A stretch of 64,000 nt of DNA from Gallionellaceae bacterium (GTDB taxonomy: Bacteria > Pseudomonadota > Gammaproteobacteria > Burkholderiales > Gallionellaceae). The notes below the pieces were generated by a model, which made no database searches, had not been told where the DNA came from, and worked only from the letters and a program-made list of their open reading frames with translations. Positions 1-64,000 of the stretch are shown piece by piece; within the stretch, counting starts at the first letter, position 1; each line of letters starts with the position of its first letter. The translations under genes and the position numbers were made by a program. The stretch lies in contig DAIDMQ010000011.1 of the NCBI GenBank assembly GCA_027448945.1, positions 1-64,000 on the forward strand, in the 5' to 3' direction.

Positions 1-2
1 CC

Positions 3-734
3 CTGGATGAGCCGTGGGCCACGCCGCTCGCCGAAACCCGGCTCGACCAGTATGTCGAGAACGGCCACGCCGATGCCGATGCCGCCGACGCGACCCTGTC
101 AGGGAGCATCAGCGATGCCCAGGCGCGTTACAACCTGACCAACCTGTGCAGCAATGGAGTCATCAACCCGGCCGAGGTTGCCGTATTTGCGCAACTGCTC
201 GACAACGCGCATCTGAATCCGGCGCTGGCGATCGCGACAGCCAATGTGATAGCGGTCACGCAAAAACCGCCCGCAACCGACACCGTCAATCCGGAAAATA
301 AAACCGGTCCGCAACCGATGAACCTCGTTTATGCGGATGATTTGCTTGCAGTGCCGGGCTTTACTGCGGAGATGCTCAGCAAGATTAAAGAGTTCGTGAT
401 CTTTTTGCCGCGTGCCACACCGGTCAACGTGAACACTGCACCTGCGGAAGTGCTGGCTGCCAGAATTGGTCGGCTTGCACTTGCCGATGCAGTCGCGCTG
501 GTAAAAAGCCGCGACGCGGCCCACTTTAATAACATCGGCGATTTCATTGCGAGATTGCCGTCGTATCTTCGCAATTCCACGTCGGCAAGTCCGTCGACTG
601 TCGAAGTATCGGTCATGACCAATTATTTCCTGGTTAATGGCAAAGTCCGCATGAGCCGGGCCGGGCTTGATGTGCGGGCATTGATCGAACGCAATGATGC
701 CAATACCAAGCTGATCTGGATCAGGGAATATTAG
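3..734 (+). CDS. gspK: Type II secretion system minor pseudopilin GspK (5' end outside window)
   Basis: The frame is open from the window edge to the stop at 732-734 and gives 243 residues of the C-terminal part of GspK. GspK caps the tip of the type II secretion pseudopilus together with GspI and GspJ in the periplasm. The visible part begins at the typical core segment (DEPWATPLAETRLDQY, then LSGSISDAQARYNLTNL) and runs through the helical domain with VNVNTAPAEVLAARIG near the C-terminus, the part that resembles a helix-hairpin-helix fold. The N-terminal prepilin signal lies outside the window. The partner genes gspL and gspM, which usually follow gspK, are not found downstream here. Family call is firm; where the rest of the operon continues is unknown. 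Confidence 0.9.
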   Translation: MDEPWATPLAETRLDQYVENGHADADAADATLSGSISDAQARYNLTNLCSNGVINPAEVAVFAQLLDNAHLNPALAIATANVIAVTQKPPATDTVNPENKTGPQPMNLVYADDLLAVPGFTAEMLSKIKEFVIFLPRATPVNVNTAPAEVLAARIGRLALADAVALVKSRDAAHFNNIGDFIARLPSYLRNSTSASPSTVEVSVMTNYFLVNGKVRMSRAGLDVRALIERNDANTKLIWIREY

Positions 735-1172
735 AGTATCTCGGGAGCAAGCCTCCGTCGACACGACGTCAAGGCTGGCAAATCTAATATTTTCATTATG
801 TGCGTTGGCGTACTGAATTTCTTGGGCGGACGTGAGATAAATTCCCGCAATGCGACTTGCGTGTTGCCCGGTTTGATCAGGTTCTAAATTGGCATTGACC
901 GGACTGGTGATCGCGTAAGAGATCGACGTTAAGTGTTCAATTATCTACCCAGTCAAACTGAAACAGTTCACACCGCGCAATCTATTCGTACCCATCATCT
1001 TTGCCTTGTGTTTGATAGGTATGCCTGTGCTATCTCGGGCGGACACATAGGACAAAACGGTTGGGATGCCCAAGTCCGTACCTGCAAGCAAGGCAGGAAA
1101 AACCTTTCGCAACTGTAAAGGCTGTCCGAAAATGGTGGTTATCCTTTCAGGGATGTTGGTGCGCGTTTAAAA
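735..1172. other. Non-coding stretch after gspK
   Basis: No convincing gene is seen in these 438 bases. Short open frames here have no family resemblance. The first 60 bases can fold (agcct at about 763 with aggct at about 790) but no T-run follows, so a terminator is not certain. Around 1036-1185 there are short inverted segments (cggacacata and ctgtccg) that may be the scar of an insertion element and lie at the point where the neighbouring Crp-like frame breaks off. Confidence 0.4.
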
Positions 1173-1661
1173 CTACCCAGACGGGGATGCGGCGGTTTGT
1201 GTCATCTGTATCATTAATTCGTAGATGTAGCGGTACACCCCGCGTTGCAACTGCACGTTGTGCTGGAATTCCTGGTGAAAATGCATGGTTGTCATGCGTA
1301 AGGCCGATCCTGCCCCTTGTACAACGGCGTGTACTGGCGACTCTTGCACGCCAAGTGCCAATGGAGTGCCGAGCATGCCCTCACGTCCGACCATGCCGAC
1401 TTCCAGTGCTTGATGTCCTTCTACCAGTGTAAGCAGAGACAACAGTGTATCAGTCGGGAAATAAACATGATTTATCGGTTCCCCGGGACGGTAAAGTATA
1501 TCGCCGGAAATCAATATGACCGGTTTAAGATGCACAAGTAGTGACCCATGGCCTTTTTCAGTCAAGCCGGCAAGCAGACTGTTTGCGATAGGTACTCGAT
1601 TTGCAACAAGCATTGGCAATCCTGTGTAATTTATGTTTTGTTGTGTTTCAATAACTGGCAT
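1173..1661 (-). pseudogene. Truncated Crp/Fnr-family regulator, cyclic-nucleotide-binding domain only
   Basis: The 162-residue product (ATG at 1661; in-frame codons reach 1730) matches the N-terminal sensor half of a common betaproteobacterial Crp/Fnr-like group: LPMLVANR, then ILYRPGEPINHVYFPTD, EVGMVGREGMLGTPLALGV and VQGAGSALRM. Family members are about 230-250 residues and continue, right after the QTAAC-type segment, into a winged helix-turn-helix. Here the frame reads QTAASPSG and stops, so the DNA-binding half is missing. No residue of the missing half could be found in any frame down to position 735. It is probably a decayed gene, unable to bind DNA by itself; a sensor-only protein is less likely. 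Confidence 0.7.
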
Positions 1662-1689
1662 CGGATAAGCAAGATTGCCTAGATGCCAT

Positions 1690-1718
1690 GAGCCAGTGCG
1701 GCTTTTTTTGCACGGCTC
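1690..1718. other. Possible hairpin upstream of the truncated regulator
   Basis: gagccagtgc (1690-1699) can pair with gcacggctc (1710-1718) with one bulged base; the 10-base loop is T-rich on the + strand and A-rich on the - strand. It sits upstream of the likely start at 1661, in the leader of the truncated regulator. Its role is unknown. Confidence 0.3.
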
Positions 1719-1730
1719 CTGATTTTTCAA

Positions 1731-2073
1731 AAAGTACTACAGCGATATTTTGTTGTATGTGTGCTGGCGCACAATGATTCGACCGAATGTTATTCGGCCA
1801 AGTGCCGTCGCAACAGGATTCTTTGCCAAAGTTAAGGGGGTGAGCGAAATTTATGCATATTTGCGCAACCCGGTAAGAAGCTGCTGTTGCAGGTTTGACG
1901 CAAAAAATGTGAGCAGGTATCGATATTTTTTTAACGCGCTATTTGTGGTTCGGGCATTTTAACTTTCAGTTCGAACTTGATATTTGCCGTGGTTCACGTC
2001 ACGATGTCCGAAATGTTTAGATTTTTTACGGCTTGGTTAACGCGGCATAAAAATTCGAATTCCAGGGTGAATC
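1731..2073. other. Intergenic region between divergent genes
   Basis: This 343-base AT-rich stretch separates the leftward Crp-like remnant from the rightward DUF4124 gene. It must hold the promoters of both, but no clear -35/-10 pair stands out to me. A 70-codon open frame at 1750-1962 has no recognisable similarity and no good ribosome binding site. Confidence 0.4.
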
Positions 2074-2526
2074 ATGAACAAGTCTTTGCTGCTGTTATTG
2101 GTGCTGGTCAGTGTCGATGCTTATGCGGGAATGACCAAGTGGATCGATGAGAATGGCCGCGTGCATTACTCTGAAGGTGCGCCGCGCAATGCTGCTAAGG
2201 TAGAGCATTTGCAGTTTAAAGACACCCGCAGTGAACCGGCTGCTGATAATCCTTACGAGCAGAAATCTACCGCAGAGATGGAGGAAGACTTCCAGCGCGG
2301 TAAGACCGCACGTGAGAATGCAGCCAAAAAAGAAGATCAAGCACGCGCCAACGCTGAGGCCAAGCAGGTTAATTGTATGAACGCCCGCAACAGTTTGCGT
2401 ACGCTGCAACAGAGTGGACGCACATTCAAGATGGACGAGAACGGTGAACGAATCTACTTGGATGATAACCAGCGTCAGCAGCAGATAGACGCGGCACAAC
2501 AGGCGGCAGATCGGGCGTGTCGCTAA
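2074..2526 (+). CDS. DUF4124 domain-containing exported protein
   Basis: A 150-residue protein with a cleavable signal peptide (MNKSLLLLLVLVSVDAYA, cleavage after AYA) followed directly by a DUF4124 domain: GMTKWIDENGRVHYSEGAP, the short beta-hairpin with conserved K-W-x-D/E-x-x-G-x-x-H-Y-S. The C-terminal two thirds is charged and rich in Glu, Lys, Ala and Gln, probably helical, with two Cys (about residues 109 and 149) that may form a disulphide. Function of this family is unknown; it is periplasmic by inference. Its stop overlaps the stop of the convergent ubiH-like gene by 4 bases. Confidence 0.75.
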   Translation: MNKSLLLLLVLVSVDAYAGMTKWIDENGRVHYSEGAPRNAAKVEHLQFKDTRSEPAADNPYEQKSTAEMEEDFQRGKTARENAAKKEDQARANAEAKQVNCMNARNSLRTLQQSGRTFKMDENGERIYLDDNQRQQQIDAAQQAADRACR

Positions 2527-3695
2527 CCATTTGCGCCGAACATCATGCGTTTGGCGACGAATTTTTTGGCGTAGGGCAGACAGTCCAGCGCCGTCAACGC
2601 GGCGGCACGCGCACCACTCAATACCGGCATATCGTTGGAAAACAAGCGCACCAAGCTATCGGTGAAACGGATGCCTGCCTCGCGATCGGTGCGGCGTTGC
2701 GCACGGTAGGCCGCCAGCATCTTTTCGCTGCCCACGGCAGAGGTCTCGGCATCCAGTATTACTTGTGCCAGGTCCCAAGCATCACGCAAACCGAGATTGA
2801 AGCCCTGACCCGCTACTGGATGCAAAGTCTGTGCGGCGTTACCGAGGAGCACGATATGCGGTTGCGGTGTCTGTTGTGGCGCACGCTTCAAGCCCAGCGG
2901 GAAGCAACTGCGCTTGGCCGCACTCAGAAAGTCACCGACGCGCTCACCGAACTGTTGCTGCAGGGTGCGCAAGAAAGTCGCGTCATCCCAAAGCAACATC
3001 TCTTGTGCGGCCTGATGCGGCGCTGTCCACACCAACTCATAGCCGTCCTTGTATGGCAGTAAAGCTAACGGGCCTTGCGGGGTGAAGCGTTCGTATGCGG
3101 TATGCGGTACAGGCGCGCTGCAGGTAATGTGTGTGATGAGTGCACTTTGCCCATAGTCGCGCACTTCGGGAGGATGCTGCGCAGCCAGCAATTTCCCACC
3201 GTCCGCCACCACCGCGATACGTGCTTGCATCTCATGGGTTGCGCCGTCCAAGGTGTAGTAAATGCTGGCGTAATCACGATCACCTTGCAGCGCGGTCACT
3301 TGCGCACCATACAAAGTGTGCGTCGCTGTGTCTTGTAGTCCAAGATCCAAGGCGCTTTGCAGCGCGGGGTAGGGCAGCACATAACCTAGTTCGGAGACAT
3401 TCAGTTCTGCAGCCCTCAATAGGGCGCGACCAAAGCTCTTTTGCTGCGAGATGTGTATGGTGCGTATCGCGGAAATATCTTGTATATGACGCCAGACTTT
3501 GAGCCTGTCCAACAGCAAACGACTACCGTAAGACAAGGCTAGTGCACGTGCATCCTGACTGGCTGTCTGTGGTGTACGCGCTTCCAATAAACAGATGCGC
3601 AAGCCGCTATCGCGCAGTGCCAATGCTAGTGCCGCACCCACCGGGCCGCCGCCGATGATGGCGATGTCGTGCTGCACGTTTGTTTGCCGGCTCAT
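2523..3695 (-). CDS. ubiH: UbiH/VisC-family FAD-dependent ubiquinone biosynthesis hydroxylase
   Basis: A 390-residue aromatic-ring hydroxylase of the UbiH/COQ6 family, which adds a ring hydroxyl during ubiquinone synthesis. The N-terminal FAD-binding Rossmann motif is IAIIGGGPVGAALALAL; the second FAD motif near residue 280 is LLGNAAQTLHPVAGQGFN, with G-N in place of the usual G-D, followed by LGLRDAWDLAQVI. The arrangement pepP-ubiH is the same as in many proteobacteria. Its ATG overlaps the pepP stop by 4 bases, so the two are translationally coupled. UbiH, UbiI and UbiF are hard to separate by eye; the subfamily call is by context. Confidence 0.82.
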   Translation of the reverse strand: MSRQTNVQHDIAIIGGGPVGAALALALRDSGLRICLLEARTPQTASQDARALALSYGSRLLLDRLKVWRHIQDISAIRTIHISQQKSFGRALLRAAELNVSELGYVLPYPALQSALDLGLQDTATHTLYGAQVTALQGDRDYASIYYTLDGATHEMQARIAVVADGGKLLAAQHPPEVRDYGQSALITHITCSAPVPHTAYERFTPQGPLALLPYKDGYELVWTAPHQAAQEMLLWDDATFLRTLQQQFGERVGDFLSAAKRSCFPLGLKRAPQQTPQPHIVLLGNAAQTLHPVAGQGFNLGLRDAWDLAQVILDAETSAVGSEKMLAAYRAQRRTDREAGIRFTDSLVRLFSNDMPVLSGARAAALTALDCLPYAKKFVAKRMMFGANG

Positions 3696-5005
3696 GCTCT
3701 GTCCTTCATAAGAGCTTCGATATCTGCCACACGTTTGGGGGCGGCCAGTGTTAGTACTTCGTTGCCGTCATTAGTGACTGCCACATCATCTTCTATGCGT
3801 ATGCCGATGTTCCATAAAGCGTGCGGGATATTGTCGGCGGGGCGGATATAACAACCTGGTTCGACGGTGAGCACCATGCCTGGTTGCAACTCGCGCCACT
3901 CAGTACCAATCTTGTATTCGCCCGCGTCGTGCACATCCATACCCAGCCAATGTCCGGTGCGGTGCATGTAAAACTGCTTATAGCTTTCGGATTCCAATAC
4001 GGCATCCAAGGTTCCACTACATAGCTTCAGGTCTATGAAACCTTGAGCCAAGACGCGTAAGGCTGCTTCGTGGGGTGCATTCCAATGTTGGCCAACACGC
4101 ACTTGTGCGATCGCGGCGGCTTGCGATGCCAGCACGATTTCATATACATCCTTTTGCGCGGCTGAAAACTTGCCGTTCACCGGGAAGGTGCGGGTGATGT
4201 CGGAGGCGTAACCCTGCACCTCGCAACCGGCATCTATCAGCAAGAGCTCGCCATCTTTGAGAAGTGCATCGTTGGCAACGTAATGCAGCGTGCACGCATT
4301 CGCACCGCCCGCGACAATGCTGGTGTAAGCGGGATCGCGTGCGCCATGCCGACAGAATTCATGCAGCAACTCGGCTTCGACTTGATATTCGTAAACACCA
4401 GGGCGGGTGTGGCGCATGGCGCGTTGATGTGCGCCGCAGGAGATTGCCGCCGCGCTGCGCATGATGCCCAACTCGTGTGCATCTTTAAATAAACGCGCTT
4501 CATGTAGCAGCTTGCGTACATCGCAGACTGCATCGGGTGCACGTATGCCGCTGCGTGATTTTTGTCGCACTTCGCCACGCAATCTGAGGATGCGCGCATC
4601 CAGCTCGGCTTGAGCACCCAATGCGTAATAGAGCGTCTCTTGATTGCCCATCAGTTCGATTAATTTTTCATCCAGTTGTGCGACGGGATAGGCGGCATCG
4701 AAGCCGAAGGTGGTGCATGCGGCCTCGGGGCCGTAGCGATGTCCATCCCAGATTTCACGCTCCAGATTTTTCTCGCGGCAGAACAGGATGGATTTCGGTT
4801 GCGCACCTGCGACCAGCACCAAAGCGGCTTCAGGTTCAGAAAAGCCGCTCAGGTAATGCAGGTCGCTGTCATGCCGGTAGGGATAGTGTGCATCACCGTT
4901 TCGCACCTGTTCGGGTGCTGCGGTGAGTATGGCGATGCCGCTCTCCATCTGCGCTAGCAAACGGGTGCGGCGACGTGCGTAGATTTGGGTGTCAGGCGTG
5001 TTCAT
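3692..5005 (-). CDS. pepP: Xaa-Pro aminopeptidase PepP
   Basis: A 437-residue M24-family metallopeptidase that removes an N-terminal residue preceding proline. The creatinase-like N-terminal domain is followed by the pita-bread catalytic domain: LLIDAGCEVQGYASDITRTF holds the two Asp ligands, HRTGHWLGMDVHDAGEY a His ligand and substrate-binding His, LTVEPGCYIRP and RIEDDVAVT the two Glu ligands. I chose ATG at 5005 (MNTPDTQIYARRR); in-frame TTG and ATG at 5023 and 5020 are possible but add a non-conserved tail. It overlaps the end of murU by 14 bases and the start of ubiH by 4, so amgK-murU-pepP-ubiH form one leftward operon. Confidence 0.9.
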   Translation of the reverse strand: MNTPDTQIYARRRTRLLAQMESGIAILTAAPEQVRNGDAHYPYRHDSDLHYLSGFSEPEAALVLVAGAQPKSILFCREKNLEREIWDGHRYGPEAACTTFGFDAAYPVAQLDEKLIELMGNQETLYYALGAQAELDARILRLRGEVRQKSRSGIRAPDAVCDVRKLLHEARLFKDAHELGIMRSAAAISCGAHQRAMRHTRPGVYEYQVEAELLHEFCRHGARDPAYTSIVAGGANACTLHYVANDALLKDGELLLIDAGCEVQGYASDITRTFPVNGKFSAAQKDVYEIVLASQAAAIAQVRVGQHWNAPHEAALRVLAQGFIDLKLCSGTLDAVLESESYKQFYMHRTGHWLGMDVHDAGEYKIGTEWRELQPGMVLTVEPGCYIRPADNIPHALWNIGIRIEDDVAVTNDGNEVLTLAAPKRVADIEALMKDRA

Positions 5006-5714
5006 GTCGTAATTGTGCATCAAGTTCGCTCAGACGTTGTGGTGTGCCTACATCTATCCAAGTACCTTCGTGATATTCGCCCGAGACCTTGCCCAGCGTA
5101 ATCTGCTCGCGCAACAACGGGGCGAGCGGTGCTTTGCTGCCGCGCACGATGTCCTTGAATAGTTCGGGTTTGTATAAGCCTATGCCACTAAAAGTCAGGA
5201 GCGGGGATGGTGGATGCAAGATTCGGGATTCGGGATTCGGGGGGGTGGCAGTAATACGGCTATTTTGCAGGGCGAAATCGCCTTTGAGGTTGTGAGCGGG
5301 ATTCTCTACCAGCACCAAATGCGCCGTGTCGCTGTTGTGCGCCATACGTGCCGCGATCACCGGCAGACGGCTGAAGTCGTAGTCGCAATAGATGTCGCCA
5401 TTGACCACTGCGAACACTGCGTCACCTAGCAGAGCCGCAGCATAGGCGATGCCGCCGGCAGTCTCCAAAGCCGTGCCTTCGTCCGAGTATTCGATGCGCG
5501 CGCCAAGCTGGCGACCATCGCCCAGTGTAGATTCGATCTGCGCGCCCAGATGGGCGTGATTGATAACCAGTTCGGTGATGCCCGCCGCGACCAGTCGCTC
5601 GATGTGCCACACAATCAGCGCTTTACCACCCGCTTGCAACAAGGGCTTGGGGGTGTGGTCGGTGAGCGGACGCATGCGTTCACCGCGTCCGGCGGCGAGT
5701 ATCATGGCAATCAA
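4992..5714 (-). CDS. murU: N-acetylmuramate alpha-1-phosphate uridylyltransferase MurU
   Basis: A 240-residue nucleotidyltransferase (GT-A fold) that makes UDP-MurNAc from MurNAc-1-phosphate in the peptidoglycan recycling route that bypasses de novo synthesis. The signature is MIAMILAAGRGERMRPLTD followed by HTPKPLL; the Mg-binding Asp is in VVNGDIYCDYDF, and LTFSGIGLYKPELF and GTWIDVGTPQRL are typical. Immediately upstream and overlapping by 4 bases is amgK, the kinase that feeds it, which fixes the identity over glucose- or mannose-1-phosphate enzymes. Odd point: residues of about 163-180 (TATPPNPESRILHPPSPL) look like an insertion encoded by three copies of a 7-base repeat, kept in frame. 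Confidence 0.88.
   Translation of the reverse strand: MIAMILAAGRGERMRPLTDHTPKPLLQAGGKALIVWHIERLVAAGITELVINHAHLGAQIESTLGDGRQLGARIEYSDEGTALETAGGIAYAAALLGDAVFAVVNGDIYCDYDFSRLPVIAARMAHNSDTAHLVLVENPAHNLKGDFALQNSRITATPPNPESRILHPPSPLLTFSGIGLYKPELFKDIVRGSKAPLAPLLREQITLGKVSGEYHEGTWIDVGTPQRLSELDAQLRHEHA
5220..5241. repeat. Three tandem 7-bp repeats inside murU
   Basis: Three copies of gattcgg follow one another, then a run of g. On the murU strand they read cccgaat and encode the Pro-Asn-Pro-Glu-Ser stretch of an apparent insert in the protein. Similar short cccgaat arrays are often seen between genes, so this may be a mobile micro-repeat that landed in a tolerant loop. Confidence 0.75.
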
Positions 5715-6709
5715 GGACGAAAGTCCTTGTGCTTGATCTGCGGTTCCAATTCATCCAGTAAGTTGATCAACGGCTTGAGGTCTATGTAACGTGCTGCGGC
5801 GCGACGCAGATAGTCCATCACCAGCGGCATGTCTTTGAGGTATCCGTCCTTGCCATCCCGGTGATACAAGCGGGCGAAGATACCCAGCACTTTAATATGG
5901 CGCTGCACGCCCATCATCTCGTAGTCGCGGTAGAACTCGCCGAAATCGGCGAGTACCGGCAGGCCAGCTTTGCGCGCCTTCTCCCAGTAATGGATCAGCC
6001 AATCCATGATGTCTGCTTCCTCCCAATGCACATAGGCATCTTTGAATAAGGATGCCAGGTCGTAGGTGATGGGACCATAGACTGCATCTTGGAAATCGAT
6101 GATGCCTGGATTGTTGTCGGCGATGACCATCAAGTTGCGCGAATGATAATCACGGTGCACATACACATTGGGCTGGGCGAGATTGTTCTTGAGGATGCGC
6201 AGGAACACTTCTTCCAATTTGGCCGTTTGTTTGTCGCTAAGGGTCACGCCCAGATGCTTGGTGATGTACCACTCGGGGAATAGATTCAGTTCCCTGCGCA
6301 ACAAGGCATCGTCGTAAAGTGGTAGCGCTCCAGCCTTGCTGGCGAGCTGTATCTTGATCAAGGCGTCGGTCGCTGCGCCATAGAGTCCTGCGGCAGAGCT
6401 GTTGTCCAAAGCCTGCAGATAAGTGGTGTTACCTAAGTCTGAAAGGAGCAAAAAGCCTTGCTCCAGATCTTGTGCATATACGTGTGGAACGTGTGCGCCA
6501 GCTTGTTCGAATAGCGTGCCAGCATGCAAGAATGGTTTGCAATCCTCGTGTTGTGGTGGCGCGTCCATGATGATCTTGGTGCTGCTGTCAGCGTAAGTGG
6601 CGCGGAAGTAGCGACGGAAACTTGCATCAGCTGAAGCGGGTGCCAGAGTGAAGCTGGCGGTAGGGGCCAGGCTTTGTAACCAGTTTTTTAGTTGCTGCTG
6701 ACGTTGCAT
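5711..6709 (-). CDS. amgK: Anomeric MurNAc/GlcNAc kinase AmgK
   Basis: A 332-residue member of the aminoglycoside phosphotransferase family. AmgK phosphorylates the anomeric hydroxyl of MurNAc (and GlcNAc) in the cytoplasm; MurU then makes the UDP-sugar. Visible motifs are the N-terminal ASADASFRRYFRATY, the catalytic loop VYVHRDYHSRNLM (H-x-D-x5-N) near residue 190 and the metal-binding PGIIDFQDAVYGPITYDLAS about 15 residues later. The stop overlaps murU by 4 bases. The gene starts 69 bases from lptD on the other strand, so outer-membrane assembly and wall recycling share a divergent promoter region. Confidence 0.9.
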   Translation of the reverse strand: MQRQQQLKNWLQSLAPTASFTLAPASADASFRRYFRATYADSSTKIIMDAPPQHEDCKPFLHAGTLFEQAGAHVPHVYAQDLEQGFLLLSDLGNTTYLQALDNSSAAGLYGAATDALIKIQLASKAGALPLYDDALLRRELNLFPEWYITKHLGVTLSDKQTAKLEEVFLRILKNNLAQPNVYVHRDYHSRNLMVIADNNPGIIDFQDAVYGPITYDLASLFKDAYVHWEEADIMDWLIHYWEKARKAGLPVLADFGEFYRDYEMMGVQRHIKVLGIFARLYHRDGKDGYLKDMPLVMDYLRRAAARYIDLKPLINLLDELEPQIKHKDFRP

Positions 6710-6733
6710 AGTGGGGTTCTCTGTAAGGCTTGA

Positions 6734-6757
6734 TGGTAAACTTGCGAAAGTTTACCA
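6734..6757. promoter_or_regulatory. Perfect 10-bp inverted repeat with GCGA loop between amgK and lptD
   Basis: tggtaaactt (6734-6743) and aagtttacca (6748-6757) are exact reverse complements around gcga. It lies 21 bases before the lptD ATG and 25 bases before the amgK ATG. As RNA on the + strand it would be a 10-bp stem with a GNRA tetraloop; as DNA it could be a dimer operator. Which of these is used cannot be told from sequence alone. Confidence 0.55.
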
Positions 6758-6778
6758 CCTTACTATTTACTGCGCGTT

Positions 6779-8962
6779 ATGCGGTTCCGTGTCTCTACTC
6801 TACTTATCTCGGTGTTTTGTTGCTTCGTGCAGAACGTGCACGCGGCTGGTGCTGTGCCTACAGTTGATTCGTCTGCAGGCGAGGCGGTGCTTGAGGCCGA
6901 TAGCTTAGTCGGGCAAAAGAGCCATCAACTTGAAGCCACGGGCGATGCGATTCTGCGTCAAGACGGCAAAACGATACGTGCAGACAAAATCATTTACACC
7001 CCGGCGGGCCGAAAAGTGGATGCTAAAGGCAGTGTGTTGCTGGAACAGCAGGGCGATCACGTATCGGGTCCCAGTCTGCATATGGATATGGAGAGCGGTC
7101 AAGGAAAGATGGAGCAGCCGCAATTCCATTTTCAGGAAACCAATGGCCGAGCGACAGCGACATCCATGGATATCTTGGACAAGCAGCATTACAGCTTGAA
7201 GGATGCCACTTATACGACCTGCCCGGCCGGCAATGATGATTGGCAGCTCAATATAGGCAGCTTGCGTATTGATCGTGCCGAGGAAGTCGGTACAGCGCGC
7301 GATACTTCGGTCGAGTTCAAAGGTGTTCCCTTCTTGTACACACCCTGGATGAATTTCCCGCTCAACGATCACCGCAAATCTGGTTTCTTATCACCTATAC
7401 AGGGCAGTACCAGTAAAGGCGGTTTTGAGCTGATGCTGCCATATTATTGGAATATCGCGCCCGACATGGACGCCACCTTGGCGCCACGTTATATGTCTAA
7501 GCGTGGTGTGCTGCTCAACAATGAGTTTCGTTATCTGGGCGCCTCATATGGCGGTGAGTTACATGCTGATGTGTTACCCAACGACATCGTGACCAAACGT
7601 AATCGTGTGCATTTCTCGGCACAACACAGGCAAAGATTTAATGATGAAGTGAGTTTGTTCGGCAATTTCAACCGTGTTACAGACGACAGTTATTTCCGTG
7701 ACTTGGGTACGGCGGTGAATAGCTCTGCACAAGTCAACTTGCTACAAGAAGGCGGGTTCAATTACAACACCGATGTTTGGAATAGTATGGTGAAAGTGCA
7801 GCGCTATCAGACTCTGCAGGACCCACTGGCGCTGATTGCAGTTCCATATGCGCGTATGCCGCAAATCACTACTAGTGCGGGCCGCATCGTTTCGGATGCT
7901 AATCTGGCTTTCGCTGGCGAGTATGTTGAGTTCAGCCATCCCACCGCGGTGAACGGTAAAAGATTGGTGATTAATCCCAGCGTCAGTTATCCGTTGGTAA
8001 GTCATCCCGGCTTTTATGTGACACCCAAGCTGGCGATACATAGCACCAAGTATCAGATGGGCGCCAACAATATTGCCGTGATTCCTGATGCAACGCGCAC
8101 GCTACCTATTTTAAGTCTGGATAGTGGTTTGTCTTTTGAGCGTAATACAAACCTCTTCGGAGGCGAGTATGTGCAGACCTTGGAGCCGCGTGCCTTCTAT
8201 GTTTATGTGCCTTATCGCAATCAGAACGCCTTGCCCAACTTTGATACGGCCCAGGCTGACTTCAGTTTCACACAGATGTTCACAGAGAATCGCTTCTTCG
8301 GAAATGACCGCATAGGTGATGCCAACCAAGTGACATTGGCAACGACAACTAGGGTGTTGTCCGATAGCACGGGAGAAGAACGTTTCAAGTTGACTTTGGG
8401 AGAGCGCTTCAGCTTTATCTCGCCACAGGTGTCTTTGCTGACTCCTGTGACGACAACGTCAAAATCAGACGTCTTGTTGGCAGTGGGTGGTCGTTTGACA
8501 CGTACGCTTTCTTTCGATAGCGAGACCGATTTCGATCCAAATCAGTCTAAGACCCAGCGTTATAACTGGCAGTTGCGATATCGTCCCGAGCCCGGCAAAA
8601 CTTTCAATTATGGCTACCGTTACCTGAGAAATACGCTACGTCAATCTGATGTCTCGGCGCAATGGCCGTTGGCGCGCAACTGGGGTTTGGTGGCACGCAT
8701 GAACTACTCCTTCCAGGATAAGCGCATTTTGGATTCGATAGCGGGGCTTGAGTATAATCAAAGCTGTTGGACCTTGCGTTTCGTCGGTCAGCATTACACG
8801 ACCTCCACACAACAAGCGAATACCGGTTTTTTTATACAGCTGGAGTTGAGCGATCTGATGCAATTTGGCTCAGACCCGCTTACAGTCTTGAGACAAAACG
8901 TACCCGGTTACACCAAATCGGTTAACACATCTGCTAATCCGCCGGTGCCTAGCGCACCTTGA
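6779..8962 (+). CDS. lptD: LPS assembly outer-membrane protein LptD
   Basis: A 727-residue protein with a signal peptide (MRFRVSTLLISVFCCFVQNVHA), an OstA/LptA-like beta-jellyroll domain (about residues 35-145: LEADSLVGQKSHQLEATGDA, VDAKGSVLLEQQGDHVSGP) and a large C-terminal beta-barrel. LptD with LptE inserts LPS in the outer leaflet. One Cys sits after the jellyroll (TYTTCPAGNDDW) and one near residue 662 (NQSCWTLRF); the E. coli protein has pairs of Cys that form alternating disulphides, so a reduced disulphide set is likely here. SurA, a chaperone needed for LptD folding, follows at once. The stop tga is 8960-8962. Confidence 0.93.
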   Translation: MRFRVSTLLISVFCCFVQNVHAAGAVPTVDSSAGEAVLEADSLVGQKSHQLEATGDAILRQDGKTIRADKIIYTPAGRKVDAKGSVLLEQQGDHVSGPSLHMDMESGQGKMEQPQFHFQETNGRATATSMDILDKQHYSLKDATYTTCPAGNDDWQLNIGSLRIDRAEEVGTARDTSVEFKGVPFLYTPWMNFPLNDHRKSGFLSPIQGSTSKGGFELMLPYYWNIAPDMDATLAPRYMSKRGVLLNNEFRYLGASYGGELHADVLPNDIVTKRNRVHFSAQHRQRFNDEVSLFGNFNRVTDDSYFRDLGTAVNSSAQVNLLQEGGFNYNTDVWNSMVKVQRYQTLQDPLALIAVPYARMPQITTSAGRIVSDANLAFAGEYVEFSHPTAVNGKRLVINPSVSYPLVSHPGFYVTPKLAIHSTKYQMGANNIAVIPDATRTLPILSLDSGLSFERNTNLFGGEYVQTLEPRAFYVYVPYRNQNALPNFDTAQADFSFTQMFTENRFFGNDRIGDANQVTLATTTRVLSDSTGEERFKLTLGERFSFISPQVSLLTPVTTTSKSDVLLAVGGRLTRTLSFDSETDFDPNQSKTQRYNWQLRYRPEPGKTFNYGYRYLRNTLRQSDVSAQWPLARNWGLVARMNYSFQDKRILDSIAGLEYNQSCWTLRFVGQHYTTSTQQANTGFFIQLELSDLMQFGSDPLTVLRQNVPGYTKSVNTSANPPVPSAP

Positions 8963-8976
8963 TATCCCGAAAGAGA

Positions 8977-10332
8977 ATGATGCGTATAAATATTTCACTA
9001 TTGTGTCTGCTTGCCCTGCTTGTGACAAATGCCCATGCAGAAACTGATGCTAGTGCAGTGCAGGCTACCCAAGTTCAGAGTGCTCAGCCTGCAAGCAAAT
9101 CGCAGCCTGTACTGTTGGATGCCGTGGCTGTGGTGGTAAACGACGATGTCATCACCCAAGATGAATTGGATGAAAAAGTGACGGCGACCATCAAACAATT
9201 GCAAAAGCAGGGTACGCCTTTGCCGCAGGGTGATGTGCTCGAGAAACAGATGTTGGAGCGCATGATAGGAGACAAACTGCAATTGGAGTATGCCAAGCAG
9301 ACTGGTGTGCGGGTGGACGAGACTCAGCTCGATCTGGCGATTAGTCGTGTTGCCGAGCAAAATAAATTCTCTGGTTTGGCGGAGTTCAGGGCTAGATTGG
9401 AGAAGGATGACGTGGACTACGCGAAATATCGTGAAGACGTTCGTAATGAGTTGATCTTCACGCGTTTGCGCGAGCGCGAAGTTGAAAGCAAACTGGTCAT
9501 TAGTGACGCAGAAGTTGATGCTTATCTGGAGAACAAAGCAAAGATGGGCGATACGACGGAGGAGTTCCATCTGGCGCACATATTGGTGGTCGTGCCTGAA
9601 CAAGCTAGTGCGGATAAGATCAAGGCGAGTTTGGCGCGTGCGGATGCTGCCTATGCTCAACTGAAGGCGGGCGCAGATTTCGCTCAAGTCGCCGCGGGTA
9701 CTTCTGATGCTAAAGATGCTTTGAACGGAGGTGATCTTGGTTGGCGCGGTAGTGATCGACTCCCTCCTGCCTTTTTGGAAGTGTTGCATCAGTTGAAGCC
9801 GGGCGAGACCACCGAAGTGATGCGCAGTACCAGCGGATTTCACATCCTCAAGCTAATTGCAACGCGTAGTGCAAATGCGCCTGTCGTAATCACCCAGACT
9901 CATGCGCGGCACATTCTCATCAAGACCAGCGAGATCGTATCGGCAGCAGAAGCTAAGAAGCGTATCTTGGAAATCAAGCAACGTATCGATGCGGGTGCTG
10001 ATTTTGCAGAACAGGCTAAACGTTACTCGGAAGATGGCAGCGCGCAACAGGGTGGCGATCTGGACTGGCTGTCACCGGGTCAGACAGTCCCCGAGTTCGA
10101 GGCTGCGATGAATAAACTGCAGCCCAAGCAGATGGGTATGGTGCAGTCGCAGTTCGGTTGGCATCTGATCCAAGTGATGGCGCGCAGAGATACTGATGTG
10201 AGTGACCAACAGAAGCGTCAGCAAGCACGTATCGCGATTGGCACTTTCAAATCTGACGAGCAATACCAAGACTGGCAACGCCAACTACGCGATCGTGCCT
10301 TCATCGAATATCACTTGAACCATCAGAACTGA
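8977..10332 (+). CDS. surA: Periplasmic chaperone and peptidyl-prolyl isomerase SurA
   Basis: A 451-residue periplasmic folding factor for outer-membrane proteins. A signal peptide (ISLLCLLALLVTNAHA) is followed by the SurA N-terminal domain (LDAVAVVVNDDVITQDELDE to about residue 170), then two parvulin (PpiC) domains with the usual EFHLAHILV and ARHILIK starts and GGDLGWRG and GGDLDWLSPG motifs, and the C-terminal helix. I placed the start at ATG 8977 (ATGATGCGT, with an AAAGAGA-type binding site just before; 8980 is equally possible); a TTG at 8959 would overlap lptD by 4 bases. Conserved lptD-surA-pdxA-rsmA order. Confidence 0.93.
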   Translation: MMRINISLLCLLALLVTNAHAETDASAVQATQVQSAQPASKSQPVLLDAVAVVVNDDVITQDELDEKVTATIKQLQKQGTPLPQGDVLEKQMLERMIGDKLQLEYAKQTGVRVDETQLDLAISRVAEQNKFSGLAEFRARLEKDDVDYAKYREDVRNELIFTRLREREVESKLVISDAEVDAYLENKAKMGDTTEEFHLAHILVVVPEQASADKIKASLARADAAYAQLKAGADFAQVAAGTSDAKDALNGGDLGWRGSDRLPPAFLEVLHQLKPGETTEVMRSTSGFHILKLIATRSANAPVVITQTHARHILIKTSEIVSAAEAKKRILEIKQRIDAGADFAEQAKRYSEDGSAQQGGDLDWLSPGQTVPEFEAAMNKLQPKQMGMVQSQFGWHLIQVMARRDTDVSDQQKRQQARIAIGTFKSDEQYQDWQRQLRDRAFIEYHLNHQN

Positions 10333-10334
10333 AT

Positions 10335-11321
10335 ATGACTAAATCTCCTTTAGTCATCACATGCGGTGAGCCTGCCGGCATAGGCCCGGATTTATGTGTG
10401 CAACTCGCCAATCGAGGGCAGGGCTTGGTGTGTATTGCCGACCGCCATCTTTTACAACAGCGCACCGCACAACTCGGGTTCAGCGTGCAGATACGTGACT
10501 ACATCGCAGGTGAAACGTCAGCCGAAGGTGTATTGAGTGTGGTTCATATGCCTTTGAATGTGTCGGCCAAAGCGGGTGTATTGGATGCATCCAACAGTGA
10601 TTACGTGCTACGTACTTTGAGTCGCGCCTTGGCCGGATGTTTGTCGGGCGAGTTTTCGGGCATGGTCACCGCACCTGTTCACAAAGGCATCATCAATGAT
10701 GCAGGCATCGCCTTCACAGGGCACACAGAATATCTGGCAGAGCAAACTAATACGCCGCTGGTAGTGATGATGTTGGTCGGCGGCGGGATGCGTGTCGCCT
10801 TGGCGACGACACATCTGCCATTGCGCGCAGTCCCCGATGCAATCACTGCGCCACTCTTGGAACAAGTGCTGCTCATACTGCATCGCGATCTTAAATGCCG
10901 TTTTGGCATCAAGACACCGCGTATTTTGGTGGCGGGCCTCAATCCGCACGCCGGAGAGGGTGGCTATCTGGGACGCGAAGAGCTGGATGTGATGATGCCT
11001 GTGTTGGATAAGCTGCGTACTGCAGGGCTCAACGTCGGCGGGCCTTTGCCGGCAGATACGCTGTTTACGCCGCATAAGCTTGCACAGGCAGATGCCGTGT
11101 TGAGCATGTATCACGATCAAGGTTTACCCGTGCTCAAACATGCAAGTTTCGGTCAGGGTGTAAATGTTACTTTGGGTCTGCCCATCATCCGCACCTCGGT
11201 CGATCATGGCACGGCGTTGGACTTGGCGGGAACGGGTAGGGCCGATTGTGGCAGCCTGATGGAGGCGATCAAAGTCGCAAATGAAATGATCAAGAATGAA
11301 ATATCTGGGCTTGACGTATGA
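10335..11321 (+). CDS. pdxA: 4-hydroxythreonine-4-phosphate dehydrogenase PdxA
   Basis: A 328-residue NAD-dependent dehydrogenase that oxidises and decarboxylates 4-phosphohydroxy-threonine in the DXP-dependent pyridoxal phosphate pathway. Seen motifs are [13 protein letters not shown] at the N-terminus, [13 protein letters not shown] and [10 protein letters not shown] (metal His), [18 protein letters not shown] (His) and [15 protein letters not shown] (metal His), ending with the [15 protein letters not shown] segment. Length is as expected. It starts two bases after the surA stop and overlaps rsmA by 4 bases, in the classical operon. Confidence 0.94.
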
Positions 11322-12109
11322 GCGGTCATAAAGCCAAAAAAATGTTCGGCCAAAATTTCTTGGTCGATCAAAACATCATCGCCGACATCGTCGCGTGCAT
11401 ACATCCTGAAGCTGCTGACAATATGGTGGAGATCGGCCCCGGCTTGGGTGCGTTAACGCGCCCCTTGCTTAAAAGATTAGAGCGATTGCATGTGGTCGAA
11501 ATCGACCGCGACATCATCGCGCGCTTGGAAGCCGATTACCCGCAAGCAAACAATAACGTTAAATTGATGATAAATGCAGGTGATGCATTGGAGTTTGATT
11601 TCGCCACTTTGCCCGCGCCATTGCGCATCGTCGGCAATCTGCCATACAACATCTCTACCCCGCTGCTGTTTCATTTTGCCTCGTATGCAAAGCGCATCAC
11701 TGACATGCACTTCATGCTGCAGAACGAAGTGGTCGAACGTATGGTCGCGGAGCACTCCACGCCCGCTTATGGACGGTTGTCGGTGATGCTGCAATACCGC
11801 TTCGCGATGGAAAAATTGTTGGATGTGCCGCCCGCGTCTTTCCGCCCCGCACCCAAGGTGGATTCGGCGATTGTGCGTATGATTCCTTTGCCGCCCGAGC
11901 ACATATTGGTTCGTAATGAGAAGGTGTATTCGGCGGTTGTCAGCACTGCCTTCGGCCAGCGCCGCAAGACATTGCGCAATACCTTGCGCAGCTATCTTGA
12001 TGAGGCGGCATTTGATGAGTTGGGTATAAATCCGCAATTGCGCGCTGAGAATTTATCGGTCGCGGACTTTATCCGAGTGGCGAATTATTTGGGTGACAAG
12101 CAGTCTTGA
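11318..12109 (+). CDS. rsmA: 16S rRNA dimethyladenosine transferase RsmA (KsgA)
   Basis: A 263-residue SAM-dependent enzyme that dimethylates the two adjacent adenosines near the 3' end of 16S rRNA during late 30S assembly. Motifs: [15 protein letters not shown], the SAM-binding [33 protein letters not shown], and the catalytic [14 protein letters not shown] (N-L-P-Y). The C-terminal half has [15 protein letters not shown], typical of KsgA. Start ATG overlaps the pdxA stop (ATGA). It is followed by the convergent gloA, with only about 20 bases between the stops and no clear terminator. Confidence 0.95.
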
Positions 12110-12128
12110 TTGGACAAAGCTAAACAAA

Positions 12129-12530
12129 TTAATTTGCAGCTGTCCCAAGTTTGGTTTGTATCAGCTCGATCTTGTAGCCATCTGGGTCATCAACAAACGC
12201 AATTACCGTGTTGCCATGCTTCATGGGCCCAGCTTCGCGGACAATTTTGCCACCACGTTGTTTGATTGCGGCACACGCCGCATAGGCATCTGTAACCTCG
12301 ATGGCAATGTGGCCGTAGGCATTGCCCAGTTCGTAGGATTCCACGCCCCAGTTATGGGTGAGTTCAATTACCGCGCCGTCATCTTCGCTGCCATAGCCGA
12401 CAAAAGCGAGCGTGAACTTGCCTTCAGGGTAGTCGTTGCGGCGCAATAGCTGCATGCCTAGCACTTCAGTGTAGAAAGCCAGCGATTTTTCCAAATTGAC
12501 GACGCGCAACATGGTGTGCAGGATGCGCAT
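12129..12530 (-). CDS. gloA: Lactoylglutathione lyase (glyoxalase I)
   Basis: A 133-residue glyoxalase I that turns the methylglyoxal-glutathione hemithioacetal into S-lactoylglutathione. The four metal ligands expected for the short Ni-type bacterial enzyme are visible: His5 ([10 protein letters not shown]), Glu in AVIELTHNW (about 56), His in YGHIAIEV (about 74) and Glu in GYKIELIQ (about 122). It is the full family length. Its ATG shares one base with the rubredoxin stop (TAATG), so the two genes are probably coupled. Confidence 0.93.
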
Positions 12531-12712
12531 TAGATCTCCACCATCTCAAAGTCGTCTTTGCGCGCCTCGCATTCGGGGCATGACCAATTCATGGGCACAT
12601 CTTCCCAGCGCGTGCCGGGTGCTAGTCCTTCTTCAGGCGCACCGGCGGTTTCGTCGTAAATCCACCCGCAAATCAGGCACATGAAGGTTTTGTATTCGGT
12701 AATCGTGTTCAT
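12530..12712 (-). CDS. Rubredoxin
   Basis: A 60-residue rubredoxin, a small cytoplasmic one-iron electron carrier. Two Cys pairs bind the iron: [11 protein letters not shown] near the N-terminus and [17 protein letters not shown] at the C-terminus; the usual Gly after the second pair is replaced by Glu (CPECE instead of CPxCG). I chose the ATG at 12712 ([16 protein letters not shown]) because earlier in-frame codons give no conserved sequence. Rubredoxin lies divergent to thiD with a 48-base gap and is coupled to gloA. Confidence 0.92.
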
Positions 12713-12760
12713 AATAGGGTAAAATGCCAAATTAGCCGCGCATCTTAACATTTCATCTAT

Positions 12761-13606
12761 ATGTCTGAATCATTCCCTTTAGTTATGAGTTTTGCCGCCA
12801 CCGATCCGAGTGGTGGAGCAGGTCTGCAAGCGGACATCCTCACCATCGCCAGTATGGGCTGTCACCCGCTGTCGGTCGTGACCGCAATCACGGTGCAGGA
12901 CACCAGTGGTGTGGATGATGTGCTGGCCATGGATCCCGAGTGGGTAGTAGATCAGGCGCGCGCTATGCTGGAAGACGTGCCCGTGGCGGCGTTTAAGATT
13001 GGCTTGCTGGGGAGTGTGGACAATATTCCTGCCATCGCTGAAGTGCTGGCAGATTATCCGGATGTGCCTTTGGTGCTTGATCCGGTGTTGGCATCAGGTC
13101 GCGGAGACGAGTTGGTCGATGATGACATGCTGGATGCGATGCGAGAGTTGTTGATTCCGCAGTGCACCATCGTTACTCCGAATAGCATCGAAGCGCGACG
13201 TTTGGCGATTAATGAAGACGACGACAATGACGATCCTAGCTTGGAAGAGTGTGCTAAACGCATACTTGCAATGGGTTGCGAATATGTATTGATTACGGGC
13301 ACGCACGAACAGACTGCCAAGGTTACCAATACGCTCTACTCGGAGCAGGGTGTGGTGAGTGCCGATAGTTGGGAGCGTTTGCCTGGTATTTATCATGGTT
13401 CAGGTTGTACTTTGGCATCCGCAATTGCTGCTTTGCTGGCTCAAGGGGTGGATGTGCCCGAAGCGGTAAAAGAGGCTCAGGAATATACTTGGCAGACACT
13501 CCATTCAGGTTTCCGCCCGGGTATGGGGCAACACATCCCAGATCGCCTGTTCTGGGCCCGTAGCGAAGAAGATGATGATGCAGAAACGCAAGCGCTGGTC
13601 AATTGA
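12761..13606 (+). CDS. thiD: Hydroxymethylpyrimidine / phosphomethylpyrimidine kinase ThiD
   Basis: A 281-residue ribokinase-fold enzyme that phosphorylates HMP twice for thiamine synthesis. Motifs: FAATDPSGGAGLQADILT near the N-terminus, PLVLDPVLASGRGDELVDDD in the middle, TIVTPNSIEARRL and the anion-hole GSGCTLASAIAALLA near residue 210. An acidic run (NEDDDNDDP, about residue 150) and an acidic tail (SEEDDDAETQ) are unusual but in keeping with close relatives as far as I can judge. It overlaps thiE by 35 bases. Confidence 0.92.
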   Translation: MSESFPLVMSFAATDPSGGAGLQADILTIASMGCHPLSVVTAITVQDTSGVDDVLAMDPEWVVDQARAMLEDVPVAAFKIGLLGSVDNIPAIAEVLADYPDVPLVLDPVLASGRGDELVDDDMLDAMRELLIPQCTIVTPNSIEARRLAINEDDDNDDPSLEECAKRILAMGCEYVLITGTHEQTAKVTNTLYSEQGVVSADSWERLPGIYHGSGCTLASAIAALLAQGVDVPEAVKEAQEYTWQTLHSGFRPGMGQHIPDRLFWARSEEDDDAETQALVN

Positions 13607-14213
13607 GGGCCTGTACGCAATTACGCCGGATGAATTAGATACGGCGGAATTGTTGCGCAAAGTCAGGCTGGCATTGCGTGGTGGTGCGGAAGTTTTGCAG
13701 TATAGGAATAAATCCGCCCATGCCGAACTGCGCCAGGAACAGGCGCAGGCATTGCGATTGTTGACGCGTGAATTTGCAGTTACTTTTATCGTCAATGATG
13801 ACGCGAACCTTGCTTTGTTTGTTGATGCTGATGGGGTACACCTCGGCGGGGACGATGGTAGCGTGGCAGAAGCCCGTCGGTTGTTAGGTGAGTTCAAGCT
13901 GATAGGCGTGTCTTGTTATAATCGGCAGGATTTGGCGATACAGGCTGAACTTGATGGCGCGGACTATGTCGCCTTTGGTGCCTTCTTCGTTTCAAGCGTT
14001 AAGCCTAATGCAACCGTCGCAAGCTTGAAGGTACTGGAAGAGGCCAGTAGCAAGATCGCGCTTCCTATCGTCGCGATAGGCGGTGTCACGCATGAGAATG
14101 GGGCACAATTGCTAGAAGCTGGGGCGCATGCTTTGGCGGTAATCTCGGCTATTTTCTCCGAGCCAGACATCGAGCAAGCGGCACGAAAATTCGCTGTGAT
14201 GGCTGATATTTGA
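13572..14213 (+). CDS. thiE: Thiamine-phosphate synthase ThiE
   Basis: A 213-residue TIM-barrel enzyme that joins HMP-pyrophosphate and thiazole phosphate. Motifs: GLYAITPDEL, VLQYRNKSA, FIVNDDANLALFVDADGVHLG, IGVSCYNRQDL, GADYVAFGAFFVSSVKP and PIVAIGGVTHENGAQLLEAG. The start is one of three consecutive ATG codons at 13572-13580, preceded by GAAGAAG; it lies inside the end of thiD. No TPP riboswitch was seen before thiD. Confidence 0.93.
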   Translation: MMMQKRKRWSIEGLYAITPDELDTAELLRKVRLALRGGAEVLQYRNKSAHAELRQEQAQALRLLTREFAVTFIVNDDANLALFVDADGVHLGGDDGSVAEARRLLGEFKLIGVSCYNRQDLAIQAELDGADYVAFGAFFVSSVKPNATVASLKVLEEASSKIALPIVAIGGVTHENGAQLLEAGAHALAVISAIFSEPDIEQAARKFAVMADI

Positions 14214-14243
14214 ATTATTGATTGAGAAACGGAACACAGGGAC

Positions 14244-15527
14244 ATGACCACACATAACGAACAACTCTTTATCGACTCACAGAAACTTATACCTGGAGGA
14301 GTGAATTCTCCAGTGCGTGCGTTCCGTTCAGTAGGCGGTACGCCATTATTCTTTCAACGCGGTCAAGGTGCATATGTATGGGATGCGGACGGCAAGAAGT
14401 ACATGGACTACGTTGGCTCTTGGGGCCCGATGATTGTGGGTCATTGCCATCCTGAGGTGGTCAAAGCTGTACAAGATGCTGCCGCACAGGGTTTGGGTTT
14501 TGGCGCGCCGACCGCAAGCGAGTTGGAGATGGCGGAACTGTTGTGCAAATTGTTGCCCAGTCTGGAAATGGTGCGTCTGGTTAGCTCCGGTACGGAAGCA
14601 ACGATGACCGCTATCCGTTTAGCGCGTGGTTTTACAGGTCGTTCACGCATCATCAAGTTTGAAGGTTGCTACCACGGACATTCAGATGGCTTGTTGGTGA
14701 AAGCGGGTTCTGGTGCTTTGACCTTTGGTCAGCCTAGCTCGTCAGGCGTGCCAGCAGAGATTGCTGCGCTGACCACCGTTCTGGACTATAACGATGAGGC
14801 TGGCTTGGAGCGCTGCTTCGCCGAGATGGGTGATGAGATCGCTGCCGTGATCGTCGAGCCTGTTGCGGGCAATATGAATCTGATCATACCTAAGCCTGAG
14901 TTTTTGGATGCGATGCGCAATCTGTGCACCAAGAATGGCGCCGTTTTGATCTTGGATGAGGTGATGACAGGCTTCCGAGTCAGCATGCAGGGTGCGCAAG
15001 GACATTACGGCATCAAGCCCGACCTGGTGACTTTGGGTAAGGTGATGGGTGGAGGACTGCCAGCAGCAGCTTTTGGTGGTCGCCGCGACATCATGCAGTG
15101 TCTGGCACCTTTGGGTGCTGTTTATCAGGCAGGGACTTTGTCCGGCAATCCGGTCGCGGTGGCTGCCGGTTTGACGACTCTGAAGCTCGTACAGGCACCA
15201 GGCTTCTATGAGCATCTCTCACAACTGGCCAGGCAGCTGACTGGCGGCTTAAGTGCCGCTGCTAAGAAGCATGGAGTAGATTTTTGTGCGCAGTCTGTTG
15301 GTGGCATGTTCGGTTTGTATTTTAGTAAGTCTGTACCGACCAGCTACGATGAGGTGATGAGCTGCGATAAAGAAGCTTTCAATCGCTTTTTCCACGCCAT
15401 GTTAGATGCAGGGGTATATCTAGCACCTTCGGCATTTGAGGCGGGTTTTGTATCCGCCGCACATAGTGAAGCGGATATCGATGCGACAGTGGCTGCTGCC
15501 GATAAGATTTTTGCGGCTTGGAAATAA
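14244..15527 (+). CDS. hemL: Glutamate-1-semialdehyde 2,1-aminomutase HemL
   Basis: A 427-residue PLP enzyme that converts glutamate-1-semialdehyde to 5-aminolevulinate, the first committed tetrapyrrole precursor in the C5 route. Motifs: [64 protein letters not shown] and the PLP-binding Lys in [19 protein letters not shown] (about residue 265). Length is standard. Its stop shares a base with the engB ATG (TAATG). hemB, the next enzyme of the pathway, lies just beyond engB. Confidence 0.95.
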
Positions 15528-16192
15528 TGGGACTGTTCTCACAAGCGACGTTCTTTACTACTGTCAATCACTTCAAGGATCTGCCTAAGCATGGCGGTAA
15601 AGAGGTTGCATTCGTCGGTAGGTCTAATGCGGGCAAGTCCTCCGCAATTAACACGCTCGCGAATCATGTGCGTTTGGCATACGTCAGTAAAACGCCGGGC
15701 CGCACCCAGCATCTGAACTTCTTCTCACTGAGTCCCAGTACTTATTTGGTCGATCTTCCCGGGTATGGTTACGCGAAAGTGCCTCCAGAAAGTAAGCGTC
15801 ATTGGGAAGCACTGTTGACAGATTATCTGCAAAAGCGAGAAGAATTGTGCGGTTTGGTGGTTATTATGGATTCGCGCCACCCACTCACCGAACTTGACGA
15901 AAATATGTTGGACTGGTTCGCACCAACCAATAAGCCAGTACACATTCTGTTGACCAAGTCAGATAAATTTAGTCGTCAGCAGGCAACGTTGACCTTGAGT
16001 AAAGTCAAAGCGCATTTATTGGAATACTTCCCGCATTGTACGGTTCAGTTGTTCTCCAGCTTGAAGAGGTCCGGAGTAGAAGAAGCTGAAAAGGTGATTG
16101 CTGGATGGTTTGATGCAGAGCCACGCGACTATGAAATAGGTAAAGAAGTAATCAGTGGGCAAAAAAACGCCCCCGTAAAGACGGGGGCATAA
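15527..16192 (+). CDS. engB: Ribosome biogenesis GTPase EngB (YihA/YsxC)
   Basis: A 221-residue GTPase of the TrmE-Era-EngA-EngB class needed for 50S assembly. G1 is [14 protein letters not shown]2 KTPGRTQ, G3 DLPGYGYAK and G4 TKSDK. The ATG at 15527 ([10 protein letters not shown]) overlaps the hemL stop; a TTG nine bases upstream is in frame but less likely. The last codons (NAPVKTGA) are formed by a terminator-like hairpin, so the 3' end of the gene doubles as a regulatory structure. Confidence 0.94.
16161..16188 (-). terminator. Rho-independent terminator on the - strand, inside the end of engB
   Basis: gcccccgt (16169-16176) pairs with acgggggc (16181-16188) around aaag. Read on the - strand the stem is followed by g and seven T (the a-run at 16161-16167), the classical layout. 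On the + strand only ataaaatct follows, so termination of engB itself would be weak. It may block leftward read-through from the mrcA side into engB-hemL. Confidence 0.65.
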
Positions 16193-16301
16193 AATCTTAA
16201 CATGGTTAAGATACACGCTCAGGGAGGAGAAACGTGGAATGATTCATCATCATTCACAGTCTCTGATAAGCACTCTCTAGATTAGTTCAAAAATAAATTA
16301 A

Positions 16302-17333
<1,032 letters not shown>

Positions 17334-17335
17334 TT

Positions 17336-17369
17336 AGGCTGTTCCGAACATATCGGAGCAGCCTTGTTT
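17336..17369. terminator. Terminator between convergent hemB and nucleotidyltransferase-like gene
   Basis: aggctgttccga (17336-17347) pairs with tcggagcagcct (17353-17364) with one G-T pair, 5-base loop, followed by ttgttt on the + strand. It sits directly after the hemB stop and ends at the stop of the convergent gene, so it can serve both directions. Confidence 0.8.
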
Positions 17370-17961
17370 AACTGAGCAATAACGCTTCAACTGCGGTTAT
17401 ATCTGCGTGGGTTTCGGGATGTCTGCTGCCGCTGTGGCGTGCATTTGCGGGTAGCACGATGACATGGGTTAGTAATTCGGCCTCGTTTCTAAGAGTGTAG
17501 CTAGGGACAGTTTCCTCACGACCTGCTATGCGAACTTTCCATTCCCCATCTTCGAACTCTATGTTCATTTTCAAGAGGAATAACAATACCGCCTTGGCAT
17601 CATCTGAAAAAAGCATAATGTTGATGTCGGAATTTGCGCCAGCCGTACCGTTCATTACCGATCCGGTTAAGTAGGGGTGAAAGTCAGATAACAAGCGCAT
17701 TTTGCTCAAAGCTTCGATTCGTAGTTCTCGCAGTACGGAGGGATGGCTCTCGTGCTGGTACAACATACGAAAACTACGCAGTGCGCTGTCTATCTCTTCA
17801 TTGCTAGGAAGATGGTGAGTGTCGACTGCACCCAGTTGCTTGGCAGCCTTACGTTTGGCATAGGCGTGATCAGTGATTCCATCTTCCGCCATTAATTTGG
17901 CAGCTTGGTGAGCAAGTTGTTCACGCATTAAATCTCTGCGGTTTGTGTAATCTTTCGTCAT
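17368..17961 (-). CDS. Nucleotidyltransferase-fold protein of unknown function
   Basis: A 197-residue protein. Residues of about 95-120 read FHPYLTGSVMNGTAGANSDINIMLFSDD, quoted here in two parts as TGSVMNGTAGANSDINI and MLFSDD; the G-S then S-D-I-N-I spacing matches the catalytic G-S...D-x-D/N motif of the DNA polymerase beta nucleotidyltransferase superfamily, although the second Asp is replaced by Asn. The N-terminus is helical and basic (KLMAEDGITDHAYAKRKAA), the C-terminus ends with RHPETHADITAVEALLLS. I do not know its substrate. It is 5 bases downstream of mrcA and likely cotranscribed with it. It may be an inactive or divergent enzyme. Confidence 0.65.
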   Translation of the reverse strand: MTKDYTNRRDLMREQLAHQAAKLMAEDGITDHAYAKRKAAKQLGAVDTHHLPSNEEIDSALRSFRMLYQHESHPSVLRELRIEALSKMRLLSDFHPYLTGSVMNGTAGANSDINIMLFSDDAKAVLLFLLKMNIEFEDGEWKVRIAGREETVPSYTLRNEAELLTHVIVLPANARHSGSRHPETHADITAVEALLLS

Positions 17962-17966
17962 GATAA

Positions 17967-20273
17967 TTAGAACAGTTGGTCTTTGATAACATCGGGCTGT
18001 GGAGTCACCGCATCTGTTTCGGGAGATATGATTGCAGAAGGAACATTCTCTTCATAAAAGTACTCGGTACGCGTGCCACTCTCGTCTCTATGGCCAGCAT
18101 CATCGATACGAACGGAAACAATGCCATCAGGGGGGGTATATGCAGCTTCAGGAACATTCTTAAGCGCCTTGTCCATGTAGGCCATCCAAATAGGCAATGC
18201 AGCCCCGCCACCCGTTTCATGATCGCCGAGACTGTGTGGCTGATCAAAGCCTATCCACGATATGCCAACTAAGGTTGGTTGAAAGCCGCAGAACCAAGCA
18301 TCTATCGCATCACTCGTCGTTCCGGTTTTACCGGCGAGATCTTGTCTACCCAGTGACATCGCACGAATTGCAGTCCCATGCTTTACAACATCCTGCATCA
18401 TATTAACCATAGTAAAGGCGTTGCGCGTATCTATGACCTGCTCAGCGCCATTGCCAGCGATGATTGGGCTTGCTTGGCTAAGAATATTGCCGCGTGCATC
18501 TTCAATGCGATTAATGAAGTACGGGGTGACTTTAAAGCCGCCGTTGGCAAAGACAGAATACCCAGTTAATAATTGCATTGGAGTTACCAAGCCCGCGCCC
18601 AAAGCCATAGTAAGGTATGGAGGTATACGATTTGCATCAAAGCCGAACTTGGTTACATAGTCTTGCGCATACTGGGGAGTTATGGATTGAAGAATGCGGA
18701 TTGAAACCAAGTTTTTAGATTTCATCAGGGCTTGGCGCATGCGCATGGGGCCGTCATACGTGCCCTCATAGTTCTTAGGTTGCCAGGGTTCGCTACCGGT
18801 TTGGGTAGCATCAAATTCAAGGGGCGCATCATTGATGACAGTTGCAGGAGTCAAGCCTTTTTCAAGGGCTGCAGAATAAATGAATGGCTTGAAGCTGGAG
18901 CCAGGTTGGCGCCAGGCTTGGGTGATGTGGTTGAATTGATTCTTATTGAAATCGAAACCGCCAATTAAGGAGTAAATCGCCCCGTCCTTTGGGTTGCCAG
19001 AAACAAAAGCAGCCTCAACCTGTGGCAATTGGCTGATTTGCCAAACATCCTTCTCGTCCTTTTGTAAACGGATGATCGAGCCTATGCGTATACGTTGATT
19101 GAGGGGTGAGCGGTTACCTAAAGAGCGCTCTGCGAAACGAAGTACATCTCCCTGAAGCTCGATACGCTCGCCGCCCCTTGCATAGGCAGTTAGAGAGCGG
19201 TTAGTAGATGCAACAACGATAGCTGGAATCAAATCACCACTTTCTGAAACATCCTGCAACGCATCCTCTAAGTGCTCGTCACTGAAATCATCATGGAGCT
19301 CAGCGAAGCTCTCGGGACCTCTATAGCCGTGGCGACGGTCATAATCAAGAACACCCTTACGGACAGCAACATAAGCCGCGTTTTGATCGAGTTGTTTAAT
19401 AGTTGTATAAACCTTGAATCCCTGCGTGTAAGTTGCATCACCGAACTTCTCGAACATCTCACTTCTAACCATCTCTGTTACATAGTCGGCATGAGTTGAT
19501 GACTCAGAAGAATGGTGGGTGTCTAGGCGTTCAATTTGAGCAAGTTTATAGTCAGCATCATTTATGTAACCAAGTTGATGCATACGACGCAATACATATA
19601 GTTGGCGCAACTTTGCACGCTTAGGATTGACGATGGGGTTGTAGCTTGAAGGCGCTTTTGGTAGTCCGGCCAGCATGGCAAATTCGGGGATGGTAAGTGC
19701 GCTTAGGGGTTTGCCAAAATAGACTTGAGATGCTGCTGCAAACCCATATGCACGCTGACCGAGATAGATTTGATTGATATAGAGTTCAAGGATGGCATCC
19801 TTAGGCAGCGTATTTTCAATCTTAAAAGCGAGTAGTACTTCATTAAACTTGCGTGAAAGTGTCTTTTCTTTAGTAAGAAAGAAATTTCGAGCTACTTGCA
19901 TCGTAATGGTGCTTGCGCCCTGCTTTGCGCCGCCAGAGGTGAAATTGGAAATGGCCGCTCTAACTACGCCCGCGTAATCAACGCCACCATGTTGATAAAA
20001 TCGGTCATCTTCAGCAGCAAGGATGGCCTCTTTCATGAGGTCGGGCACATTTCCGATTTTGATAAGCGCACGTCGTTCCTCACCAAATTCACCAAGCAAT
20101 GCGCCCTCCTGTGAATAGATGCGCAGCGGAATTTTCGGGTGATAGTCTGTCAAAGACTCCAAAGAAGGTAGCGTTGGATAAGTCAGAATGACGGCAATGC
20201 TGAGTAGTACGAGTGGCAGCAATATGATTGCTGCAATAATCAGCAGCGGTAGCATTAGGCGTCGTGAGAGCAT
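17967..20273 (-). CDS. mrcA: Penicillin-binding protein 1A (bifunctional class A PBP)
   Basis: A 768-residue peptidoglycan polymerase and crosslinker with one N-terminal membrane helix (about residues 7-32). The transglycosylase domain has ILAAEDDRFYQHGGVD with the catalytic Glu, GASTITMQVARN and ELYINQIYLGQRAYG. The transpeptidase domain has the Ser-x-x-Lys motif in QPGSSFKPF (about residue 455), Ser-x-Asn in MKSKNLVS and Lys-Thr-Gly in LAGKTGTTSDA. Between them lies the usual OB-like insert of PBP1A. It is divergent to pilM, the common proteobacterial arrangement. Length is typical. Confidence 0.95.
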   Translation of the reverse strand: MLSRRLMLPLLIIAAIILLPLVLLSIAVILTYPTLPSLESLTDYHPKIPLRIYSQEGALLGEFGEERRALIKIGNVPDLMKEAILAAEDDRFYQHGGVDYAGVVRAAISNFTSGGAKQGASTITMQVARNFFLTKEKTLSRKFNEVLLAFKIENTLPKDAILELYINQIYLGQRAYGFAAASQVYFGKPLSALTIPEFAMLAGLPKAPSSYNPIVNPKRAKLRQLYVLRRMHQLGYINDADYKLAQIERLDTHHSSESSTHADYVTEMVRSEMFEKFGDATYTQGFKVYTTIKQLDQNAAYVAVRKGVLDYDRRHGYRGPESFAELHDDFSDEHLEDALQDVSESGDLIPAIVVASTNRSLTAYARGGERIELQGDVLRFAERSLGNRSPLNQRIRIGSIIRLQKDEKDVWQISQLPQVEAAFVSGNPKDGAIYSLIGGFDFNKNQFNHITQAWRQPGSSFKPFIYSAALEKGLTPATVINDAPLEFDATQTGSEPWQPKNYEGTYDGPMRMRQALMKSKNLVSIRILQSITPQYAQDYVTKFGFDANRIPPYLTMALGAGLVTPMQLLTGYSVFANGGFKVTPYFINRIEDARGNILSQASPIIAGNGAEQVIDTRNAFTMVNMMQDVVKHGTAIRAMSLGRQDLAGKTGTTSDAIDAWFCGFQPTLVGISWIGFDQPHSLGDHETGGGAALPIWMAYMDKALKNVPEAAYTPPDGIVSVRIDDAGHRDESGTRTEYFYEENVPSAIISPETDAVTPQPDVIKDQLF

Positions 20274-20347
20274 GTGAAGGAATCCCTGCGTGTTGGAATA
20301 TTAATTATTCAGACAAAAACGTCCGCCATTATATCGGCATAGGGAAA

Positions 20348-20376
20348 TTGACAGCCATTCTAAAAATGGCTTTACA
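20348..20376 (+). promoter_or_regulatory. Possible sigma-70 promoter for pilM with a hairpin spacer
   Basis: ttgaca at 20348-20353 is a perfect -35 hexamer; after exactly 17 bases tttaca is a poor -10. The spacer contains gccatt...aatggc, a 6-bp inverted repeat. Position 60 bases before the pilM ATG is suitable. Confidence 0.35.
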
Positions 20377-20435
20377 GTTTCTGTAGTTATTGCTAGGATT
20401 TAAACCACTTTATTCAGAACAGCTCTAAACGGTCT

Positions 20436-21536
20436 ATGCCTAAAGTAAATTTTGATATCCCCTTGGACTTTCTGCAAACCAAAACACCCCCATTAATTGG
20501 GGTGGATATTGGCACATCCTCAGTAAAGATGGTCGAACTGAGTCAGTTGCCTAAAAATGGAGGCTTTGTGGTTGAAAGATACGCCATAGAGCCGTTGCCG
20601 AAAGATGCCGTTAGTGATGGAAATATCAACAATCTTGATGCCGTGTCAGAAAGCTTAAGGCGTGCATGGAAAAGATTGGGCGGAAAAATCAAGAATGTAA
20701 GTCTTGCTTTACCCGCTGGAGCGGTCATTACTAAGAAGATATTGCTTCCTGCCGGCCTGAGAGAAGAGGACTTGGAATATCAAGTGGAGTCCGAAGCAAA
20801 TCAATACATACCATTCGCGCTTGATGAAGTTAATCTGGATTTCCAGGTTTTGGGTTTGGCGTCGGGTAATGCAGAAGAGTTAGAGGTGTTGATAGCAGCT
20901 TCGCGCAAAGCAAACGTTGAAGACAGGGTTGCGGCAGCGCAATCTGCAGGCTTAAAGGCAGTTGTTGTAGATGTTGAGACTTATGCAGCCGAGTCGGCGT
21001 TTGCGCATATAACCGCTCAATTACCAGGTGGGGCGACAGATTTATGCATAGCGTTGGTTGACATAGGCGCTAACGTAATGAATATAAATGTGCTTCGTAA
21101 TGGTCAGTCTGTATATACGCGTGATCAGCAAATTGGCGGAAATCAATTGACCCAGCAAATTCAGTCAGTGTTCGGATTGACAGTAGAAGAGGCTGAGTCG
21201 GCGAAGAAATCCGGTGGATTGCCAGATAACTATGAAAACGATGCACTTTCGCCGTTCCGTCAGAATGTTGTGATGGAAATTGCGCGAGCGCTTCAATTCT
21301 TCTTTACATCGTCGCAATACAACCAAGTCGACTACATAGTATTGGCGGGTGGGTGTGCAGTGCTGCCCGGGTTGGATGATGCGGTTGCAACTAAAACGCA
21401 GGTAAGTACGATGGTTGCAAATCCATTTGCACTAATGACACTTTCCAGTCGAATCAAGCCAAGGCAGTTGCAGATGGATGCGCCGGCACTCATTATCGCC
21501 TGTGGATTAGCTATGAGGAGGTTCGATCCATCATGA
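20436..21536 (+). CDS. pilM: Type IV pilus inner-membrane platform protein PilM
   Basis: A 366-residue actin/FtsA-like ATPase that sits on the cytoplasmic face of the pilus machine and binds the PilN N-terminus. Motifs: PPLIGVDIGTSSVKMVELSQ (phosphate 1), ALVDIGANVMNINVLRNGQ (phosphate 2) and YIVLAGGCAVLPGLDDAV (adenosine). The stop overlaps the pilN ATG by 4 bases. The gene starts the pilMNOPQ operon and is divergent to mrcA. Confidence 0.95.
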   Translation: MPKVNFDIPLDFLQTKTPPLIGVDIGTSSVKMVELSQLPKNGGFVVERYAIEPLPKDAVSDGNINNLDAVSESLRRAWKRLGGKIKNVSLALPAGAVITKKILLPAGLREEDLEYQVESEANQYIPFALDEVNLDFQVLGLASGNAEELEVLIAASRKANVEDRVAAAQSAGLKAVVVDVETYAAESAFAHITAQLPGGATDLCIALVDIGANVMNINVLRNGQSVYTRDQQIGGNQLTQQIQSVFGLTVEEAESAKKSGGLPDNYENDALSPFRQNVVMEIARALQFFFTSSQYNQVDYIVLAGGCAVLPGLDDAVATKTQVSTMVANPFALMTLSSRIKPRQLQMDAPALIIACGLAMRRFDPS

Positions 21537-22116
21537 TAAGAATTAACCTGCTGCCGCATCGCGCAGAAAAGAGGAAGGCCAAAAAAATTCAGTTTATTGC
21601 GCTGAGTGCGATTAGTTTATTGGCTGGTGTTGTATTAATTGGATTTGTGCATGCGGTGATGAGCGCGAAAATCTCATATCAAGAGGGAAGAAATGAGTAT
21701 TTGAATCAAGAAATTTCCATACTCGATAAGCAGATCGCGGAAATTAAGAAGCTACGGGAACAAACAAATTCATTGCTCGCCCGAAAGAATGTTGTGGAAA
21801 GGTTGCAAAGTACTCGGGCTGATGTGGTTCACTTAATGGATCAGATGTGCGTATTCTGCCGGATGGCGTTTATTTGAGCACGATAAAGCAATCGGGTAGC
21901 AAAATAACAATGGTTGGTTATGCGCAGTCGAATGCGCGTGTATCAACATTGATGCGCGCTATAGAGGACTCTCCATGGTTGGATTCGCCAGCGCTGGTTG
22001 AAATTCATGCCTCTAGCGCCCCCGGTGGTGGCCGCATAAGTCAATATACGCTTACGTTTAATCTAACCAAAGATACTGCGGCCAAAGCTACAAATCCGGC
22101 AGGGAAAAAGGGGTAG
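21533..22116 (+). pseudogene. pilN: Type IV pilus protein PilN, split by a one-base frameshift
   Basis: The first frame (21533-21877) starts MIRINLLPHRAEKRKAKK, the PilM-binding motif, has one membrane helix (about residues 22-45) and a coiled coil, then derails after HLMDQM. The rest of PilN (VRILPDGVYLSTIKQSG to the conserved C-terminus) continues in the next frame from 21847. Adding one G at 21845-21848 (atggtg instead of atgtg) would restore a protein of about 194 residues, the normal PilN length. No slippery heptamer is seen. All other genes of the operon are intact. Either a sequencing or assembly error, or a real mutation that would abolish assembly of the PilMNOP complex. Confidence 0.85.
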
Positions 22117-22119
22117 GGT

Positions 22120-22740
22120 ATGATTAATTTTGATGAGCTGAAAAATTTAAACCCACAAGAACCTGGCTCTTGGCCATGGTCGGCTAAGCTGTTGTCTTTT
22201 TTTGCAATTTTTGCGGCTACAGTGACCTTGGGTGTATTCATGGATTCGAAGGATCAGTGGGATGTTTTGCAAGTAGCAACAAACAAAGAAGAGGTGCTCA
22301 AAACAACTTATCTTGAAAAGAAAAAACAAGCAATTAATTTAGATTTAATAAAGAAGCAATTGATTGAAACTCAAGAGTCATTAGGGGCGTTGCTGAAGCA
22401 ACTCCCAAATAAATCCGAGATGGATGCACTTTTGACAGATATTAATCAGGCAGGATTGGGTAGGGGCTTGCAATTCGAATTATTTAGGCCTGGGGCGGAA
22501 ACTGTAATTGATGGTTCGTTCGTTGAGCAGCCAATATCAATCAAAGTAACCGGCAATTACGACGATCTTGGCAAGTTTGCTAGTGATATATCTATGTTGC
22601 CCCGCATTGTTACTCTAAATGAGGTGGCGATTAATCCGGCAGCAGGGGGATTAAGTATGGATGCAATAGCAAAGACATATCGGTATATAGATGAAAATGA
22701 AATGGCTTCCCACAAGAAGCCCGCTGGGAGAGCGAGATGA
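22120..22740 (+). CDS. pilO: Type IV pilus inner-membrane protein PilO
   Basis: A 206-residue bitopic protein: short cytoplasmic N-terminus (LKNLNPQEPGSWPW), one membrane helix (about residues 25-45), a periplasmic coiled coil (KKKQAINLDLIKKQLIETQ) and a ferredoxin-like core (about residues 105-200). PilO dimerises with PilN and holds PilP in the alignment complex that links the inner membrane to the secretin. Ends overlap pilP by 4 bases. Confidence 0.92.
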   Translation: MINFDELKNLNPQEPGSWPWSAKLLSFFAIFAATVTLGVFMDSKDQWDVLQVATNKEEVLKTTYLEKKKQAINLDLIKKQLIETQESLGALLKQLPNKSEMDALLTDINQAGLGRGLQFELFRPGAETVIDGSFVEQPISIKVTGNYDDLGKFASDISMLPRIVTLNEVAINPAAGGLSMDAIAKTYRYIDENEMASHKKPAGRAR

Positions 22741-23246
22741 AGCTTATCTATGCGAGTTTAATGGCAATCATGCTAGTGGGGTGTGGTGGTGAAGAGTTCC
22801 AAGATTTGCGTGATTTCGTGAAGAATGCTGGTGCTGATATGCGGGGTAAGATTCCTCCGGCACCCGAGGTTATTCCATATGAGCCATTTGTATACGATAA
22901 CATCACAAATCTGTCTAATCCATTCAAGCCCCGCAAGCCGGATTTGCAGGCGGGAGGAAAGGTGGGCTTAAATCAGCCAGATCTTGATAGGCCTAAAGAA
23001 GCGCTTGAAGAATTCCCTCTTGAGGCGCTGAAAATGGTTGGATATCTGGAGCAAAAAAATGTTGGGTACGCGGTGTTAAGAGCGCCAGATACCAAAATAT
23101 ACAGAGTTAAAGTAGGAAACTACTTGGGGCTCAATTTTGGCAAGATATTAGAAGTTCAGGCTACAGAGGTGAAGTTGAAAGAGATGGTCCAAGATAGCTC
23201 TGGTGATTGGACAGAACGTATGAGTACCCTGCAATTAGTTGAGTGA
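22737..23246 (+). CDS. pilP: Type IV pilus lipoprotein PilP
   Basis: A 169-residue inner-membrane lipoprotein with a lipobox ending in MLVGCGG (Cys16). The N-terminal disordered tail with a proline-rich stretch (IPPAPEVIPYEPFVYD) is followed by the beta-sandwich domain (LKMVGYLEQKNVGYAVL, then YRVKVGNYLGLNFGKI) that binds the N0 domain of the secretin PilQ. Full length for the family. It precedes pilQ by 13 bases. Confidence 0.92.
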   Translation: MKLIYASLMAIMLVGCGGEEFQDLRDFVKNAGADMRGKIPPAPEVIPYEPFVYDNITNLSNPFKPRKPDLQAGGKVGLNQPDLDRPKEALEEFPLEALKMVGYLEQKNVGYAVLRAPDTKIYRVKVGNYLGLNFGKILEVQATEVKLKEMVQDSSGDWTERMSTLQLVE

Positions 23247-23259
23247 TTAGGAGTAAAAC

Positions 23260-25284
23260 ATGAGCCAGATTAAAGTCGTATTTAAAGGGTTGGTCGGATT
23301 ACTGACTATGTTGTTTTCATTCAGCGCGTTGTGTGCCGATGCGCAAAATAGCATTAATGCAATTAGTGCTAGCAATGCTGGCAATGGAACTATCATTCTC
23401 AAAGTTGATATGGCTCAAGCCATGACAGCCGTTCCGAATGGATTTGCAATCAACACTCCACCGAGAATTGCTTTTGATTTTTCAAACGCTGTAAACGGCA
23501 TGAGCAAGTCTGCCCAAGAGATCAATGAGGGAGATTTGAGAAGCCTAAATCTAATCCAGGCTGGATCAAGGACTCGTTTGGTGTTAAATCTGAATCAAAT
23601 GGCGACGTACGAGTCTAAAATCGAGGGTAATAGCTTGCTGATTACTCTGCATACTCAGTCTAGCTCTCTAAGTGAGCCCGTAAATGGGTCAAAATTTGCA
23701 GCAGCCCGATCTGATTCCTCTAATCACGCACTAAGCAACATAGATTTTCGCAGAGGCAAGAATGGTGAGGGCAGAGTGTTAGTCGATTTGTCTGACTCTG
23801 TTACGGGTATAGATATTCGTCAGCAAGGCACAAAGCTGATTGTGGATTATGCGAAAACCAGCCTTCCTCACAATTTGCAACGCAAGTTGGATGTTGCGGA
23901 TTTTGCAACGCCAGTTCAGAGCGTAGACACCTTTGTAAGGGGTGAGAATGTCCAGATGGTTATCGAACCCAAGGGGTTGTGGGAATATTCAGCATATCAA
24001 ACCGATAATAAATTCATAGTAGAAGTAAAGCCAGTAATTGAGGATCCGAATAAACTCGTAAAAGGAAGTCATACAGGGTATGCGGGTGAAAAACTGACAC
24101 TTGATTTTCAGAACATTGCGGTTCGTGAAGCGCTGAATGTAATCGCAGATTTTACAAATTTGAATGTGGTTATCAGTGACACTGTGAATGGAAACCTAAC
24201 TCTACGTCTTAAAGATGTGCCATGGGATCAAGCCTTGGATATCATATTGCAGAGCCGCGGATTAGATATGCGCAAGAATGGAAATGTAATACAGGTAGCT
24301 CCTAGGGAGGAATTGGCCGCTAAAGAAAAGATAGATTTGGCTGCGCGGCAGGAAATATCTGAATTGGAAGATGTCCGAACTGAGACATTCCAGCTGAACT
24401 ACATTAAAGGCGAGGCATTTAAGAAGTTATTGACTGATCCTAACCAGAAGTTGCTTTCAAAAAGAGGAAGCGCGGTATGGGACGAAAGAACAAATCAAGT
24501 ATTCATTCAAGATATACCAAGTAGGTTGGACGAGGTGCGAAAAATCATTGCTAAGGTTGATGTACCCGTTAGGCAGGTAATGATTGAGGGGCGAGTAGTT
24601 GAGGCATCTGATCAGTTCAGTAGAAGCTTGGGTGTGAATATGACCTACAACAATACAACTATTGCTGCAGGAGGACCTCCTGGAGGTGGTGGCATTTCTC
24701 AGGCGGGTGTGACTGCTCCAGTGGCTGGAGTAGGTACTGTGACTGCAATGTTGTTTAATGCTACTAATACACGAGTGTTGAATCTACAACTACAAGCACT
24801 AGAATCTGATAGCAAAGGCAAGATTATATCGAGCCCTAGGGTTGTGACAGCCGATAAGACTGAGGCCTTTATTGAAACTGGTACTGAAGTTCCATATCAA
24901 CAAGCAAGTAGTAGCGGTGCAACAAACGTATCATTTAAGAAAGCAACATTAAGTCTGACAGTGACGCCGCAAATTACACCTGATGATAATGTAATGCTTG
25001 ACGTGAAGATTAATAAGGATTCCGTTGGACAAATCTACAATAATGTACCAAGTATAAATACCAATAAAGTAACAACGAAGGTGCTGGTAGAAAACGGAGG
25101 CACTGTAGTAATTGGAGGCGTCTACTCGCAAACGCAAACTAATGGTGCAAATAAAGTGCCCTTGCTAGGAGATATTCCAATTATTGGTTTCTTATTTAAG
25201 AGTACTTCGCAGCTTGATAACAAGAATGAGTTGCTAGTGTTTATCACACCAAAAATTCTAAAGGATTCTTTGAATTTGAAATAA
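23260..25284 (+). CDS. pilQ: Type IV pilus secretin PilQ
   Basis: A 674-residue outer-membrane secretin. After a signal peptide (ending ALCADA) come two AMIN domains (about residues 30-125 and 155-255), an STN/N0 domain (LTLDFQNIAVREALNVIADF), a NolW/N1 domain (TETFQLNYIKGEAFKKLL) and the secretin barrel (VEASDQFSRSLGVNMTYNN, TEVPYQQ, VPLLGDIPIIGFLFKS, NELLVFITPKIL). It forms the channel for the pilus. ATG at 23260 has a good AGGAG site. A perfect long inverted repeat follows the stop. Confidence 0.95.
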   Translation: MSQIKVVFKGLVGLLTMLFSFSALCADAQNSINAISASNAGNGTIILKVDMAQAMTAVPNGFAINTPPRIAFDFSNAVNGMSKSAQEINEGDLRSLNLIQAGSRTRLVLNLNQMATYESKIEGNSLLITLHTQSSSLSEPVNGSKFAAARSDSSNHALSNIDFRRGKNGEGRVLVDLSDSVTGIDIRQQGTKLIVDYAKTSLPHNLQRKLDVADFATPVQSVDTFVRGENVQMVIEPKGLWEYSAYQTDNKFIVEVKPVIEDPNKLVKGSHTGYAGEKLTLDFQNIAVREALNVIADFTNLNVVISDTVNGNLTLRLKDVPWDQALDIILQSRGLDMRKNGNVIQVAPREELAAKEKIDLAARQEISELEDVRTETFQLNYIKGEAFKKLLTDPNQKLLSKRGSAVWDERTNQVFIQDIPSRLDEVRKIIAKVDVPVRQVMIEGRVVEASDQFSRSLGVNMTYNNTTIAAGGPPGGGGISQAGVTAPVAGVGTVTAMLFNATNTRVLNLQLQALESDSKGKIISSPRVVTADKTEAFIETGTEVPYQQASSSGATNVSFKKATLSLTVTPQITPDDNVMLDVKINKDSVGQIYNNVPSINTNKVTTKVLVENGGTVVIGGVYSQTQTNGANKVPLLGDIPIIGFLFKSTSQLDNKNELLVFITPKILKDSLNLK

Positions 25285-25288
25285 GCTG

Positions 25289-25347
25289 TTGGTGTTACAG
25301 ATACAGAAAGCCCGGCTAAGCCGGGCTTTCTGTATCTGTAACACCAA
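25289..25347. terminator. Perfect 29-bp inverted repeat after pilQ
   Basis: Bases 25289-25317 are the exact reverse complement of 25319-25347, with one central base; the core aaagcccggct/agccgggcttt is a usual terminator stem, extended outward by 18 more paired bases (ttggtgttacagatacag). The folded RNA would have about 28 pairs with a UAA loop. No T-run follows beyond the stem, but ctttctg lies inside it. It separates pilQ from aroKB. Confidence 0.8.
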
Positions 25348-25394
25348 ATAACAATATGAAAGAATTTCGTAAAATTAGCCATCAAGTAAAAAGT

Positions 25395-27011
25395 ATGAAT
25401 ATCATTTTGGTAGGATTGATGGGATCTGGAAAATCAACCATAGGAAAAGTCCTCGCAAAACACCTGGGCAAAAAGTTCGTTGATAGTGATATTGAAATCC
25501 AAAACCGAACAGGAGTGTCTATTCCCCATATTTTTGACATAGAAGGCGAGGTCGGCTTTAGAGAACGCGAGTCGGTTGTAATACAAGAAACGTTAGATGG
25601 TTCAAATACAGTTTTAGCGACAGGCGGCGGCGCTGTGCTGAAAGCTGCTAATAGAAAATTGATGAGCGAAAGAGGTATTGTTATATATCTGCAAGCAGAT
25701 GTAAGCGAGTTGTGGCTAAGAACGCGGGGTGATAAAAATAGGCCATTACTACAAACAGTGAATCCGCAATTAAAACTGAAAGAGCTATTTGCAGAACGTG
25801 ATCCGCTCTATAAGGAAGTGGCAGACATTGTCATACAAACTGGGAAGCAAAGTGTACATAGCTTGATACTAAGATTAATTGGCAAAATTGATGAATTCAT
25901 TCAGGGCGATAAAGCAGAAAGCGCAAATATGGAAATTTTAGTGCCAATAAAAGATAGAAGCTATAGTATTTATATAGATCAGGGTTTACTTGGCAATTTG
26001 GAATTATTGCTTCCACATATACCTAAAAAGCGCGTTTCCATTGTTACAAATACAACTGTTGCACCTCTTTATCTAGAAAGAGTCACTCGGCTTCTACAGG
26101 CTTCTGGTGTTGAATGTGAAGCCATTATTTTGCCAGATGGGGAAAAGTACAAAACCTTTGAATCAATCAATGCGATATATGATTTTCTACTGAAAAACAG
26201 GTGTGAAAGAACAACGCCAATAATCGCACTGGGTGGTGGCGTAATTGGAGATATGACGGGATTCGCTGCAGCAACTTATTTGCGCGGAGTGCCCTTCATA
26301 CAAATCCCAACAACCTTGCTTTCGCAAGTGGATTCGTCAGTAGGAGGGAAGACCGGTATCAATCACCCGTTAGGTAAAAATATGATAGGGGCGTTCTATC
26401 AGCCGCAGATTGTACTGATCGATACCTCTACTTTGGAAACCTTGCCTGACAGAGAGCTGTCGGCAGGATTGGCGGAAGTCATAAAGTATGGACTTATACG
26501 AGATTTACCCTTCTTGAAATGGATAGAGAATAATTTAGATGCATTGCTGGCGCGAAATGTGGAAGCTTTGAAATATGCAATAGCGAGAAGTTGCGAGAAC
26601 AAAGCCGCTGTAGTTGGTGTCGATGAGCGTGAAAGCGGGGAGCGAGCAATGCTAAATCTAGGCCACACTTTTGGGCACGCTATTGAATCAGGTATGGGTT
26701 ACGGGGTATGGCTGCATGGTGAAGCGGTTGCAGCAGGCACAATCATGGCAGCAGATTTGTCGCATCGAATGGGATGGATAAGTGCAGAAGATGTTGTTCG
26801 AATACGAGAGCTGTTCAAACGAGCAAATTTGCCTATAGTCGCACCAAATCTGGGTAGAGATAAATACATAGACTTAATGGGTATGGACAAAAAAGTGGAG
26901 AGTGGAAAATTGCGCTTTGTACTTCTGAAAGAATTGGGTAAAGCGGAGATAACAGCAGACGTACCATTGCAATATCTGTATGCAACTCTAGAGTCCTGTG
27001 TAGATGAATAA
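25395..27011 (+). CDS. aroKB: Fused shikimate kinase - 3-dehydroquinate synthase (AroK-AroB)
   Basis: One 538-residue frame carries two enzymes of the shikimate pathway. Residues 1-165 are shikimate kinase: [18 protein letters not shown] (Walker A), [15 protein letters not shown] and ATGGGAVL. After a short linker ([14 protein letters not shown]) residues from about 179 form dehydroquinate synthase: [75 protein letters not shown] and [10 protein letters not shown] with the zinc ligands. Usually these are two adjacent genes. The ATG at 25395 fits shikimate kinase; an earlier ATG at 25356 adds 13 residues close to the hairpin. The frame has no stop between the domains. It overlaps dgt by 8 bases. 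Confidence 0.92.
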
Positions 27012-28140
27012 GTTGGCCGAGTATGCGGTTACAGAAAAAAATTCACGGGGGAGATGTTTTGCCGAGCAGACCCCGCTTGGGCGCAGCGAATTTCAGCGCG
27101 ACAGGGACCGCATCATCCATTCGGGTGCATTTCGTCGCCTGGAATATAAAACTCAGGTATTCGTAAATCACGAGGGCGACCTGTTTCGCACACGCCTAAC
27201 TCACAGTATCGAAGTGTCCCAAATTGCCAGATCTATTGCGCGCTGCTTGCATTTGAATGAAGATCTGGCGGAGGCGGTTTCGCTTGCACATGATTTGGGG
27301 CATACGCCATTTGGTCATGCCGGCCAAGATGCACTGAATCTATGCATGAAGGATTATGGTGGCTTCGAGCACAACTTGCAGTCTTTACGGGTTGTTGACT
27401 TGTTGGAAGAGCGCTATGCCAAATTTGATGGATTGAATCTGTGTTTTGAAACGCGCGAGGGCATACTCAAACACTGTTCAGCGGAAAATGCAGCCGCGCT
27501 GGGCGGAGTCGGAGAGCGTTTCTTGAATGGACAGAGACCTTCATTGGAGGCGCAGATTGCCAATGTTGCCGATGAAATTGCCTATAACAATCACGATGTC
27601 GATGATGGATTGCGTTCCGGACTTATCACGCTTGAGCAACTGAATGATGTACCGCTAGTTGCCAACCATTTGCGTCAGGTTAGAAATGAATATCCAAATT
27701 TATCGGAACGTCGTGTGATTCATGAAACGATACGACACATGATCAACACCCTAGTGAGTGACGTGATTGAGAGCAGTGAACGCAACATCAAAGAGTACAA
27801 AATAGTCAGCTTGGATGATGTTCGCAATGCGCCCCCAATTTTGTCGTTTAGTGAGGAAATGTTTGAGCAGCAACGCACGCTAAAAAATTTTCTGCGCACG
27901 CATTTATACCGGCACTACAAAGTAATGCGCATGAGCAATAAGGCGCAACGCATCATTAGCGATTTGTTTGAAGTGTTTATGAAAGATGTAAGACTCTTGC
28001 CGCCCCAATTCCAAATTCACGCAGAGGCAGATCGTGCGCGAGCTGTTGCAGACTATATTGCCGGCATGACGGATCGTTATGCGATACGCGAACATAAAAG
28101 GATATTCGCGGTCGGGGATTTATCAGAGTCGCTTATATAG
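27004..28140 (+). CDS. dgt: Deoxyguanosinetriphosphate triphosphohydrolase-like protein
   Basis: A 378-residue HD-domain enzyme that hydrolyses dNTPs to deoxynucleoside and triphosphate. Metal site: [19 protein letters not shown] (His), [19 protein letters not shown] (His-Asp) and [16 protein letters not shown] (Asp). The length and N-terminal [21 protein letters not shown] place it with the shorter type-2 dGTPase-like group always found after aroB in betaproteobacteria. Base composition becomes GC-richer from about 27040 compared with aroKB. Confidence 0.92.
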
Positions 28141-28212
28141 AATTGACATTTGCAGAATGGATGGGCTTAATGCGCGTCTTGTTCAATCCATGAACACTTG
28201 AAATTCAAACCG

Positions 28213-28602
28213 ATGCTCGATGCAACCATACATTACAGTTTGTTAAAAACATTAGCCGCAAGTCCGCGAGTATCGCAGCGTGATCTGGCGAAAAAGTTGG
28301 GAATTAGTCTGGGTAAGGTTAACTATTGTTTGAATGCGTTGGTCAACAAGGGCAGCCTGAAAGTAAATAATTTTTGTACCAGTGATAATAAGCGTGCCTA
28401 CGCATATTTGCTCACAGCGAGTGGAATAGATGAAAAGGCGCGCCTGACAGTCGAGTTTCTGAAAATCAAAATGCGTGAATATGAAGTGCTGAAAATTGAA
28501 ATTGAGCAGTTGAGTGGCGAAGTGGAAAAACTAACACCGCAAACTGGCAGTGAACAAAATTTTGATGGATCAATTAACTTGGGCGCGGGGCAGATAAATT
28601 GA
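28213..28602 (+). CDS. MarR-family EPS-associated transcriptional regulator
   Basis: A 129-residue winged helix-turn-helix protein. The start of the protein (LKTLAASPRVSQRDLAKKLG, then ISLGKVNYCLNALVNKG) and the segment AYAYLLTASGIDEKARLTV are the hallmark of the small MarR-like family that is encoded at the head of extracellular-polysaccharide loci; a C-terminal helix (about residues 80-108) probably dimerises. I chose ATG at 28213 over TTG at 28198. Its stop overlaps the TTG start of manC (TTGA), so it is the first gene of the polysaccharide operon and may regulate it. Confidence 0.87.
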   Translation: MLDATIHYSLLKTLAASPRVSQRDLAKKLGISLGKVNYCLNALVNKGSLKVNNFCTSDNKRAYAYLLTASGIDEKARLTVEFLKIKMREYEVLKIEIEQLSGEVEKLTPQTGSEQNFDGSINLGAGQIN

Positions 28603-30032
28603 AACTGATACCAGTAATTTTGTGCGGCGGAGCGGGTTCCCGCCTGTGGCCAGTCTCCCGCGAAACCCACCCCAAGCCCTTCATTCGTCTGGCTGACGGG
28701 CAAAGCCTGTTGCAAAAGGCATGGTTGCGTGGGGCTGTATTGCCGAATGTGGCAGAGACCATGACCGTCACCAACCGCGAACTGTTCTTCAAGACCGAAG
28801 ACGAATACCACGAAGTTGCCGGCATTCCGCACAACAAAGACATCACCAATCGTTTCATCCTCGAACCCTTTGGACGCAACACCGCACCCGCCATTGCTGC
28901 CGCCGCACTGCAAGTCGCCGCTGCACATGGTGAAGATGCCTGCCTGCTGGTCTTGGCCGCCGACCATCTCATCGCCGACCAAGCCTCATTCGCACAAGCC
29001 GTCGAGGTCGCCATGAAGCTGGCCGCACTGGGCAAACTCGTCACCTTCGGCATCAAGCCCGACATGCCCGAGACAGGTTATGGCTACATCGAAGCCGACG
29101 GCAACACTGTCAAACGCTTCGTCGAAAAACCCAACCTCGCCACCGCACAAGAATATGTCGCCTCCGGCCGCTTCCTGTGGAACTCCGGCATGTTCTGTTT
29201 CCAAGCCGGCGTCATGTTGCGTGAATTGGCACAACACCATCCCGCCATCCTCGCCGCAACACGTGCGTGCATCGCACTATCGCGTAGCGCCGAAGGCAAA
29301 GGCTTCAGCCAACTCGAACTCGATGCGACCGCCTTCAAACAAGTCCCCGACGACTCCATTGACTACGCCGTCATGGAAAAATCCGCCAACGTCGCTGTCG
29401 TCCCCTGCGACATTGGCTGGAGCGACATCGGCTCGTGGACTGCATTGGGTGACCTTACCCCCGCCGATGCGCAAGGCAACCGCATCGAAGGCGAAGTCAT
29501 GCTGCATGATGTCAGCAACTGTTACATCCAAAGCAACGACCGTATGGTGGGTGCGGTGGGTGTCAAAGACCTCGTCATCATCGACACCCCTGACGCAGTA
29601 CTCGTCGCCGATCGCAATCGCGCACAAGACGTCAAACACATCTACGCCCGCCTCAAAAAAGAAGGCCACGAAGCACACCGATTGCACAACACCGTGCATC
29701 GCCCGTGGGGCACCTATACCGTGCTCGAAGAAGGTGCGCACTTCAAGATCAAACGCATCGAAGTTAAACCCTCCGCCAGCTTAAGTTTGCAGATGCACCA
29801 CCATCGCAGCGAACACTGGATCGTCGTTAGCGGCATGGCTAAAGTCATCAATGGGCAGCAAGAGCTATACATCCAAACCAACGAATCTACCTATATCCCC
29901 GCCGGCCACAAACACCGCCTAGAGAACCCCGGCATGTTGCCACTGGTGATGATCGAAGTGCAGAGCGGTGAGTATTTGGGAGAGGACGACATCGTGCGCT
30001 TCGACGACATCTACGGCAGGGCACCCCAATGA
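28599..30032 (+). CDS. manC: Mannose-1-phosphate guanylyltransferase / mannose-6-phosphate isomerase
   Basis: A 477-residue bifunctional type II enzyme that makes GDP-mannose. The N-terminal pyrophosphorylase has [20 protein letters not shown] followed by PFIRL, and VEKPN; the C-terminal cupin isomerase has [20 protein letters not shown] and [16 protein letters not shown] with the metal His residues. The start is TTG at 28599 (TTGA overlap with the regulator); no ATG lies near. Codon use is sharply C-rich compared with the preceding gene, pointing to a different origin of manC-manB. Confidence 0.93.
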
Positions 30033-31393
30033 CCCTCACCTGTTTCAAAGCATATGACATACGCGGCAAGCTCGGCGACGAACTGAACGACGACATCGCC
30101 TACCGCATTGGGCGTGCCTATGCACAACACCTAGGTGCTAAGCGCGTCGTCGTCGGTGGCGATGTGCGCCTTACCAGCGGCACACTCAAACAAGCCTTGT
30201 CGAATGGACTGATGGATGGCGGGGCGGATGTCATCGACATCGGCATGACTGGCACGGAAGAAATCTATTTCGCATCCTTCCATCTCGATGTCGATGGCGG
30301 CATCGAAGTGACAGCCAGCCACAATCCCCTGGACTACAACGGCATGAAGCTGGTTGCCCGTGGCGCCGTACCCATCAGCGGTGACACCGGCCTCAAAGCC
30401 ATCCAAGCGTTGGCCGAAGCCAACCAGTTCACACCTTCGAACAAACGTGGCACGCTGACTCAAACCTCTATCCTTGATCCTTTTGTAGACCACCTGATGA
30501 CCTACATCGACGCGAGCGCCATCAAGCCGCTCAAACTCGTGGTCAACTCTGGCAACGGAGCGGCAGGTCACGTCATCGATGCACTTGAAGCACGCTTCAA
30601 ACAACACGCAATTCCCGTCACCTTCATCAAAGTGCATCACGATGCTGATGGCAGCTTCCCCAATGGCATCCCTAACCCCCTGTTACCAGAGAACCGTGCA
30701 GCCACCGCCGAGGCCGTCAAGGCGCATCAGGCCGACATGGGCATCGCATGGGATGGTGACTTCGACCGTTGTTTTCTATTCGACGAACGCGGCGAATTCA
30801 TCGAAGGTTATTACATCGTCGGCCTCTTGGCTGCCGCCTTCCTCGTCAAATATCCTGGCGAAAAGATCATCCACGACCCGCGCCTCACCTGGAACACCGT
30901 CGATGTCGTTCAGCAATCTGGTGGTGTACCCATTCAATCTAAGACCGGCCACGCCTTCATCAAAGAGCGCATGCGCAGCGAGAACGCCATCTACGGCGGC
31001 GAAATGAGCGCGCATCACTACTTCCGCGACTTCGCCTACTGCGACAGCGGCATGATTCCGTGGCTACTCGTCACCGAACTGTTGAGCCGCAGCGGCAAGC
31101 GCCTATCGCAACTGGTGGGCGAACGCATCGCCGCCTATCCGTGCAGCGGTGAAATCAACTACCGCGTCAACGATGTAAAGCAAACTATCGAGCGTATTTT
31201 GAATCACTACCTGCCGCAGCATCCGGTTGTGGATCGCACCGACGGCGTAAGCGTGGAATTCCCCGAGTGGCGATTCAATTTGCGTGGCTCGAACACCGAA
31301 CCGTTGTTGAGATTGAATGTGGAGACTAGGGTGGATGTGAGATTGATGCAAAAAATGACGAGCGAAATTGAAGGACTGCTAAGAGCAAAATGA
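30029..31393 (+). CDS. manB: Phosphomannomutase
   Basis: A 454-residue alpha-D-phosphohexomutase that interconverts mannose-6- and mannose-1-phosphate. Motifs: [20 protein letters not shown], the phosphoserine loop [14 protein letters not shown], the metal-binding [16 protein letters not shown] and substrate loops [12 protein letters not shown] and [14 protein letters not shown]. This is the ManB/CpsG class. ATG overlaps the manC stop by 4 bases. With manC it supplies GDP-mannose for gmd. Confidence 0.94.
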
Positions 31394-31466
31394 AAATTTT
31401 AGTTATTGAAGCGAGATACTCAAGTAATCTGGTGGAAAGTAAACTGAAATTTCTTTGGAGAATAGT

Positions 31467-32558
31467 ATGGGTAAAAATAAAGTCGCATTGATAACGGGTG
31501 TCACGGGGCAGGATGGCGCGTATCTCGCCGAATTGTTGCTGAACAAAGGCTACGAAGTTCACGGTATTAAACGCCGCAGCTCTTTGTTCAACACAGGACG
31601 TATCGACCACCTGTTCCATGATGTACATGAAACAGGTAAGCCGTTTTTTTTGCATCACGGCGATATGACCGACTCTTCCAGTTTGTCGCACATCATCCAA
31701 AAAGTACAACCGGACGAAATTTATAATCTCGCTGCGCAGAGCCACGTTGCGGTTTCGTTTGAAGAGCCAGAATACACCGCCAACTCAGACGCGCTGGGCG
31801 CATTGCGCATCTTGGAAGCGATTCGCATCCTTGGCTTGGCCAAAAAGACACGCTTTTATCAAGCCTCCACCTCCGAGCTATATGGCTTGGTGCAAGAGAT
31901 ACCGCAAAAGGAAACCACGCCGTTTTATCCGCGCAGCCCATACGCAGTGGCCAAACTGTATGCCTACTGGATTACGGTGAATTATCGTGAGGCTTACGGT
32001 ATCTATGCCTGCAACGGCATCTTGTTTAACCACGAAAGTCCGATTCGTGGCGAAACCTTCGTCACGCGCAAGATCACCCGCGCATTGGCGCGCATCAAAC
32101 TCGGTCTGCAAGAGTGCTTGTATCTGGGCAACATGAACTCCCTGCGCGACTGGGGACATGCCAAAGACTACGTTGAAATGCAATGGCTTATGTTGCAACA
32201 AGACAAGCCGGAAGACTTTGTTATCGCCACCGGCGTGCAATACAGTGTGCGCGATTTCGTGAATGCGGCAGCCAAAGAACTCGGCATGAACATCACTTGG
32301 AAGGGCGAGGGTGTGGATGAGAAAGGTTACGACGCTTCCGGCAAGTGTATCGTCGCCGTCGATCCGCGTTACTTCCGCCCCACCGAAGTCGAAACGCTGC
32401 TTGGCGATGCCAGCAAGGCGAAGAACAAACTGGGCTGGACACCGAAAATCACCTTCGACGAACTGGTGAGCGAAATGGTGAGCGAAGACTTCAAGAGCGC
32501 CGAGCGCGACGAGCTGGTAAAAAAACACGGTTACCCGGCGTTCAACCCGCACGAATAA
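31467..32558 (+). CDS. gmd: GDP-mannose 4,6-dehydratase
   Basis: A 363-residue short-chain dehydrogenase that makes GDP-4-keto-6-deoxy-D-mannose. NADP motif [19 protein letters not shown], specificity segment [17 protein letters not shown], catalytic ASTSELYG and Tyr-x-x-x-Lys in [12 protein letters not shown], substrate loop [16 protein letters not shown]. The ATG at 31467 follows GGAGA; an earlier TTG is less likely. Its product is the branch point to fucose, colitose, rhamnose or perosamine; the next two genes argue for colitose. Confidence 0.95.
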
Positions 32559-32572
32559 ATCAGCATCAGAAC

Positions 32573-33502
32573 ATGAGCAAGATGCATATTTTATTGACAG
32601 GCGGCGGTGGCATGGTCGGGCAGAACCTGCTCGAACATCCCGCTATCGGCGAATTCGAAGTGCTTGCGCCGAGCAGACCCGAGCTGAACCTGCAAGATTT
32701 CGATGCAGTACAAGCCTATCTGCGTAAGCACAAGCCGGACATGGTCATCCATGCGGCCGGCAAAGTGGGTGGCATTCAGGCCAACATGCGCGAACCAGTT
32801 GGTTTCCTGCTGGACAACCTCGACATGGGGCGCAACATCGTGTGGGCATCGCGTCAGGCGGGTATCAAGCGCCTGCTCAATCTGGGCAGCTCCTGCATGT
32901 ACCCGCGCAACCACAACGAACCCTTGTGCGAAGAACTCGTGCTCAAGGGCGAACTGGAGCCGACCAACGAAGGATATGCCCTAGCCAAAGTGGTCACGGC
33001 GCGCTTGTGCGAATACATCACGCGCGAAGATGCAAGCTATCAATACAAGACGCTCATCCCCTGCAATCTGTACGGGCGGCATGACAAATTTGACCCAGTA
33101 CATTCGCATCTGATTCCGGCGATCATTCACAAGATTAACCAAGCCAAACAGGCCGGACAAACTGAGGTTGAAATATGGGGTGATGGTATGGCACGTAGGG
33201 AATTCATGTATGCCGGTGACTTGGCAGATGCCTTGGTTCGAGCCATCAATGAGTTCGATACACTACCAGCATTGATGAATGTCGGTTTGGGATATGACTA
33301 CACCATCAATGAGTACTACCAAGCCGCAGCCGATGAGATGGGATATACGGGTATATTCGTCCATAATTTGTCCAAGCCCGTCGGTATGGCGCGCAAGTTA
33401 GTTAGCACGGAGCGGCAGCAATTATGGGGCTGGCAGGCAAAGAGTACGCTGCGCGAAGGTATAGCAAAAACTTACGAGTATTATTTGAAAGAGAGTCAGT
33501 AA
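32573..33502 (+). CDS. colC: GDP-L-colitose synthase / GDP-L-fucose synthase family reductase-epimerase
   Basis: A 309-residue SDR protein of the WcaG/Fcl family: ILLTGGGGMVGQNLLEHP, HAAGKVGGIQANMREP, LGSSCMYPRNHNEP and Tyr-x-x-x-Lys in LEPTNEGYALAKVVTA, WGDGMARREFMYAGDLADAL. Fcl performs C3/C5 epimerisation and C4 reduction; ColC performs C5 epimerisation and C4 reduction on the 3-deoxy intermediate. The start ATG 32573 gives the normal length. Because a ColD-type gene follows with TAATG overlap, I read it as colC; GDP-fucose synthase remains possible, and both could be made. Confidence 0.75.
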   Translation: MSKMHILLTGGGGMVGQNLLEHPAIGEFEVLAPSRPELNLQDFDAVQAYLRKHKPDMVIHAAGKVGGIQANMREPVGFLLDNLDMGRNIVWASRQAGIKRLLNLGSSCMYPRNHNEPLCEELVLKGELEPTNEGYALAKVVTARLCEYITREDASYQYKTLIPCNLYGRHDKFDPVHSHLIPAIIHKINQAKQAGQTEVEIWGDGMARREFMYAGDLADALVRAINEFDTLPALMNVGLGYDYTINEYYQAAADEMGYTGIFVHNLSKPVGMARKLVSTERQQLWGWQAKSTLREGIAKTYEYYLKESQ

Positions 33503-34668
33503 TGAGTTTCAACTTTCCATTAGCAACTGCGTCCTGGGGTCAAGAAGAGATTGACGCGATGCAGCGTGTCATCGCATCTGGCATGTTTACCATGGGTGCC
33601 AATGTGCGGGCCTTCGAGCAAGACTTCGCGGCTTATATTGGTAGTCAGCATTGCGTGATGGTTAACTCGGGTTCATCAGCCAACCTGTTGATGGTGGCTG
33701 CGCTGTTCTACACCCAGAATTCGAAGTTGAAACTGAAGCGTGGCGATGAAGTTATCGTGCCCGCCGTGTCGTGGAGTACAACTTACTATCCACTTTATCA
33801 GTACGGATTGAAGATTAAGTTTGTCGATATTGACGTTGAGACGCTCAATTACGATCTGGATCAATTGGAAAAAGCGGTAACCGACAACACTAGGGCAATA
33901 ATGGCAGTAAACTTGTTGGGGAATCCCAATGATTTTGATCGTATCAGCCAAATCATCGATGGGCGAGATATCCTGTTGATGGAAGATAACTGCGAGTCCA
34001 TGGGGGCAAAACTCAAGGGCAAGATGGCCGGAACATTTGGTGTGATGGGTAGCTTTAGTACCTTCTTCAGTCACCATATTTCCACCATGGAAGGCGGCAT
34101 GATCGTCACAGACGATGAGGAGCTGTACCAGATACTCTTGTCGCTGCGTGCGCATGGCTGGACTCGTAATCTGCCAAAACACAATCTGGTATGCGGAGAG
34201 AAGAGTGACGACCCCTTTGAAGAGTCTTTCCGGTTCGTACTTCCAGGCTACAACGTCCGTCCGCTTGAGATTGAAGGTGCGTTGGGCATTGAGCAAGTGA
34301 AACGCTTGCCGATGTTGATCGAAGAGCGACGCAAGAATGGCAAAATGTTGCAAGCGGTGTTGGCTAATCATCCCGACATCATCATTCAACAAGAGATTGG
34401 CGAGAGCAGCTGGTTCGGCTTCAGCTTGGTCATCCGGCCTGGCAGCAAATTGACCCGCAAGGCGCTGCTGGTGAAGCTGAACGAGTTGGGTTTCGAGTGC
34501 CGTCCCATCGTGGCAGGCAACTTCGCCAAGAACGAGGTGGTGAAATATTTCGATTCAGAAGTGTTTGGCGCGCTGAAGAACGCGGAGCACATAGACCAGA
34601 ACGGTTTATTCGTCGGCAACCACCACTACCCGATACCCGATGCATTTGCGGCACTTGCGAAATTGTAA
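33502..34668 (+). CDS. colD: GDP-4-keto-6-deoxy-D-mannose 3-dehydratase (ColD-like)
   Basis: A 388-residue protein of the DegT/DnrJ/EryC1 fold. At residues 190-199 it reads [10 protein letters not shown]: the PLP-binding Lys of aminotransferases is replaced by His (191/192), the mark of the PMP-dependent 3-dehydratases ColD and RfbH. The overall sequence ([74 protein letters not shown]) looks like ColD of colitose-making enterobacteria. It lacks the Cys cluster of RfbH (E1), so the CDP route to 3,6-dideoxyhexoses is unlikely. ATG 33502 overlaps the previous stop. Confidence 0.83.
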
Positions 34669-34678
34669 GGAGATGAAG

Positions 34679-35452
34679 ATGAAGGCGGTCATTCTGGCGG
34701 GTGGATTGGGTACACGGATCAGCGAGGAAACTTCCACGCGTCCGAAACCGATGATCGAGATCGGCGGGCGTCCGATACTCTGGCATATCATGAAGGTCTA
34801 CTCGGCTCACGGCATTAACGACTTCGTGGTTTGCTGCGGCTACAAGGGCTACGTCATCAAGGAGTACTTCGCCAACTATTTTCTGCACATGTCCGACGTA
34901 ACTTTCGACATGCAGAACAACAAAATGGAAGTACATCAGCGCAATGCCGAGCCGTGGCGAGTCACATTGGTCGATACCGGCGACAATACCTTGACCGGCG
35001 GCCGCCTGAAGCGAGTGGCGGACTATGTTAAGGATGAACCTGAATTCTGCTTCACATATGGCGACGGGGTCGCGGACATCGATATCGGTGCCCTGGTCGC
35101 ATTTCACAAGCAGCACGGCAAGCGGGCCACCGTTACCGCAGTTCAACCGCCAGGCCGTTACGGTGCGCTGAAGATGGATGGCAAGTCGGTGCGCGGCTTC
35201 ATCGAAAAACCGCAGGGCGATGGTGGCTGGATTAACGGGGGCTTCTTCGTGTTATCGCCGGAATGCATCGGTTTGATAGCCAATGACAGCACATCGTGGG
35301 AAGGCGAGCCGCTTAGCAAACTGGCCTTGCAGGGTGAACTGATGGCTTACGAGCATAACGGCTTCTGGCAGCCGATGGACACCCTGCGCGACAAGAATCA
35401 ACTGGAAGAGCTGTGGCAAAGCGACAAAGCGCCGTGGAAGGTGTGGAAGTGA
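34679..35452 (+). CDS. rfbF: Glucose-1-phosphate cytidylyltransferase
   Basis: A 257-residue nucleotidyltransferase that makes CDP-glucose. [20 protein letters not shown], then [18 protein letters not shown], is the exact family signature; [13 protein letters not shown] carries the Mg Asp, [19 protein letters not shown] and [11 protein letters not shown] follow. ATG at 34679 has AAGGAG seven bases upstream; the ATG six bases earlier is too close. Its stop overlaps the GTG of rfbG by 4 bases. First gene of the CDP-sugar operon. Confidence 0.95.
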
Positions 35453-36510
35453 GCCCAGATTTCTGGCGCGGCAAGCGCGTCTTCCTGACCGGGCACACAG
35501 GCTTCAAGGGTGGCTGGCTTTCGCTGTGGCTGCAGTCCATGGGTGCCGAAGTGTATGGCTATGCACTCAATCCGCCGACCGATCCCGACATGTTTTCGGT
35601 GGCGAAAGTCGCCGAGGGGATGGTGGCCAGTGAGATTGCGGATATCCGTGATGCCGACAGTTTGCGCTCAGCGATGCAGGCTGCCCGTCCGGAGATTGTG
35701 TTCCATCTTGCCGCTCAGCCCCTGGTGCGCTACTCCTATTTGCAGCCTGTGGAGACTTATGCCGTCAACGTAATGGGTACCGTATACCTGCTGGAAGCGG
35801 TGCGTGCGACACACGGCGTGAAAGCAATCGTGAACGTGACAACGGACAAATGCTACGAGAACCGTGAGTGGGTCTGGGGTTATCGCGAGAACGAGGCGAT
35901 GGGGGGATTCGACCCCTATTCCAGTAGCAAAGGTTGTGCTGAACTGGTGACCTCGGCCTACCGCCAATCTTTTCTGGAGCCGGCAGGGATCGCATTAGCG
36001 AGCGCGCGCGCCGGCAACGTCATCGGCGGCGGAGATTGGGCAGCAGACCGTTTGATACCAGATTTCCTCAGAGCCATGGATGCCGGCACCATGCTGAATA
36101 TCCGCTCCCCGAATTCGACGCGCCCCTGGCAACATGTGCTGGAGCCGCTGTCCGGCTATCTGACGCTGGCGCAGCGCCTGTATGCCGAAGGCAACCGGTA
36201 TGCCGAAGGGTGGAATTTCGGGCCGGGCGATGAAGATGCGCGTTCGGTTGGATGGATCATCGAGCAATTGGCGGCGATGCGTCCGGACATAAAGTGGCAA
36301 TGTGACCAAGCTCCGCAGCCACATGAGGCGAATTTTCTCAAGCTCGACAGCAGCAAGGCAAAAAACAGGCTGGATTGGCAAACACGCTGGGATCTGCGTA
36401 TGGCTCTGCGGCAGACCCTGACATGGCATAAAGCTTGGCGGGACGGCGAAGATATGCGTGCAGTCACACTGGCGCAAATCGTCGAATATCAAAAAACGGG
36501 TAAGAGCTAA
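35449..36510 (+). CDS. rfbG: CDP-glucose 4,6-dehydratase
   Basis: A 353-residue extended SDR that makes CDP-4-keto-6-deoxy-D-glucose. NAD motif [18 protein letters not shown] (the specific T-G-H-T-G-F-K-G-x-W), [30 protein letters not shown] and Tyr-x-x-x-Lys in [17 protein letters not shown] at 35449 starts the protein within the rfbF stop (GTGA). No gene for the iron-sulphur 3-dehydrase of the usual 3,6-dideoxyhexose route follows; instead an epimerase and a C-methyltransferase come next. Confidence 0.94.
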
Positions 36511-36515
36511 GAAAA

Positions 36516-37076
36516 ATGGCACGATTCGAATTCATCCCCACACCGCTGGCCGGCCTGATGCTGGTACAACGCACAGTGATCGAAGATCAGCGCGGCTTTT
36601 TGTCGCGTTTCTTCTGCGCCGACGAGTTTCGAGCCGCCGGCCTCGATAAGCCAATTGTCCAGATCAATCACACTCTGACGAGAAACCGGGGTACCGTGCG
36701 TGGCATGCACTTTCAGTATCCGCCGCACGCCGAGGTCAAACTGGTGAGTTGCTTGCACGGCGAGATATTCGATGTGGCGGTGGACCTGCGGCGTGACTCG
36801 CCCACTTACCTGCACTGGCACGGTGTGTTACTCTCCGCGCCCAATCGCCAGAGTTTGTTGATACCGGAAGGGTTTGCACATGGATTTCAAACACTGACGG
36901 AAGACTGTGAATTGATTTATTTGCACACGGCCGCCTATCGTCCGGAATCCGATGGCGCGGTGAATGCCGCTGACCCGAGGCTTGGTATAGCGTGGCCGCT
37001 TGCGATCACGGAGATCTCGGAACGGGACCGTAACCATAAATCAATAGAACAGGATTTTCAGGGAATCGTTTTATGA
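36516..37076 (+). CDS. RmlC-like NDP-4-keto-6-deoxysugar 3,5- (or 3- or 5-) epimerase
   Basis: A 186-residue cupin of the dTDP-4-dehydrorhamnose 3,5-epimerase family. DQRGFLSRFFCADEFRAAG, the catalytic His in GTVRGMHFQYPPHAE, VDLRRDSPTYLHWHGV, LIPEGFAHGFQTLTEDCELI and the Tyr region LHTAAYRPESDGAVNAADP are visible. In this operon its likely substrate is CDP-4-keto-6-deoxyglucose or the 3-C-methylated product, not dTDP-sugar, since no rmlA/B/D genes are near. Which carbons it epimerises cannot be read from sequence. It overlaps the methyltransferase by 4 bases. Confidence 0.85.
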   Translation: MARFEFIPTPLAGLMLVQRTVIEDQRGFLSRFFCADEFRAAGLDKPIVQINHTLTRNRGTVRGMHFQYPPHAEVKLVSCLHGEIFDVAVDLRRDSPTYLHWHGVLLSAPNRQSLLIPEGFAHGFQTLTEDCELIYLHTAAYRPESDGAVNAADPRLGIAWPLAITEISERDRNHKSIEQDFQGIVL

Positions 37077-38296
37077 AATGTCGCCATTGCAACACCGAAT
37101 TGACCTTGCCGCTGGTGGATCTGGGTGCTGCCCCTCCGTCTAACGCCTATCTCACCAAACAGACTTTGCAGGCACCGGAAAAGTATTTCCCTCTGCGTGT
37201 GCTGGTCTGCACGCAGTGCTGGCTGGCGCAGACAGAAGATTATGCCCAGGCAGACGAGCTCTTCAACCATGACTATGCGTACTTCTCCAGTACTTCGACC
37301 GGCTGGGTGGCGCATGCGGCGAGATATGCGGAAAAGATGATCCGCGAACTGCAGCTTGGTAAAGACAGCATGGTGATCGAAGTCGCCTCCAATGACGGCT
37401 ATCTGCTGAGGAACTTCGTGGCGGCCAAGATACCGTGTCTGGGTATTGAACCGACCGCCAGCACGGCGGATGCCGCCGAGAAACTCGGCATCGCGGTGAT
37501 GCGCGAGTTCTTCGGCGAAGCGCTGGGCAAGCAACTCGCCGCCTCGAACCGGGCGGCTGATCTGATCGCCGGCAACAACGTCTACGCCCATGTTCCCGAC
37601 ATCAACGACTTTACCCGCGGATTGAAAGCCGCGCTGAAACCGGGCGGGACCATCACGCTCGAGTTCCCGCACCTGATGAGGCTGCTCGAGTCCACTCAGT
37701 TCGACACCGTGTACCACGAGCACTTCTCGTATCTTTCCCTGTATTCGGTTGAGCGAATTTTCAGAGATGCGGGACTGCGGATCCGCGATCTCGAAGAACT
37801 GCCGACCCACGGCGGCAGCTTGCGCATCTACGGTTGCCATGCCGAGGATGCTCGCCAAACCACCCGAACTGTCGGGGCGATGCTGGCCGAGGAAGCTCGG
37901 CGCGGCATGCAGTCGGCGGCTGTTTATGCCGGCTTTCAGGCCAAGGCGGATCGCGTCAAGGATGACCTGCTGGCTTTCCTCATCGAGCAAAAGCGCGCGG
38001 GGAAGAAGGTCGCCGCGTACGGTGCAGCCGCGAAAGGCAACACATTATTGAATTACGCAGGAGTCAAACCCGATTTGTTGCCTTTCGTCTGCGATGCCGC
38101 CGCGGCCAAGCAGGGGAAATACATGCCGGGCAGCCGCATTCCCATCCGGGCGCCTTCCGCACTTATGGAGCAACGCCCGGATTATGTGGTCATCCTGCCC
38201 TGGAACATCGCGGAAGAGGTTAAACAGCAGAATGCCCGCCTTGCCGAGTTGGGCACAAAATTCGTCACGGCAGTGCCGCATCTGGTGGTGTCATGA
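37073..38296 (+). CDS. Sugar 3-C-methyltransferase (TylCIII/NovU type)
   Basis: A 407-residue three-part methyltransferase. An N-terminal zinc-binding domain (MKCRHCNTELTLPLVDLG, then VCTQCWLAQ) carries two Cys pairs; the middle SAM domain has MVIEVASNDGYLLRNFV; the C-terminal domain has KVAAYGAAAKGNTLLNY and ILPWNIAEEV. This architecture belongs to enzymes that add a methyl to C3 (rarely C5) of NDP-4-ketosugars in antibiotic sugars and in virenose-like sugars. It overlaps neighbours on both sides by 4 bases. Substrate is inferred to be the CDP-4-ketosugar made by RfbF/RfbG. Confidence 0.87.
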   Translation: MKCRHCNTELTLPLVDLGAAPPSNAYLTKQTLQAPEKYFPLRVLVCTQCWLAQTEDYAQADELFNHDYAYFSSTSTGWVAHAARYAEKMIRELQLGKDSMVIEVASNDGYLLRNFVAAKIPCLGIEPTASTADAAEKLGIAVMREFFGEALGKQLAASNRAADLIAGNNVYAHVPDINDFTRGLKAALKPGGTITLEFPHLMRLLESTQFDTVYHEHFSYLSLYSVERIFRDAGLRIRDLEELPTHGGSLRIYGCHAEDARQTTRTVGAMLAEEARRGMQSAAVYAGFQAKADRVKDDLLAFLIEQKRAGKKVAAYGAAAKGNTLLNYAGVKPDLLPFVCDAAAAKQGKYMPGSRIPIRAPSALMEQRPDYVVILPWNIAEEVKQQNARLAELGTKFVTAVPHLVVS

Positions 38297-38781
38297 TCGA
38301 TATCCATCCCGACGCCAAGATATCGGCATTGGCGGATATTGAAGATTCAGTACGCGGCACCCGTATTTCTGTCGGGGCGCACTCGATGATCGACAGTTTC
38401 GTCAAGATCAAACCTGCTGGAGGCAGTGGCGATGTAGTCATTGGCATGCACACCTACATCAATTCTGGCTGTGTGCTATATACGGGCAACGGGATCACGA
38501 TAGGGAACCACGTCGCCATTGCGGCAAACTGCACGCTGGCCCCGGTCAACCATGCATATCGGGAAAGATCGAAACTGATCAGTGAGCAGGGATTTTTGCC
38601 CGGCAAGGGCGGAATCCTCATTGAAGATGACGTTTGGATAGGCGCCAATTGCGTCATCCTTGACGGGGCGATATTGCGCCGGGGCGCAGTGGTTGCGGCA
38701 GGCACTATCGTGCGCGGGGAGCTGGCAGCTTACGGCATCTATGCCGGATCGCCGGTAGAGTGCAAGGGGATGCGCCAGTGA
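38293..38781 (+). CDS. Left-handed beta-helix acyltransferase
   Basis: A 162-residue hexapeptide-repeat protein: repeated turns such as VRGTRISVGAHSMIDSFV, GNGITIGNHVAIAANCTL and EDDVWIGANCVILDGA with the active-site region APVNHAYRE and the typical ending YGIYAGSPVECKGM. It probably acetylates a sugar hydroxyl using acetyl-CoA. Placement inside the CDP-sugar operon suggests it decorates that sugar, but it might act on another residue of the repeat unit. Overlaps on both sides by 4 bases. Confidence 0.82.
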   Translation: MIDIHPDAKISALADIEDSVRGTRISVGAHSMIDSFVKIKPAGGSGDVVIGMHTYINSGCVLYTGNGITIGNHVAIAANCTLAPVNHAYRERSKLISEQGFLPGKGGILIEDDVWIGANCVILDGAILRRGAVVAAGTIVRGELAAYGIYAGSPVECKGMRQ

Positions 38782-39584
38782 GATGCACCGTACTGGGTGG
38801 ACGCGGCTTCATCGGGCAGAGTCTGGTACGCCACCTCGAAGCCGAAGGGTACGAGGTGTGGGTGCCCGAAAGGGACGACAGCAGCGTCTTTGAAAAGCCT
38901 CTCGGGCATGTGTTCTATTGCATCGGCTTGACAGCGGATTTCCGTTCTCGCCCTTTCGATACCGTCAGAGCCCATGTGGCGGTACTGGCGGGGATACTGG
39001 AGAAGGCGTCCTTCGACAGCCTGCTGTATCTTTCCTCGACCCGCGTGTATGCGAGATCTGAAAGTACTGCGGAAGAAGGAGCGTTGCCGGTATTGTCCGC
39101 GGATCCATCCGACCTCTACAACATCTCGAAGCTGATGGGAGAGTCGTTGTGTCTGTCTTCAGGCAGGGCCGGAGTCAGGATCGCGAGGCTCTCAAATGTC
39201 GTGGGGCCGTCCATGGGGTCGGATAATCTGGTTGGTCATCTGGTCAAGGAGGCACGCTCTGGCAAGATCCGGTTGCGGACGCATCCCGCTTCCGCGAAGG
39301 ACTACATCTTCATCGATGACGCCGTAGGTATGCTCCGGCGTATCGCCATGCAGGGGCGGGAGCGAATCTACAACGTGGCCAGCGGCGAACAGATGGAACA
39401 CCGGCAATGGCTGACTGCACTCAGCGGCTTCACGGGCTGTACGGTGGAGGCGGATGAAAATGCGCCGTTCCAGTCGTTTCCGGTGATCGATGTGGGAAGA
39501 ATGAAAAGAGAGTTCGGATTTGAACCGACACCCGTTTCTGAAGTGGTACAGCAACTGTTGAAGAACCTGGATACATTTAACTAA
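38778..39584 (+). CDS. NAD(P)-dependent epimerase/dehydratase, probable 4-ketoreductase
   Basis: A 268-residue SDR with Rossmann motif CTVLGGRGFIGQSLVRHL, LYLSSTRVYARSES and Tyr-x-x-x-Lys in DLYNISKLMGESL. GTG at 38778 (GTGA with the preceding stop, preceded by AAGGGG) gives a normal N-terminus. It is short, like NDP-4-ketohexose reductases (RmlD and EryBIV types). In the operon it is the only candidate to reduce the C4 keto group after C-methylation, so I infer that role. Confidence 0.75.
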   Translation: MRCTVLGGRGFIGQSLVRHLEAEGYEVWVPERDDSSVFEKPLGHVFYCIGLTADFRSRPFDTVRAHVAVLAGILEKASFDSLLYLSSTRVYARSESTAEEGALPVLSADPSDLYNISKLMGESLCLSSGRAGVRIARLSNVVGPSMGSDNLVGHLVKEARSGKIRLRTHPASAKDYIFIDDAVGMLRRIAMQGRERIYNVASGEQMEHRQWLTALSGFTGCTVEADENAPFQSFPVIDVGRMKREFGFEPTPVSEVVQQLLKNLDTFN

Positions 39585-39599
39585 ATACAAGGGGTGAAC

Positions 39600-40379
39600 A
39601 TGAGTCAAGCGAATCAATTTGAACAGGAACGACGCGAGCGGATTGCCGGTTACGGCACCGACAGTGCATTGCAGGAGCAGTCGCTCGCCTGGGTGCGCGA
39701 GTCGATGCAGCGCATGTACGTCTATAATTTCGACTGGCTCGGCCGCCCTATCATCCAGTATCCGCAGGACATGGTAGGGATGCAGGAGCTGATCTGGCAG
39801 GTCAAGCCGGACCTCATCATTGAGACCGGGATCGCGCACGGCGGCTCGCTGGTTCTCAGCGCTTCCATGCTGGCGATGCTGGATATGTGCGATGCGATCG
39901 AGCAGGGCAAGACCATCGACCCGAAAGTATCGAAACGCAAAGTGCTGGGCATCGATATCGATATCCGGCCGCACAATCGCGCCGCCGTCGAAGCGCACCC
40001 GATGTCTTCCCGCATCCAGATGATCCAGGGTTCCAGCATCGACACCAAGACCATCGAGCAGGTGCATGCCATCGCGGCGAACTACTCGCGTGTGATGGTG
40101 TGCCTCGACAGCAACCATACCCATGATCATGTGATGGGGGAGCTCAACGCCTATGCGCAATTGACCAGCGTGGGCAGCTACTGCGTGGTGTTCGACACAT
40201 TTGTGGAAGACGTGCCGAAGGACTTTTTCCCGAACAGACCCTGGAATCCGGGAAACAACCCGAAGACCGCGGTATGGGAATATCTCAAGGCGCATTCCGG
40301 GTTCGAGATCGACAAGAGCATACAAAACAAGCTGCTGATCACGGTGGCGCCTGACGGATATTTGAAACGCGTTCGTTAA
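39600..40379 (+). CDS. CmcI / rhamnosyl O-methyltransferase family protein
   Basis: A 259-residue class I methyltransferase of the CmcI family (often named cephalosporin hydroxylase). Seen are PQDMVGMQELIWQVKPDLII, the SAM loop ETGIAHGGSLVLSASML, VLGIDIDIRPHNR, VCLDSNHTHDHVMGEL and CVVFDTFVED. Family members O-methylate rhamnose and other sugars in a metal-dependent way. ATG at 39600 has AAGGGG upstream; GTG at 39594 is in frame. Its place at the end of the CDP-sugar operon suggests it methylates the new sugar, either on the nucleotide or after transfer. Confidence 0.85.
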   Translation: MSQANQFEQERRERIAGYGTDSALQEQSLAWVRESMQRMYVYNFDWLGRPIIQYPQDMVGMQELIWQVKPDLIIETGIAHGGSLVLSASMLAMLDMCDAIEQGKTIDPKVSKRKVLGIDIDIRPHNRAAVEAHPMSSRIQMIQGSSIDTKTIEQVHAIAANYSRVMVCLDSNHTHDHVMGELNAYAQLTSVGSYCVVFDTFVEDVPKDFFPNRPWNPGNNPKTAVWEYLKAHSGFEIDKSIQNKLLITVAPDGYLKRVR

Positions 40380-40399
40380 GTGCCGCCGGCGCACTGAAG

Positions 40400-41914
40400 A
40401 TGTCGCTGAAGAAGAACGTAGTCGCCAATTTCCTCGGGCAGGGCTGGACCGCCCTGATGGGGCTTGCCTTCATCCCTGTGTATATTGGCTACATGGGGAT
40501 AGAAGCGTGGGGTCTGGTCGGGTTCATGAGCATGTTGCAGGCCTGGCTCACACTTCTCGACATGGGACTCACCCCTACCCTGAGCCGCGAAATGACGCGG
40601 TTCCAGGCGGGAGCCGGCAGCACTCAATCCATGCGTGATCTGCTGCGTTCTCTGGAAGTCATTTACGGGTGCATAGCTGTGACAGTGATGGGCCTGATAT
40701 GGTTGGCCTCCCCGTGGATAGCCGCGAACTGGCTGAGTGCAAGCCAACTGTCGGGCCAGTCCATGGCGCAGGCGATCGCGATAATGGGCCTGGTACTGGC
40801 GGCGCGGATGGTCGAACAGATCTATCGCGGAGCGATCCACGGCTTGCAGCAGCAGGTCTGGCTGAACGGGGCGCAAAGCATATTGGCCACGCTTCGCTGG
40901 GCAGGGGTGATCTGCGTACTGGCCTGGATATCGCCCAGTGTGGAGGCGTTCTTCTTGTGGCAGGGATTCGTTTCCGTGCTGTCGGTTTTCGTTCTGTCGC
41001 GCAAGACATACAGCTGCCTGCCACCAGCCGCGCGCAGGGCACGCTTCGACATCGATGCGGTCATGGGCATTCGCAGTTTTGCCGGAGGGATCGCGGCGAC
41101 CACATTTCTTGCGCTGCTGCTGACCCAGGTGGACAAGCTGCTGCTGAGCAAGCTTGTCACGCTGGAAGAGTTCGGCTATTACACCCTGGCGGGGACGGTG
41201 GCCAGCGTTCTGTATTTCTTTACTTCTCCCATGGTTACTGCAGTTGCGCCACGGTTGACAGAGTTGGTCACAAGATCGGAACCAGCGGCGCTGGTCGACA
41301 CTTATCAGCGCGCAAGTCAGGTATTGGCCGCCGTCCTGGTTCCTGCGGCACTGGTGATCGCGGCGTATGCAGAGCCCCTGCTCTATGCCTGGTCGGGGGA
41401 TCCCGCTCTTTCGCGGCAGGTGGCACCGCTGCTGGTTTTGCTGAGTCTGGGTACCTTGTGCAATTGCTTCATGCACATCCCGTACATGCTTCAACTTGCG
41501 CACGGCTGGACGGGTTTTGCGCTGCGCATGAACATCGTGGCAGTCGCCTTCATCGTCCCTGCGGTCTGGCTGGTGGTACCGAGCTACGGGGCGATCGGCG
41601 CGGCATGGGTGTGGCTGATTCTGAATGCGGGCTATGTGTTGATTGGTATCCACTTCATGCACCGCCGTCTCCTTCACGGGGAGAAATGGCGCTGGTATCT
41701 CGAGGCCATCTTCAAGCCGCTGTCCGTTGCGGCGGTTGCCGTGCTTGCGCTCCGGCGGCTGGTTGACCTGCCGCATGATCGCGTGTGGATGGCTTTGGTG
41801 CTGGCGATGATCCTGACCGTCGTGATGGTCGCGGTGCTCTGGAGCGTACCCGCATCGCGAAAATTCATCCAACACCAACTCAAGTCGCTACAGGGGAAAG
41901 AGAGCAATGTCTGA
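40400..41914 (+). CDS. wzx: Wzx-type polysaccharide flippase
   Basis: A 504-residue MOP-superfamily membrane protein with about 12-14 helices. It starts KKNVVANFLGQGWTALMGLAF and contains the LDMGLTPTLSREMTRF segment common in O-unit translocases. It would move the undecaprenyl-linked repeat unit across the inner membrane. GC-rich like the CDP-sugar operon before it. It overlaps the next GT2 gene by 8 bases. A second MOP-type protein is fused to another domain further downstream. Confidence 0.87.
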   Translation: MSLKKNVVANFLGQGWTALMGLAFIPVYIGYMGIEAWGLVGFMSMLQAWLTLLDMGLTPTLSREMTRFQAGAGSTQSMRDLLRSLEVIYGCIAVTVMGLIWLASPWIAANWLSASQLSGQSMAQAIAIMGLVLAARMVEQIYRGAIHGLQQQVWLNGAQSILATLRWAGVICVLAWISPSVEAFFLWQGFVSVLSVFVLSRKTYSCLPPAARRARFDIDAVMGIRSFAGGIAATTFLALLLTQVDKLLLSKLVTLEEFGYYTLAGTVASVLYFFTSPMVTAVAPRLTELVTRSEPAALVDTYQRASQVLAAVLVPAALVIAAYAEPLLYAWSGDPALSRQVAPLLVLLSLGTLCNCFMHIPYMLQLAHGWTGFALRMNIVAVAFIVPAVWLVVPSYGAIGAAWVWLILNAGYVLIGIHFMHRRLLHGEKWRWYLEAIFKPLSVAAVAVLALRRLVDLPHDRVWMALVLAMILTVVMVAVLWSVPASRKFIQHQLKSLQGKESNV

Positions 41915-42833
41915 TTCTCAACCGGCAGTAAACACTGCCGCGGATATTCCGCAGTACCCCATTCCGGCGATCAGCATCGGAATGCCCGTTTACAACGGTG
42001 AAAAATACCTGCGCGAAGCAGTGGATTCGCTGCTGGCGCAGACCTTCAGCGATTTCGAACTAATCATCTCGGACAATGCATCGACAGACGCGACCGAATC
42101 GATCTGCCGCCAGTATGAGAAAGCAGACCGCCGCATACGCTACATCCGGCAGCAAGAGAATATTGGCGTTGTCCGTAACTTTCAATTCGTGCTGAGGCAG
42201 GCAGGCGCGCCTTATTTCATGTGGGCGGCCTGCGATGACAAATGGGAGTCGTGCTGGCTTGAGAGGATGCACGAAGCGACCGGTGAAGACGGGGTGGGGA
42301 TGGTCTTTGGCGAGGTCGCCCACATCGATGAGAACGGCGCCGAAACCGGACATCCGGCTAGCGGAGTTTCCTTTGACTATGGCGGTGCTGATTGCGCACT
42401 GACGCGAAGGCTCCGGTTCTATCTCGAGTACGAGCGGTTGGGCAAGGCCAACTGCATCCATTCCCTGTTCGTCAGGGAGCTGACGGGGCGACTGGACTTC
42501 ATGCTGTCCGAAATGGCAGGCGGCAACTGTCCTTACGATTACACGATTATGTATGATTGCCTCAAGTACAAGAAGATCAGGCAGGTGCGACAGGCAACGT
42601 TCCTGAAGCGTGTGCATGCGGCAAGCGCGAGCGCGAGCCACGGCATCAAGGCCCTGAAGCTGGCCGATCTTCCGAAAACGGCAGCCCGGCTGTTGTGGCC
42701 TTTCCCGCCGAAACTTGTCAGGGGCTATCTGCGATATTCCGGGACGCAGGAAAAGGTTCTTCTGCTATTGCTGTTGCCGTTGAAACTGCTTGCAGCATAC
42801 CGGTTCCGGCTGCGCCAACTCAGAGGCGGCTAA
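41907..42833 (+). CDS. Glycosyltransferase family 2
   Basis: A 308-residue GT-A enzyme: ISIGMPVYNGEKYLREAVDS, FELIISDNASTDATESICRQ, and the metal-binding AACDDKW. The C-terminal part ends with an amphipathic segment rich in Leu (VLLLLLLPLKLLAAYRF) that may touch the membrane. Donor and acceptor cannot be told. It follows wzx directly and has the same GC-rich composition, so it belongs with the CDP-sugar module. Confidence 0.85.
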   Translation: MSDSQPAVNTAADIPQYPIPAISIGMPVYNGEKYLREAVDSLLAQTFSDFELIISDNASTDATESICRQYEKADRRIRYIRQQENIGVVRNFQFVLRQAGAPYFMWAACDDKWESCWLERMHEATGEDGVGMVFGEVAHIDENGAETGHPASGVSFDYGGADCALTRRLRFYLEYERLGKANCIHSLFVRELTGRLDFMLSEMAGGNCPYDYTIMYDCLKYKKIRQVRQATFLKRVHAASASASHGIKALKLADLPKTAARLLWPFPPKLVRGYLRYSGTQEKVLLLLLLPLKLLAAYRFRLRQLRGG

Positions 42834-42885
42834 GTGCAAACTTTTCATGGGATGAACATTCAAGTGCAGACAATTGGAAACAGAC

Positions 42886-43764
42886 ATGGTGATCGCTAAC
42901 ATCATCGGCGGGTTGGGCAACCAGATGTTCCAGTATGCGGCGGCGCGCGCGCTGGCGCTGGAGAAGGGGACATCGTGCAGTCTGGATGTCTCCGACTTTG
43001 CCAATTACAAGTTGCATCAGGGTTTCGAGTTGCAGCGCGTCTTTGGCTGCCCCTTGCCGAGCGCGAGCAGCGCCGAGGTCCGGGCCGTCCTGGGCTGGCA
43101 ATCGTCGCCGCTCATGCGCAGGCTTCTGGCAAAGCCGACCATGTCCGCGTTTCGCCGCCGGGGTCTGGTGATCGAGCCCCATTTCAACTATTGGCAGGGC
43201 CTCAAGGATGTGCCGGAGGACAGCTACCTGATCGGCTATTGGCAATCGGAAAGATATTTCCGCGATGCCGCGCAGACGATAAGGGAAGATTTTACATTCA
43301 GAAACCCCATGAGTGCACCCAATGCCGCGCTGGTGGAGCAGATCCGCCGAGTTGATGCGGTCAGCCTGCATGTGCGTCGCGGCGATTATGTGAGGAATCC
43401 GAAGACTACCGCGAATCACGGATTGTGTTCCTTGGACTACTATCAAGCTGCGATTCAATATGTTGCCGAGCGTGTTGATGCGCCCTTTTTCTTCATTTTT
43501 TCAGACGACCCGACATGGGTCAAAAACAATCTAAAGATAGAATTTCCGTGTCAATATATTGATCACAATCAAGGCGCGGAAAGCTATAACGACATGCGTT
43601 TGATGAGTTTATGTCAGCATCACATCATTGCCAACAGTTCGTTCAGTTGGTGGGGGGCTTGGTTAAATCCGGGTATCGATAAGATTGTGGTTGCCCCTCA
43701 AAAATGGTTTGCCAATGCGAATGATGTGAGCGACCTTGTCCCGTCAGAGTGGATCAGAATATGA
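42886..43764 (+). CDS. GT11 family alpha-1,2-fucosyl- or colitosyltransferase
   Basis: A 292-residue inverting transferase of family GT11. It has IIGGLGNQMFQYAAARALAL at the N-terminus, the GDP-binding motif SLHVRRGDYVRNP and the C-terminal IIANSSFSWWGAWLNP. Members use GDP-L-fucose or GDP-L-colitose to make alpha-1,2 links, usually to galactose. With colC/colD upstream colitose is a natural donor. ATG at 42886 fits the conserved start. Odd point: the first 540 bases are GC-rich and the last 320 are clearly AT-richer, with the change near 43440. Confidence 0.9.
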   Translation: MVIANIIGGLGNQMFQYAAARALALEKGTSCSLDVSDFANYKLHQGFELQRVFGCPLPSASSAEVRAVLGWQSSPLMRRLLAKPTMSAFRRRGLVIEPHFNYWQGLKDVPEDSYLIGYWQSERYFRDAAQTIREDFTFRNPMSAPNAALVEQIRRVDAVSLHVRRGDYVRNPKTTANHGLCSLDYYQAAIQYVAERVDAPFFFIFSDDPTWVKNNLKIEFPCQYIDHNQGAESYNDMRLMSLCQHHIIANSSFSWWGAWLNPGIDKIVVAPQKWFANANDVSDLVPSEWIRI

Positions 43765-44717
43765 GTGGTTGCGTGTCAGTTGAAGGTGGAGGTGTAACCA
43801 CTCTGGTTATCGGCGGGGCTGGGTATATTGGTTCGTACTTAGTACCCAAATTGCTTGACACTGATCGGCGCGTTACAGTAATTGGGCGGAGAAGTAGCCC
43901 TCTGTACGAAGTGCCACTAGGCGCGAGTTACATACAAGGGGATTACGTACACCGAGAATTTCTTTGTGGATTGTTGGATAAACATCAAGAAGTAATTCTT
44001 CTGGCGTATTCGTCGGTACCCAATACTTCATTTGAGGATCCCCTGAGTGATCTTCTGCAGAATCTTCCGCCTGCTGTGCAATTATTTGAAGAGATGGCCA
44101 AGCGGAAAATGAAGCTGGTATTAGTGTCATCAGGTGGAACAATATACGGGGAAGCACAGGTGCTACCCATTACCGAAGAACATCAAACTAAGCCCATTTC
44201 ACCATATGGTGTGACGAAGTTGACTCTTGAGCACTATGCCCATCTTTATTCAATAACCCATGGCTTGAAGTATGTATGTGTTCGACCGTCGAATGCCTAC
44301 GGAGTAGGGCAACGTCCATTTGCGGGGCAAGGATTTATTTCAACAGCAATGGCACATGCAATGCGTGGAGAGTCGGTACGTGTATTTGGTGAGCATGGCG
44401 TAATCCGTGACTACCTATACGTTAGCGATCTAGCTGCGGGCATTACAAGTGCACTGTTGTTTGGCGGATTAGGAGCGACCTACAATTTAGGCTCAGGCAA
44501 GGGCGTATCCACTCGTGAAGTGTTAGATGCGATGGCGCCATTGATGCGAGAAATTGGCTATACCTTGAGAGTCGAACATTTGCCTTGGCGTCCCTTTGAT
44601 GTGAAGGCGAATATTTTGGACGCATCAAAGTTAACGGCCGATACAGATTGGATGCCAGTTGTGAAATTTAATGATGGTTTGCGAATGATGCGTGATTGGC
44701 TAAAGGGTTTGGAGTGA
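43761..44717 (+). CDS. NDP-sugar epimerase/dehydratase (extended SDR)
   Basis: A 318-residue extended SDR. Rossmann motif LVIGGAGYIGSYLVPKLLD, LVSSGGTIYGEAQVLPIT with Ser, Tyr-x-x-x-Lys in ISPYGVTKLTLEHYA, then RPSNAYGVGQRP and VIRDYLYVSDLA. It resembles UDP-glucose 4-epimerase-like proteins such as Gne or WbpP, but the exact substrate is not clear. It is coupled to the GT11 gene (ATGA). Base composition is AT-richer than the preceding module. Confidence 0.8.
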   Translation: MSGCVSVEGGGVTTLVIGGAGYIGSYLVPKLLDTDRRVTVIGRRSSPLYEVPLGASYIQGDYVHREFLCGLLDKHQEVILLAYSSVPNTSFEDPLSDLLQNLPPAVQLFEEMAKRKMKLVLVSSGGTIYGEAQVLPITEEHQTKPISPYGVTKLTLEHYAHLYSITHGLKYVCVRPSNAYGVGQRPFAGQGFISTAMAHAMRGESVRVFGEHGVIRDYLYVSDLAAGITSALLFGGLGATYNLGSGKGVSTREVLDAMAPLMREIGYTLRVEHLPWRPFDVKANILDASKLTADTDWMPVVKFNDGLRMMRDWLKGLE

Positions 44718-44722
44718 GCGAA

Positions 44723-45598
44723 ATGAAGCTAACCAGCAGCCCGCTCGCACGAAGTGCGGAGCTTACAGTTGCAATGCCAATCTACAATGCGGGTAGATTT
44801 TTGCGTGCGGCAGTTATGTCCATCGTCAAGCAAACATATACAGACTGGAAACTAATCATCATAGACGATGGCTCAACGGATAGTGCATTAGAAACAATAT
44901 CGGATATCAATGATTCAAGAATCGTTGTTTATCAGGATGGGTTTAATAAAGGATTGGCTGTCAGGTTGAATGAGGCTATTGATATCGCGGACGGAAAATA
45001 TTTTGCGCGTATGGATCAGGATGATATTTCATATCCTGAAAGGTTCATGAAGCAAATCCAGGCATTTAAATCAAATCCTCAACTGGACCTAGTGGCTACG
45101 CGCGCTGTGACAATATCTGAAGACGACCAGCTATTGGGCACACGTCCATACGCATTGACACATGAAGAAATTTGCAGCGCTCCTTGGCGCAGCTTTTATT
45201 TGCCGCATCCAACTTGGATGGGGAAATTAGAATGGTTTCGTAAGTATCGCTATGCAGAACCCGCACCATATTTTTGTGAGGATCAGGAGTTATTGTTGCG
45301 AACTTACACACAAAGTACTTTTGCAACTTTAAACGAAATTTTGTTTGCTTACCGAGTCAGAGATGCTGTCAATTGGGTAAAACAAAAGCGAACAAGAGTT
45401 GCCGTATTGAAAATGCAAATACACCGATTCTACGAAAGGAAGCAAGCCTTCTTTGCTCTGCTCGCAGTGTTGGTTTGCGTGGGCAGAATGATGGATGACT
45501 GGCTTCAAAGTAAGAGCTGGTCTTTAGGAAGACAATATGCCAATCAGGCAGTTCGTGCACGATGGGATGAAGTAATGAAAGATCTGCATGCTCGCTAA
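44723..45598 (+). CDS. Glycosyltransferase family 2
   Basis: A 291-residue GT-A transferase. LTVAMPIYNAGRFLRAAVMS, LIIIDDGSTDSALETI and the metal motif ARMDQDDISYPERF (D-Q-D) are clear. ATG at 44723 has GGAG eight bases upstream; GTG at 44714 (overlapping the previous stop) is an alternative start. The C-terminal third is basic and helical. Donor unknown. Confidence 0.87.
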   Translation: MKLTSSPLARSAELTVAMPIYNAGRFLRAAVMSIVKQTYTDWKLIIIDDGSTDSALETISDINDSRIVVYQDGFNKGLAVRLNEAIDIADGKYFARMDQDDISYPERFMKQIQAFKSNPQLDLVATRAVTISEDDQLLGTRPYALTHEEICSAPWRSFYLPHPTWMGKLEWFRKYRYAEPAPYFCEDQELLLRTYTQSTFATLNEILFAYRVRDAVNWVKQKRTRVAVLKMQIHRFYERKQAFFALLAVLVCVGRMMDDWLQSKSWSLGRQYANQAVRARWDEVMKDLHAR

Positions 45599-45642
45599 AA
45601 TTGAGAAGCTGAGAATTATGAGCAATATGTCAGATAAATTTG

Positions 45643-48564
45643 ATGCTAGATAAGATGAACACAGATGAGCTTGATTCAACGTGGAGGCGTGGTCGGTCCA
45701 TCCCGATAGCCTTTCTACTCTGGGTAATCTATTTCTGCTACGCGATTTGTGCTGCCTTGGTATTTCAAAAGGTACTGGTTCCACTCGTCCCATCATTGCA
45801 CGCGATTGGTGGATTGGTGGGTGATGATGCCATCTATTTTGATTCTGTAGCGGTCAAGATGGCAGAGCAAATAAATTTGAACGGATGGGGAGGTTGGCAG
45901 CTTTATCCCGCACAAGGGGCTGCGGGGAATGTGGGGATATTGGCAGCGCTATATGCCATCTTTGGCCATGATCCCACCCTGATCCTTCCTGTTAATGCAT
46001 CTATTCATGCATTGGGTGGAGTGCTTATTTTTCTGCTTGCACGCGAGCTTGCCAACAAAGACTCTGTCGGTGTGTTGGCGGGGATTATTGCGGGCAGCTT
46101 GTTTGTACTTTTTCCTTCATCATTGAATTGGTATGGTCAGTTGCATAAAGACGGCTATGCAATAGCGGGATTCTTGTTGATTTTGTTGGTATGGATAAAG
46201 GCCTTGTGTAGGTCTGGCAACGAAGTGGTTTGGGTCAAGTTGTTTCTTGCTCATCTTGCCGGCGTGGTGCTGATTGCTTTGGTAAGACCATACAATTTGA
46301 AGTTGATGTTGGTCGCTTATTTGGTAGGTTGGGTGTTGTGGACCTTCATCGCAATATTGCGCCGTCGAGCTGGGTTTGATTTGAAATTCAATACCTTTTT
46401 GATCGTATCGGCAGCCGTGTGTATAGGCGGGATAGGCGCGGCGGGCTATTTGGGTGCGGATAGCAATAGCGAACAAGCTTATGCGAGCTTTAATGGAACT
46501 GGAAAACCGTGGAAATGGCAGGATACCCCGTGGGTTCCAGATAAAGTTGAGCATTACGTAGAGCTTGCAGCCCAGACTAGGGGATATTTGATCGATTATG
46601 GTATCAGTCAAAATGCCAAATCAATGATAGATGTCGATGTAAAGCCACAGAGCATTGTGGAGGTTGTGGGCTATTTGCCACGTGCTTTGCAGATATCGCT
46701 TTTTGCACCATTGCCAAATACATGGTTTCAGAGTCTCAGTTTAATGCGACTAACAGCGGTTGCAGAGACGCTAATCTTCTATATTTGTTTTGTGGGGCTA
46801 CTCCTGCTTTTTCTATACGAACGCAAACCCGCGACATGGGTAACCCTATATTTTGCTACCTTCATGATGACAGTCGTTGGTTTTACGATTGCCAATATGG
46901 GAACGCTGTACAGAATACGATATGCATACCAGTTTGTATTTTTGATGCTGGGCGTACTGGGATGGATAACTTGGCTTGACCAGTCGGGACGATTGCAGAG
47001 ATTTAAGCAGTGGTTAAATCTATCGACTATTAGTGCTTCTGCGGCAGCCAAAGAAAATAATTCCATCCGACGTAAGGAGGTGCTTGGCAGTGGCGTGATT
47101 GTGATGGCATTGACCTTGTTTTGTTTCGTCGGATTTTTTGTCCGCGACATTATGATGGCTCATACATTTGGCTTGGGTGCATCGCTGGATAATTTCTTTA
47201 TTGCATTGCTGATTCCGATGTTTGTGGTTACGGTCTTGGGTTTGCCTCTAGGTGCTGTCTTTGTCCCAACTTACTTGGAGAAAAGAGAGAGAGATTCAGA
47301 GGCATCAGCCAAAACATTCGTCACTAGCACTACAACATGGATAAGCATGGCTTTATTCATAGTCTGTATCGCACTTTATTTGACAGGTCCGGCATTATTT
47401 CCGTTACTGGGACTTAAGTCGGCAAACCAAAATTTAACTGAACTTACAAAACTTTTTGATCTGGCTTTGCCAATACTGCTTTTCAGCGGATTAGTGATTA
47501 TGGGCAATGCTGTTCTCAATGCTAAAGGTCGCGCCGTATTGACGAGTTCCGCTCAGTTGGTCGTTCCGGTTTCAGCGATTGTTGCATTGGTGTTTTTCGG
47601 GAAAGAGTACGGCATCAAATCGGTTATGTATGGCATGGTTGTAGGACAGCTGCTCAATCTGGCGGTGATTCAATACTACCTAAAGCGGCAACAGGTGTCT
47701 CTTTGGCCAGCGGGGCGCTATTTGAATGCAAAGAAATGGTTGAGTGATGGAGGGAGTTCACTATTGGCCCAGTATGTGCCATTGATTGTGTCGGCATTTT
47801 TTATCAGTGCTGCTGCACCAGTGGCAACGGTGCTTGCAATGTCATTACCTGAAGGTGCCGTTTCTGCCTTTAACTTGGGAAACAAAGTGGTGCTATTTGT
47901 TACAAGCTTGGTGGGCACCGCAGTTTCTACTGTGATGTTGCCGTATTTCTCCGCAATGGTGAGTAAAAACAACATCATCTCGGCGAGACGAGAGCTCTCG
48001 CTCTTCTTGTTATTTGCCACATTTATAACGATACCCTGCAGTGCAATAATTTATTTCTGGGCTGCTCCCATCGTTCATTACATCTTTGAGGGGGGGGTAA
48101 TGGGTGGAGATGCGGTGTCAGAAGTTACCCGCGTGATGCAATTCTCTATTGTGCAGCTTCCCTTCTTTGTTTGTAACGCCTTGTTGTTAAAGTTTGCGAC
48201 AGCGACAAAACATGTACTAGCAATCAGTGTGGTAGCTTTTGTGGGTATGGTCGTCAGCATAATTGCCAGCATGATATTGATGAGGCATATGGGGGTTGCT
48301 GGGATAGCACTTGGGATGACCGTTTCAATGCTGCTATCGACTATATTGCTGGTGCTCGTTCTTGTCAGGTATGGGCATATAACGGGATTGGATGCACTGG
48401 TAATGTTATTAAACTGGTTCTTATACATTACCCTGTTGATCTGTATACATTATGCAAGTACGCCCAGTATCGTTGTTTCACTCATGGCATATGCAACTCT
48501 GTTGGTTGGATATGCCAACATGCTGTTAAATGAGAGGCGCTTGGGTATAAGGGACCTTAGGTGA
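45643..48564 (+). CDS. Fusion of a GT-C/Wzy-like membrane domain with a MurJ-like flippase
   Basis: A continuous 973-residue membrane protein. Residues about 1-455 form a polytopic domain with an acidic first-loop motif DDAIYFD (61-67), NWYGQLHKDGY (162-172) and NMGTLYRIRYAY (419-430), resembling GT-C transferases or polysaccharide polymerases. After a polar linker (about 455-480) residues 483-973 are a MurJ/MviN-like MOP flippase: FVGFFVRDIMMAHTFGLG, LDNFF, LPLGAVFVPTYLEKRE. ATG at 45643 (or 45655) lacks a clear binding site. No internal stop or frameshift is seen. The combination would put glycan assembly or polymerisation and flipping in one chain; this is inference. Confidence 0.8.
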   Translation: MLDKMNTDELDSTWRRGRSIPIAFLLWVIYFCYAICAALVFQKVLVPLVPSLHAIGGLVGDDAIYFDSVAVKMAEQINLNGWGGWQLYPAQGAAGNVGILAALYAIFGHDPTLILPVNASIHALGGVLIFLLARELANKDSVGVLAGIIAGSLFVLFPSSLNWYGQLHKDGYAIAGFLLILLVWIKALCRSGNEVVWVKLFLAHLAGVVLIALVRPYNLKLMLVAYLVGWVLWTFIAILRRRAGFDLKFNTFLIVSAAVCIGGIGAAGYLGADSNSEQAYASFNGTGKPWKWQDTPWVPDKVEHYVELAAQTRGYLIDYGISQNAKSMIDVDVKPQSIVEVVGYLPRALQISLFAPLPNTWFQSLSLMRLTAVAETLIFYICFVGLLLLFLYERKPATWVTLYFATFMMTVVGFTIANMGTLYRIRYAYQFVFLMLGVLGWITWLDQSGRLQRFKQWLNLSTISASAAAKENNSIRRKEVLGSGVIVMALTLFCFVGFFVRDIMMAHTFGLGASLDNFFIALLIPMFVVTVLGLPLGAVFVPTYLEKRERDSEASAKTFVTSTTTWISMALFIVCIALYLTGPALFPLLGLKSANQNLTELTKLFDLALPILLFSGLVIMGNAVLNAKGRAVLTSSAQLVVPVSAIVALVFFGKEYGIKSVMYGMVVGQLLNLAVIQYYLKRQQVSLWPAGRYLNAKKWLSDGGSSLLAQYVPLIVSAFFISAAAPVATVLAMSLPEGAVSAFNLGNKVVLFVTSLVGTAVSTVMLPYFSAMVSKNNIISARRELSLFLLFATFITIPCSAIIYFWAAPIVHYIFEGGVMGGDAVSEVTRVMQFSIVQLPFFVCNALLLKFATATKHVLAISVVAFVGMVVSIIASMILMRHMGVAGIALGMTVSMLLSTILLVLVLVRYGHITGLDALVMLLNWFLYITLLICIHYASTPSIVVSLMAYATLLVGYANMLLNERRLGIRDLR

Positions 48565-49688
48565 AAGAGAAAATTTGCATCGTTGTATCTAGCCCTATGA
48601 CGGTTAATGCTTTCCTGCAGCAACCCATCCTTGGCTTATGTGAGCAATATGAGGTCTACGTTGTGTCAAATATAAGTCATCAAGGTGAGTTAAACGAACT
48701 TGGGGACGCGGTAGTGTCAATACCGATTGCGATAGAGCGGAAAGTAAAACCATGGCGCGACCTCGTTGCGCTTTGGCAATTGCTTGCGTTATTCAGGCGT
48801 TATCGATTTAAGTCAGTGCATTCCGTTACTCCCAAGGCGGGACTGCTTGCCATGATCGCCGCATATTTTGCGGGTGTCGAGATTCGTATACATACCTATA
48901 CTGGGCAGGTGTGGGTCACGCGTATGGGGCTATCCCGATTCTTATTGAAATTTTTGGATAAAATGATCGCCAAATTCGGCACATATGCGCTGGTTGACAG
49001 TTATTCGCAGCGACAGTTTCTGATTGCTGAAAGCGTATTGGATGAAGCCAAGTCGGGCGTGTTGGCGATGGGATCGATTTCGGGCGTGGATGTGGTTAGA
49101 TTTTCTCCCAATGAAGCTGCAAGAAATCGTATTCGTGCCGAATTGGGGGTGGCGGATGATGAGGTGTTGTTGTTGTTTTTGGGTCGGTTGAATCGTGACA
49201 AGGGTGTGTTGGATTTGGCCGCTGCCTTTGCGGGCATGTGCGCTAATCATCCGCATTTGCTGATTGTAGGGCCCGATGAAGAGCAGATGACGCAACAGAT
49301 AGAATCGCTAACTACGGGTTGTAGGGAATACGTACATTTTGTAGGCCACACGTCTCGGCCCGAAGAATATATGGCCGCATCGGATGTGCTTTGTTTGCCC
49401 AGTTACCGGGAAGGGTTTGGGAGTGTGGTTATCGAAGCTGCGGCAGTCGGTATTCCTGCCATAGCTTCAAGGATCTACGGCCTGACAGACGCGGTAAAGG
49501 AAGATGAGACAGGCTTGCTGTTCGAGGCCAAAGATGTTGTTGGTTTGCGTGCTGCTATGGAACGATTGGTTATCGACATTGCGTTCAGAACTGAGTTGGG
49601 AAGGCGCGCACAAGAGAGGGCAAGACGCGAGTTCTCCGGCCAAAAGTTGACCGATGCTTGGCTTGCGTTCTACAAGGCAAGAGTATGA
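48561..49688 (+). CDS. Glycosyltransferase family 4
   Basis: A 375-residue GT-B transferase. The donor-binding half has LLFLGRLNRDKGVLDLAAAF and the E-x7-E motif in YREGFGSVVIEAAAVGIPAI; the N-terminal half has KSVHSVTPKAGLLAMIAA, common in WbpH/PglA-like and O-antigen transferases. GTG at 48561 overlaps the stop of the fusion gene (GTGA). It overlaps pglC by 4 bases, so it likely adds the second sugar to the PglC product, as PglA does in Campylobacter. Confidence 0.9.
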   Translation: MKEKICIVVSSPMTVNAFLQQPILGLCEQYEVYVVSNISHQGELNELGDAVVSIPIAIERKVKPWRDLVALWQLLALFRRYRFKSVHSVTPKAGLLAMIAAYFAGVEIRIHTYTGQVWVTRMGLSRFLLKFLDKMIAKFGTYALVDSYSQRQFLIAESVLDEAKSGVLAMGSISGVDVVRFSPNEAARNRIRAELGVADDEVLLLFLGRLNRDKGVLDLAAAFAGMCANHPHLLIVGPDEEQMTQQIESLTTGCREYVHFVGHTSRPEEYMAASDVLCLPSYREGFGSVVIEAAAVGIPAIASRIYGLTDAVKEDETGLLFEAKDVVGLRAAMERLVIDIAFRTELGRRAQERARREFSGQKLTDAWLAFYKARV

Positions 49689-50293
49689 AGCGCCTATTTG
49701 ATGTTCTGGTAGCCCTGTTGATGCTGTTAATGCTGTGGCCGGTAATCGTGCTTGTGGCAATCCTAGTGAGGATAAATCTGGGTGCACCGGTGTTATTCAA
49801 GCAACAGAGGCCGGGATTCAATGGCAAACCTTTTTACATATACAAATTTCGAACCATGCTGCTTACGCTCGATGGGGAGGGAGTGTTACTGCCCGATAGT
49901 GAGCGCATGACGCGTTTAGGTACGACCTTGCGCAAGCTGAGTTTGGATGAACTCCCACAGTTGTTCAATGTACTTAAAGGTGAACTCAGTTTGGTGGGGC
50001 CGCGCCCCTTACTGATGGAATATCTGCCGCTATATGATGCGACTCAAACACGTCGTCATCTGGTCAGACCGGGAATAACGGGCTGGGCCCAAGTGAATGG
50101 TCGCAATGCGATCAGCTGGGAAGAGAAGTTCAAGTGTGATGTCTGGTATGTCGATCACCAGTCCTTCTGGTTGGACATGAAGATATTGTGGCTTACCGTC
50201 AGAAAAGTGATTCATTCAGAGGGTGTCAGCCAGACTGATCACGTGACGATGGAGAAATTTCGCGGCAGTGGTCGGGGGAGCGATGGTGCCTAA
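49685..50293 (+). CDS. pglC: Initiating phosphoglycosyl transferase, PglC type
   Basis: A 202-residue monotopic enzyme that moves a sugar-1-phosphate from UDP-sugar to undecaprenyl phosphate. It has an N-terminal re-entrant helix (MKRLFDVLVALLMLLMLWPV), FKQQRPGFNGKPFYIYKFRT, the catalytic Asp-Glu in SLDELPQLFNVLKGE, VGPRPL and RPGITGWAQVNGRNAI. It is the short PglC/WcaJ-core form with no extra membrane domain. With pglD and pglE next to it, UDP-diNAc-bacillosamine or a related amino sugar is the likely substrate. Confidence 0.9.
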   Translation: MKRLFDVLVALLMLLMLWPVIVLVAILVRINLGAPVLFKQQRPGFNGKPFYIYKFRTMLLTLDGEGVLLPDSERMTRLGTTLRKLSLDELPQLFNVLKGELSLVGPRPLLMEYLPLYDATQTRRHLVRPGITGWAQVNGRNAISWEEKFKCDVWYVDHQSFWLDMKILWLTVRKVIHSEGVSQTDHVTMEKFRGSGRGSDGA

Positions 50294-50951
50294 TGAGATG
50301 AACAAGCCCGCCAGGGCGCTATTGATGTTCGGTGCAAGTGGCCACTCTAAGGTCATTATTGATCTGGTTGAGAAGGGCAGTGAGTACTGCATTAAATGGT
50401 TGGCGGATGATAACCCCGAGCTCAAGGCAACAAACGTCTATGGCTACAAAGTGCTGGGCGGGAAAGATGAGTTACAGCATGTTGTGAGGATTTTTAAGGG
50501 TGCTTTGGCAGTTGTGGCAATTGGCAGTAATCGGGCACGCGCTAATGTGGCGGACTCGTTGGTTGCCCAAGGTTGGGAGTTGACCCCCGCACTCATACAT
50601 CCTTCCGCACAGATTGCACGTGGTGTGACCCTCGATGCAGGGACGGTCGTCATGGCAGGTGTAGTTATCAATTCGGACTCACATATCGGTCGTAACGTTA
50701 TCGTGAATACGGGCGCGAGCGTGGATCATGATTGTGAGATCGGTGATGCTGTGCACATTGCCCCTCACGCAACTCTATGCGGTGGCATCACCGTGGGGGC
50801 GGGTAGCCTGATAGGGGCCGGCGCGGTTATTTGCCCTAATCTGAATATAGGAAGCAATGTCACTGTGGGAGCGGGTGCTACAGTGATAAACAATGTGGCG
50901 GACAATTCAATTGTGGCGGGTACGCCCGCAAGGTTAATAGGAAAAGCATGA
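50283..50951 (+). CDS. pglD: PglD-like sugar N-acetyltransferase
   Basis: A 222-residue enzyme with an N-terminal Rossmann-like domain (ALLMFGASGHSKVIIDLVE) and a left-handed beta-helix (from IHPSAQIARGVTLDAGTVV). The catalytic His is in GASVDHDCEIGDAVHIAP. PglD acetylates the 4-amino group of UDP-4-amino sugars. ATG at 50283 has GGGGGAG before it and overlaps pglC by 11 bases. Together with PglE and PglF it completes a bacillosamine-type pathway. Confidence 0.9.
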   Translation: MVPNEMNKPARALLMFGASGHSKVIIDLVEKGSEYCIKWLADDNPELKATNVYGYKVLGGKDELQHVVRIFKGALAVVAIGSNRARANVADSLVAQGWELTPALIHPSAQIARGVTLDAGTVVMAGVVINSDSHIGRNVIVNTGASVDHDCEIGDAVHIAPHATLCGGITVGAGSLIGAGAVICPNLNIGSNVTVGAGATVINNVADNSIVAGTPARLIGKA

Positions 50952-52156
50952 AGAATCGAAATCAATCACCCAACATGACCGATCTGCTATTTTCAAAATG
51001 GCCGACTTATGACGAGGATGAAATCGAAGCGGTCAATGAAGTATTGCGCTCTGGAAAGGTGAATTACTGGACCGGAGAGCAGGCGCGACTCTTCGAGCAG
51101 GAATATGCCGCATATGTGGGTACTCGACATGGTATTGCATTGGCAAATGGTACTGTTGCGCTAGAGTTGGCCTTATATGCGCTGGGAATTGGCGCGGGTG
51201 ATGAGGTAATCACCACCAGTAGGACATTCATCGCTTCAGCGAGTGCGGCAGTGATGCGCGGTGCGATTCCGGTCATCGCAGATGTGGATCCCGTTAGTCA
51301 AAATATCACTCTGGCAGAGATCGAGCGGCTAGTAAGTCCACGTACCAAGGCCATTATTCCTGTTCATCTGGCTGGCTGGCCATGCGAGATGGATAAAATT
51401 ATGGAGTATGCCAATGCCAAAGGCATCAAAGTGATTGAAGATTGCGCACAAGCCCATGGTGCAAAGTATATGGGCAAACCTGTCGGTTCTTTTGGGCATG
51501 CCGCAGCATTCTCATTTTGCCAAGATAAGATCATTTCCACAGGTGGCGAAGGTGGGATGCTGGTAATCAATGACGAAGATGCGTGGCAGAAGGCATGGGC
51601 TTATAAGGACCACGGGAAAAGTTATGACGCTGTTTATAATCGAATGCACCCCCCGGGCTTCCGCTGGATACACGATTCGTTCGGAACAAATTGGCGGATT
51701 ACCGAGATGCAGTCCGCAATCGGTAGATTGCAACTGCAAAAGCTAGATAATTGGATCCGCGCTAGGCGCAAGAATGCCGCCTTGTTGCTGGCAGGATTGG
51801 CAAACACACAAGGACTGCGCCTTACTGTGCCTCCCTCAGAGATTGAACATGCTTATTACAAATTCTATGTATTCGTTAGGCCTGAAGAGTTGAATGAAGA
51901 TTGGAGCCGTGATCGCATCATGCAAGAGATCAATGCTGCCGGTGTGCCTTGTTTCAGCGGTTCGTGCAGTGAGATATATTTGGAAAAAGCCTTTGCTACA
52001 TGCGCCTCGCGACCAGCACATCGCTTGTCTGTAGCGCAAAATTTAGGTGAAACCAGCCTGATGTTTTTGGTGCACCACACCTTAAGCGTATTAGCGATGG
52101 AAAAGACTATTTCAACTATCAATGCAGTGATGGCTTCTGCAACTCGTAAGCAGTGA
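50948..52156 (+). CDS. pglE: PglE-like PLP-dependent sugar 4-aminotransferase
   Basis: A 402-residue DegT/DnrJ/EryC1/StrS enzyme. Unlike the ColD-like protein it keeps the PLP Lys (Lys194 in SFCQDKIISTGGEGG). It has LRSGKVNYWTGEQ and NGTVALELALYALGIG at the N-terminus and DSFGTNWRITEMQSAIG. It would add an amino group to a UDP-4-keto-6-deoxy-GlcNAc made by the PglF-like dehydratase. ATG overlaps pglD by 4 bases. It converges on waaC with 34 bases between. Confidence 0.88.
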   Translation: MKNRNQSPNMTDLLFSKWPTYDEDEIEAVNEVLRSGKVNYWTGEQARLFEQEYAAYVGTRHGIALANGTVALELALYALGIGAGDEVITTSRTFIASASAAVMRGAIPVIADVDPVSQNITLAEIERLVSPRTKAIIPVHLAGWPCEMDKIMEYANAKGIKVIEDCAQAHGAKYMGKPVGSFGHAAAFSFCQDKIISTGGEGGMLVINDEDAWQKAWAYKDHGKSYDAVYNRMHPPGFRWIHDSFGTNWRITEMQSAIGRLQLQKLDNWIRARRKNAALLLAGLANTQGLRLTVPPSEIEHAYYKFYVFVRPEELNEDWSRDRIMQEINAAGVPCFSGSCSEIYLEKAFATCASRPAHRLSVAQNLGETSLMFLVHHTLSVLAMEKTISTINAVMASATRKQ

Positions 52157-52190
52157 GTGAATTCGGCCTAGTCTACAACTACTTGAAAAA

Positions 52191-53165
52191 TTAGGCCAAG
52201 ATGGAGGACATTGCTGACAGTACCTCATCTACCGAGGGAGATGCGAGCACTCCTCCCAAGTTTTTAGATGTCGCACTCAAATATATGCCGGTAAGCTTTG
52301 GGTCGGTGGCGGTATAAAGACCGATGGAAGGTATATTTAAGGCTGCCGCAAGATGCGCGATGCCTGTATCTACTCCCACGACTGCATAAGCGCCGCTCAA
52401 GAGTGATGCGACTTGTGGCAAGTTTAATTTGGGCGTGAATATGGCATTGGGGACGCGTTCTGCCAATCTGACTGCACGAACACGTTCTGCTTCGCTGCCC
52501 CAAGGGAATACACTAAGTATTCCTTGCTCCAGTAATCGTTTACCCAGTTCTATCCACTTGGCTTCTTCCCATAACTTATCATCGCGGCTGGTTGCATGCA
52601 GCATGACCACATATTGGCCAGCCCTTAGCCAATCCGGCTTTTCCATGACAGGTGGCTGAATGCCGAAATCTGCTGGTTCAGACAGCCCCATATTCAACGC
52701 GAGTGAGGCAAGCTGGCGATTACGGTCTACCGCATGTAGTGTGCGCGCCACTTGGAAAGTTCTTTTATAAAAGAGTGATGCGAGTGGTTCGCGGGCGCTT
52801 TGCCAGTCATAGCCGCAGTGCACACCATGTGCAGAGGACATCAATAATCCACTCTTGAAGAGTCCCTGCGTATCAATTACGAAGTCATAAGTTTCAGCTG
52901 AGAGAAAGCATCGGAAAGCTCTTATCTCCTGCCATGTGGAGGCACGAAACAAATTGTGACGCCAGCGTCTTAACGCCACAGGAATCACCTTGCGGACTTT
53001 GGAATGTAGCTTGGGTAATGCGGAAAAGCTCTCTTCCACCATCCAATCGATTTGAGCATCCGGGTAGCAACGGACGATATCGCTGACAACCGGAAGATTA
53101 TGGATGACATCTCCTAGCGATGAGGTCTTGATCAGTAGGATGCGTAAGGGTGTAGACGAAGGCAA
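52191..53165 (-). CDS. waaC: LPS heptosyltransferase I
   Basis: A 324-residue GT9 enzyme that adds the first heptose to Kdo2-lipid A. N-terminal ILLIKTSSLGDVIHNLPVVS, VIDTQGLFKSGLL, MLHATSRDDKLWEEAKWIEL and the ADP-heptose site GAYAVVGVDTGIAHLAAAL, then IGLYTATDPKLTGIY. It is the only leftward gene between 28 and 58 kb, inserted between the pgl genes and the MraY-like gene, and links this locus to LPS core synthesis. Confidence 0.93.
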   Translation of the reverse strand: MPSSTPLRILLIKTSSLGDVIHNLPVVSDIVRCYPDAQIDWMVEESFSALPKLHSKVRKVIPVALRRWRHNLFRASTWQEIRAFRCFLSAETYDFVIDTQGLFKSGLLMSSAHGVHCGYDWQSAREPLASLFYKRTFQVARTLHAVDRNRQLASLALNMGLSEPADFGIQPPVMEKPDWLRAGQYVVMLHATSRDDKLWEEAKWIELGKRLLEQGILSVFPWGSEAERVRAVRLAERVPNAIFTPKLNLPQVASLLSGAYAVVGVDTGIAHLAAALNIPSIGLYTATDPKLTGIYLSATSKNLGGVLASPSVDEVLSAMSSILA

Positions 53166-53171
53166 AGTGTA

Positions 53172-53201
53172 TTGGGAGTCGTAAAAGGGTTACATTTTAA
53201 T
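53172..53201 (+). promoter_or_regulatory. Possible promoter for the MraY-like gene
   Basis: ttggga (53172-53177) and tttaat (53196-53201) are spaced by 18 bases in the divergent region between waaC and the MraY-like gene. The -10 matches five of six consensus bases. Confidence 0.35.
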
Positions 53202-53285
53202 GGAAGTGATGCTGCGATAGGAAGCGTCTCAATACAGGCAGTAGCAAATGATAGAATGCCGCACCCACATTTTCGCAAGCAAAAT

Positions 53286-54260
53286 ATGTCACATTACCCA
53301 CCCATGATTTCGGCCTTAGTTACCTTGTTGTTGACGCTATTTTTGTCGCTGAACAAGGACGGTACGATACAAGACATCACTGTAGAAAATGCACCAGATA
53401 CCAAGCCTGTCCCCAACGTGGGCGGGGTAGGTATTTTGGTGGGTGTGTTGGCAGGGTGGTCCATGCTGTTGCATGAATTGAATCTCTGGGTAGTACTCCC
53501 TATGTCAGCTTTGTTCGCCGTGTCTCTGATGGGTGATATGAAGGGATTAGCTCCAAAGAAAAAACTGATCGCGCAGTTCATTGCGGCAATATTGATGATA
53601 TTGGGTACGGGCCTAGCATGGTACTGGTGGTTGCCGGTGTTGCTGTTCATCGTGTGGATGACTAATCTGTATACCTTAATGGACGGCGCTGATGGCTTGG
53701 CGGGCGGTATGGCGATGTTTGGTTTTACCATGTATGGCTTTGCAGCATTGAGAAGCGGTGCAGTAGCGGGCGAGGCCTTCGCAATGACTTGCTTTACAGC
53801 CGGAGCGGCAGCGATGGCCTTCTTGTACTACAACTTCCATCCTGCCAAAGTATTGATGGGTGAGGCGGGCTCTATTCCTTTGGGCTTTCTTTCGGCAACT
53901 CTGGGTGTGCTGGGATGGTCGCAGGGATATTGGCCCTTTTGGTTCCCGGTGTTGGTATTCTCCCCCTTCATCATAGATGCTACCGCTACGCTGCTAATGC
54001 ACATGCGTCGGGGAGCGTCGCCCCAACAGCGATCGAGCGGGCATTATTATCAGCGTTTATTAGAAAGTGGATGGAGTCACCAAAGTACGGTGATACTAGA
54101 ATACATCCTGATGTTTTTTTCTGGCGCTTCAGCCATATGGGGTCTAAGTCAGGACAGTGCCATGCAAGGCAATCTGCTGGCCTCATGGGGAGCGGTCTAT
54201 ATCGCGCTGTCAATGTGGGTAGATAAACGCTGGCGCAATCATCAACAAGAAAGCCGATAG
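53286..54260 (+). CDS. MraY/WecA-family polyprenyl phosphate sugar-1-phosphate transferase
   Basis: A 324-residue multi-span membrane enzyme of the Glycos_transf_4 family, which transfers GlcNAc-, FucNAc- or QuiNAc-1-phosphate to undecaprenyl phosphate. Motifs: PVPNVGGVGILVG, LMGDMKGLAPKKKLIAQF, the catalytic NLYTLMDGADGLAGG and the cytoplasmic loop KVLMGEAGSIPLGFL. I chose ATG at 53286 (MSHYPPMISALVTLLL); the upstream in-frame stretch from 53172 lacks membrane character. It precedes the PglF/WbpM-like gene by two bases, like wbpL-wbpM of Pseudomonas. Confidence 0.87.
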   Translation: MSHYPPMISALVTLLLTLFLSLNKDGTIQDITVENAPDTKPVPNVGGVGILVGVLAGWSMLLHELNLWVVLPMSALFAVSLMGDMKGLAPKKKLIAQFIAAILMILGTGLAWYWWLPVLLFIVWMTNLYTLMDGADGLAGGMAMFGFTMYGFAALRSGAVAGEAFAMTCFTAGAAAMAFLYYNFHPAKVLMGEAGSIPLGFLSATLGVLGWSQGYWPFWFPVLVFSPFIIDATATLLMHMRRGASPQQRSSGHYYQRLLESGWSHQSTVILEYILMFFSGASAIWGLSQDSAMQGNLLASWGAVYIALSMWVDKRWRNHQQESR

Positions 54261-54262
54261 TT

Positions 54263-56107
54263 ATGTTGCGAAAATCAAATAGTCGTACTTTGTTGGCGAT
54301 GTCGCATGATCTCGTTGCAACGATATTGGCTTGGGGTATGGCCTATATTTTGCGATTTAACTTTGAGTTGCCGCAGGAATATCTGGCTGAACTGAAGCAC
54401 ACCGTAATCTGGGTGGTGATATTGCAGCTAACGGTGTTCTGGAGATTCGGTCTTTATAGGGGTATCTGGCGTTATGCCAGCTTGCACGATCTTCGTCGTA
54501 TCGTGCTGGCGGTGTTGTTGGCCGCAGCTTGTGTGCCATTCACATTTTGGATGTTCCGTACAAGTGTGGTCGTTCCACGCTCAGTCTTGGTATTAGATCC
54601 CATCTTACTGGTCATGCTTATGGGTGGTAGCAGGTTGTTCTATAGGTATTGGAAAGAAACTCGCGGACGATCTAAGTTCAAATTGGCAGCTGAACCCGTG
54701 TTGGTGTTGGGTGCGGGTGATGCAGCAGTAAGCTTATCAAAAGATCTAAGCAAGAATCCCGCATGGCAATTGGTGGGATTTCTGGATGACGACGCCAATA
54801 AGAAAAATTTTATCTTGAACGGCATCAAGGTAATGGGTGATTTGGAAAGTTTGGATTACTGGGTCAAGCACTACAGCATCGAGAAGGTCATTATTGCGAT
54901 GCCTTCCAGTTCACATCAGCAACGTCAGCGCGCGATAAAAATTTGTCAGGCCGCAGGTGTGCAGGCGTTGACCGTCCCTTCTTTCGACGATTTGATGAGC
55001 GGCAAGGTGGGTGTTTCGCAATTGCGCGCAATCGAGTTGGATGATTTGTTGGGGCGCGATCCAGTCAGTTTGGATAAAACCGGTTTGCAAGAACTATTGG
55101 CTGGCAAGGTTGCGATGGTGACAGGTGCAGGCGGTTCCATAGGCTCAGAATTGTGCAGACAGATTGCTATCTTTGACCCAGCAACATTGGTGTTGTTTGA
55201 ACAGAGTGAGTTCGCTTTGTATACGCTTGAACAGGAAATCAGGCAGACCTTTCCAGGACTGAATTTCGTTTGCATCATAGGTGATGTGCGAGATGCCGCG
55301 CGTGTCGCGGAGGTGTTGCATATCTACAGTCCTTCCGTAGTGTTCCACGCTGCTGCTTACAAGCATGTGCCTATGATGGAACAGAACAACACTTGGCAGG
55401 CGATACGTAACAATGTGCTGGGTACATGGACAGTGGCGCATGCGGCACAACGCCAAGGAGTCGCCAAGTTCGTATTGATCTCGACCGATAAGGCAGTCAA
55501 TCCAACTAACGTCATGGGGGCTTCCAAGCGACTTGCCGAGCTGGTGTGTCAGGCACTACAACCATCAGGCGGTACTCGTTTCGTGATGGTACGTTTCGGC
55601 AACGTGCTCGGTAGTACAGGGAGTGTGATTCCAAAATTTCGTGCTCAGATCGCGGCAGGTGGGCCCATCACCGTGACTCATCCAGAAATCACACGTTATT
55701 TCATGTCTATACCAGAAGCTGCGCAACTGGTTTTACAAGCAGGTTTGATGGGGCAGGGCGGCGAGATATTCGTGTTGGATATGGGGGAACCCGTCAAGAT
55801 AGTTGATTTGGCAAAAGAGCTGATACGACTCTCTGGCATGGGCGAAGAGGATATCAAGATTGAATTCAGCGGCCTACGTCCTGGTGAGAAGTTGTACGAA
55901 GAGCTCTTGGCCGACGATGAGCAGACGTTACCTACCCCGCATCCTAAGCTTCGTATCGCACAAGCGAATCAGGCAGATGCAGCATGGTTGACGCGTCTGT
56001 TGGAATGGACGGCGGCGACTTCCAAGCCCGATGTTGAGGTGCGTGAAGACTTAACTGGCTGGGTACCCGAGTATCAACCCTATTCCGAGGGCAAGGCCGG
56101 CAAATGA
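54263..56107 (+). CDS. Membrane UDP-sugar 4,6-dehydratase, PglF/WbpM/CapD family
   Basis: A 614-residue protein with four N-terminal membrane helices (about residues 10-120), a first Rossmann domain (PVLVLGAGDAAVSLSKDLS) and the catalytic SDR domain (MVTGAGGSIGSELCRQIAIF). The active site is STDKAVNPTNVMGASKRLAE, with Asp-Lys in place of the Tyr-x-x-x-Tyr Tyr seen in true epimerases, as in WbpM. It makes UDP-4-keto-6-deoxy-GlcNAc. It can serve both the PglE/PglD route (bacillosamine) and the FucNAc/QuiNAc route of the MraY-like transferase. Overlaps the ligase gene by 4 bases. Confidence 0.92.
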   Translation: MLRKSNSRTLLAMSHDLVATILAWGMAYILRFNFELPQEYLAELKHTVIWVVILQLTVFWRFGLYRGIWRYASLHDLRRIVLAVLLAAACVPFTFWMFRTSVVVPRSVLVLDPILLVMLMGGSRLFYRYWKETRGRSKFKLAAEPVLVLGAGDAAVSLSKDLSKNPAWQLVGFLDDDANKKNFILNGIKVMGDLESLDYWVKHYSIEKVIIAMPSSSHQQRQRAIKICQAAGVQALTVPSFDDLMSGKVGVSQLRAIELDDLLGRDPVSLDKTGLQELLAGKVAMVTGAGGSIGSELCRQIAIFDPATLVLFEQSEFALYTLEQEIRQTFPGLNFVCIIGDVRDAARVAEVLHIYSPSVVFHAAAYKHVPMMEQNNTWQAIRNNVLGTWTVAHAAQRQGVAKFVLISTDKAVNPTNVMGASKRLAELVCQALQPSGGTRFVMVRFGNVLGSTGSVIPKFRAQIAAGGPITVTHPEITRYFMSIPEAAQLVLQAGLMGQGGEIFVLDMGEPVKIVDLAKELIRLSGMGEEDIKIEFSGLRPGEKLYEELLADDEQTLPTPHPKLRIAQANQADAAWLTRLLEWTAATSKPDVEVREDLTGWVPEYQPYSEGKAGK

Positions 56108-57357
56108 ATCTGAACCAGGTATTGCAACGCAAACTGATGCCGCATCTGCGCAACAGCGCAGCGATGATAGGGTTGACGGTGCCAATTTCAACAGCCCTTG
56201 ATAATCTATTCCTAGCTATCGTGCTGTTGGCATTGTTTTTCAACGCACCTGCAATATGGAGGATCATTTCAGATAACCCAGTCGCACGCGCTGCGCTCAT
56301 GTTGTTTGCAATGTTGAGTGTCGCGGTGACATACGGAGATACGCCTGTCAGCGAGTCGCTAGGCATACTTGGGAAATATATCGACTTGGCATTCGTACCT
56401 TTGTTCATGTTGATGTTCGCCGAAATACGAACGCGCATCTTTGCTGAACGCGCGTTTATAGGCGCGATGGGTCTGACGTTGTTGTTTTCATATCTCTTGG
56501 GATGGCATGTGATAGGCGTACAAGATTGGATGAGCACGATGGCGAGTGCCGATAATCCAGTCATATTCCATAGTCATATAACTCAGAACAATATGATGGC
56601 TTACGCGGCATTTTTGGCCTTGTTGAAAGTCAGAGATGCTTTGAATAGCCGATTAAGATTTACATGGCTGCTGTTCGCGGTGCTCGCGATTGTGAATGTG
56701 TTGTTTATGGTGCAAGGTCGCACCGGCTACGTCATATTGCTTGTTTTGCTGTGCTGGTTCGCTTGGGGCAGTCTTTCGCGTTATGCTCAACAGCGCGGCA
56801 AAGTCTGGGGCTGGCGGCAAGGTGCAATCGTTTTGCTTGCTGCTTGCTTGGTGGTCAGCGGTGCTTATCTTTCGTCATCGCGTCTGCATGAAAGGGTGAG
56901 CCTAGTCGTGCAAGAGGTTCAAGCATGGCAGCCTAATCAAGAGAATCAAGGATCGTCTGCAGGCACGCGTTTGAATTTTTACTACAATGCGGTACAAATC
57001 TTTGCAAAAAATCCAATTCTAGGTGTGGGTACGGGGGGCTTTGAGGCGGCATTTACTCAGCAAATTAAGGATACAGATTTACTCACGACGCCTAATCCGC
57101 ACAACGAATACCTATTGATTGCCTCACAAACCGGCATTTTGGGTTTGGCATTATTTTTGTATCTGTTTTATACCATATGGCAAAACGCGCCGAGATTAGA
57201 CAGTCACTATCTACAGGATGCGGCGCGTGGACTGGTGCTGGCGTATGTGATTAATTGCGCGCTCAATTCGGCCATACATGATCATGCCGATGGCTTGTTC
57301 TTCGCTTGGATGGCAGCGCTCCTGTTCAGTCAATTAAACGCCAATCGGCATGCCTAA
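56104..57357 (+). CDS. O-antigen ligase / polymerase family membrane protein (first of two)
   Basis: A 417-residue polytopic protein with about 12 helices and the Wzy_C/WaaL domain. The large periplasmic loop (about residues 265-335) ends with the functional His in TPNPHNEYLLIASQTGILG; VQGRTGYVILLVLL carries the conserved R-T-G. Family members either join O-antigen to lipid A-core (WaaL) or polymerise repeats. Location beside a WaaE-like core transferase favours a ligase. Overlap of 8 bases with the next gene. Confidence 0.83.
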   Translation: MNLNQVLQRKLMPHLRNSAAMIGLTVPISTALDNLFLAIVLLALFFNAPAIWRIISDNPVARAALMLFAMLSVAVTYGDTPVSESLGILGKYIDLAFVPLFMLMFAEIRTRIFAERAFIGAMGLTLLFSYLLGWHVIGVQDWMSTMASADNPVIFHSHITQNNMMAYAAFLALLKVRDALNSRLRFTWLLFAVLAIVNVLFMVQGRTGYVILLVLLCWFAWGSLSRYAQQRGKVWGWRQGAIVLLAACLVVSGAYLSSSRLHERVSLVVQEVQAWQPNQENQGSSAGTRLNFYYNAVQIFAKNPILGVGTGGFEAAFTQQIKDTDLLTTPNPHNEYLLIASQTGILGLALFLYLFYTIWQNAPRLDSHYLQDAARGLVLAYVINCALNSAIHDHADGLFFAWMAALLFSQLNANRHA

Positions 57358-58093
57358 ACTCTCAGTCATCATCATTACCAAAAATGAGATCCAAAATATT
57401 CGGGCCTGCTTAGAGTCCGTCTCTTGGGTAGATGAGATCATCGTGGTCGACTCGGGTAGTGATGATGGCACTGTAGACGTTTGTCGTGCATTGGGTGCAC
57501 GCGTCTATGTGCATGATTGGCCGGGTTTCGGTATACAGAAGAATCGCGCGCTAGCTTACGCGCAACATGACTGGGTATTGTCACTTGATGCGGATGAACG
57601 TGTGACGGTTGAGGTACGCACTGAAATCGAGTCGGTGATAAACGCTGGCAAGGATGGCTATTACCTACCAAGATTGTCGCAATTTTGTGGCCGCTTCATC
57701 CATCATTGCGGTTGGTATCCAGATTATGTGTTGCGTTTATTCAAACGTACTCAGGCGCGCTTTACTGAAGATTTGGTACACGAGCAAGTGTTGCTGCAAG
57801 GCCCAAGTGGCTATCTGAAGGCGCCGTTGCTGCACTACACATATTTGAATGCAACGGATGTAGAACGCAAAACTGTGCAATATGCGACGGCAGGAGCTCA
57901 GCAAAGTTATCTGCGCGGCAAGCGTGCTCATATATGGGACGCGCCATTGCGTGGCGCTTGGGCATTTATCCGTACTTTATTGCTACGGGTCGGTTTTTTG
58001 GATGGTATCGCAGGCTATCGTATCGCCTGTATGAATGGCCGAACCACTTATTTGAAGTACCGGATGTTGCGTAGCCTCGCGCTAAACGATTAA
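57350..58093 (+). CDS. waaE: WaaE/KdtX-like LPS core glycosyltransferase (GT2)
   Basis: A 247-residue transferase: LSVIIITKNEIQNIRACLES, EIIVVDSGSDDGTVDVC, VLSLDADERVT with the metal Asp, and the WaaE-specific GWYPDYVLRLFKRTQARF and VHEQVLLQGPSGYLKAPLLH. WaaE adds a beta-1,4-glucose to the first heptose of the core. It converges on the next gene with a 4-base stop overlap. Confidence 0.87.
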   Translation: MPKLSVIIITKNEIQNIRACLESVSWVDEIIVVDSGSDDGTVDVCRALGARVYVHDWPGFGIQKNRALAYAQHDWVLSLDADERVTVEVRTEIESVINAGKDGYYLPRLSQFCGRFIHHCGWYPDYVLRLFKRTQARFTEDLVHEQVLLQGPSGYLKAPLLHYTYLNATDVERKTVQYATAGAQQSYLRGKRAHIWDAPLRGAWAFIRTLLLRVGFLDGIAGYRIACMNGRTTYLKYRMLRSLALND

Positions 58094-58929
58094 GACAAAC
58101 GCCGCTTCAAGGCACTCCTAAAGACCTCTCTGCGCAGTTCACTTGTATCCTCGGGCTCCGGCAAATTCATCGCAGTCGCGAGCTGACCTCTGCGCAGGTA
58201 ATAGCGATCAAAAACGGACTGTCGCAGCCCCCATTTGTGCAGGAACATCTTGCCGCCATCGTTCTTCTTGACCTTGCCGGTCGATTTGCATTGGAAGTGA
58301 TAGACCAGAGAATCTCCCACACCCAGGAATACACGGCAACCTGCATGCCAAAGTTTCATGGAAAAGTCATTGTCACTACTCATGCCGGGGGAGAATTCGC
58401 TGCTGTAGCCGCCCACCTTGTGCCACCAGCGTCGGGTCACCAAGGTGGGCGGCCAGGTTGCACCCGCCCAGTCAGGCTTGTTGTATGTTTTGAGTTCGGA
58501 CAGCAGTGCGGCCTCATCAAACTGATCAGCTTCCGTGCCGTAGTTTCTGACGATTACGCAGGGATTGCCGGTATCGCGCGGCTCTATCATGGTGCCCGAA
58601 AGCATGAATAGGTCGGTATCTAATTGTGCAACCTTGGCAAGCAAGGCCGTGTCCCAGCCCGGGCAGCAATACATATCATCATTTAGGTACAGGATGTAAT
58701 CTTGAGTCGCATGCATTGCCGATTCGTTTACCGCTAGGCAGATACCTATATTCTCAGGTGAAGCAGTGTAAGTGATGCCCTGCTCTTTTACCCAAGCTAA
58801 TGAACCATCGCTACCATCGTTTACATGGATGATGATCTGATGTGGATGAGCGGAATTCTCACGGATGCTACGTACGCACAATTTGAGCAGTTCCAAATTA
58901 TTCCAAGTGGGGATGAGGATAGAGAACAT
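58090..58929 (-). CDS. Glycosyltransferase family 2 (paralogue 1)
   Basis: A 279-residue GT-A enzyme. MFSILIPTWNNLELLKLCVRS, IIHVNDGSDGSLAWVKEQG, YLNDDMYCCPGWD (metal motif) and GGYSSEFSPGMSSDNDFSM are visible. I used ATG at 58929 because the in-frame extension to 59007 lacks conserved residues and runs into the methyltransferase. It is closely similar to the protein at 62300-63214, which reads in the opposite direction. Probably a core or O-antigen transferase. Confidence 0.86.
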   Translation of the reverse strand: MFSILIPTWNNLELLKLCVRSIRENSAHPHQIIIHVNDGSDGSLAWVKEQGITYTASPENIGICLAVNESAMHATQDYILYLNDDMYCCPGWDTALLAKVAQLDTDLFMLSGTMIEPRDTGNPCVIVRNYGTEADQFDEAALLSELKTYNKPDWAGATWPPTLVTRRWWHKVGGYSSEFSPGMSSDNDFSMKLWHAGCRVFLGVGDSLVYHFQCKSTGKVKKNDGGKMFLHKWGLRQSVFDRYYLRRGQLATAMNLPEPEDTSELRREVFRSALKRRLS

Positions 58930-58936
58930 GGGCGGC

Positions 58937-59926
58937 CTATGAAGTGAAAGGTTTACGAGCACGGAGCAATACATTCTGCCCGCTAAGAGGTCTGCTTGTT
59001 TGAGCACGTTCTTCTGCTAACTCTTTGCGGTATCCCCATTTCAGCGCTTCAAATTCTTCCAGCCAAGACAATTGCTTTTGCTCGCGGATTTGACGGCTGA
59101 CACGATATACCACGGCAGAACCGGCAGAGTAACTACGCGCTTCGTCGATATTGAAGCCCGCGCGTTGTGTCAGTCTACTCAAAGACGCTACGGAGAATAA
59201 ATGCAGATGACGGGGTGCTTCCCAGCCACGCCAGGCAGGACCGAATTCAGCCGCACCTATGCTTTCGACGTTGGGGGTGGTCATCACCAACAGTCCGCCG
59301 GGTTTCAAGATGCGCAAGCATTCCCTGAGTGTCGTGAGCGGGTCATATAAATGTTCTATCGTCTGACTGAGAGTAATGACATCGTAGGTGTCAGCCTGCA
59401 ACTGGCAATGAGGGAGGTCGCCTACATAAGTCTTGATGCCGTACTTCGACGTTACCTTGGTTGTAGCCTGTTCATCGAAGTCGGTTCCTTCGACCGACCA
59501 GCCACGGCTTTTCATACGTCTTAGGAATCGGCCACCACCGCAGCCAACATCCAAGAGCTTGCCATTTGCTGCGCCCGTTAACGTCATGAAACGCAGCGCA
59601 TCGGCATCGCGCTTCAGCCCGGACTTCATCCAAGTTGGCAGCAGCACGAGTTTTAGTAATCGATGCGCGAGGCTGAGTGTGGCTTTAGCGAAACGCGCGC
59701 CGGATTTTCGGGTATGCGTGTGGTAACTGGCATAGGCTTTCCATAATTCCTCGGGGGGCGGCGCCGGATCCAGCCAGCAAACTGCGCAGTCAGGATTGCC
59801 ACAACGTTGGAAGCCCCATACTCCTTCGAGGTTGCCGTCCGGATCAGAGATGCCCGTTTGTAAGACACTCCCAGTAGCACCACAAAGATCACAAAGGTGT
59901 TTAGGTTGGCTTGCTATAATTGCCAT
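58937..59926 (-). CDS. Class I SAM-dependent methyltransferase with zinc-ribbon-like N-terminus
   Basis: A 329-residue methyltransferase. An N-terminal Cys-rich stretch (HLCDLCGATG, then QRCGNPDCAVCWLDP) is followed by the SAM domain: KLLDVGCGGGRFLRRMKSRG, VITLSQTIEHLYDP and ILKPGGLLVMTTPNVES, with APRHLHLFSVASL. Similar proteins are common in polysaccharide loci and may methylate sugars or glycan ends to stop chain growth. It is 7 bases upstream of the leftward GT2 and divergent to the GT4 gene. Confidence 0.85.
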   Translation of the reverse strand: MAIIASQPKHLCDLCGATGSVLQTGISDPDGNLEGVWGFQRCGNPDCAVCWLDPAPPPEELWKAYASYHTHTRKSGARFAKATLSLAHRLLKLVLLPTWMKSGLKRDADALRFMTLTGAANGKLLDVGCGGGRFLRRMKSRGWSVEGTDFDEQATTKVTSKYGIKTYVGDLPHCQLQADTYDVITLSQTIEHLYDPLTTLRECLRILKPGGLLVMTTPNVESIGAAEFGPAWRGWEAPRHLHLFSVASLSRLTQRAGFNIDEARSYSAGSAVVYRVSRQIREQKQLSWLEEFEALKWGYRKELAEERAQTSRPLSGQNVLLRARKPFTS

Positions 59927-59995
59927 TTTGCAGTTTCGATAGAGCTGTTGATTAGTCGCATTCTAAACGACCCCCTTTGAAATATTAGATACAGA

Positions 59996-61045
59996 ATGAA
60001 AATTATTCACATCGTTCGACGATATGGTCCAGTGGGTGGCATGGAGCGCTATGTTTGGGAAACAATCCTTGAATTGGCAAAGCGCGGCCATGAGCAGACG
60101 GTGATTTGTCAGCGATGCCATGTAGAGAAACCAGCGGGTATAACAGTAGTTGAGCTGGGTGATATGGCAATCCGCCCGCGTTGGGTGGGTTCGCTACGCT
60201 TTAGCTACCGTGTTTCGCAGTGGTTCGCGCAGCACCCGCAAGCAGTCGATACCATCGTGCATAGTAATGAGCGGGTGAATGTACAACACATCAGCTCGAT
60301 ACACGGCCCGCCGTTTGCCAGCGTGTTGGACAAACCTTGGTGGAAGCGCATCTCTTTGCGCGTGGTGATGCAATTATTTTTGGAGCGGCGCGAGTTGCGT
60401 AACGCACGGCTGATTGTGGCCAACGCACCCATCATCAAACAACAGTTGGCGCATTACTATCCGCAATTTGCCCACAAGCTCACAGCTCCCATCGTGCCGG
60501 GTGTGGCGGCAGGTGCGCAGCGCGCAGCGCGTGTTGTGCCAGCCGATGGCGGCGTGATTGGCTTTGTGGGATATGAATGGAAGCGCAAAGGATTGCGTTT
60601 GGCGGTTCAGATTGTAGAGAAGCTGCGCCAGCTTAGGCCCGAGGTGCAGTTATTGGTGGTCGGCACTAATGCTGCTGAGATAGAGCCCTTGTTTGGTGCT
60701 TGGGAGAGTGGATATGAATTGATGGAGTGGTGTGAACAACCACCCTACGCTGATATTGATGTGCTGCTACACCCCGCATCTATTGAGCCATATGGTATGG
60801 TCATCTCAGAGGCTATGGCGGCACGGGTACCAGTAGTGATATCGGATGTTTGTGGTGCAGCTGAGCAAGTTCATACAGATTCGGGCACGGTACTTTCTTT
60901 ACACGCAGATTTAGAAGATTGGGTTAAGGCGGTCGATGCACAATTGTCGCGTACCGACCTGCCGCCGGCATATACACATGGTTGGGATAAGGTCGCCGAG
61001 GAAATGGAAATGAATTATCGCAAACTTGAACGGACAATAAAATGA
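59996..61045 (+). CDS. Glycosyltransferase family 4 (WaaG-like)
   Basis: A 349-residue GT-B enzyme. N-terminal IIHIVRRYGPVGGMERYVWE, VIGFVGYEWKRKGLRLAVQI in the donor domain, and E-x7-E region HPASIEPYGMVISEAMAARV. This layout is shared with LPS core transferases such as WaaG. It overlaps the following ligase-like gene by 4 bases. Donor not known. Confidence 0.87.
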   Translation: MKIIHIVRRYGPVGGMERYVWETILELAKRGHEQTVICQRCHVEKPAGITVVELGDMAIRPRWVGSLRFSYRVSQWFAQHPQAVDTIVHSNERVNVQHISSIHGPPFASVLDKPWWKRISLRVVMQLFLERRELRNARLIVANAPIIKQQLAHYYPQFAHKLTAPIVPGVAAGAQRAARVVPADGGVIGFVGYEWKRKGLRLAVQIVEKLRQLRPEVQLLVVGTNAAEIEPLFGAWESGYELMEWCEQPPYADIDVLLHPASIEPYGMVISEAMAARVPVVISDVCGAAEQVHTDSGTVLSLHADLEDWVKAVDAQLSRTDLPPAYTHGWDKVAEEMEMNYRKLERTIK

Positions 61046-62307
61046 CACGGGTCGCCTCCCAATATTCAAGCGCCCTCGAAAAGGCTGTGATGTTGCTGTT
61101 GCTGGTTTATCCCGTACTCATGTTCAGGGTAAATGGTGGCATGAATGGTGTGTTCATCATCATGCTGCTGCTGTCATTGCTGGTGTTAATTGTGCGCCCC
61201 AAAGATGTGGCCGAGATAACATGGAATAAGGATTGGTCCTATTACGCATACGCAATGGCCTCCATGACAACGGCAACCCTATTGAGTCAGGTGGCGAATG
61301 ATCAATATGGTGCACATGTCTATGATGCGATATCGCGCTACTGGTTAGGTATTCCAGTATTTTTACTTCTGCAGCGCATGGAGCTCAAAGTTTTCGAAAC
61401 ATTGAAATATGCCTTCCCTGCCGCTGCCATCATAGGGTCATTTTGGACGCATGAGGTCGTGCCAAGTCGATATGGGATAAAGGCTTTAGATTTGATACAT
61501 TTTGGCGATTTCGCATTACTACTTGGGGTTATGTCGTTGATGGCTGTAATGCCCATCTCTCGTAAGCTTAGGTTTGTATCAGTATTGGGTTGGTGCGGAT
61601 TTATCGCGGGCGTTGCAACTTCATTCGCATCAGGATCACGGGGTGGTTGGCTCGCCATTCCGGTGTTCATTGGGATATTCATCCTATACAACAAGCCCAA
61701 GAATCTGCTTCGTACAGTATTAAGCACGACAGTGGCCGCCATCGTTGTTGCAACAGTATTGTTCACAACCGTCGCATCATTTAACCAGCGTGTCGTTGAA
61801 ATGGTGGAGGATTTGAAGGTGGTCGGGACAGATAAGCGCGATACTGATACCGGAGTGCGATTGCAACTGTACGGAGCAGCCATCGAATTATTCATACAAA
61901 ATCCTATCTTTGGAGTCGGTCCAGAGGGCTTTACTTTAAACATGCAACCGATGCTTGAGGCGGGAAAACTTACGCCGGGAGCAGCCGAATACGGGCACGG
62001 TGAGGTCCATAACGATCTCTTGGCCAAAGCGGCGGGCTTGGGCATCTTGGGCGTAATTGCACAACTGGTGACTTATTTCGTACCACTGTTGTTGTTTTGG
62101 CGTGCAGCCCGTTCTGAGGATCGAATCATCAGGCAGGCGGGTCTTTTCGGGACATTATTTATCGCTGGTTTTTTTGTCTTCGGCTTCACCGTGGAGTTCT
62201 TGACGCTAACGCTGGTGACAGCGTTCTATGGATTCACGATAGCCGTGTTTTTAGCACTCTGTTACAACATCCACCATCCAGCAAATCAAGGCGGCAAGCA
62301 TGTTTAG
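61042..62307 (+). CDS. O-antigen ligase / polymerase family membrane protein (second of two)
   Basis: A 421-residue polytopic protein with the Wzy_C domain: FASGSRGGWLAIPVFIGIF with the conserved S-R-G-G, IQNPIFGVGPEGF, and the loop His in YGHGEVHNDLLAKAAGLGIL. It could be the Wzy polymerase or the WaaL ligase; the other candidate lies 4 kb upstream. The arrangement GT4-ligase-GT2 is compact and overlaps by 8 bases with the next gene. Confidence 0.84.
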   Translation: MTRVASQYSSALEKAVMLLLLVYPVLMFRVNGGMNGVFIIMLLLSLLVLIVRPKDVAEITWNKDWSYYAYAMASMTTATLLSQVANDQYGAHVYDAISRYWLGIPVFLLLQRMELKVFETLKYAFPAAAIIGSFWTHEVVPSRYGIKALDLIHFGDFALLLGVMSLMAVMPISRKLRFVSVLGWCGFIAGVATSFASGSRGGWLAIPVFIGIFILYNKPKNLLRTVLSTTVAAIVVATVLFTTVASFNQRVVEMVEDLKVVGTDKRDTDTGVRLQLYGAAIELFIQNPIFGVGPEGFTLNMQPMLEAGKLTPGAAEYGHGEVHNDLLAKAAGLGILGVIAQLVTYFVPLLLFWRAARSEDRIIRQAGLFGTLFIAGFFVFGFTVEFLTLTLVTAFYGFTIAVFLALCYNIHHPANQGGKHV

Positions 62308-63214
62308 TATTGTGATACCCAGTTGGAATAACCTGCCCTATCTCAAATTGTGCGTAGAGAGTCTGCGCAAACATTCCAAATTTGAACACGAGATACTGGT
62401 TCATCTGAATGATGGCTCCGATGGTTCATTGGCGTGGGTACAAGCGCAGGGTCTCAAATATACGCAGTCTGCCAAGAACGTTGGTGTATGTCTTGCACTG
62501 AATCATGTGGTCGCCCAGGCGGGCCGTGATTGGGTGCTGTTCATGAATGACGACATGGTTGCTGCGCCCGGTTGGGACCAGGCCTTTATAGCAGCGATAG
62601 ACTCTGTTGACACCGACCTCGCTTTGTTTTTCGGTACGCTGATACAGCCTGAAAACGGTGGCAATGGGATCATCATCAAACAGGATTTTGGTCGCACACC
62701 TGAGCAGTTCGATGAAGCACGCTTTCTTAAGGAATATAAGCAGGTCGCATACCCGGACAAGCAGGGAGCTGCCTCGCAACCGACACTATTTCACAAGAAG
62801 TGGTGGGATATGGTGGGGGGCTATAGTTTGGAGTTCTCGCCGGGGATGAGCAGTGACGACGATTTGCTGATGAAATTTTGTGTCGCAGGTTGCAGGACGG
62901 CACGTATCGTCGGCGACAGTCGCTTCTATCATTTCGGTTGCGCGAGTACTGGGCGTATCAAACATAATTTGGGTGGACGGATATTCGTGATGAAGTGGGG
63001 TATTACGCAGATCGAGTTTCATCGCAGATACCTGCCGTCACTGGGTAGTGCCAACGGCGGGGTCACTGCCGGCAATCCCTACAACTGCGTGCGCGGTACC
63101 TGGTTGGGTAAGTTACGCCGCGCTGGTTATGCCTTGCGATACAACTACCCACTGGAAGATATAGAAGCATGGGATGCGATGCCGGGCAAGGGCGATTGGA
63201 CGAAAAGCGACTAG
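62300..63214 (+). CDS. Glycosyltransferase family 2 (paralogue 2)
   Basis: A 304-residue GT-A enzyme. MFSIVIPSWNNLPYLKLCVE, VHLNDGSDGSLAWVQAQG, FMNDDMVAAPGWDQ and GGYSLEFSPGMSSDDDLLM are nearly the same as in the leftward gene at 58090-58929, so the two are paralogues of moderate divergence. The C-terminus is longer (about 25 residues, NYPLEDIEAWDAMPGKGDWT). Converges on the last gene with a 4-base overlap. Confidence 0.88.
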   Translation: MFSIVIPSWNNLPYLKLCVESLRKHSKFEHEILVHLNDGSDGSLAWVQAQGLKYTQSAKNVGVCLALNHVVAQAGRDWVLFMNDDMVAAPGWDQAFIAAIDSVDTDLALFFGTLIQPENGGNGIIIKQDFGRTPEQFDEARFLKEYKQVAYPDKQGAASQPTLFHKKWWDMVGGYSLEFSPGMSSDDDLLMKFCVAGCRTARIVGDSRFYHFGCASTGRIKHNLGGRIFVMKWGITQIEFHRRYLPSLGSANGGVTAGNPYNCVRGTWLGKLRRAGYALRYNYPLEDIEAWDAMPGKGDWTKSD

Positions 63215-63999
63215 CGTGCCGTTTGCATGGCTTGGTAGATGGCCTCACCCATCATCAGGTATCCCGTGGGTGAAAAGTGCGTGTTGTTGGCCGGATATAG
63301 ATCTATCGTCTTTTCTCGGATAGCTTGCTGCGTCATTGCCAGCAAGTCAGGCGCATTGAATCTAGCGTGTGCCTTCTGCCAGAACTGCTTGTCATTGTGC
63401 AGGTAGGCAGTTGTTTTGTTCGGGACGAAAACCCAGATCGTAGTAAATCCCTGCAACCGTGTATTCAGCAGTGCGATATTTTCCAGTGCCTCATTAGCAA
63501 TTTCCTCCGGTTTATCGTAGGACAAGAACAGCGCATCTTCGCAACTCGCATGGCTGAATAGCTGACAACCATCTGGCACGCGTGCCATGGTGACCTCGTT
63601 AGGTAGTTGCCATGATTTGAAATCGCTGTTGCCACTCAGCTTTTCGTATTGCCAAGCGTGATAGCGGGTCTCTATGCCCGTTGATAGCTTTCCGGAATAA
63701 CTACCTTGGTGCACATCAAATGACGCATGCGGGGGGTAATGCTGCATATCAGTCGTTGCTAGCAGGTGGTAAACCATTTTTTCGCAGGCTTTGGATTTTG
63801 CCAAATCACTGACCAGATTGCGTTCTATGGATTCAATGATGAGGTATTTGCCCTTGAATCCTTGGGCGCGCAACCAAGGCGTGAAGTCCTCGCATATCCC
63901 GCGCATACTCTCCCAAGATTCCGTGCGTACTTTTAAATCTCGTTTAGTCAGTGCTGTTTGCCATAATCTGCTTTCAGAGAAGCTGTCGCCTATGATCAG
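63211..63999 (-). CDS. SGNH/GDSL-fold protein, AlgX/AlgJ-like or hydrolase (5' end outside window)
   Basis: The frame is open to the window edge; its first visible codons, from 63999, read LIIGDSFSES, the block I Gly-Asp-Ser motif of SGNH enzymes, and near the C-terminus NNTHFSPTGYLMMGEAI supplies the block V His. About 262 residues are visible. Such domains occur in alginate acetylation proteins and in O-acyltransferase partners that acetylate polysaccharides, and also in esterases; which applies is open. It may modify the surface glycan made here. Confidence 0.65.
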   Translation of the reverse strand: MIIGDSFSESRLWQTALTKRDLKVRTESWESMRGICEDFTPWLRAQGFKGKYLIIESIERNLVSDLAKSKACEKMVYHLLATTDMQHYPPHASFDVHQGSYSGKLSTGIETRYHAWQYEKLSGNSDFKSWQLPNEVTMARVPDGCQLFSHASCEDALFLSYDKPEEIANEALENIALLNTRLQGFTTIWVFVPNKTTAYLHNDKQFWQKAHARFNAPDLLAMTQQAIREKTIDLYPANNTHFSPTGYLMMGEAIYQAMQTAR

Positions 64000-64000
64000 T

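Follow-up and report, generated by a model that had tools for sequence, protein, structure and literature searches.

Results

A single reading frame joins two membrane domains

The window, a 64,000-nucleotide stretch of DNA from a Gallionellaceae genome of 2.45 Mb in 42 contigs, carries on its forward strand a frame of 973 codons that runs without interruption from an ATG at 45643 to a stop at 48562 through 48564. The longest listed frame on the reverse strand across this gene encodes 163 residues. Glycosyltransferase and sugar-enzyme genes flank the frame (Table 1), and the window also holds a WecA-like enzyme (53172) and two Wzy_C proteins (56104 and 61042). A first-pass annotation had described a single chain with a polytopic N-terminal half and a MurJ-like C-terminal half. 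The frame and both halves are borne out: about 10 transmembrane (TM) helices can be read off the predicted model of the N-half, and PF03023 and Foldseek identify a full MurJ-family domain in the C-half. The polar linker that it had placed between the halves appears as a run of low pLDDT (residues 460 through 473) in the full-length model, and its sequence differs among the 13 fusions compared. The full-length model (pLDDT 78.8, pTM 0.76) has MurJ structures as its first Foldseek matches (best E 1.8e-13).

Table 1. Positions, strands and supporting evidence of the features at the fusion locus
Feature	Position	Strand	Evidence
Wzx-type flippase, separate, same cluster	40400..41914	+	PF01943 2.8e-15
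GT2 glycosyltransferase directly upstream of the fusion	44696..45598	+	PF00535 2e-26
Fused GT-C / MurJ-like membrane protein, 973 aa	45643..48564	+	open frame; fusion in 16 distinct loci including the window
N-terminal GT-C-type domain, about residues 1-459 (putative)	45643..47019	+	model, Foldseek, conservation in 23 rows
Linker, residues 460-476, predicted cytoplasmic, variable	47020..47070	+	low pLDDT, charge count, 13 fusions
MurJ-family (MOP superfamily) flippase domain, residues 477-973	47071..48561	+	PF03023, Foldseek, tree
GT4 glycosyltransferase, overlaps the end of the fusion	48561..49688	+	PF00534 2.4e-33; conserved neighbour
PglC-like initiating phosphoglycosyl transferase (putative label)	49658..50293	+	TIGR03025 2.1e-78, 264.5 bits, below cut-off 295.55; conserved
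NeuD/PglB/VioB-family sugar acetyltransferase, PglD-like (putative label)	50268..50951	+	TIGR03570 219 bits, above cut-off 160.8
Nucleotide-sugar aminotransferase, PglE/PseC-like (putative label)	50948..52156	+	TIGR03588 1.4e-67, below cut-off
CapD/PglF-like 4,6-dehydratase (putative label)	54263..56107	+	TIGR03589 1.8e-53, below cut-off

The fusion as one protein is confirmed. The same architecture was found uninterrupted, with no stop codon or frameshift between the halves, in 16 distinct loci, and its recurrence across independent assemblies led us to reject an assembly join or a chance arrangement. An internal translation start at the junction of the two halves was also considered. There the window copy has a Shine-Dalgarno-like AAGGAGGT, an element that is not conserved: AGGAG, GGAGG or GAGGT is absent from 11 of the 12 other fusions (105 bases each) and occurs once, in L039. 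This candidate was rejected.

The C-terminal half is a divergent member of the MurJ family

PF03023 (MurJ) matches residues 505 through 952 of the whole protein (E 1.1e-48; 1.2e-49 with the C-half stretch alone), and its score of 166.4 bits against a cut-off of 27.4 places the C-half within the family. The score with the TIGR01695 equivalog model (169 bits) falls under the cut-off of 235.55. In Escherichia coli MurJ, residues R18, R24, R52, R270 and D39 are described as essential, and R52 and D39 as dispensable in the Burkholderia cenocepacia protein (PMC4790310). The 19 linked MurJ-like copies share with the lipid II flippase its Pfam family and fold, the R24-D25 pair (19/19, R24 itself being present in all), mostly D39 (16/19) and a basic residue at the R270 position (K in 19/19); they differ from it in that the equivalents of R18 and R52 are each present in 0/19. 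The C-half differs further in scoring under the TIGR01695 cut-off, in bearing a GT-C-type domain and in its position in a tree of the 19 linked copies and 12 housekeeping MurJ proteins, a set that left out other MurJ-like surface-glycan flippases, where the two groups split at 100/100.

A second, strong MurJ (408 to 504 bits) was present in all 16 genomes checked, with a search that was positive in 12 of 14 control genomes; the linked copy scores 74 to 170 bits in 14 of the 16, and G054 and G313 have none. In the window's genome the normal MurJ lies on another contig. The second MurJ, the split in the tree and the lost essential residues led us to reject the reading of the protein as the housekeeping MurJ with an extra domain; judged by sequence, the C-half is probably a paralogue and not the cell's lipid II flippase. 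The earlier suggestion that the fused flippase serves a different lipid-linked substrate gains support from the lost residues, the separate MurJ in 16/16 genomes and the gene context.

The N-terminal half most resembles GT-C glycosyltransferases

No Pfam or NCBIfam family scored above its cut-off in residues 1 through 470. DUF6541 (PF20176) reaches 26.5 bits on the window's N-half, under its gathering score of 29, and matches 9 of 15 N-halves at E ≤ 1 (best 1.5e-6); we found no mention of it in the open-licence literature searched. Searched against solved structures, the N-half sequence gave four matches, none of them credible (best E 0.21).

The predicted model of residues 1 through 470 (pLDDT 80.3, pTM 0.83) has long loops after TM1 and TM7: TM1 is followed by a loop at 49 through 110, D170 opens TM4, a long loop spans 270 through 366 and R424 and R426 precede TM10. 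Foldseek against the PDB returned 177 matches at E ≤ 10 and 0 at E ≤ 0.001. GT-C enzymes fill the top eight rows (two each for PglB, ArnT and AglB, one each for ALG3 and Pmt), with probabilities of 0.95 to 1.00, though the best E is a weak 0.0067 (TM 0.47). PglB heads the list at probability 1.00, its E-values likewise weak, and among the best 50 of the 177 matches transporters stand below the GT-C rows at probability ≤ 0.14. The N-half is thus best matched as a GT-C-type glycosyltransferase domain, on a predicted model and weak E-values, in keeping with the first-pass reading. That it might be a piece of the flippase fold was rejected: it models as a separate domain, with GT-C enzymes as its best matches, and the full-length model agrees.

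Conservation was assessed over 23 distinct N-half rows, four of which are stand-alone outgroups. D62, Q166, W292, R313, S327, W361, R424 and R426 are kept in 23/23 and R347 in 22/23, and by predicted topology the conserved residues lie on or near the periplasmic side. Two motifs singled out in the first-pass annotation, DDAIYFD and HKDGY, are present and conserved in part: in the first, D62 is invariant and D61 occurs in only 2 of 23 rows; in the second, K169 and D170 are each kept in 22 of 23, with one R and one E, respectively. D62 and D170 may represent the two acidic sites of GT-C enzymes. GT-C(A) enzymes usually carry a conserved acidic residue in a long loop that follows TM1, and so does the N-half (loop 49 through 110, D62). 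Charge counts of the short loops fit a cytoplasmic location for both ends of the N-half, as the MurJ half requires; the long loop 270 through 366 is itself rich in K and R.

The fusion recurs in other bacteria and is patchily distributed

The 16 fused loci comprise the window, three genomes of its order (G064, G288 and G111) and loci from a scan of genome contigs with two short peptide patterns, which returned 16 loci carrying the N-half and will have missed relatives because only these patterns were used. Apparent copies, recognised by identical match values and frame coordinates rather than by their letters, were counted once (L040 of L041, L045 of L046, L003 and L024 of L037). The carriers include an isolate, Neptuniibacter pectenicola. 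Within the window's genus the fusion was found in 1 of 36 other genomes, several of them incomplete; this genome, G001, seems to be identical to the Gallionella STC_7 record (L037), and its fusion is 57% identical and keeps both neighbours. Matches to the N-half occur in 11 of 399 genomes of the order (G000 and G001 included; two are weak) and in 4 of 369 of the class (one is the window's own, one weak), so the distribution is patchy. In a plasmid collection 45 records match, none covering 80% of the query, and the 15 matches listed of these 45 involve the MurJ half only.

In three relatives the halves are adjacent genes. G114 and G190 have them as separate genes in the order N then C, and Formivibrio has a GT2 domain fused in front of the C-half, with the N-half downstream as a gene of its own. 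One Rhodocyclaceae locus (L050) has an NAD-epimerase domain ahead of the fusion; a second (L051) lies on a contig that ends before any C-half and was excluded from the fused count. Sideroxyarcus and Gallionella are the nearest named relatives of the window protein in the N-half tree, in which, with midpoint rooting, all 19 MurJ-linked rows group together (98/92) and the four stand-alone outgroups fall outside. The label "fused" requires three changes on this tree, where several outgroup branches are long; the fusion may have had one origin and later splits.

A probable glycan-initiation cassette accompanies most copies

GT4 and PglC-, PglD-, PglE- and CapD-like genes are all nearby in 12 of the 16 MurJ-linked loci with sufficient flank, a count that includes the window as reference. 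All five lie within 5 kb in eleven loci, and the window's CapD is 5.7 kb off. Gallionella STC_7 has four of the five within its 6.5 kb of flank, as well as a GT2 in the equivalent upstream place. In G114, PglD is missing, GT4, PglC and CapD lie close by and a PglE-like gene is 6 kb away. Only scattered weak cassette matches were found in G288 and none near the fusion in G111, and the missing cassette in these two counts against the functional proposal made below. L038, L046 and L049, outside the count for their short downstream flanks, agree as far as they reach (GT4 and PglC in L038, part of GT4 in L046, PglC in L049).

The Pgl names and the term bacillosamine type are putative, since the aminotransferase, the dehydratase and the sugar transferase score below their NCBIfam cut-offs. 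Read in this way, the cassette is probably an initiation module for an undecaprenyl diphosphate (Und-PP)-linked sugar of bacillosamine type. The likeliest cargo, and a rather probable one, is an Und-PP-linked glycan, because the one lipid-charging enzyme common to the 12 cassette loci is PglC-like. The glycosyltransferases around the fusion vary while the N-half stays well conserved.

A candidate flippase and polymerase in one chain

At a probability of about 0.42, we propose that the protein is a single-chain flippase and periplasmic glycosyltransferase for an Und-PP-linked surface glycan, with the GT-C half acting as the polymerase in the slot of Wzy. The proposal builds on the fusion, the predicted folds, conservation and gene context, from which we infer substrate, direction, polymerisation and coupling. 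The neighbouring enzymes would make a 4-acetamido-4,6-dideoxy sugar, probably of bacillosamine type, that the PglC-like enzyme would load onto the lipid and that the GT4 enzyme, and then the variable glycosyltransferases, would lengthen. The MurJ-like half would flip the completed lipid-linked unit, and the GT-C half, with its periplasmic acidic and arginine residues, would take the flipped unit as donor and most likely join it to a growing chain, so that Wzx and Wzy functions would reside in one chain. More tentatively, the protein would be a one-chain Wzx-Wzy made of a MurJ-type flippase and a GT-C(A)-type polymerase that belongs to none of the known Wzy families, with the repeat unit handed over inside the protein.

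The slot argument is the reason for preferring a polymerase over a transferase that moves a glycan en bloc. Among the polytopic frames within about 15 to 20 kb in G799, G800, G801 and G802, as listed by a hydropathy rule that may miss or split proteins, neither Wzx nor Wzy_C nor anything else recognised as a possible polymerase was seen (the non-cassette frames with at least two TM helices numbered 10, and six of them were searched with Pfam); in G799 an ABC exporter about 13 kb upstream could flip lipids. In the outgroups G630 and G762 a Wzx accompanies the stand-alone N-half, which is the sole polymerase candidate over about 6 to 9 kb. The argument does not clearly fit the outgroups G054 and G313, where polytopic proteins that match no Pfam family lie nearby, and G064 has such a protein 9 kb upstream. 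Extra Wzx proteins occur in the window, where the first-pass annotation had correctly placed one at 40400, in G797, G798 and L048 (Pfam) and in G288 (BLAST only). Six clusters (the window, G797 by BLAST only, G064, G114, G190 and, 17 kb away, G798) contain Wzy_C-type proteins, which may act either as ligases or as polymerases. The extra Wzx and the Wzy_C proteins count against the polymerase proposal, as do the weak Foldseek E-values and the non-significant STT3-like and PMT_2-like profile comparisons. So does the 36 to 56% identity of other N-halves to that of the window, higher than expected for a polymerase with varied acceptors (compare the account in PMC10920833).

This conservation amid variable glycosyltransferases and the lack of a Wzz match in 7 of 12 genomes, including that of the window (the search was positive in 8 of 14 control genomes), lean instead towards an oligosaccharyltransferase or ligase resembling PglB, which would transfer the glycan en bloc from Und-PP to a protein or another fixed acceptor. 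PglB is the best Foldseek match of the N-half; this GT66 enzyme, ArnT, PMT and AglB match its predicted fold, with weak E-values, and resemble it in having a conserved aspartate behind TM1 and another close to where TM4 begins. The cassette resembles the pgl genes of Campylobacter and Neisseria. PglB, however, has a periplasmic C-terminal domain, whereas the N-half runs into the linker without one and is fused to a flippase. The STT3 family (PF02516) has 0 matches in G000 and does not appear among the 10 families to which 15 N-halves gave matches at E ≤ 1, and hhalign of the N-half against seven bacterial STT3-type rows gave a non-significant probability of 0.4%. With Wzy_C-type proteins, possibly ligases, already beside several loci, we regard en bloc transfer as improbable.

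Side-chain addition, in which the fusion would supply two of three components, the C-half flipping an Und-P-monosaccharide and the N-half adding the sugar to a finished glycan, would account for the extra Wzx in five clusters. It has a precedent in Citrobacter, where a separate MATE-family flippase and a GT-C enzyme have been proposed to act in this way, the flippase activity not being directly shown according to the authors (PMC11127046), and ArnT and ALG3 follow closely behind PglB in Foldseek. PMT_2 matches 1 of 15 N-halves weakly (E 0.0098), and the profile comparison with a PMT_2-like pair was not significant (probability 4%). The conserved lipid-charging enzyme is nevertheless PglC-like, a type producing Und-PP-sugars, and no polyprenyl-phosphate-sugar synthase was found among the 6 of 10 non-cassette membrane frames searched with Pfam in G799 through G802. 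We regard this explanation as unlikely. An N-half that only guides substrate or binds a partner for the flippase is very improbable: its invariant acidic and arginine residues lie on the predicted periplasmic face, and stand-alone N-halves occur without a MurJ-like partner, in G054 and G313 across the whole genome and in G630 and G762 within the stretch examined.

Discussion

The component parts of the fusion are of known kinds, and their combination appears new to us; in the open-licence literature, judged by titles and abstract openings, we found no paper that describes a fusion between a flippase and a glycosyltransferase or polymerase. The mycobacterial MviN, in which a MurJ domain is joined to cytoplasmic regulatory domains, is also a multidomain MurJ protein, but its extra domains are not membrane glycosyltransferases. 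The type of cluster recalls the Wzx/Wzy pathway, as does the pairing of a flippase with one polytopic enzyme whose conserved residues are predicted to be periplasmic; the fusion differs in its MurJ-type flippase, its GT-C(A)-like enzyme and its single chain. We take the name GT-C(A) from PMC11127046 and PMC10920833; in Table 1 of the latter, GT66 is the only GT-CA family with a lipid-PP-oligosaccharide donor. The three-component side-chain systems likewise combine a MATE-family flippase with a GT-C enzyme, but as separate proteins with a polyprenyl-phosphate-sugar synthase (PMC11127046), whereas here the two are fused and stand beside a PglC-like module.

It is still an open question how a lipid-linked sugar, once flipped, is delivered to the enzyme that consumes it, and the fusion offers one protein in which the hand-over can be tested. 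That the fusion is also found as adjacent separate genes suggests that its two halves act together, and the sequences suggest that one chain may both flip a lipid-linked sugar and use it in the periplasm. Should the N-half prove to be a polymerase, the polymerases would come to include a GT-C(A)-like fold. The fusion also presents a MurJ relative tied to surface-glycan genes, for which reason the name "lipid II flippase" would mislead when given to such copies.

Further domain fusions and neighbors among the relatives

Additional domain fusions are found among relatives of the 973-residue protein (table below), and one of them, a Rhodocyclaceae frame (L050) of 1263 codons, joins NAD-epimerase, GT-C and MurJ-like parts. 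At locus L048, the N terminus of the fusion is present as a partial second copy (7905-8345) directly upstream of the full gene. The stand-alone GT-C-type half at locus L022 is adjoined by the tandem-GT4-like frame; the polytopic protein of this locus has no Pfam match and contains a stretch, FPSTLIWTSVLGKEA, similar to the N-half motif FPSxLNWYGQxHKDG.

Two pairs of loci, L040/L041 (Pseudorhodoplanes/Bacteroidia) and L045/L046 (Gammaproteobacteria/Rhodocyclaceae), apparently represent the same sequence twice, as judged from equal match values and frame coordinates rather than letter-by-letter comparison. Because the paired names are unrelated, some organism labels of metagenome-assembled genomes are probably wrong.

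Features of the window and of related loci
Locus	Coordinates	Feature
Window	28599-36510	GDP-mannose/GDP-fucose genes, then CDP-dideoxyhexose-type genes
Window	49658-50293	PglC-like initiating transferase
Window	53172-54260	WecA-like initiating transferase
L022	2004-3107	Polytopic protein, 368 aa
L022	3073-5322	750-codon frame, apparent tandem of two GT4 enzymes
L047 (Formivibrio citricus)	5532-7991	GT2 domain N-terminal to MurJ-like flippase, one fused frame
L050	6966-10754	NAD-epimerase domain ahead of GT-C domain, fused
L051	2332-4791	NAD-epimerase domain ahead of GT-C domain, fused

Sugar supply and initiation in the window cluster

The CDP-dideoxyhexose-type genes read from their sequences as RfbF, RfbG and RfbH-like. 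A Sideroxyarcus cluster shares 81 to 95% identity with the window across five genes (31455 to 36510); the gene at 28599 and its counterpart there are only 46% identical. Since this one cluster encodes both a PglC-like and a WecA-like initiating transferase, which are distinct enzymes, its products may be two lipid-linked glycans.
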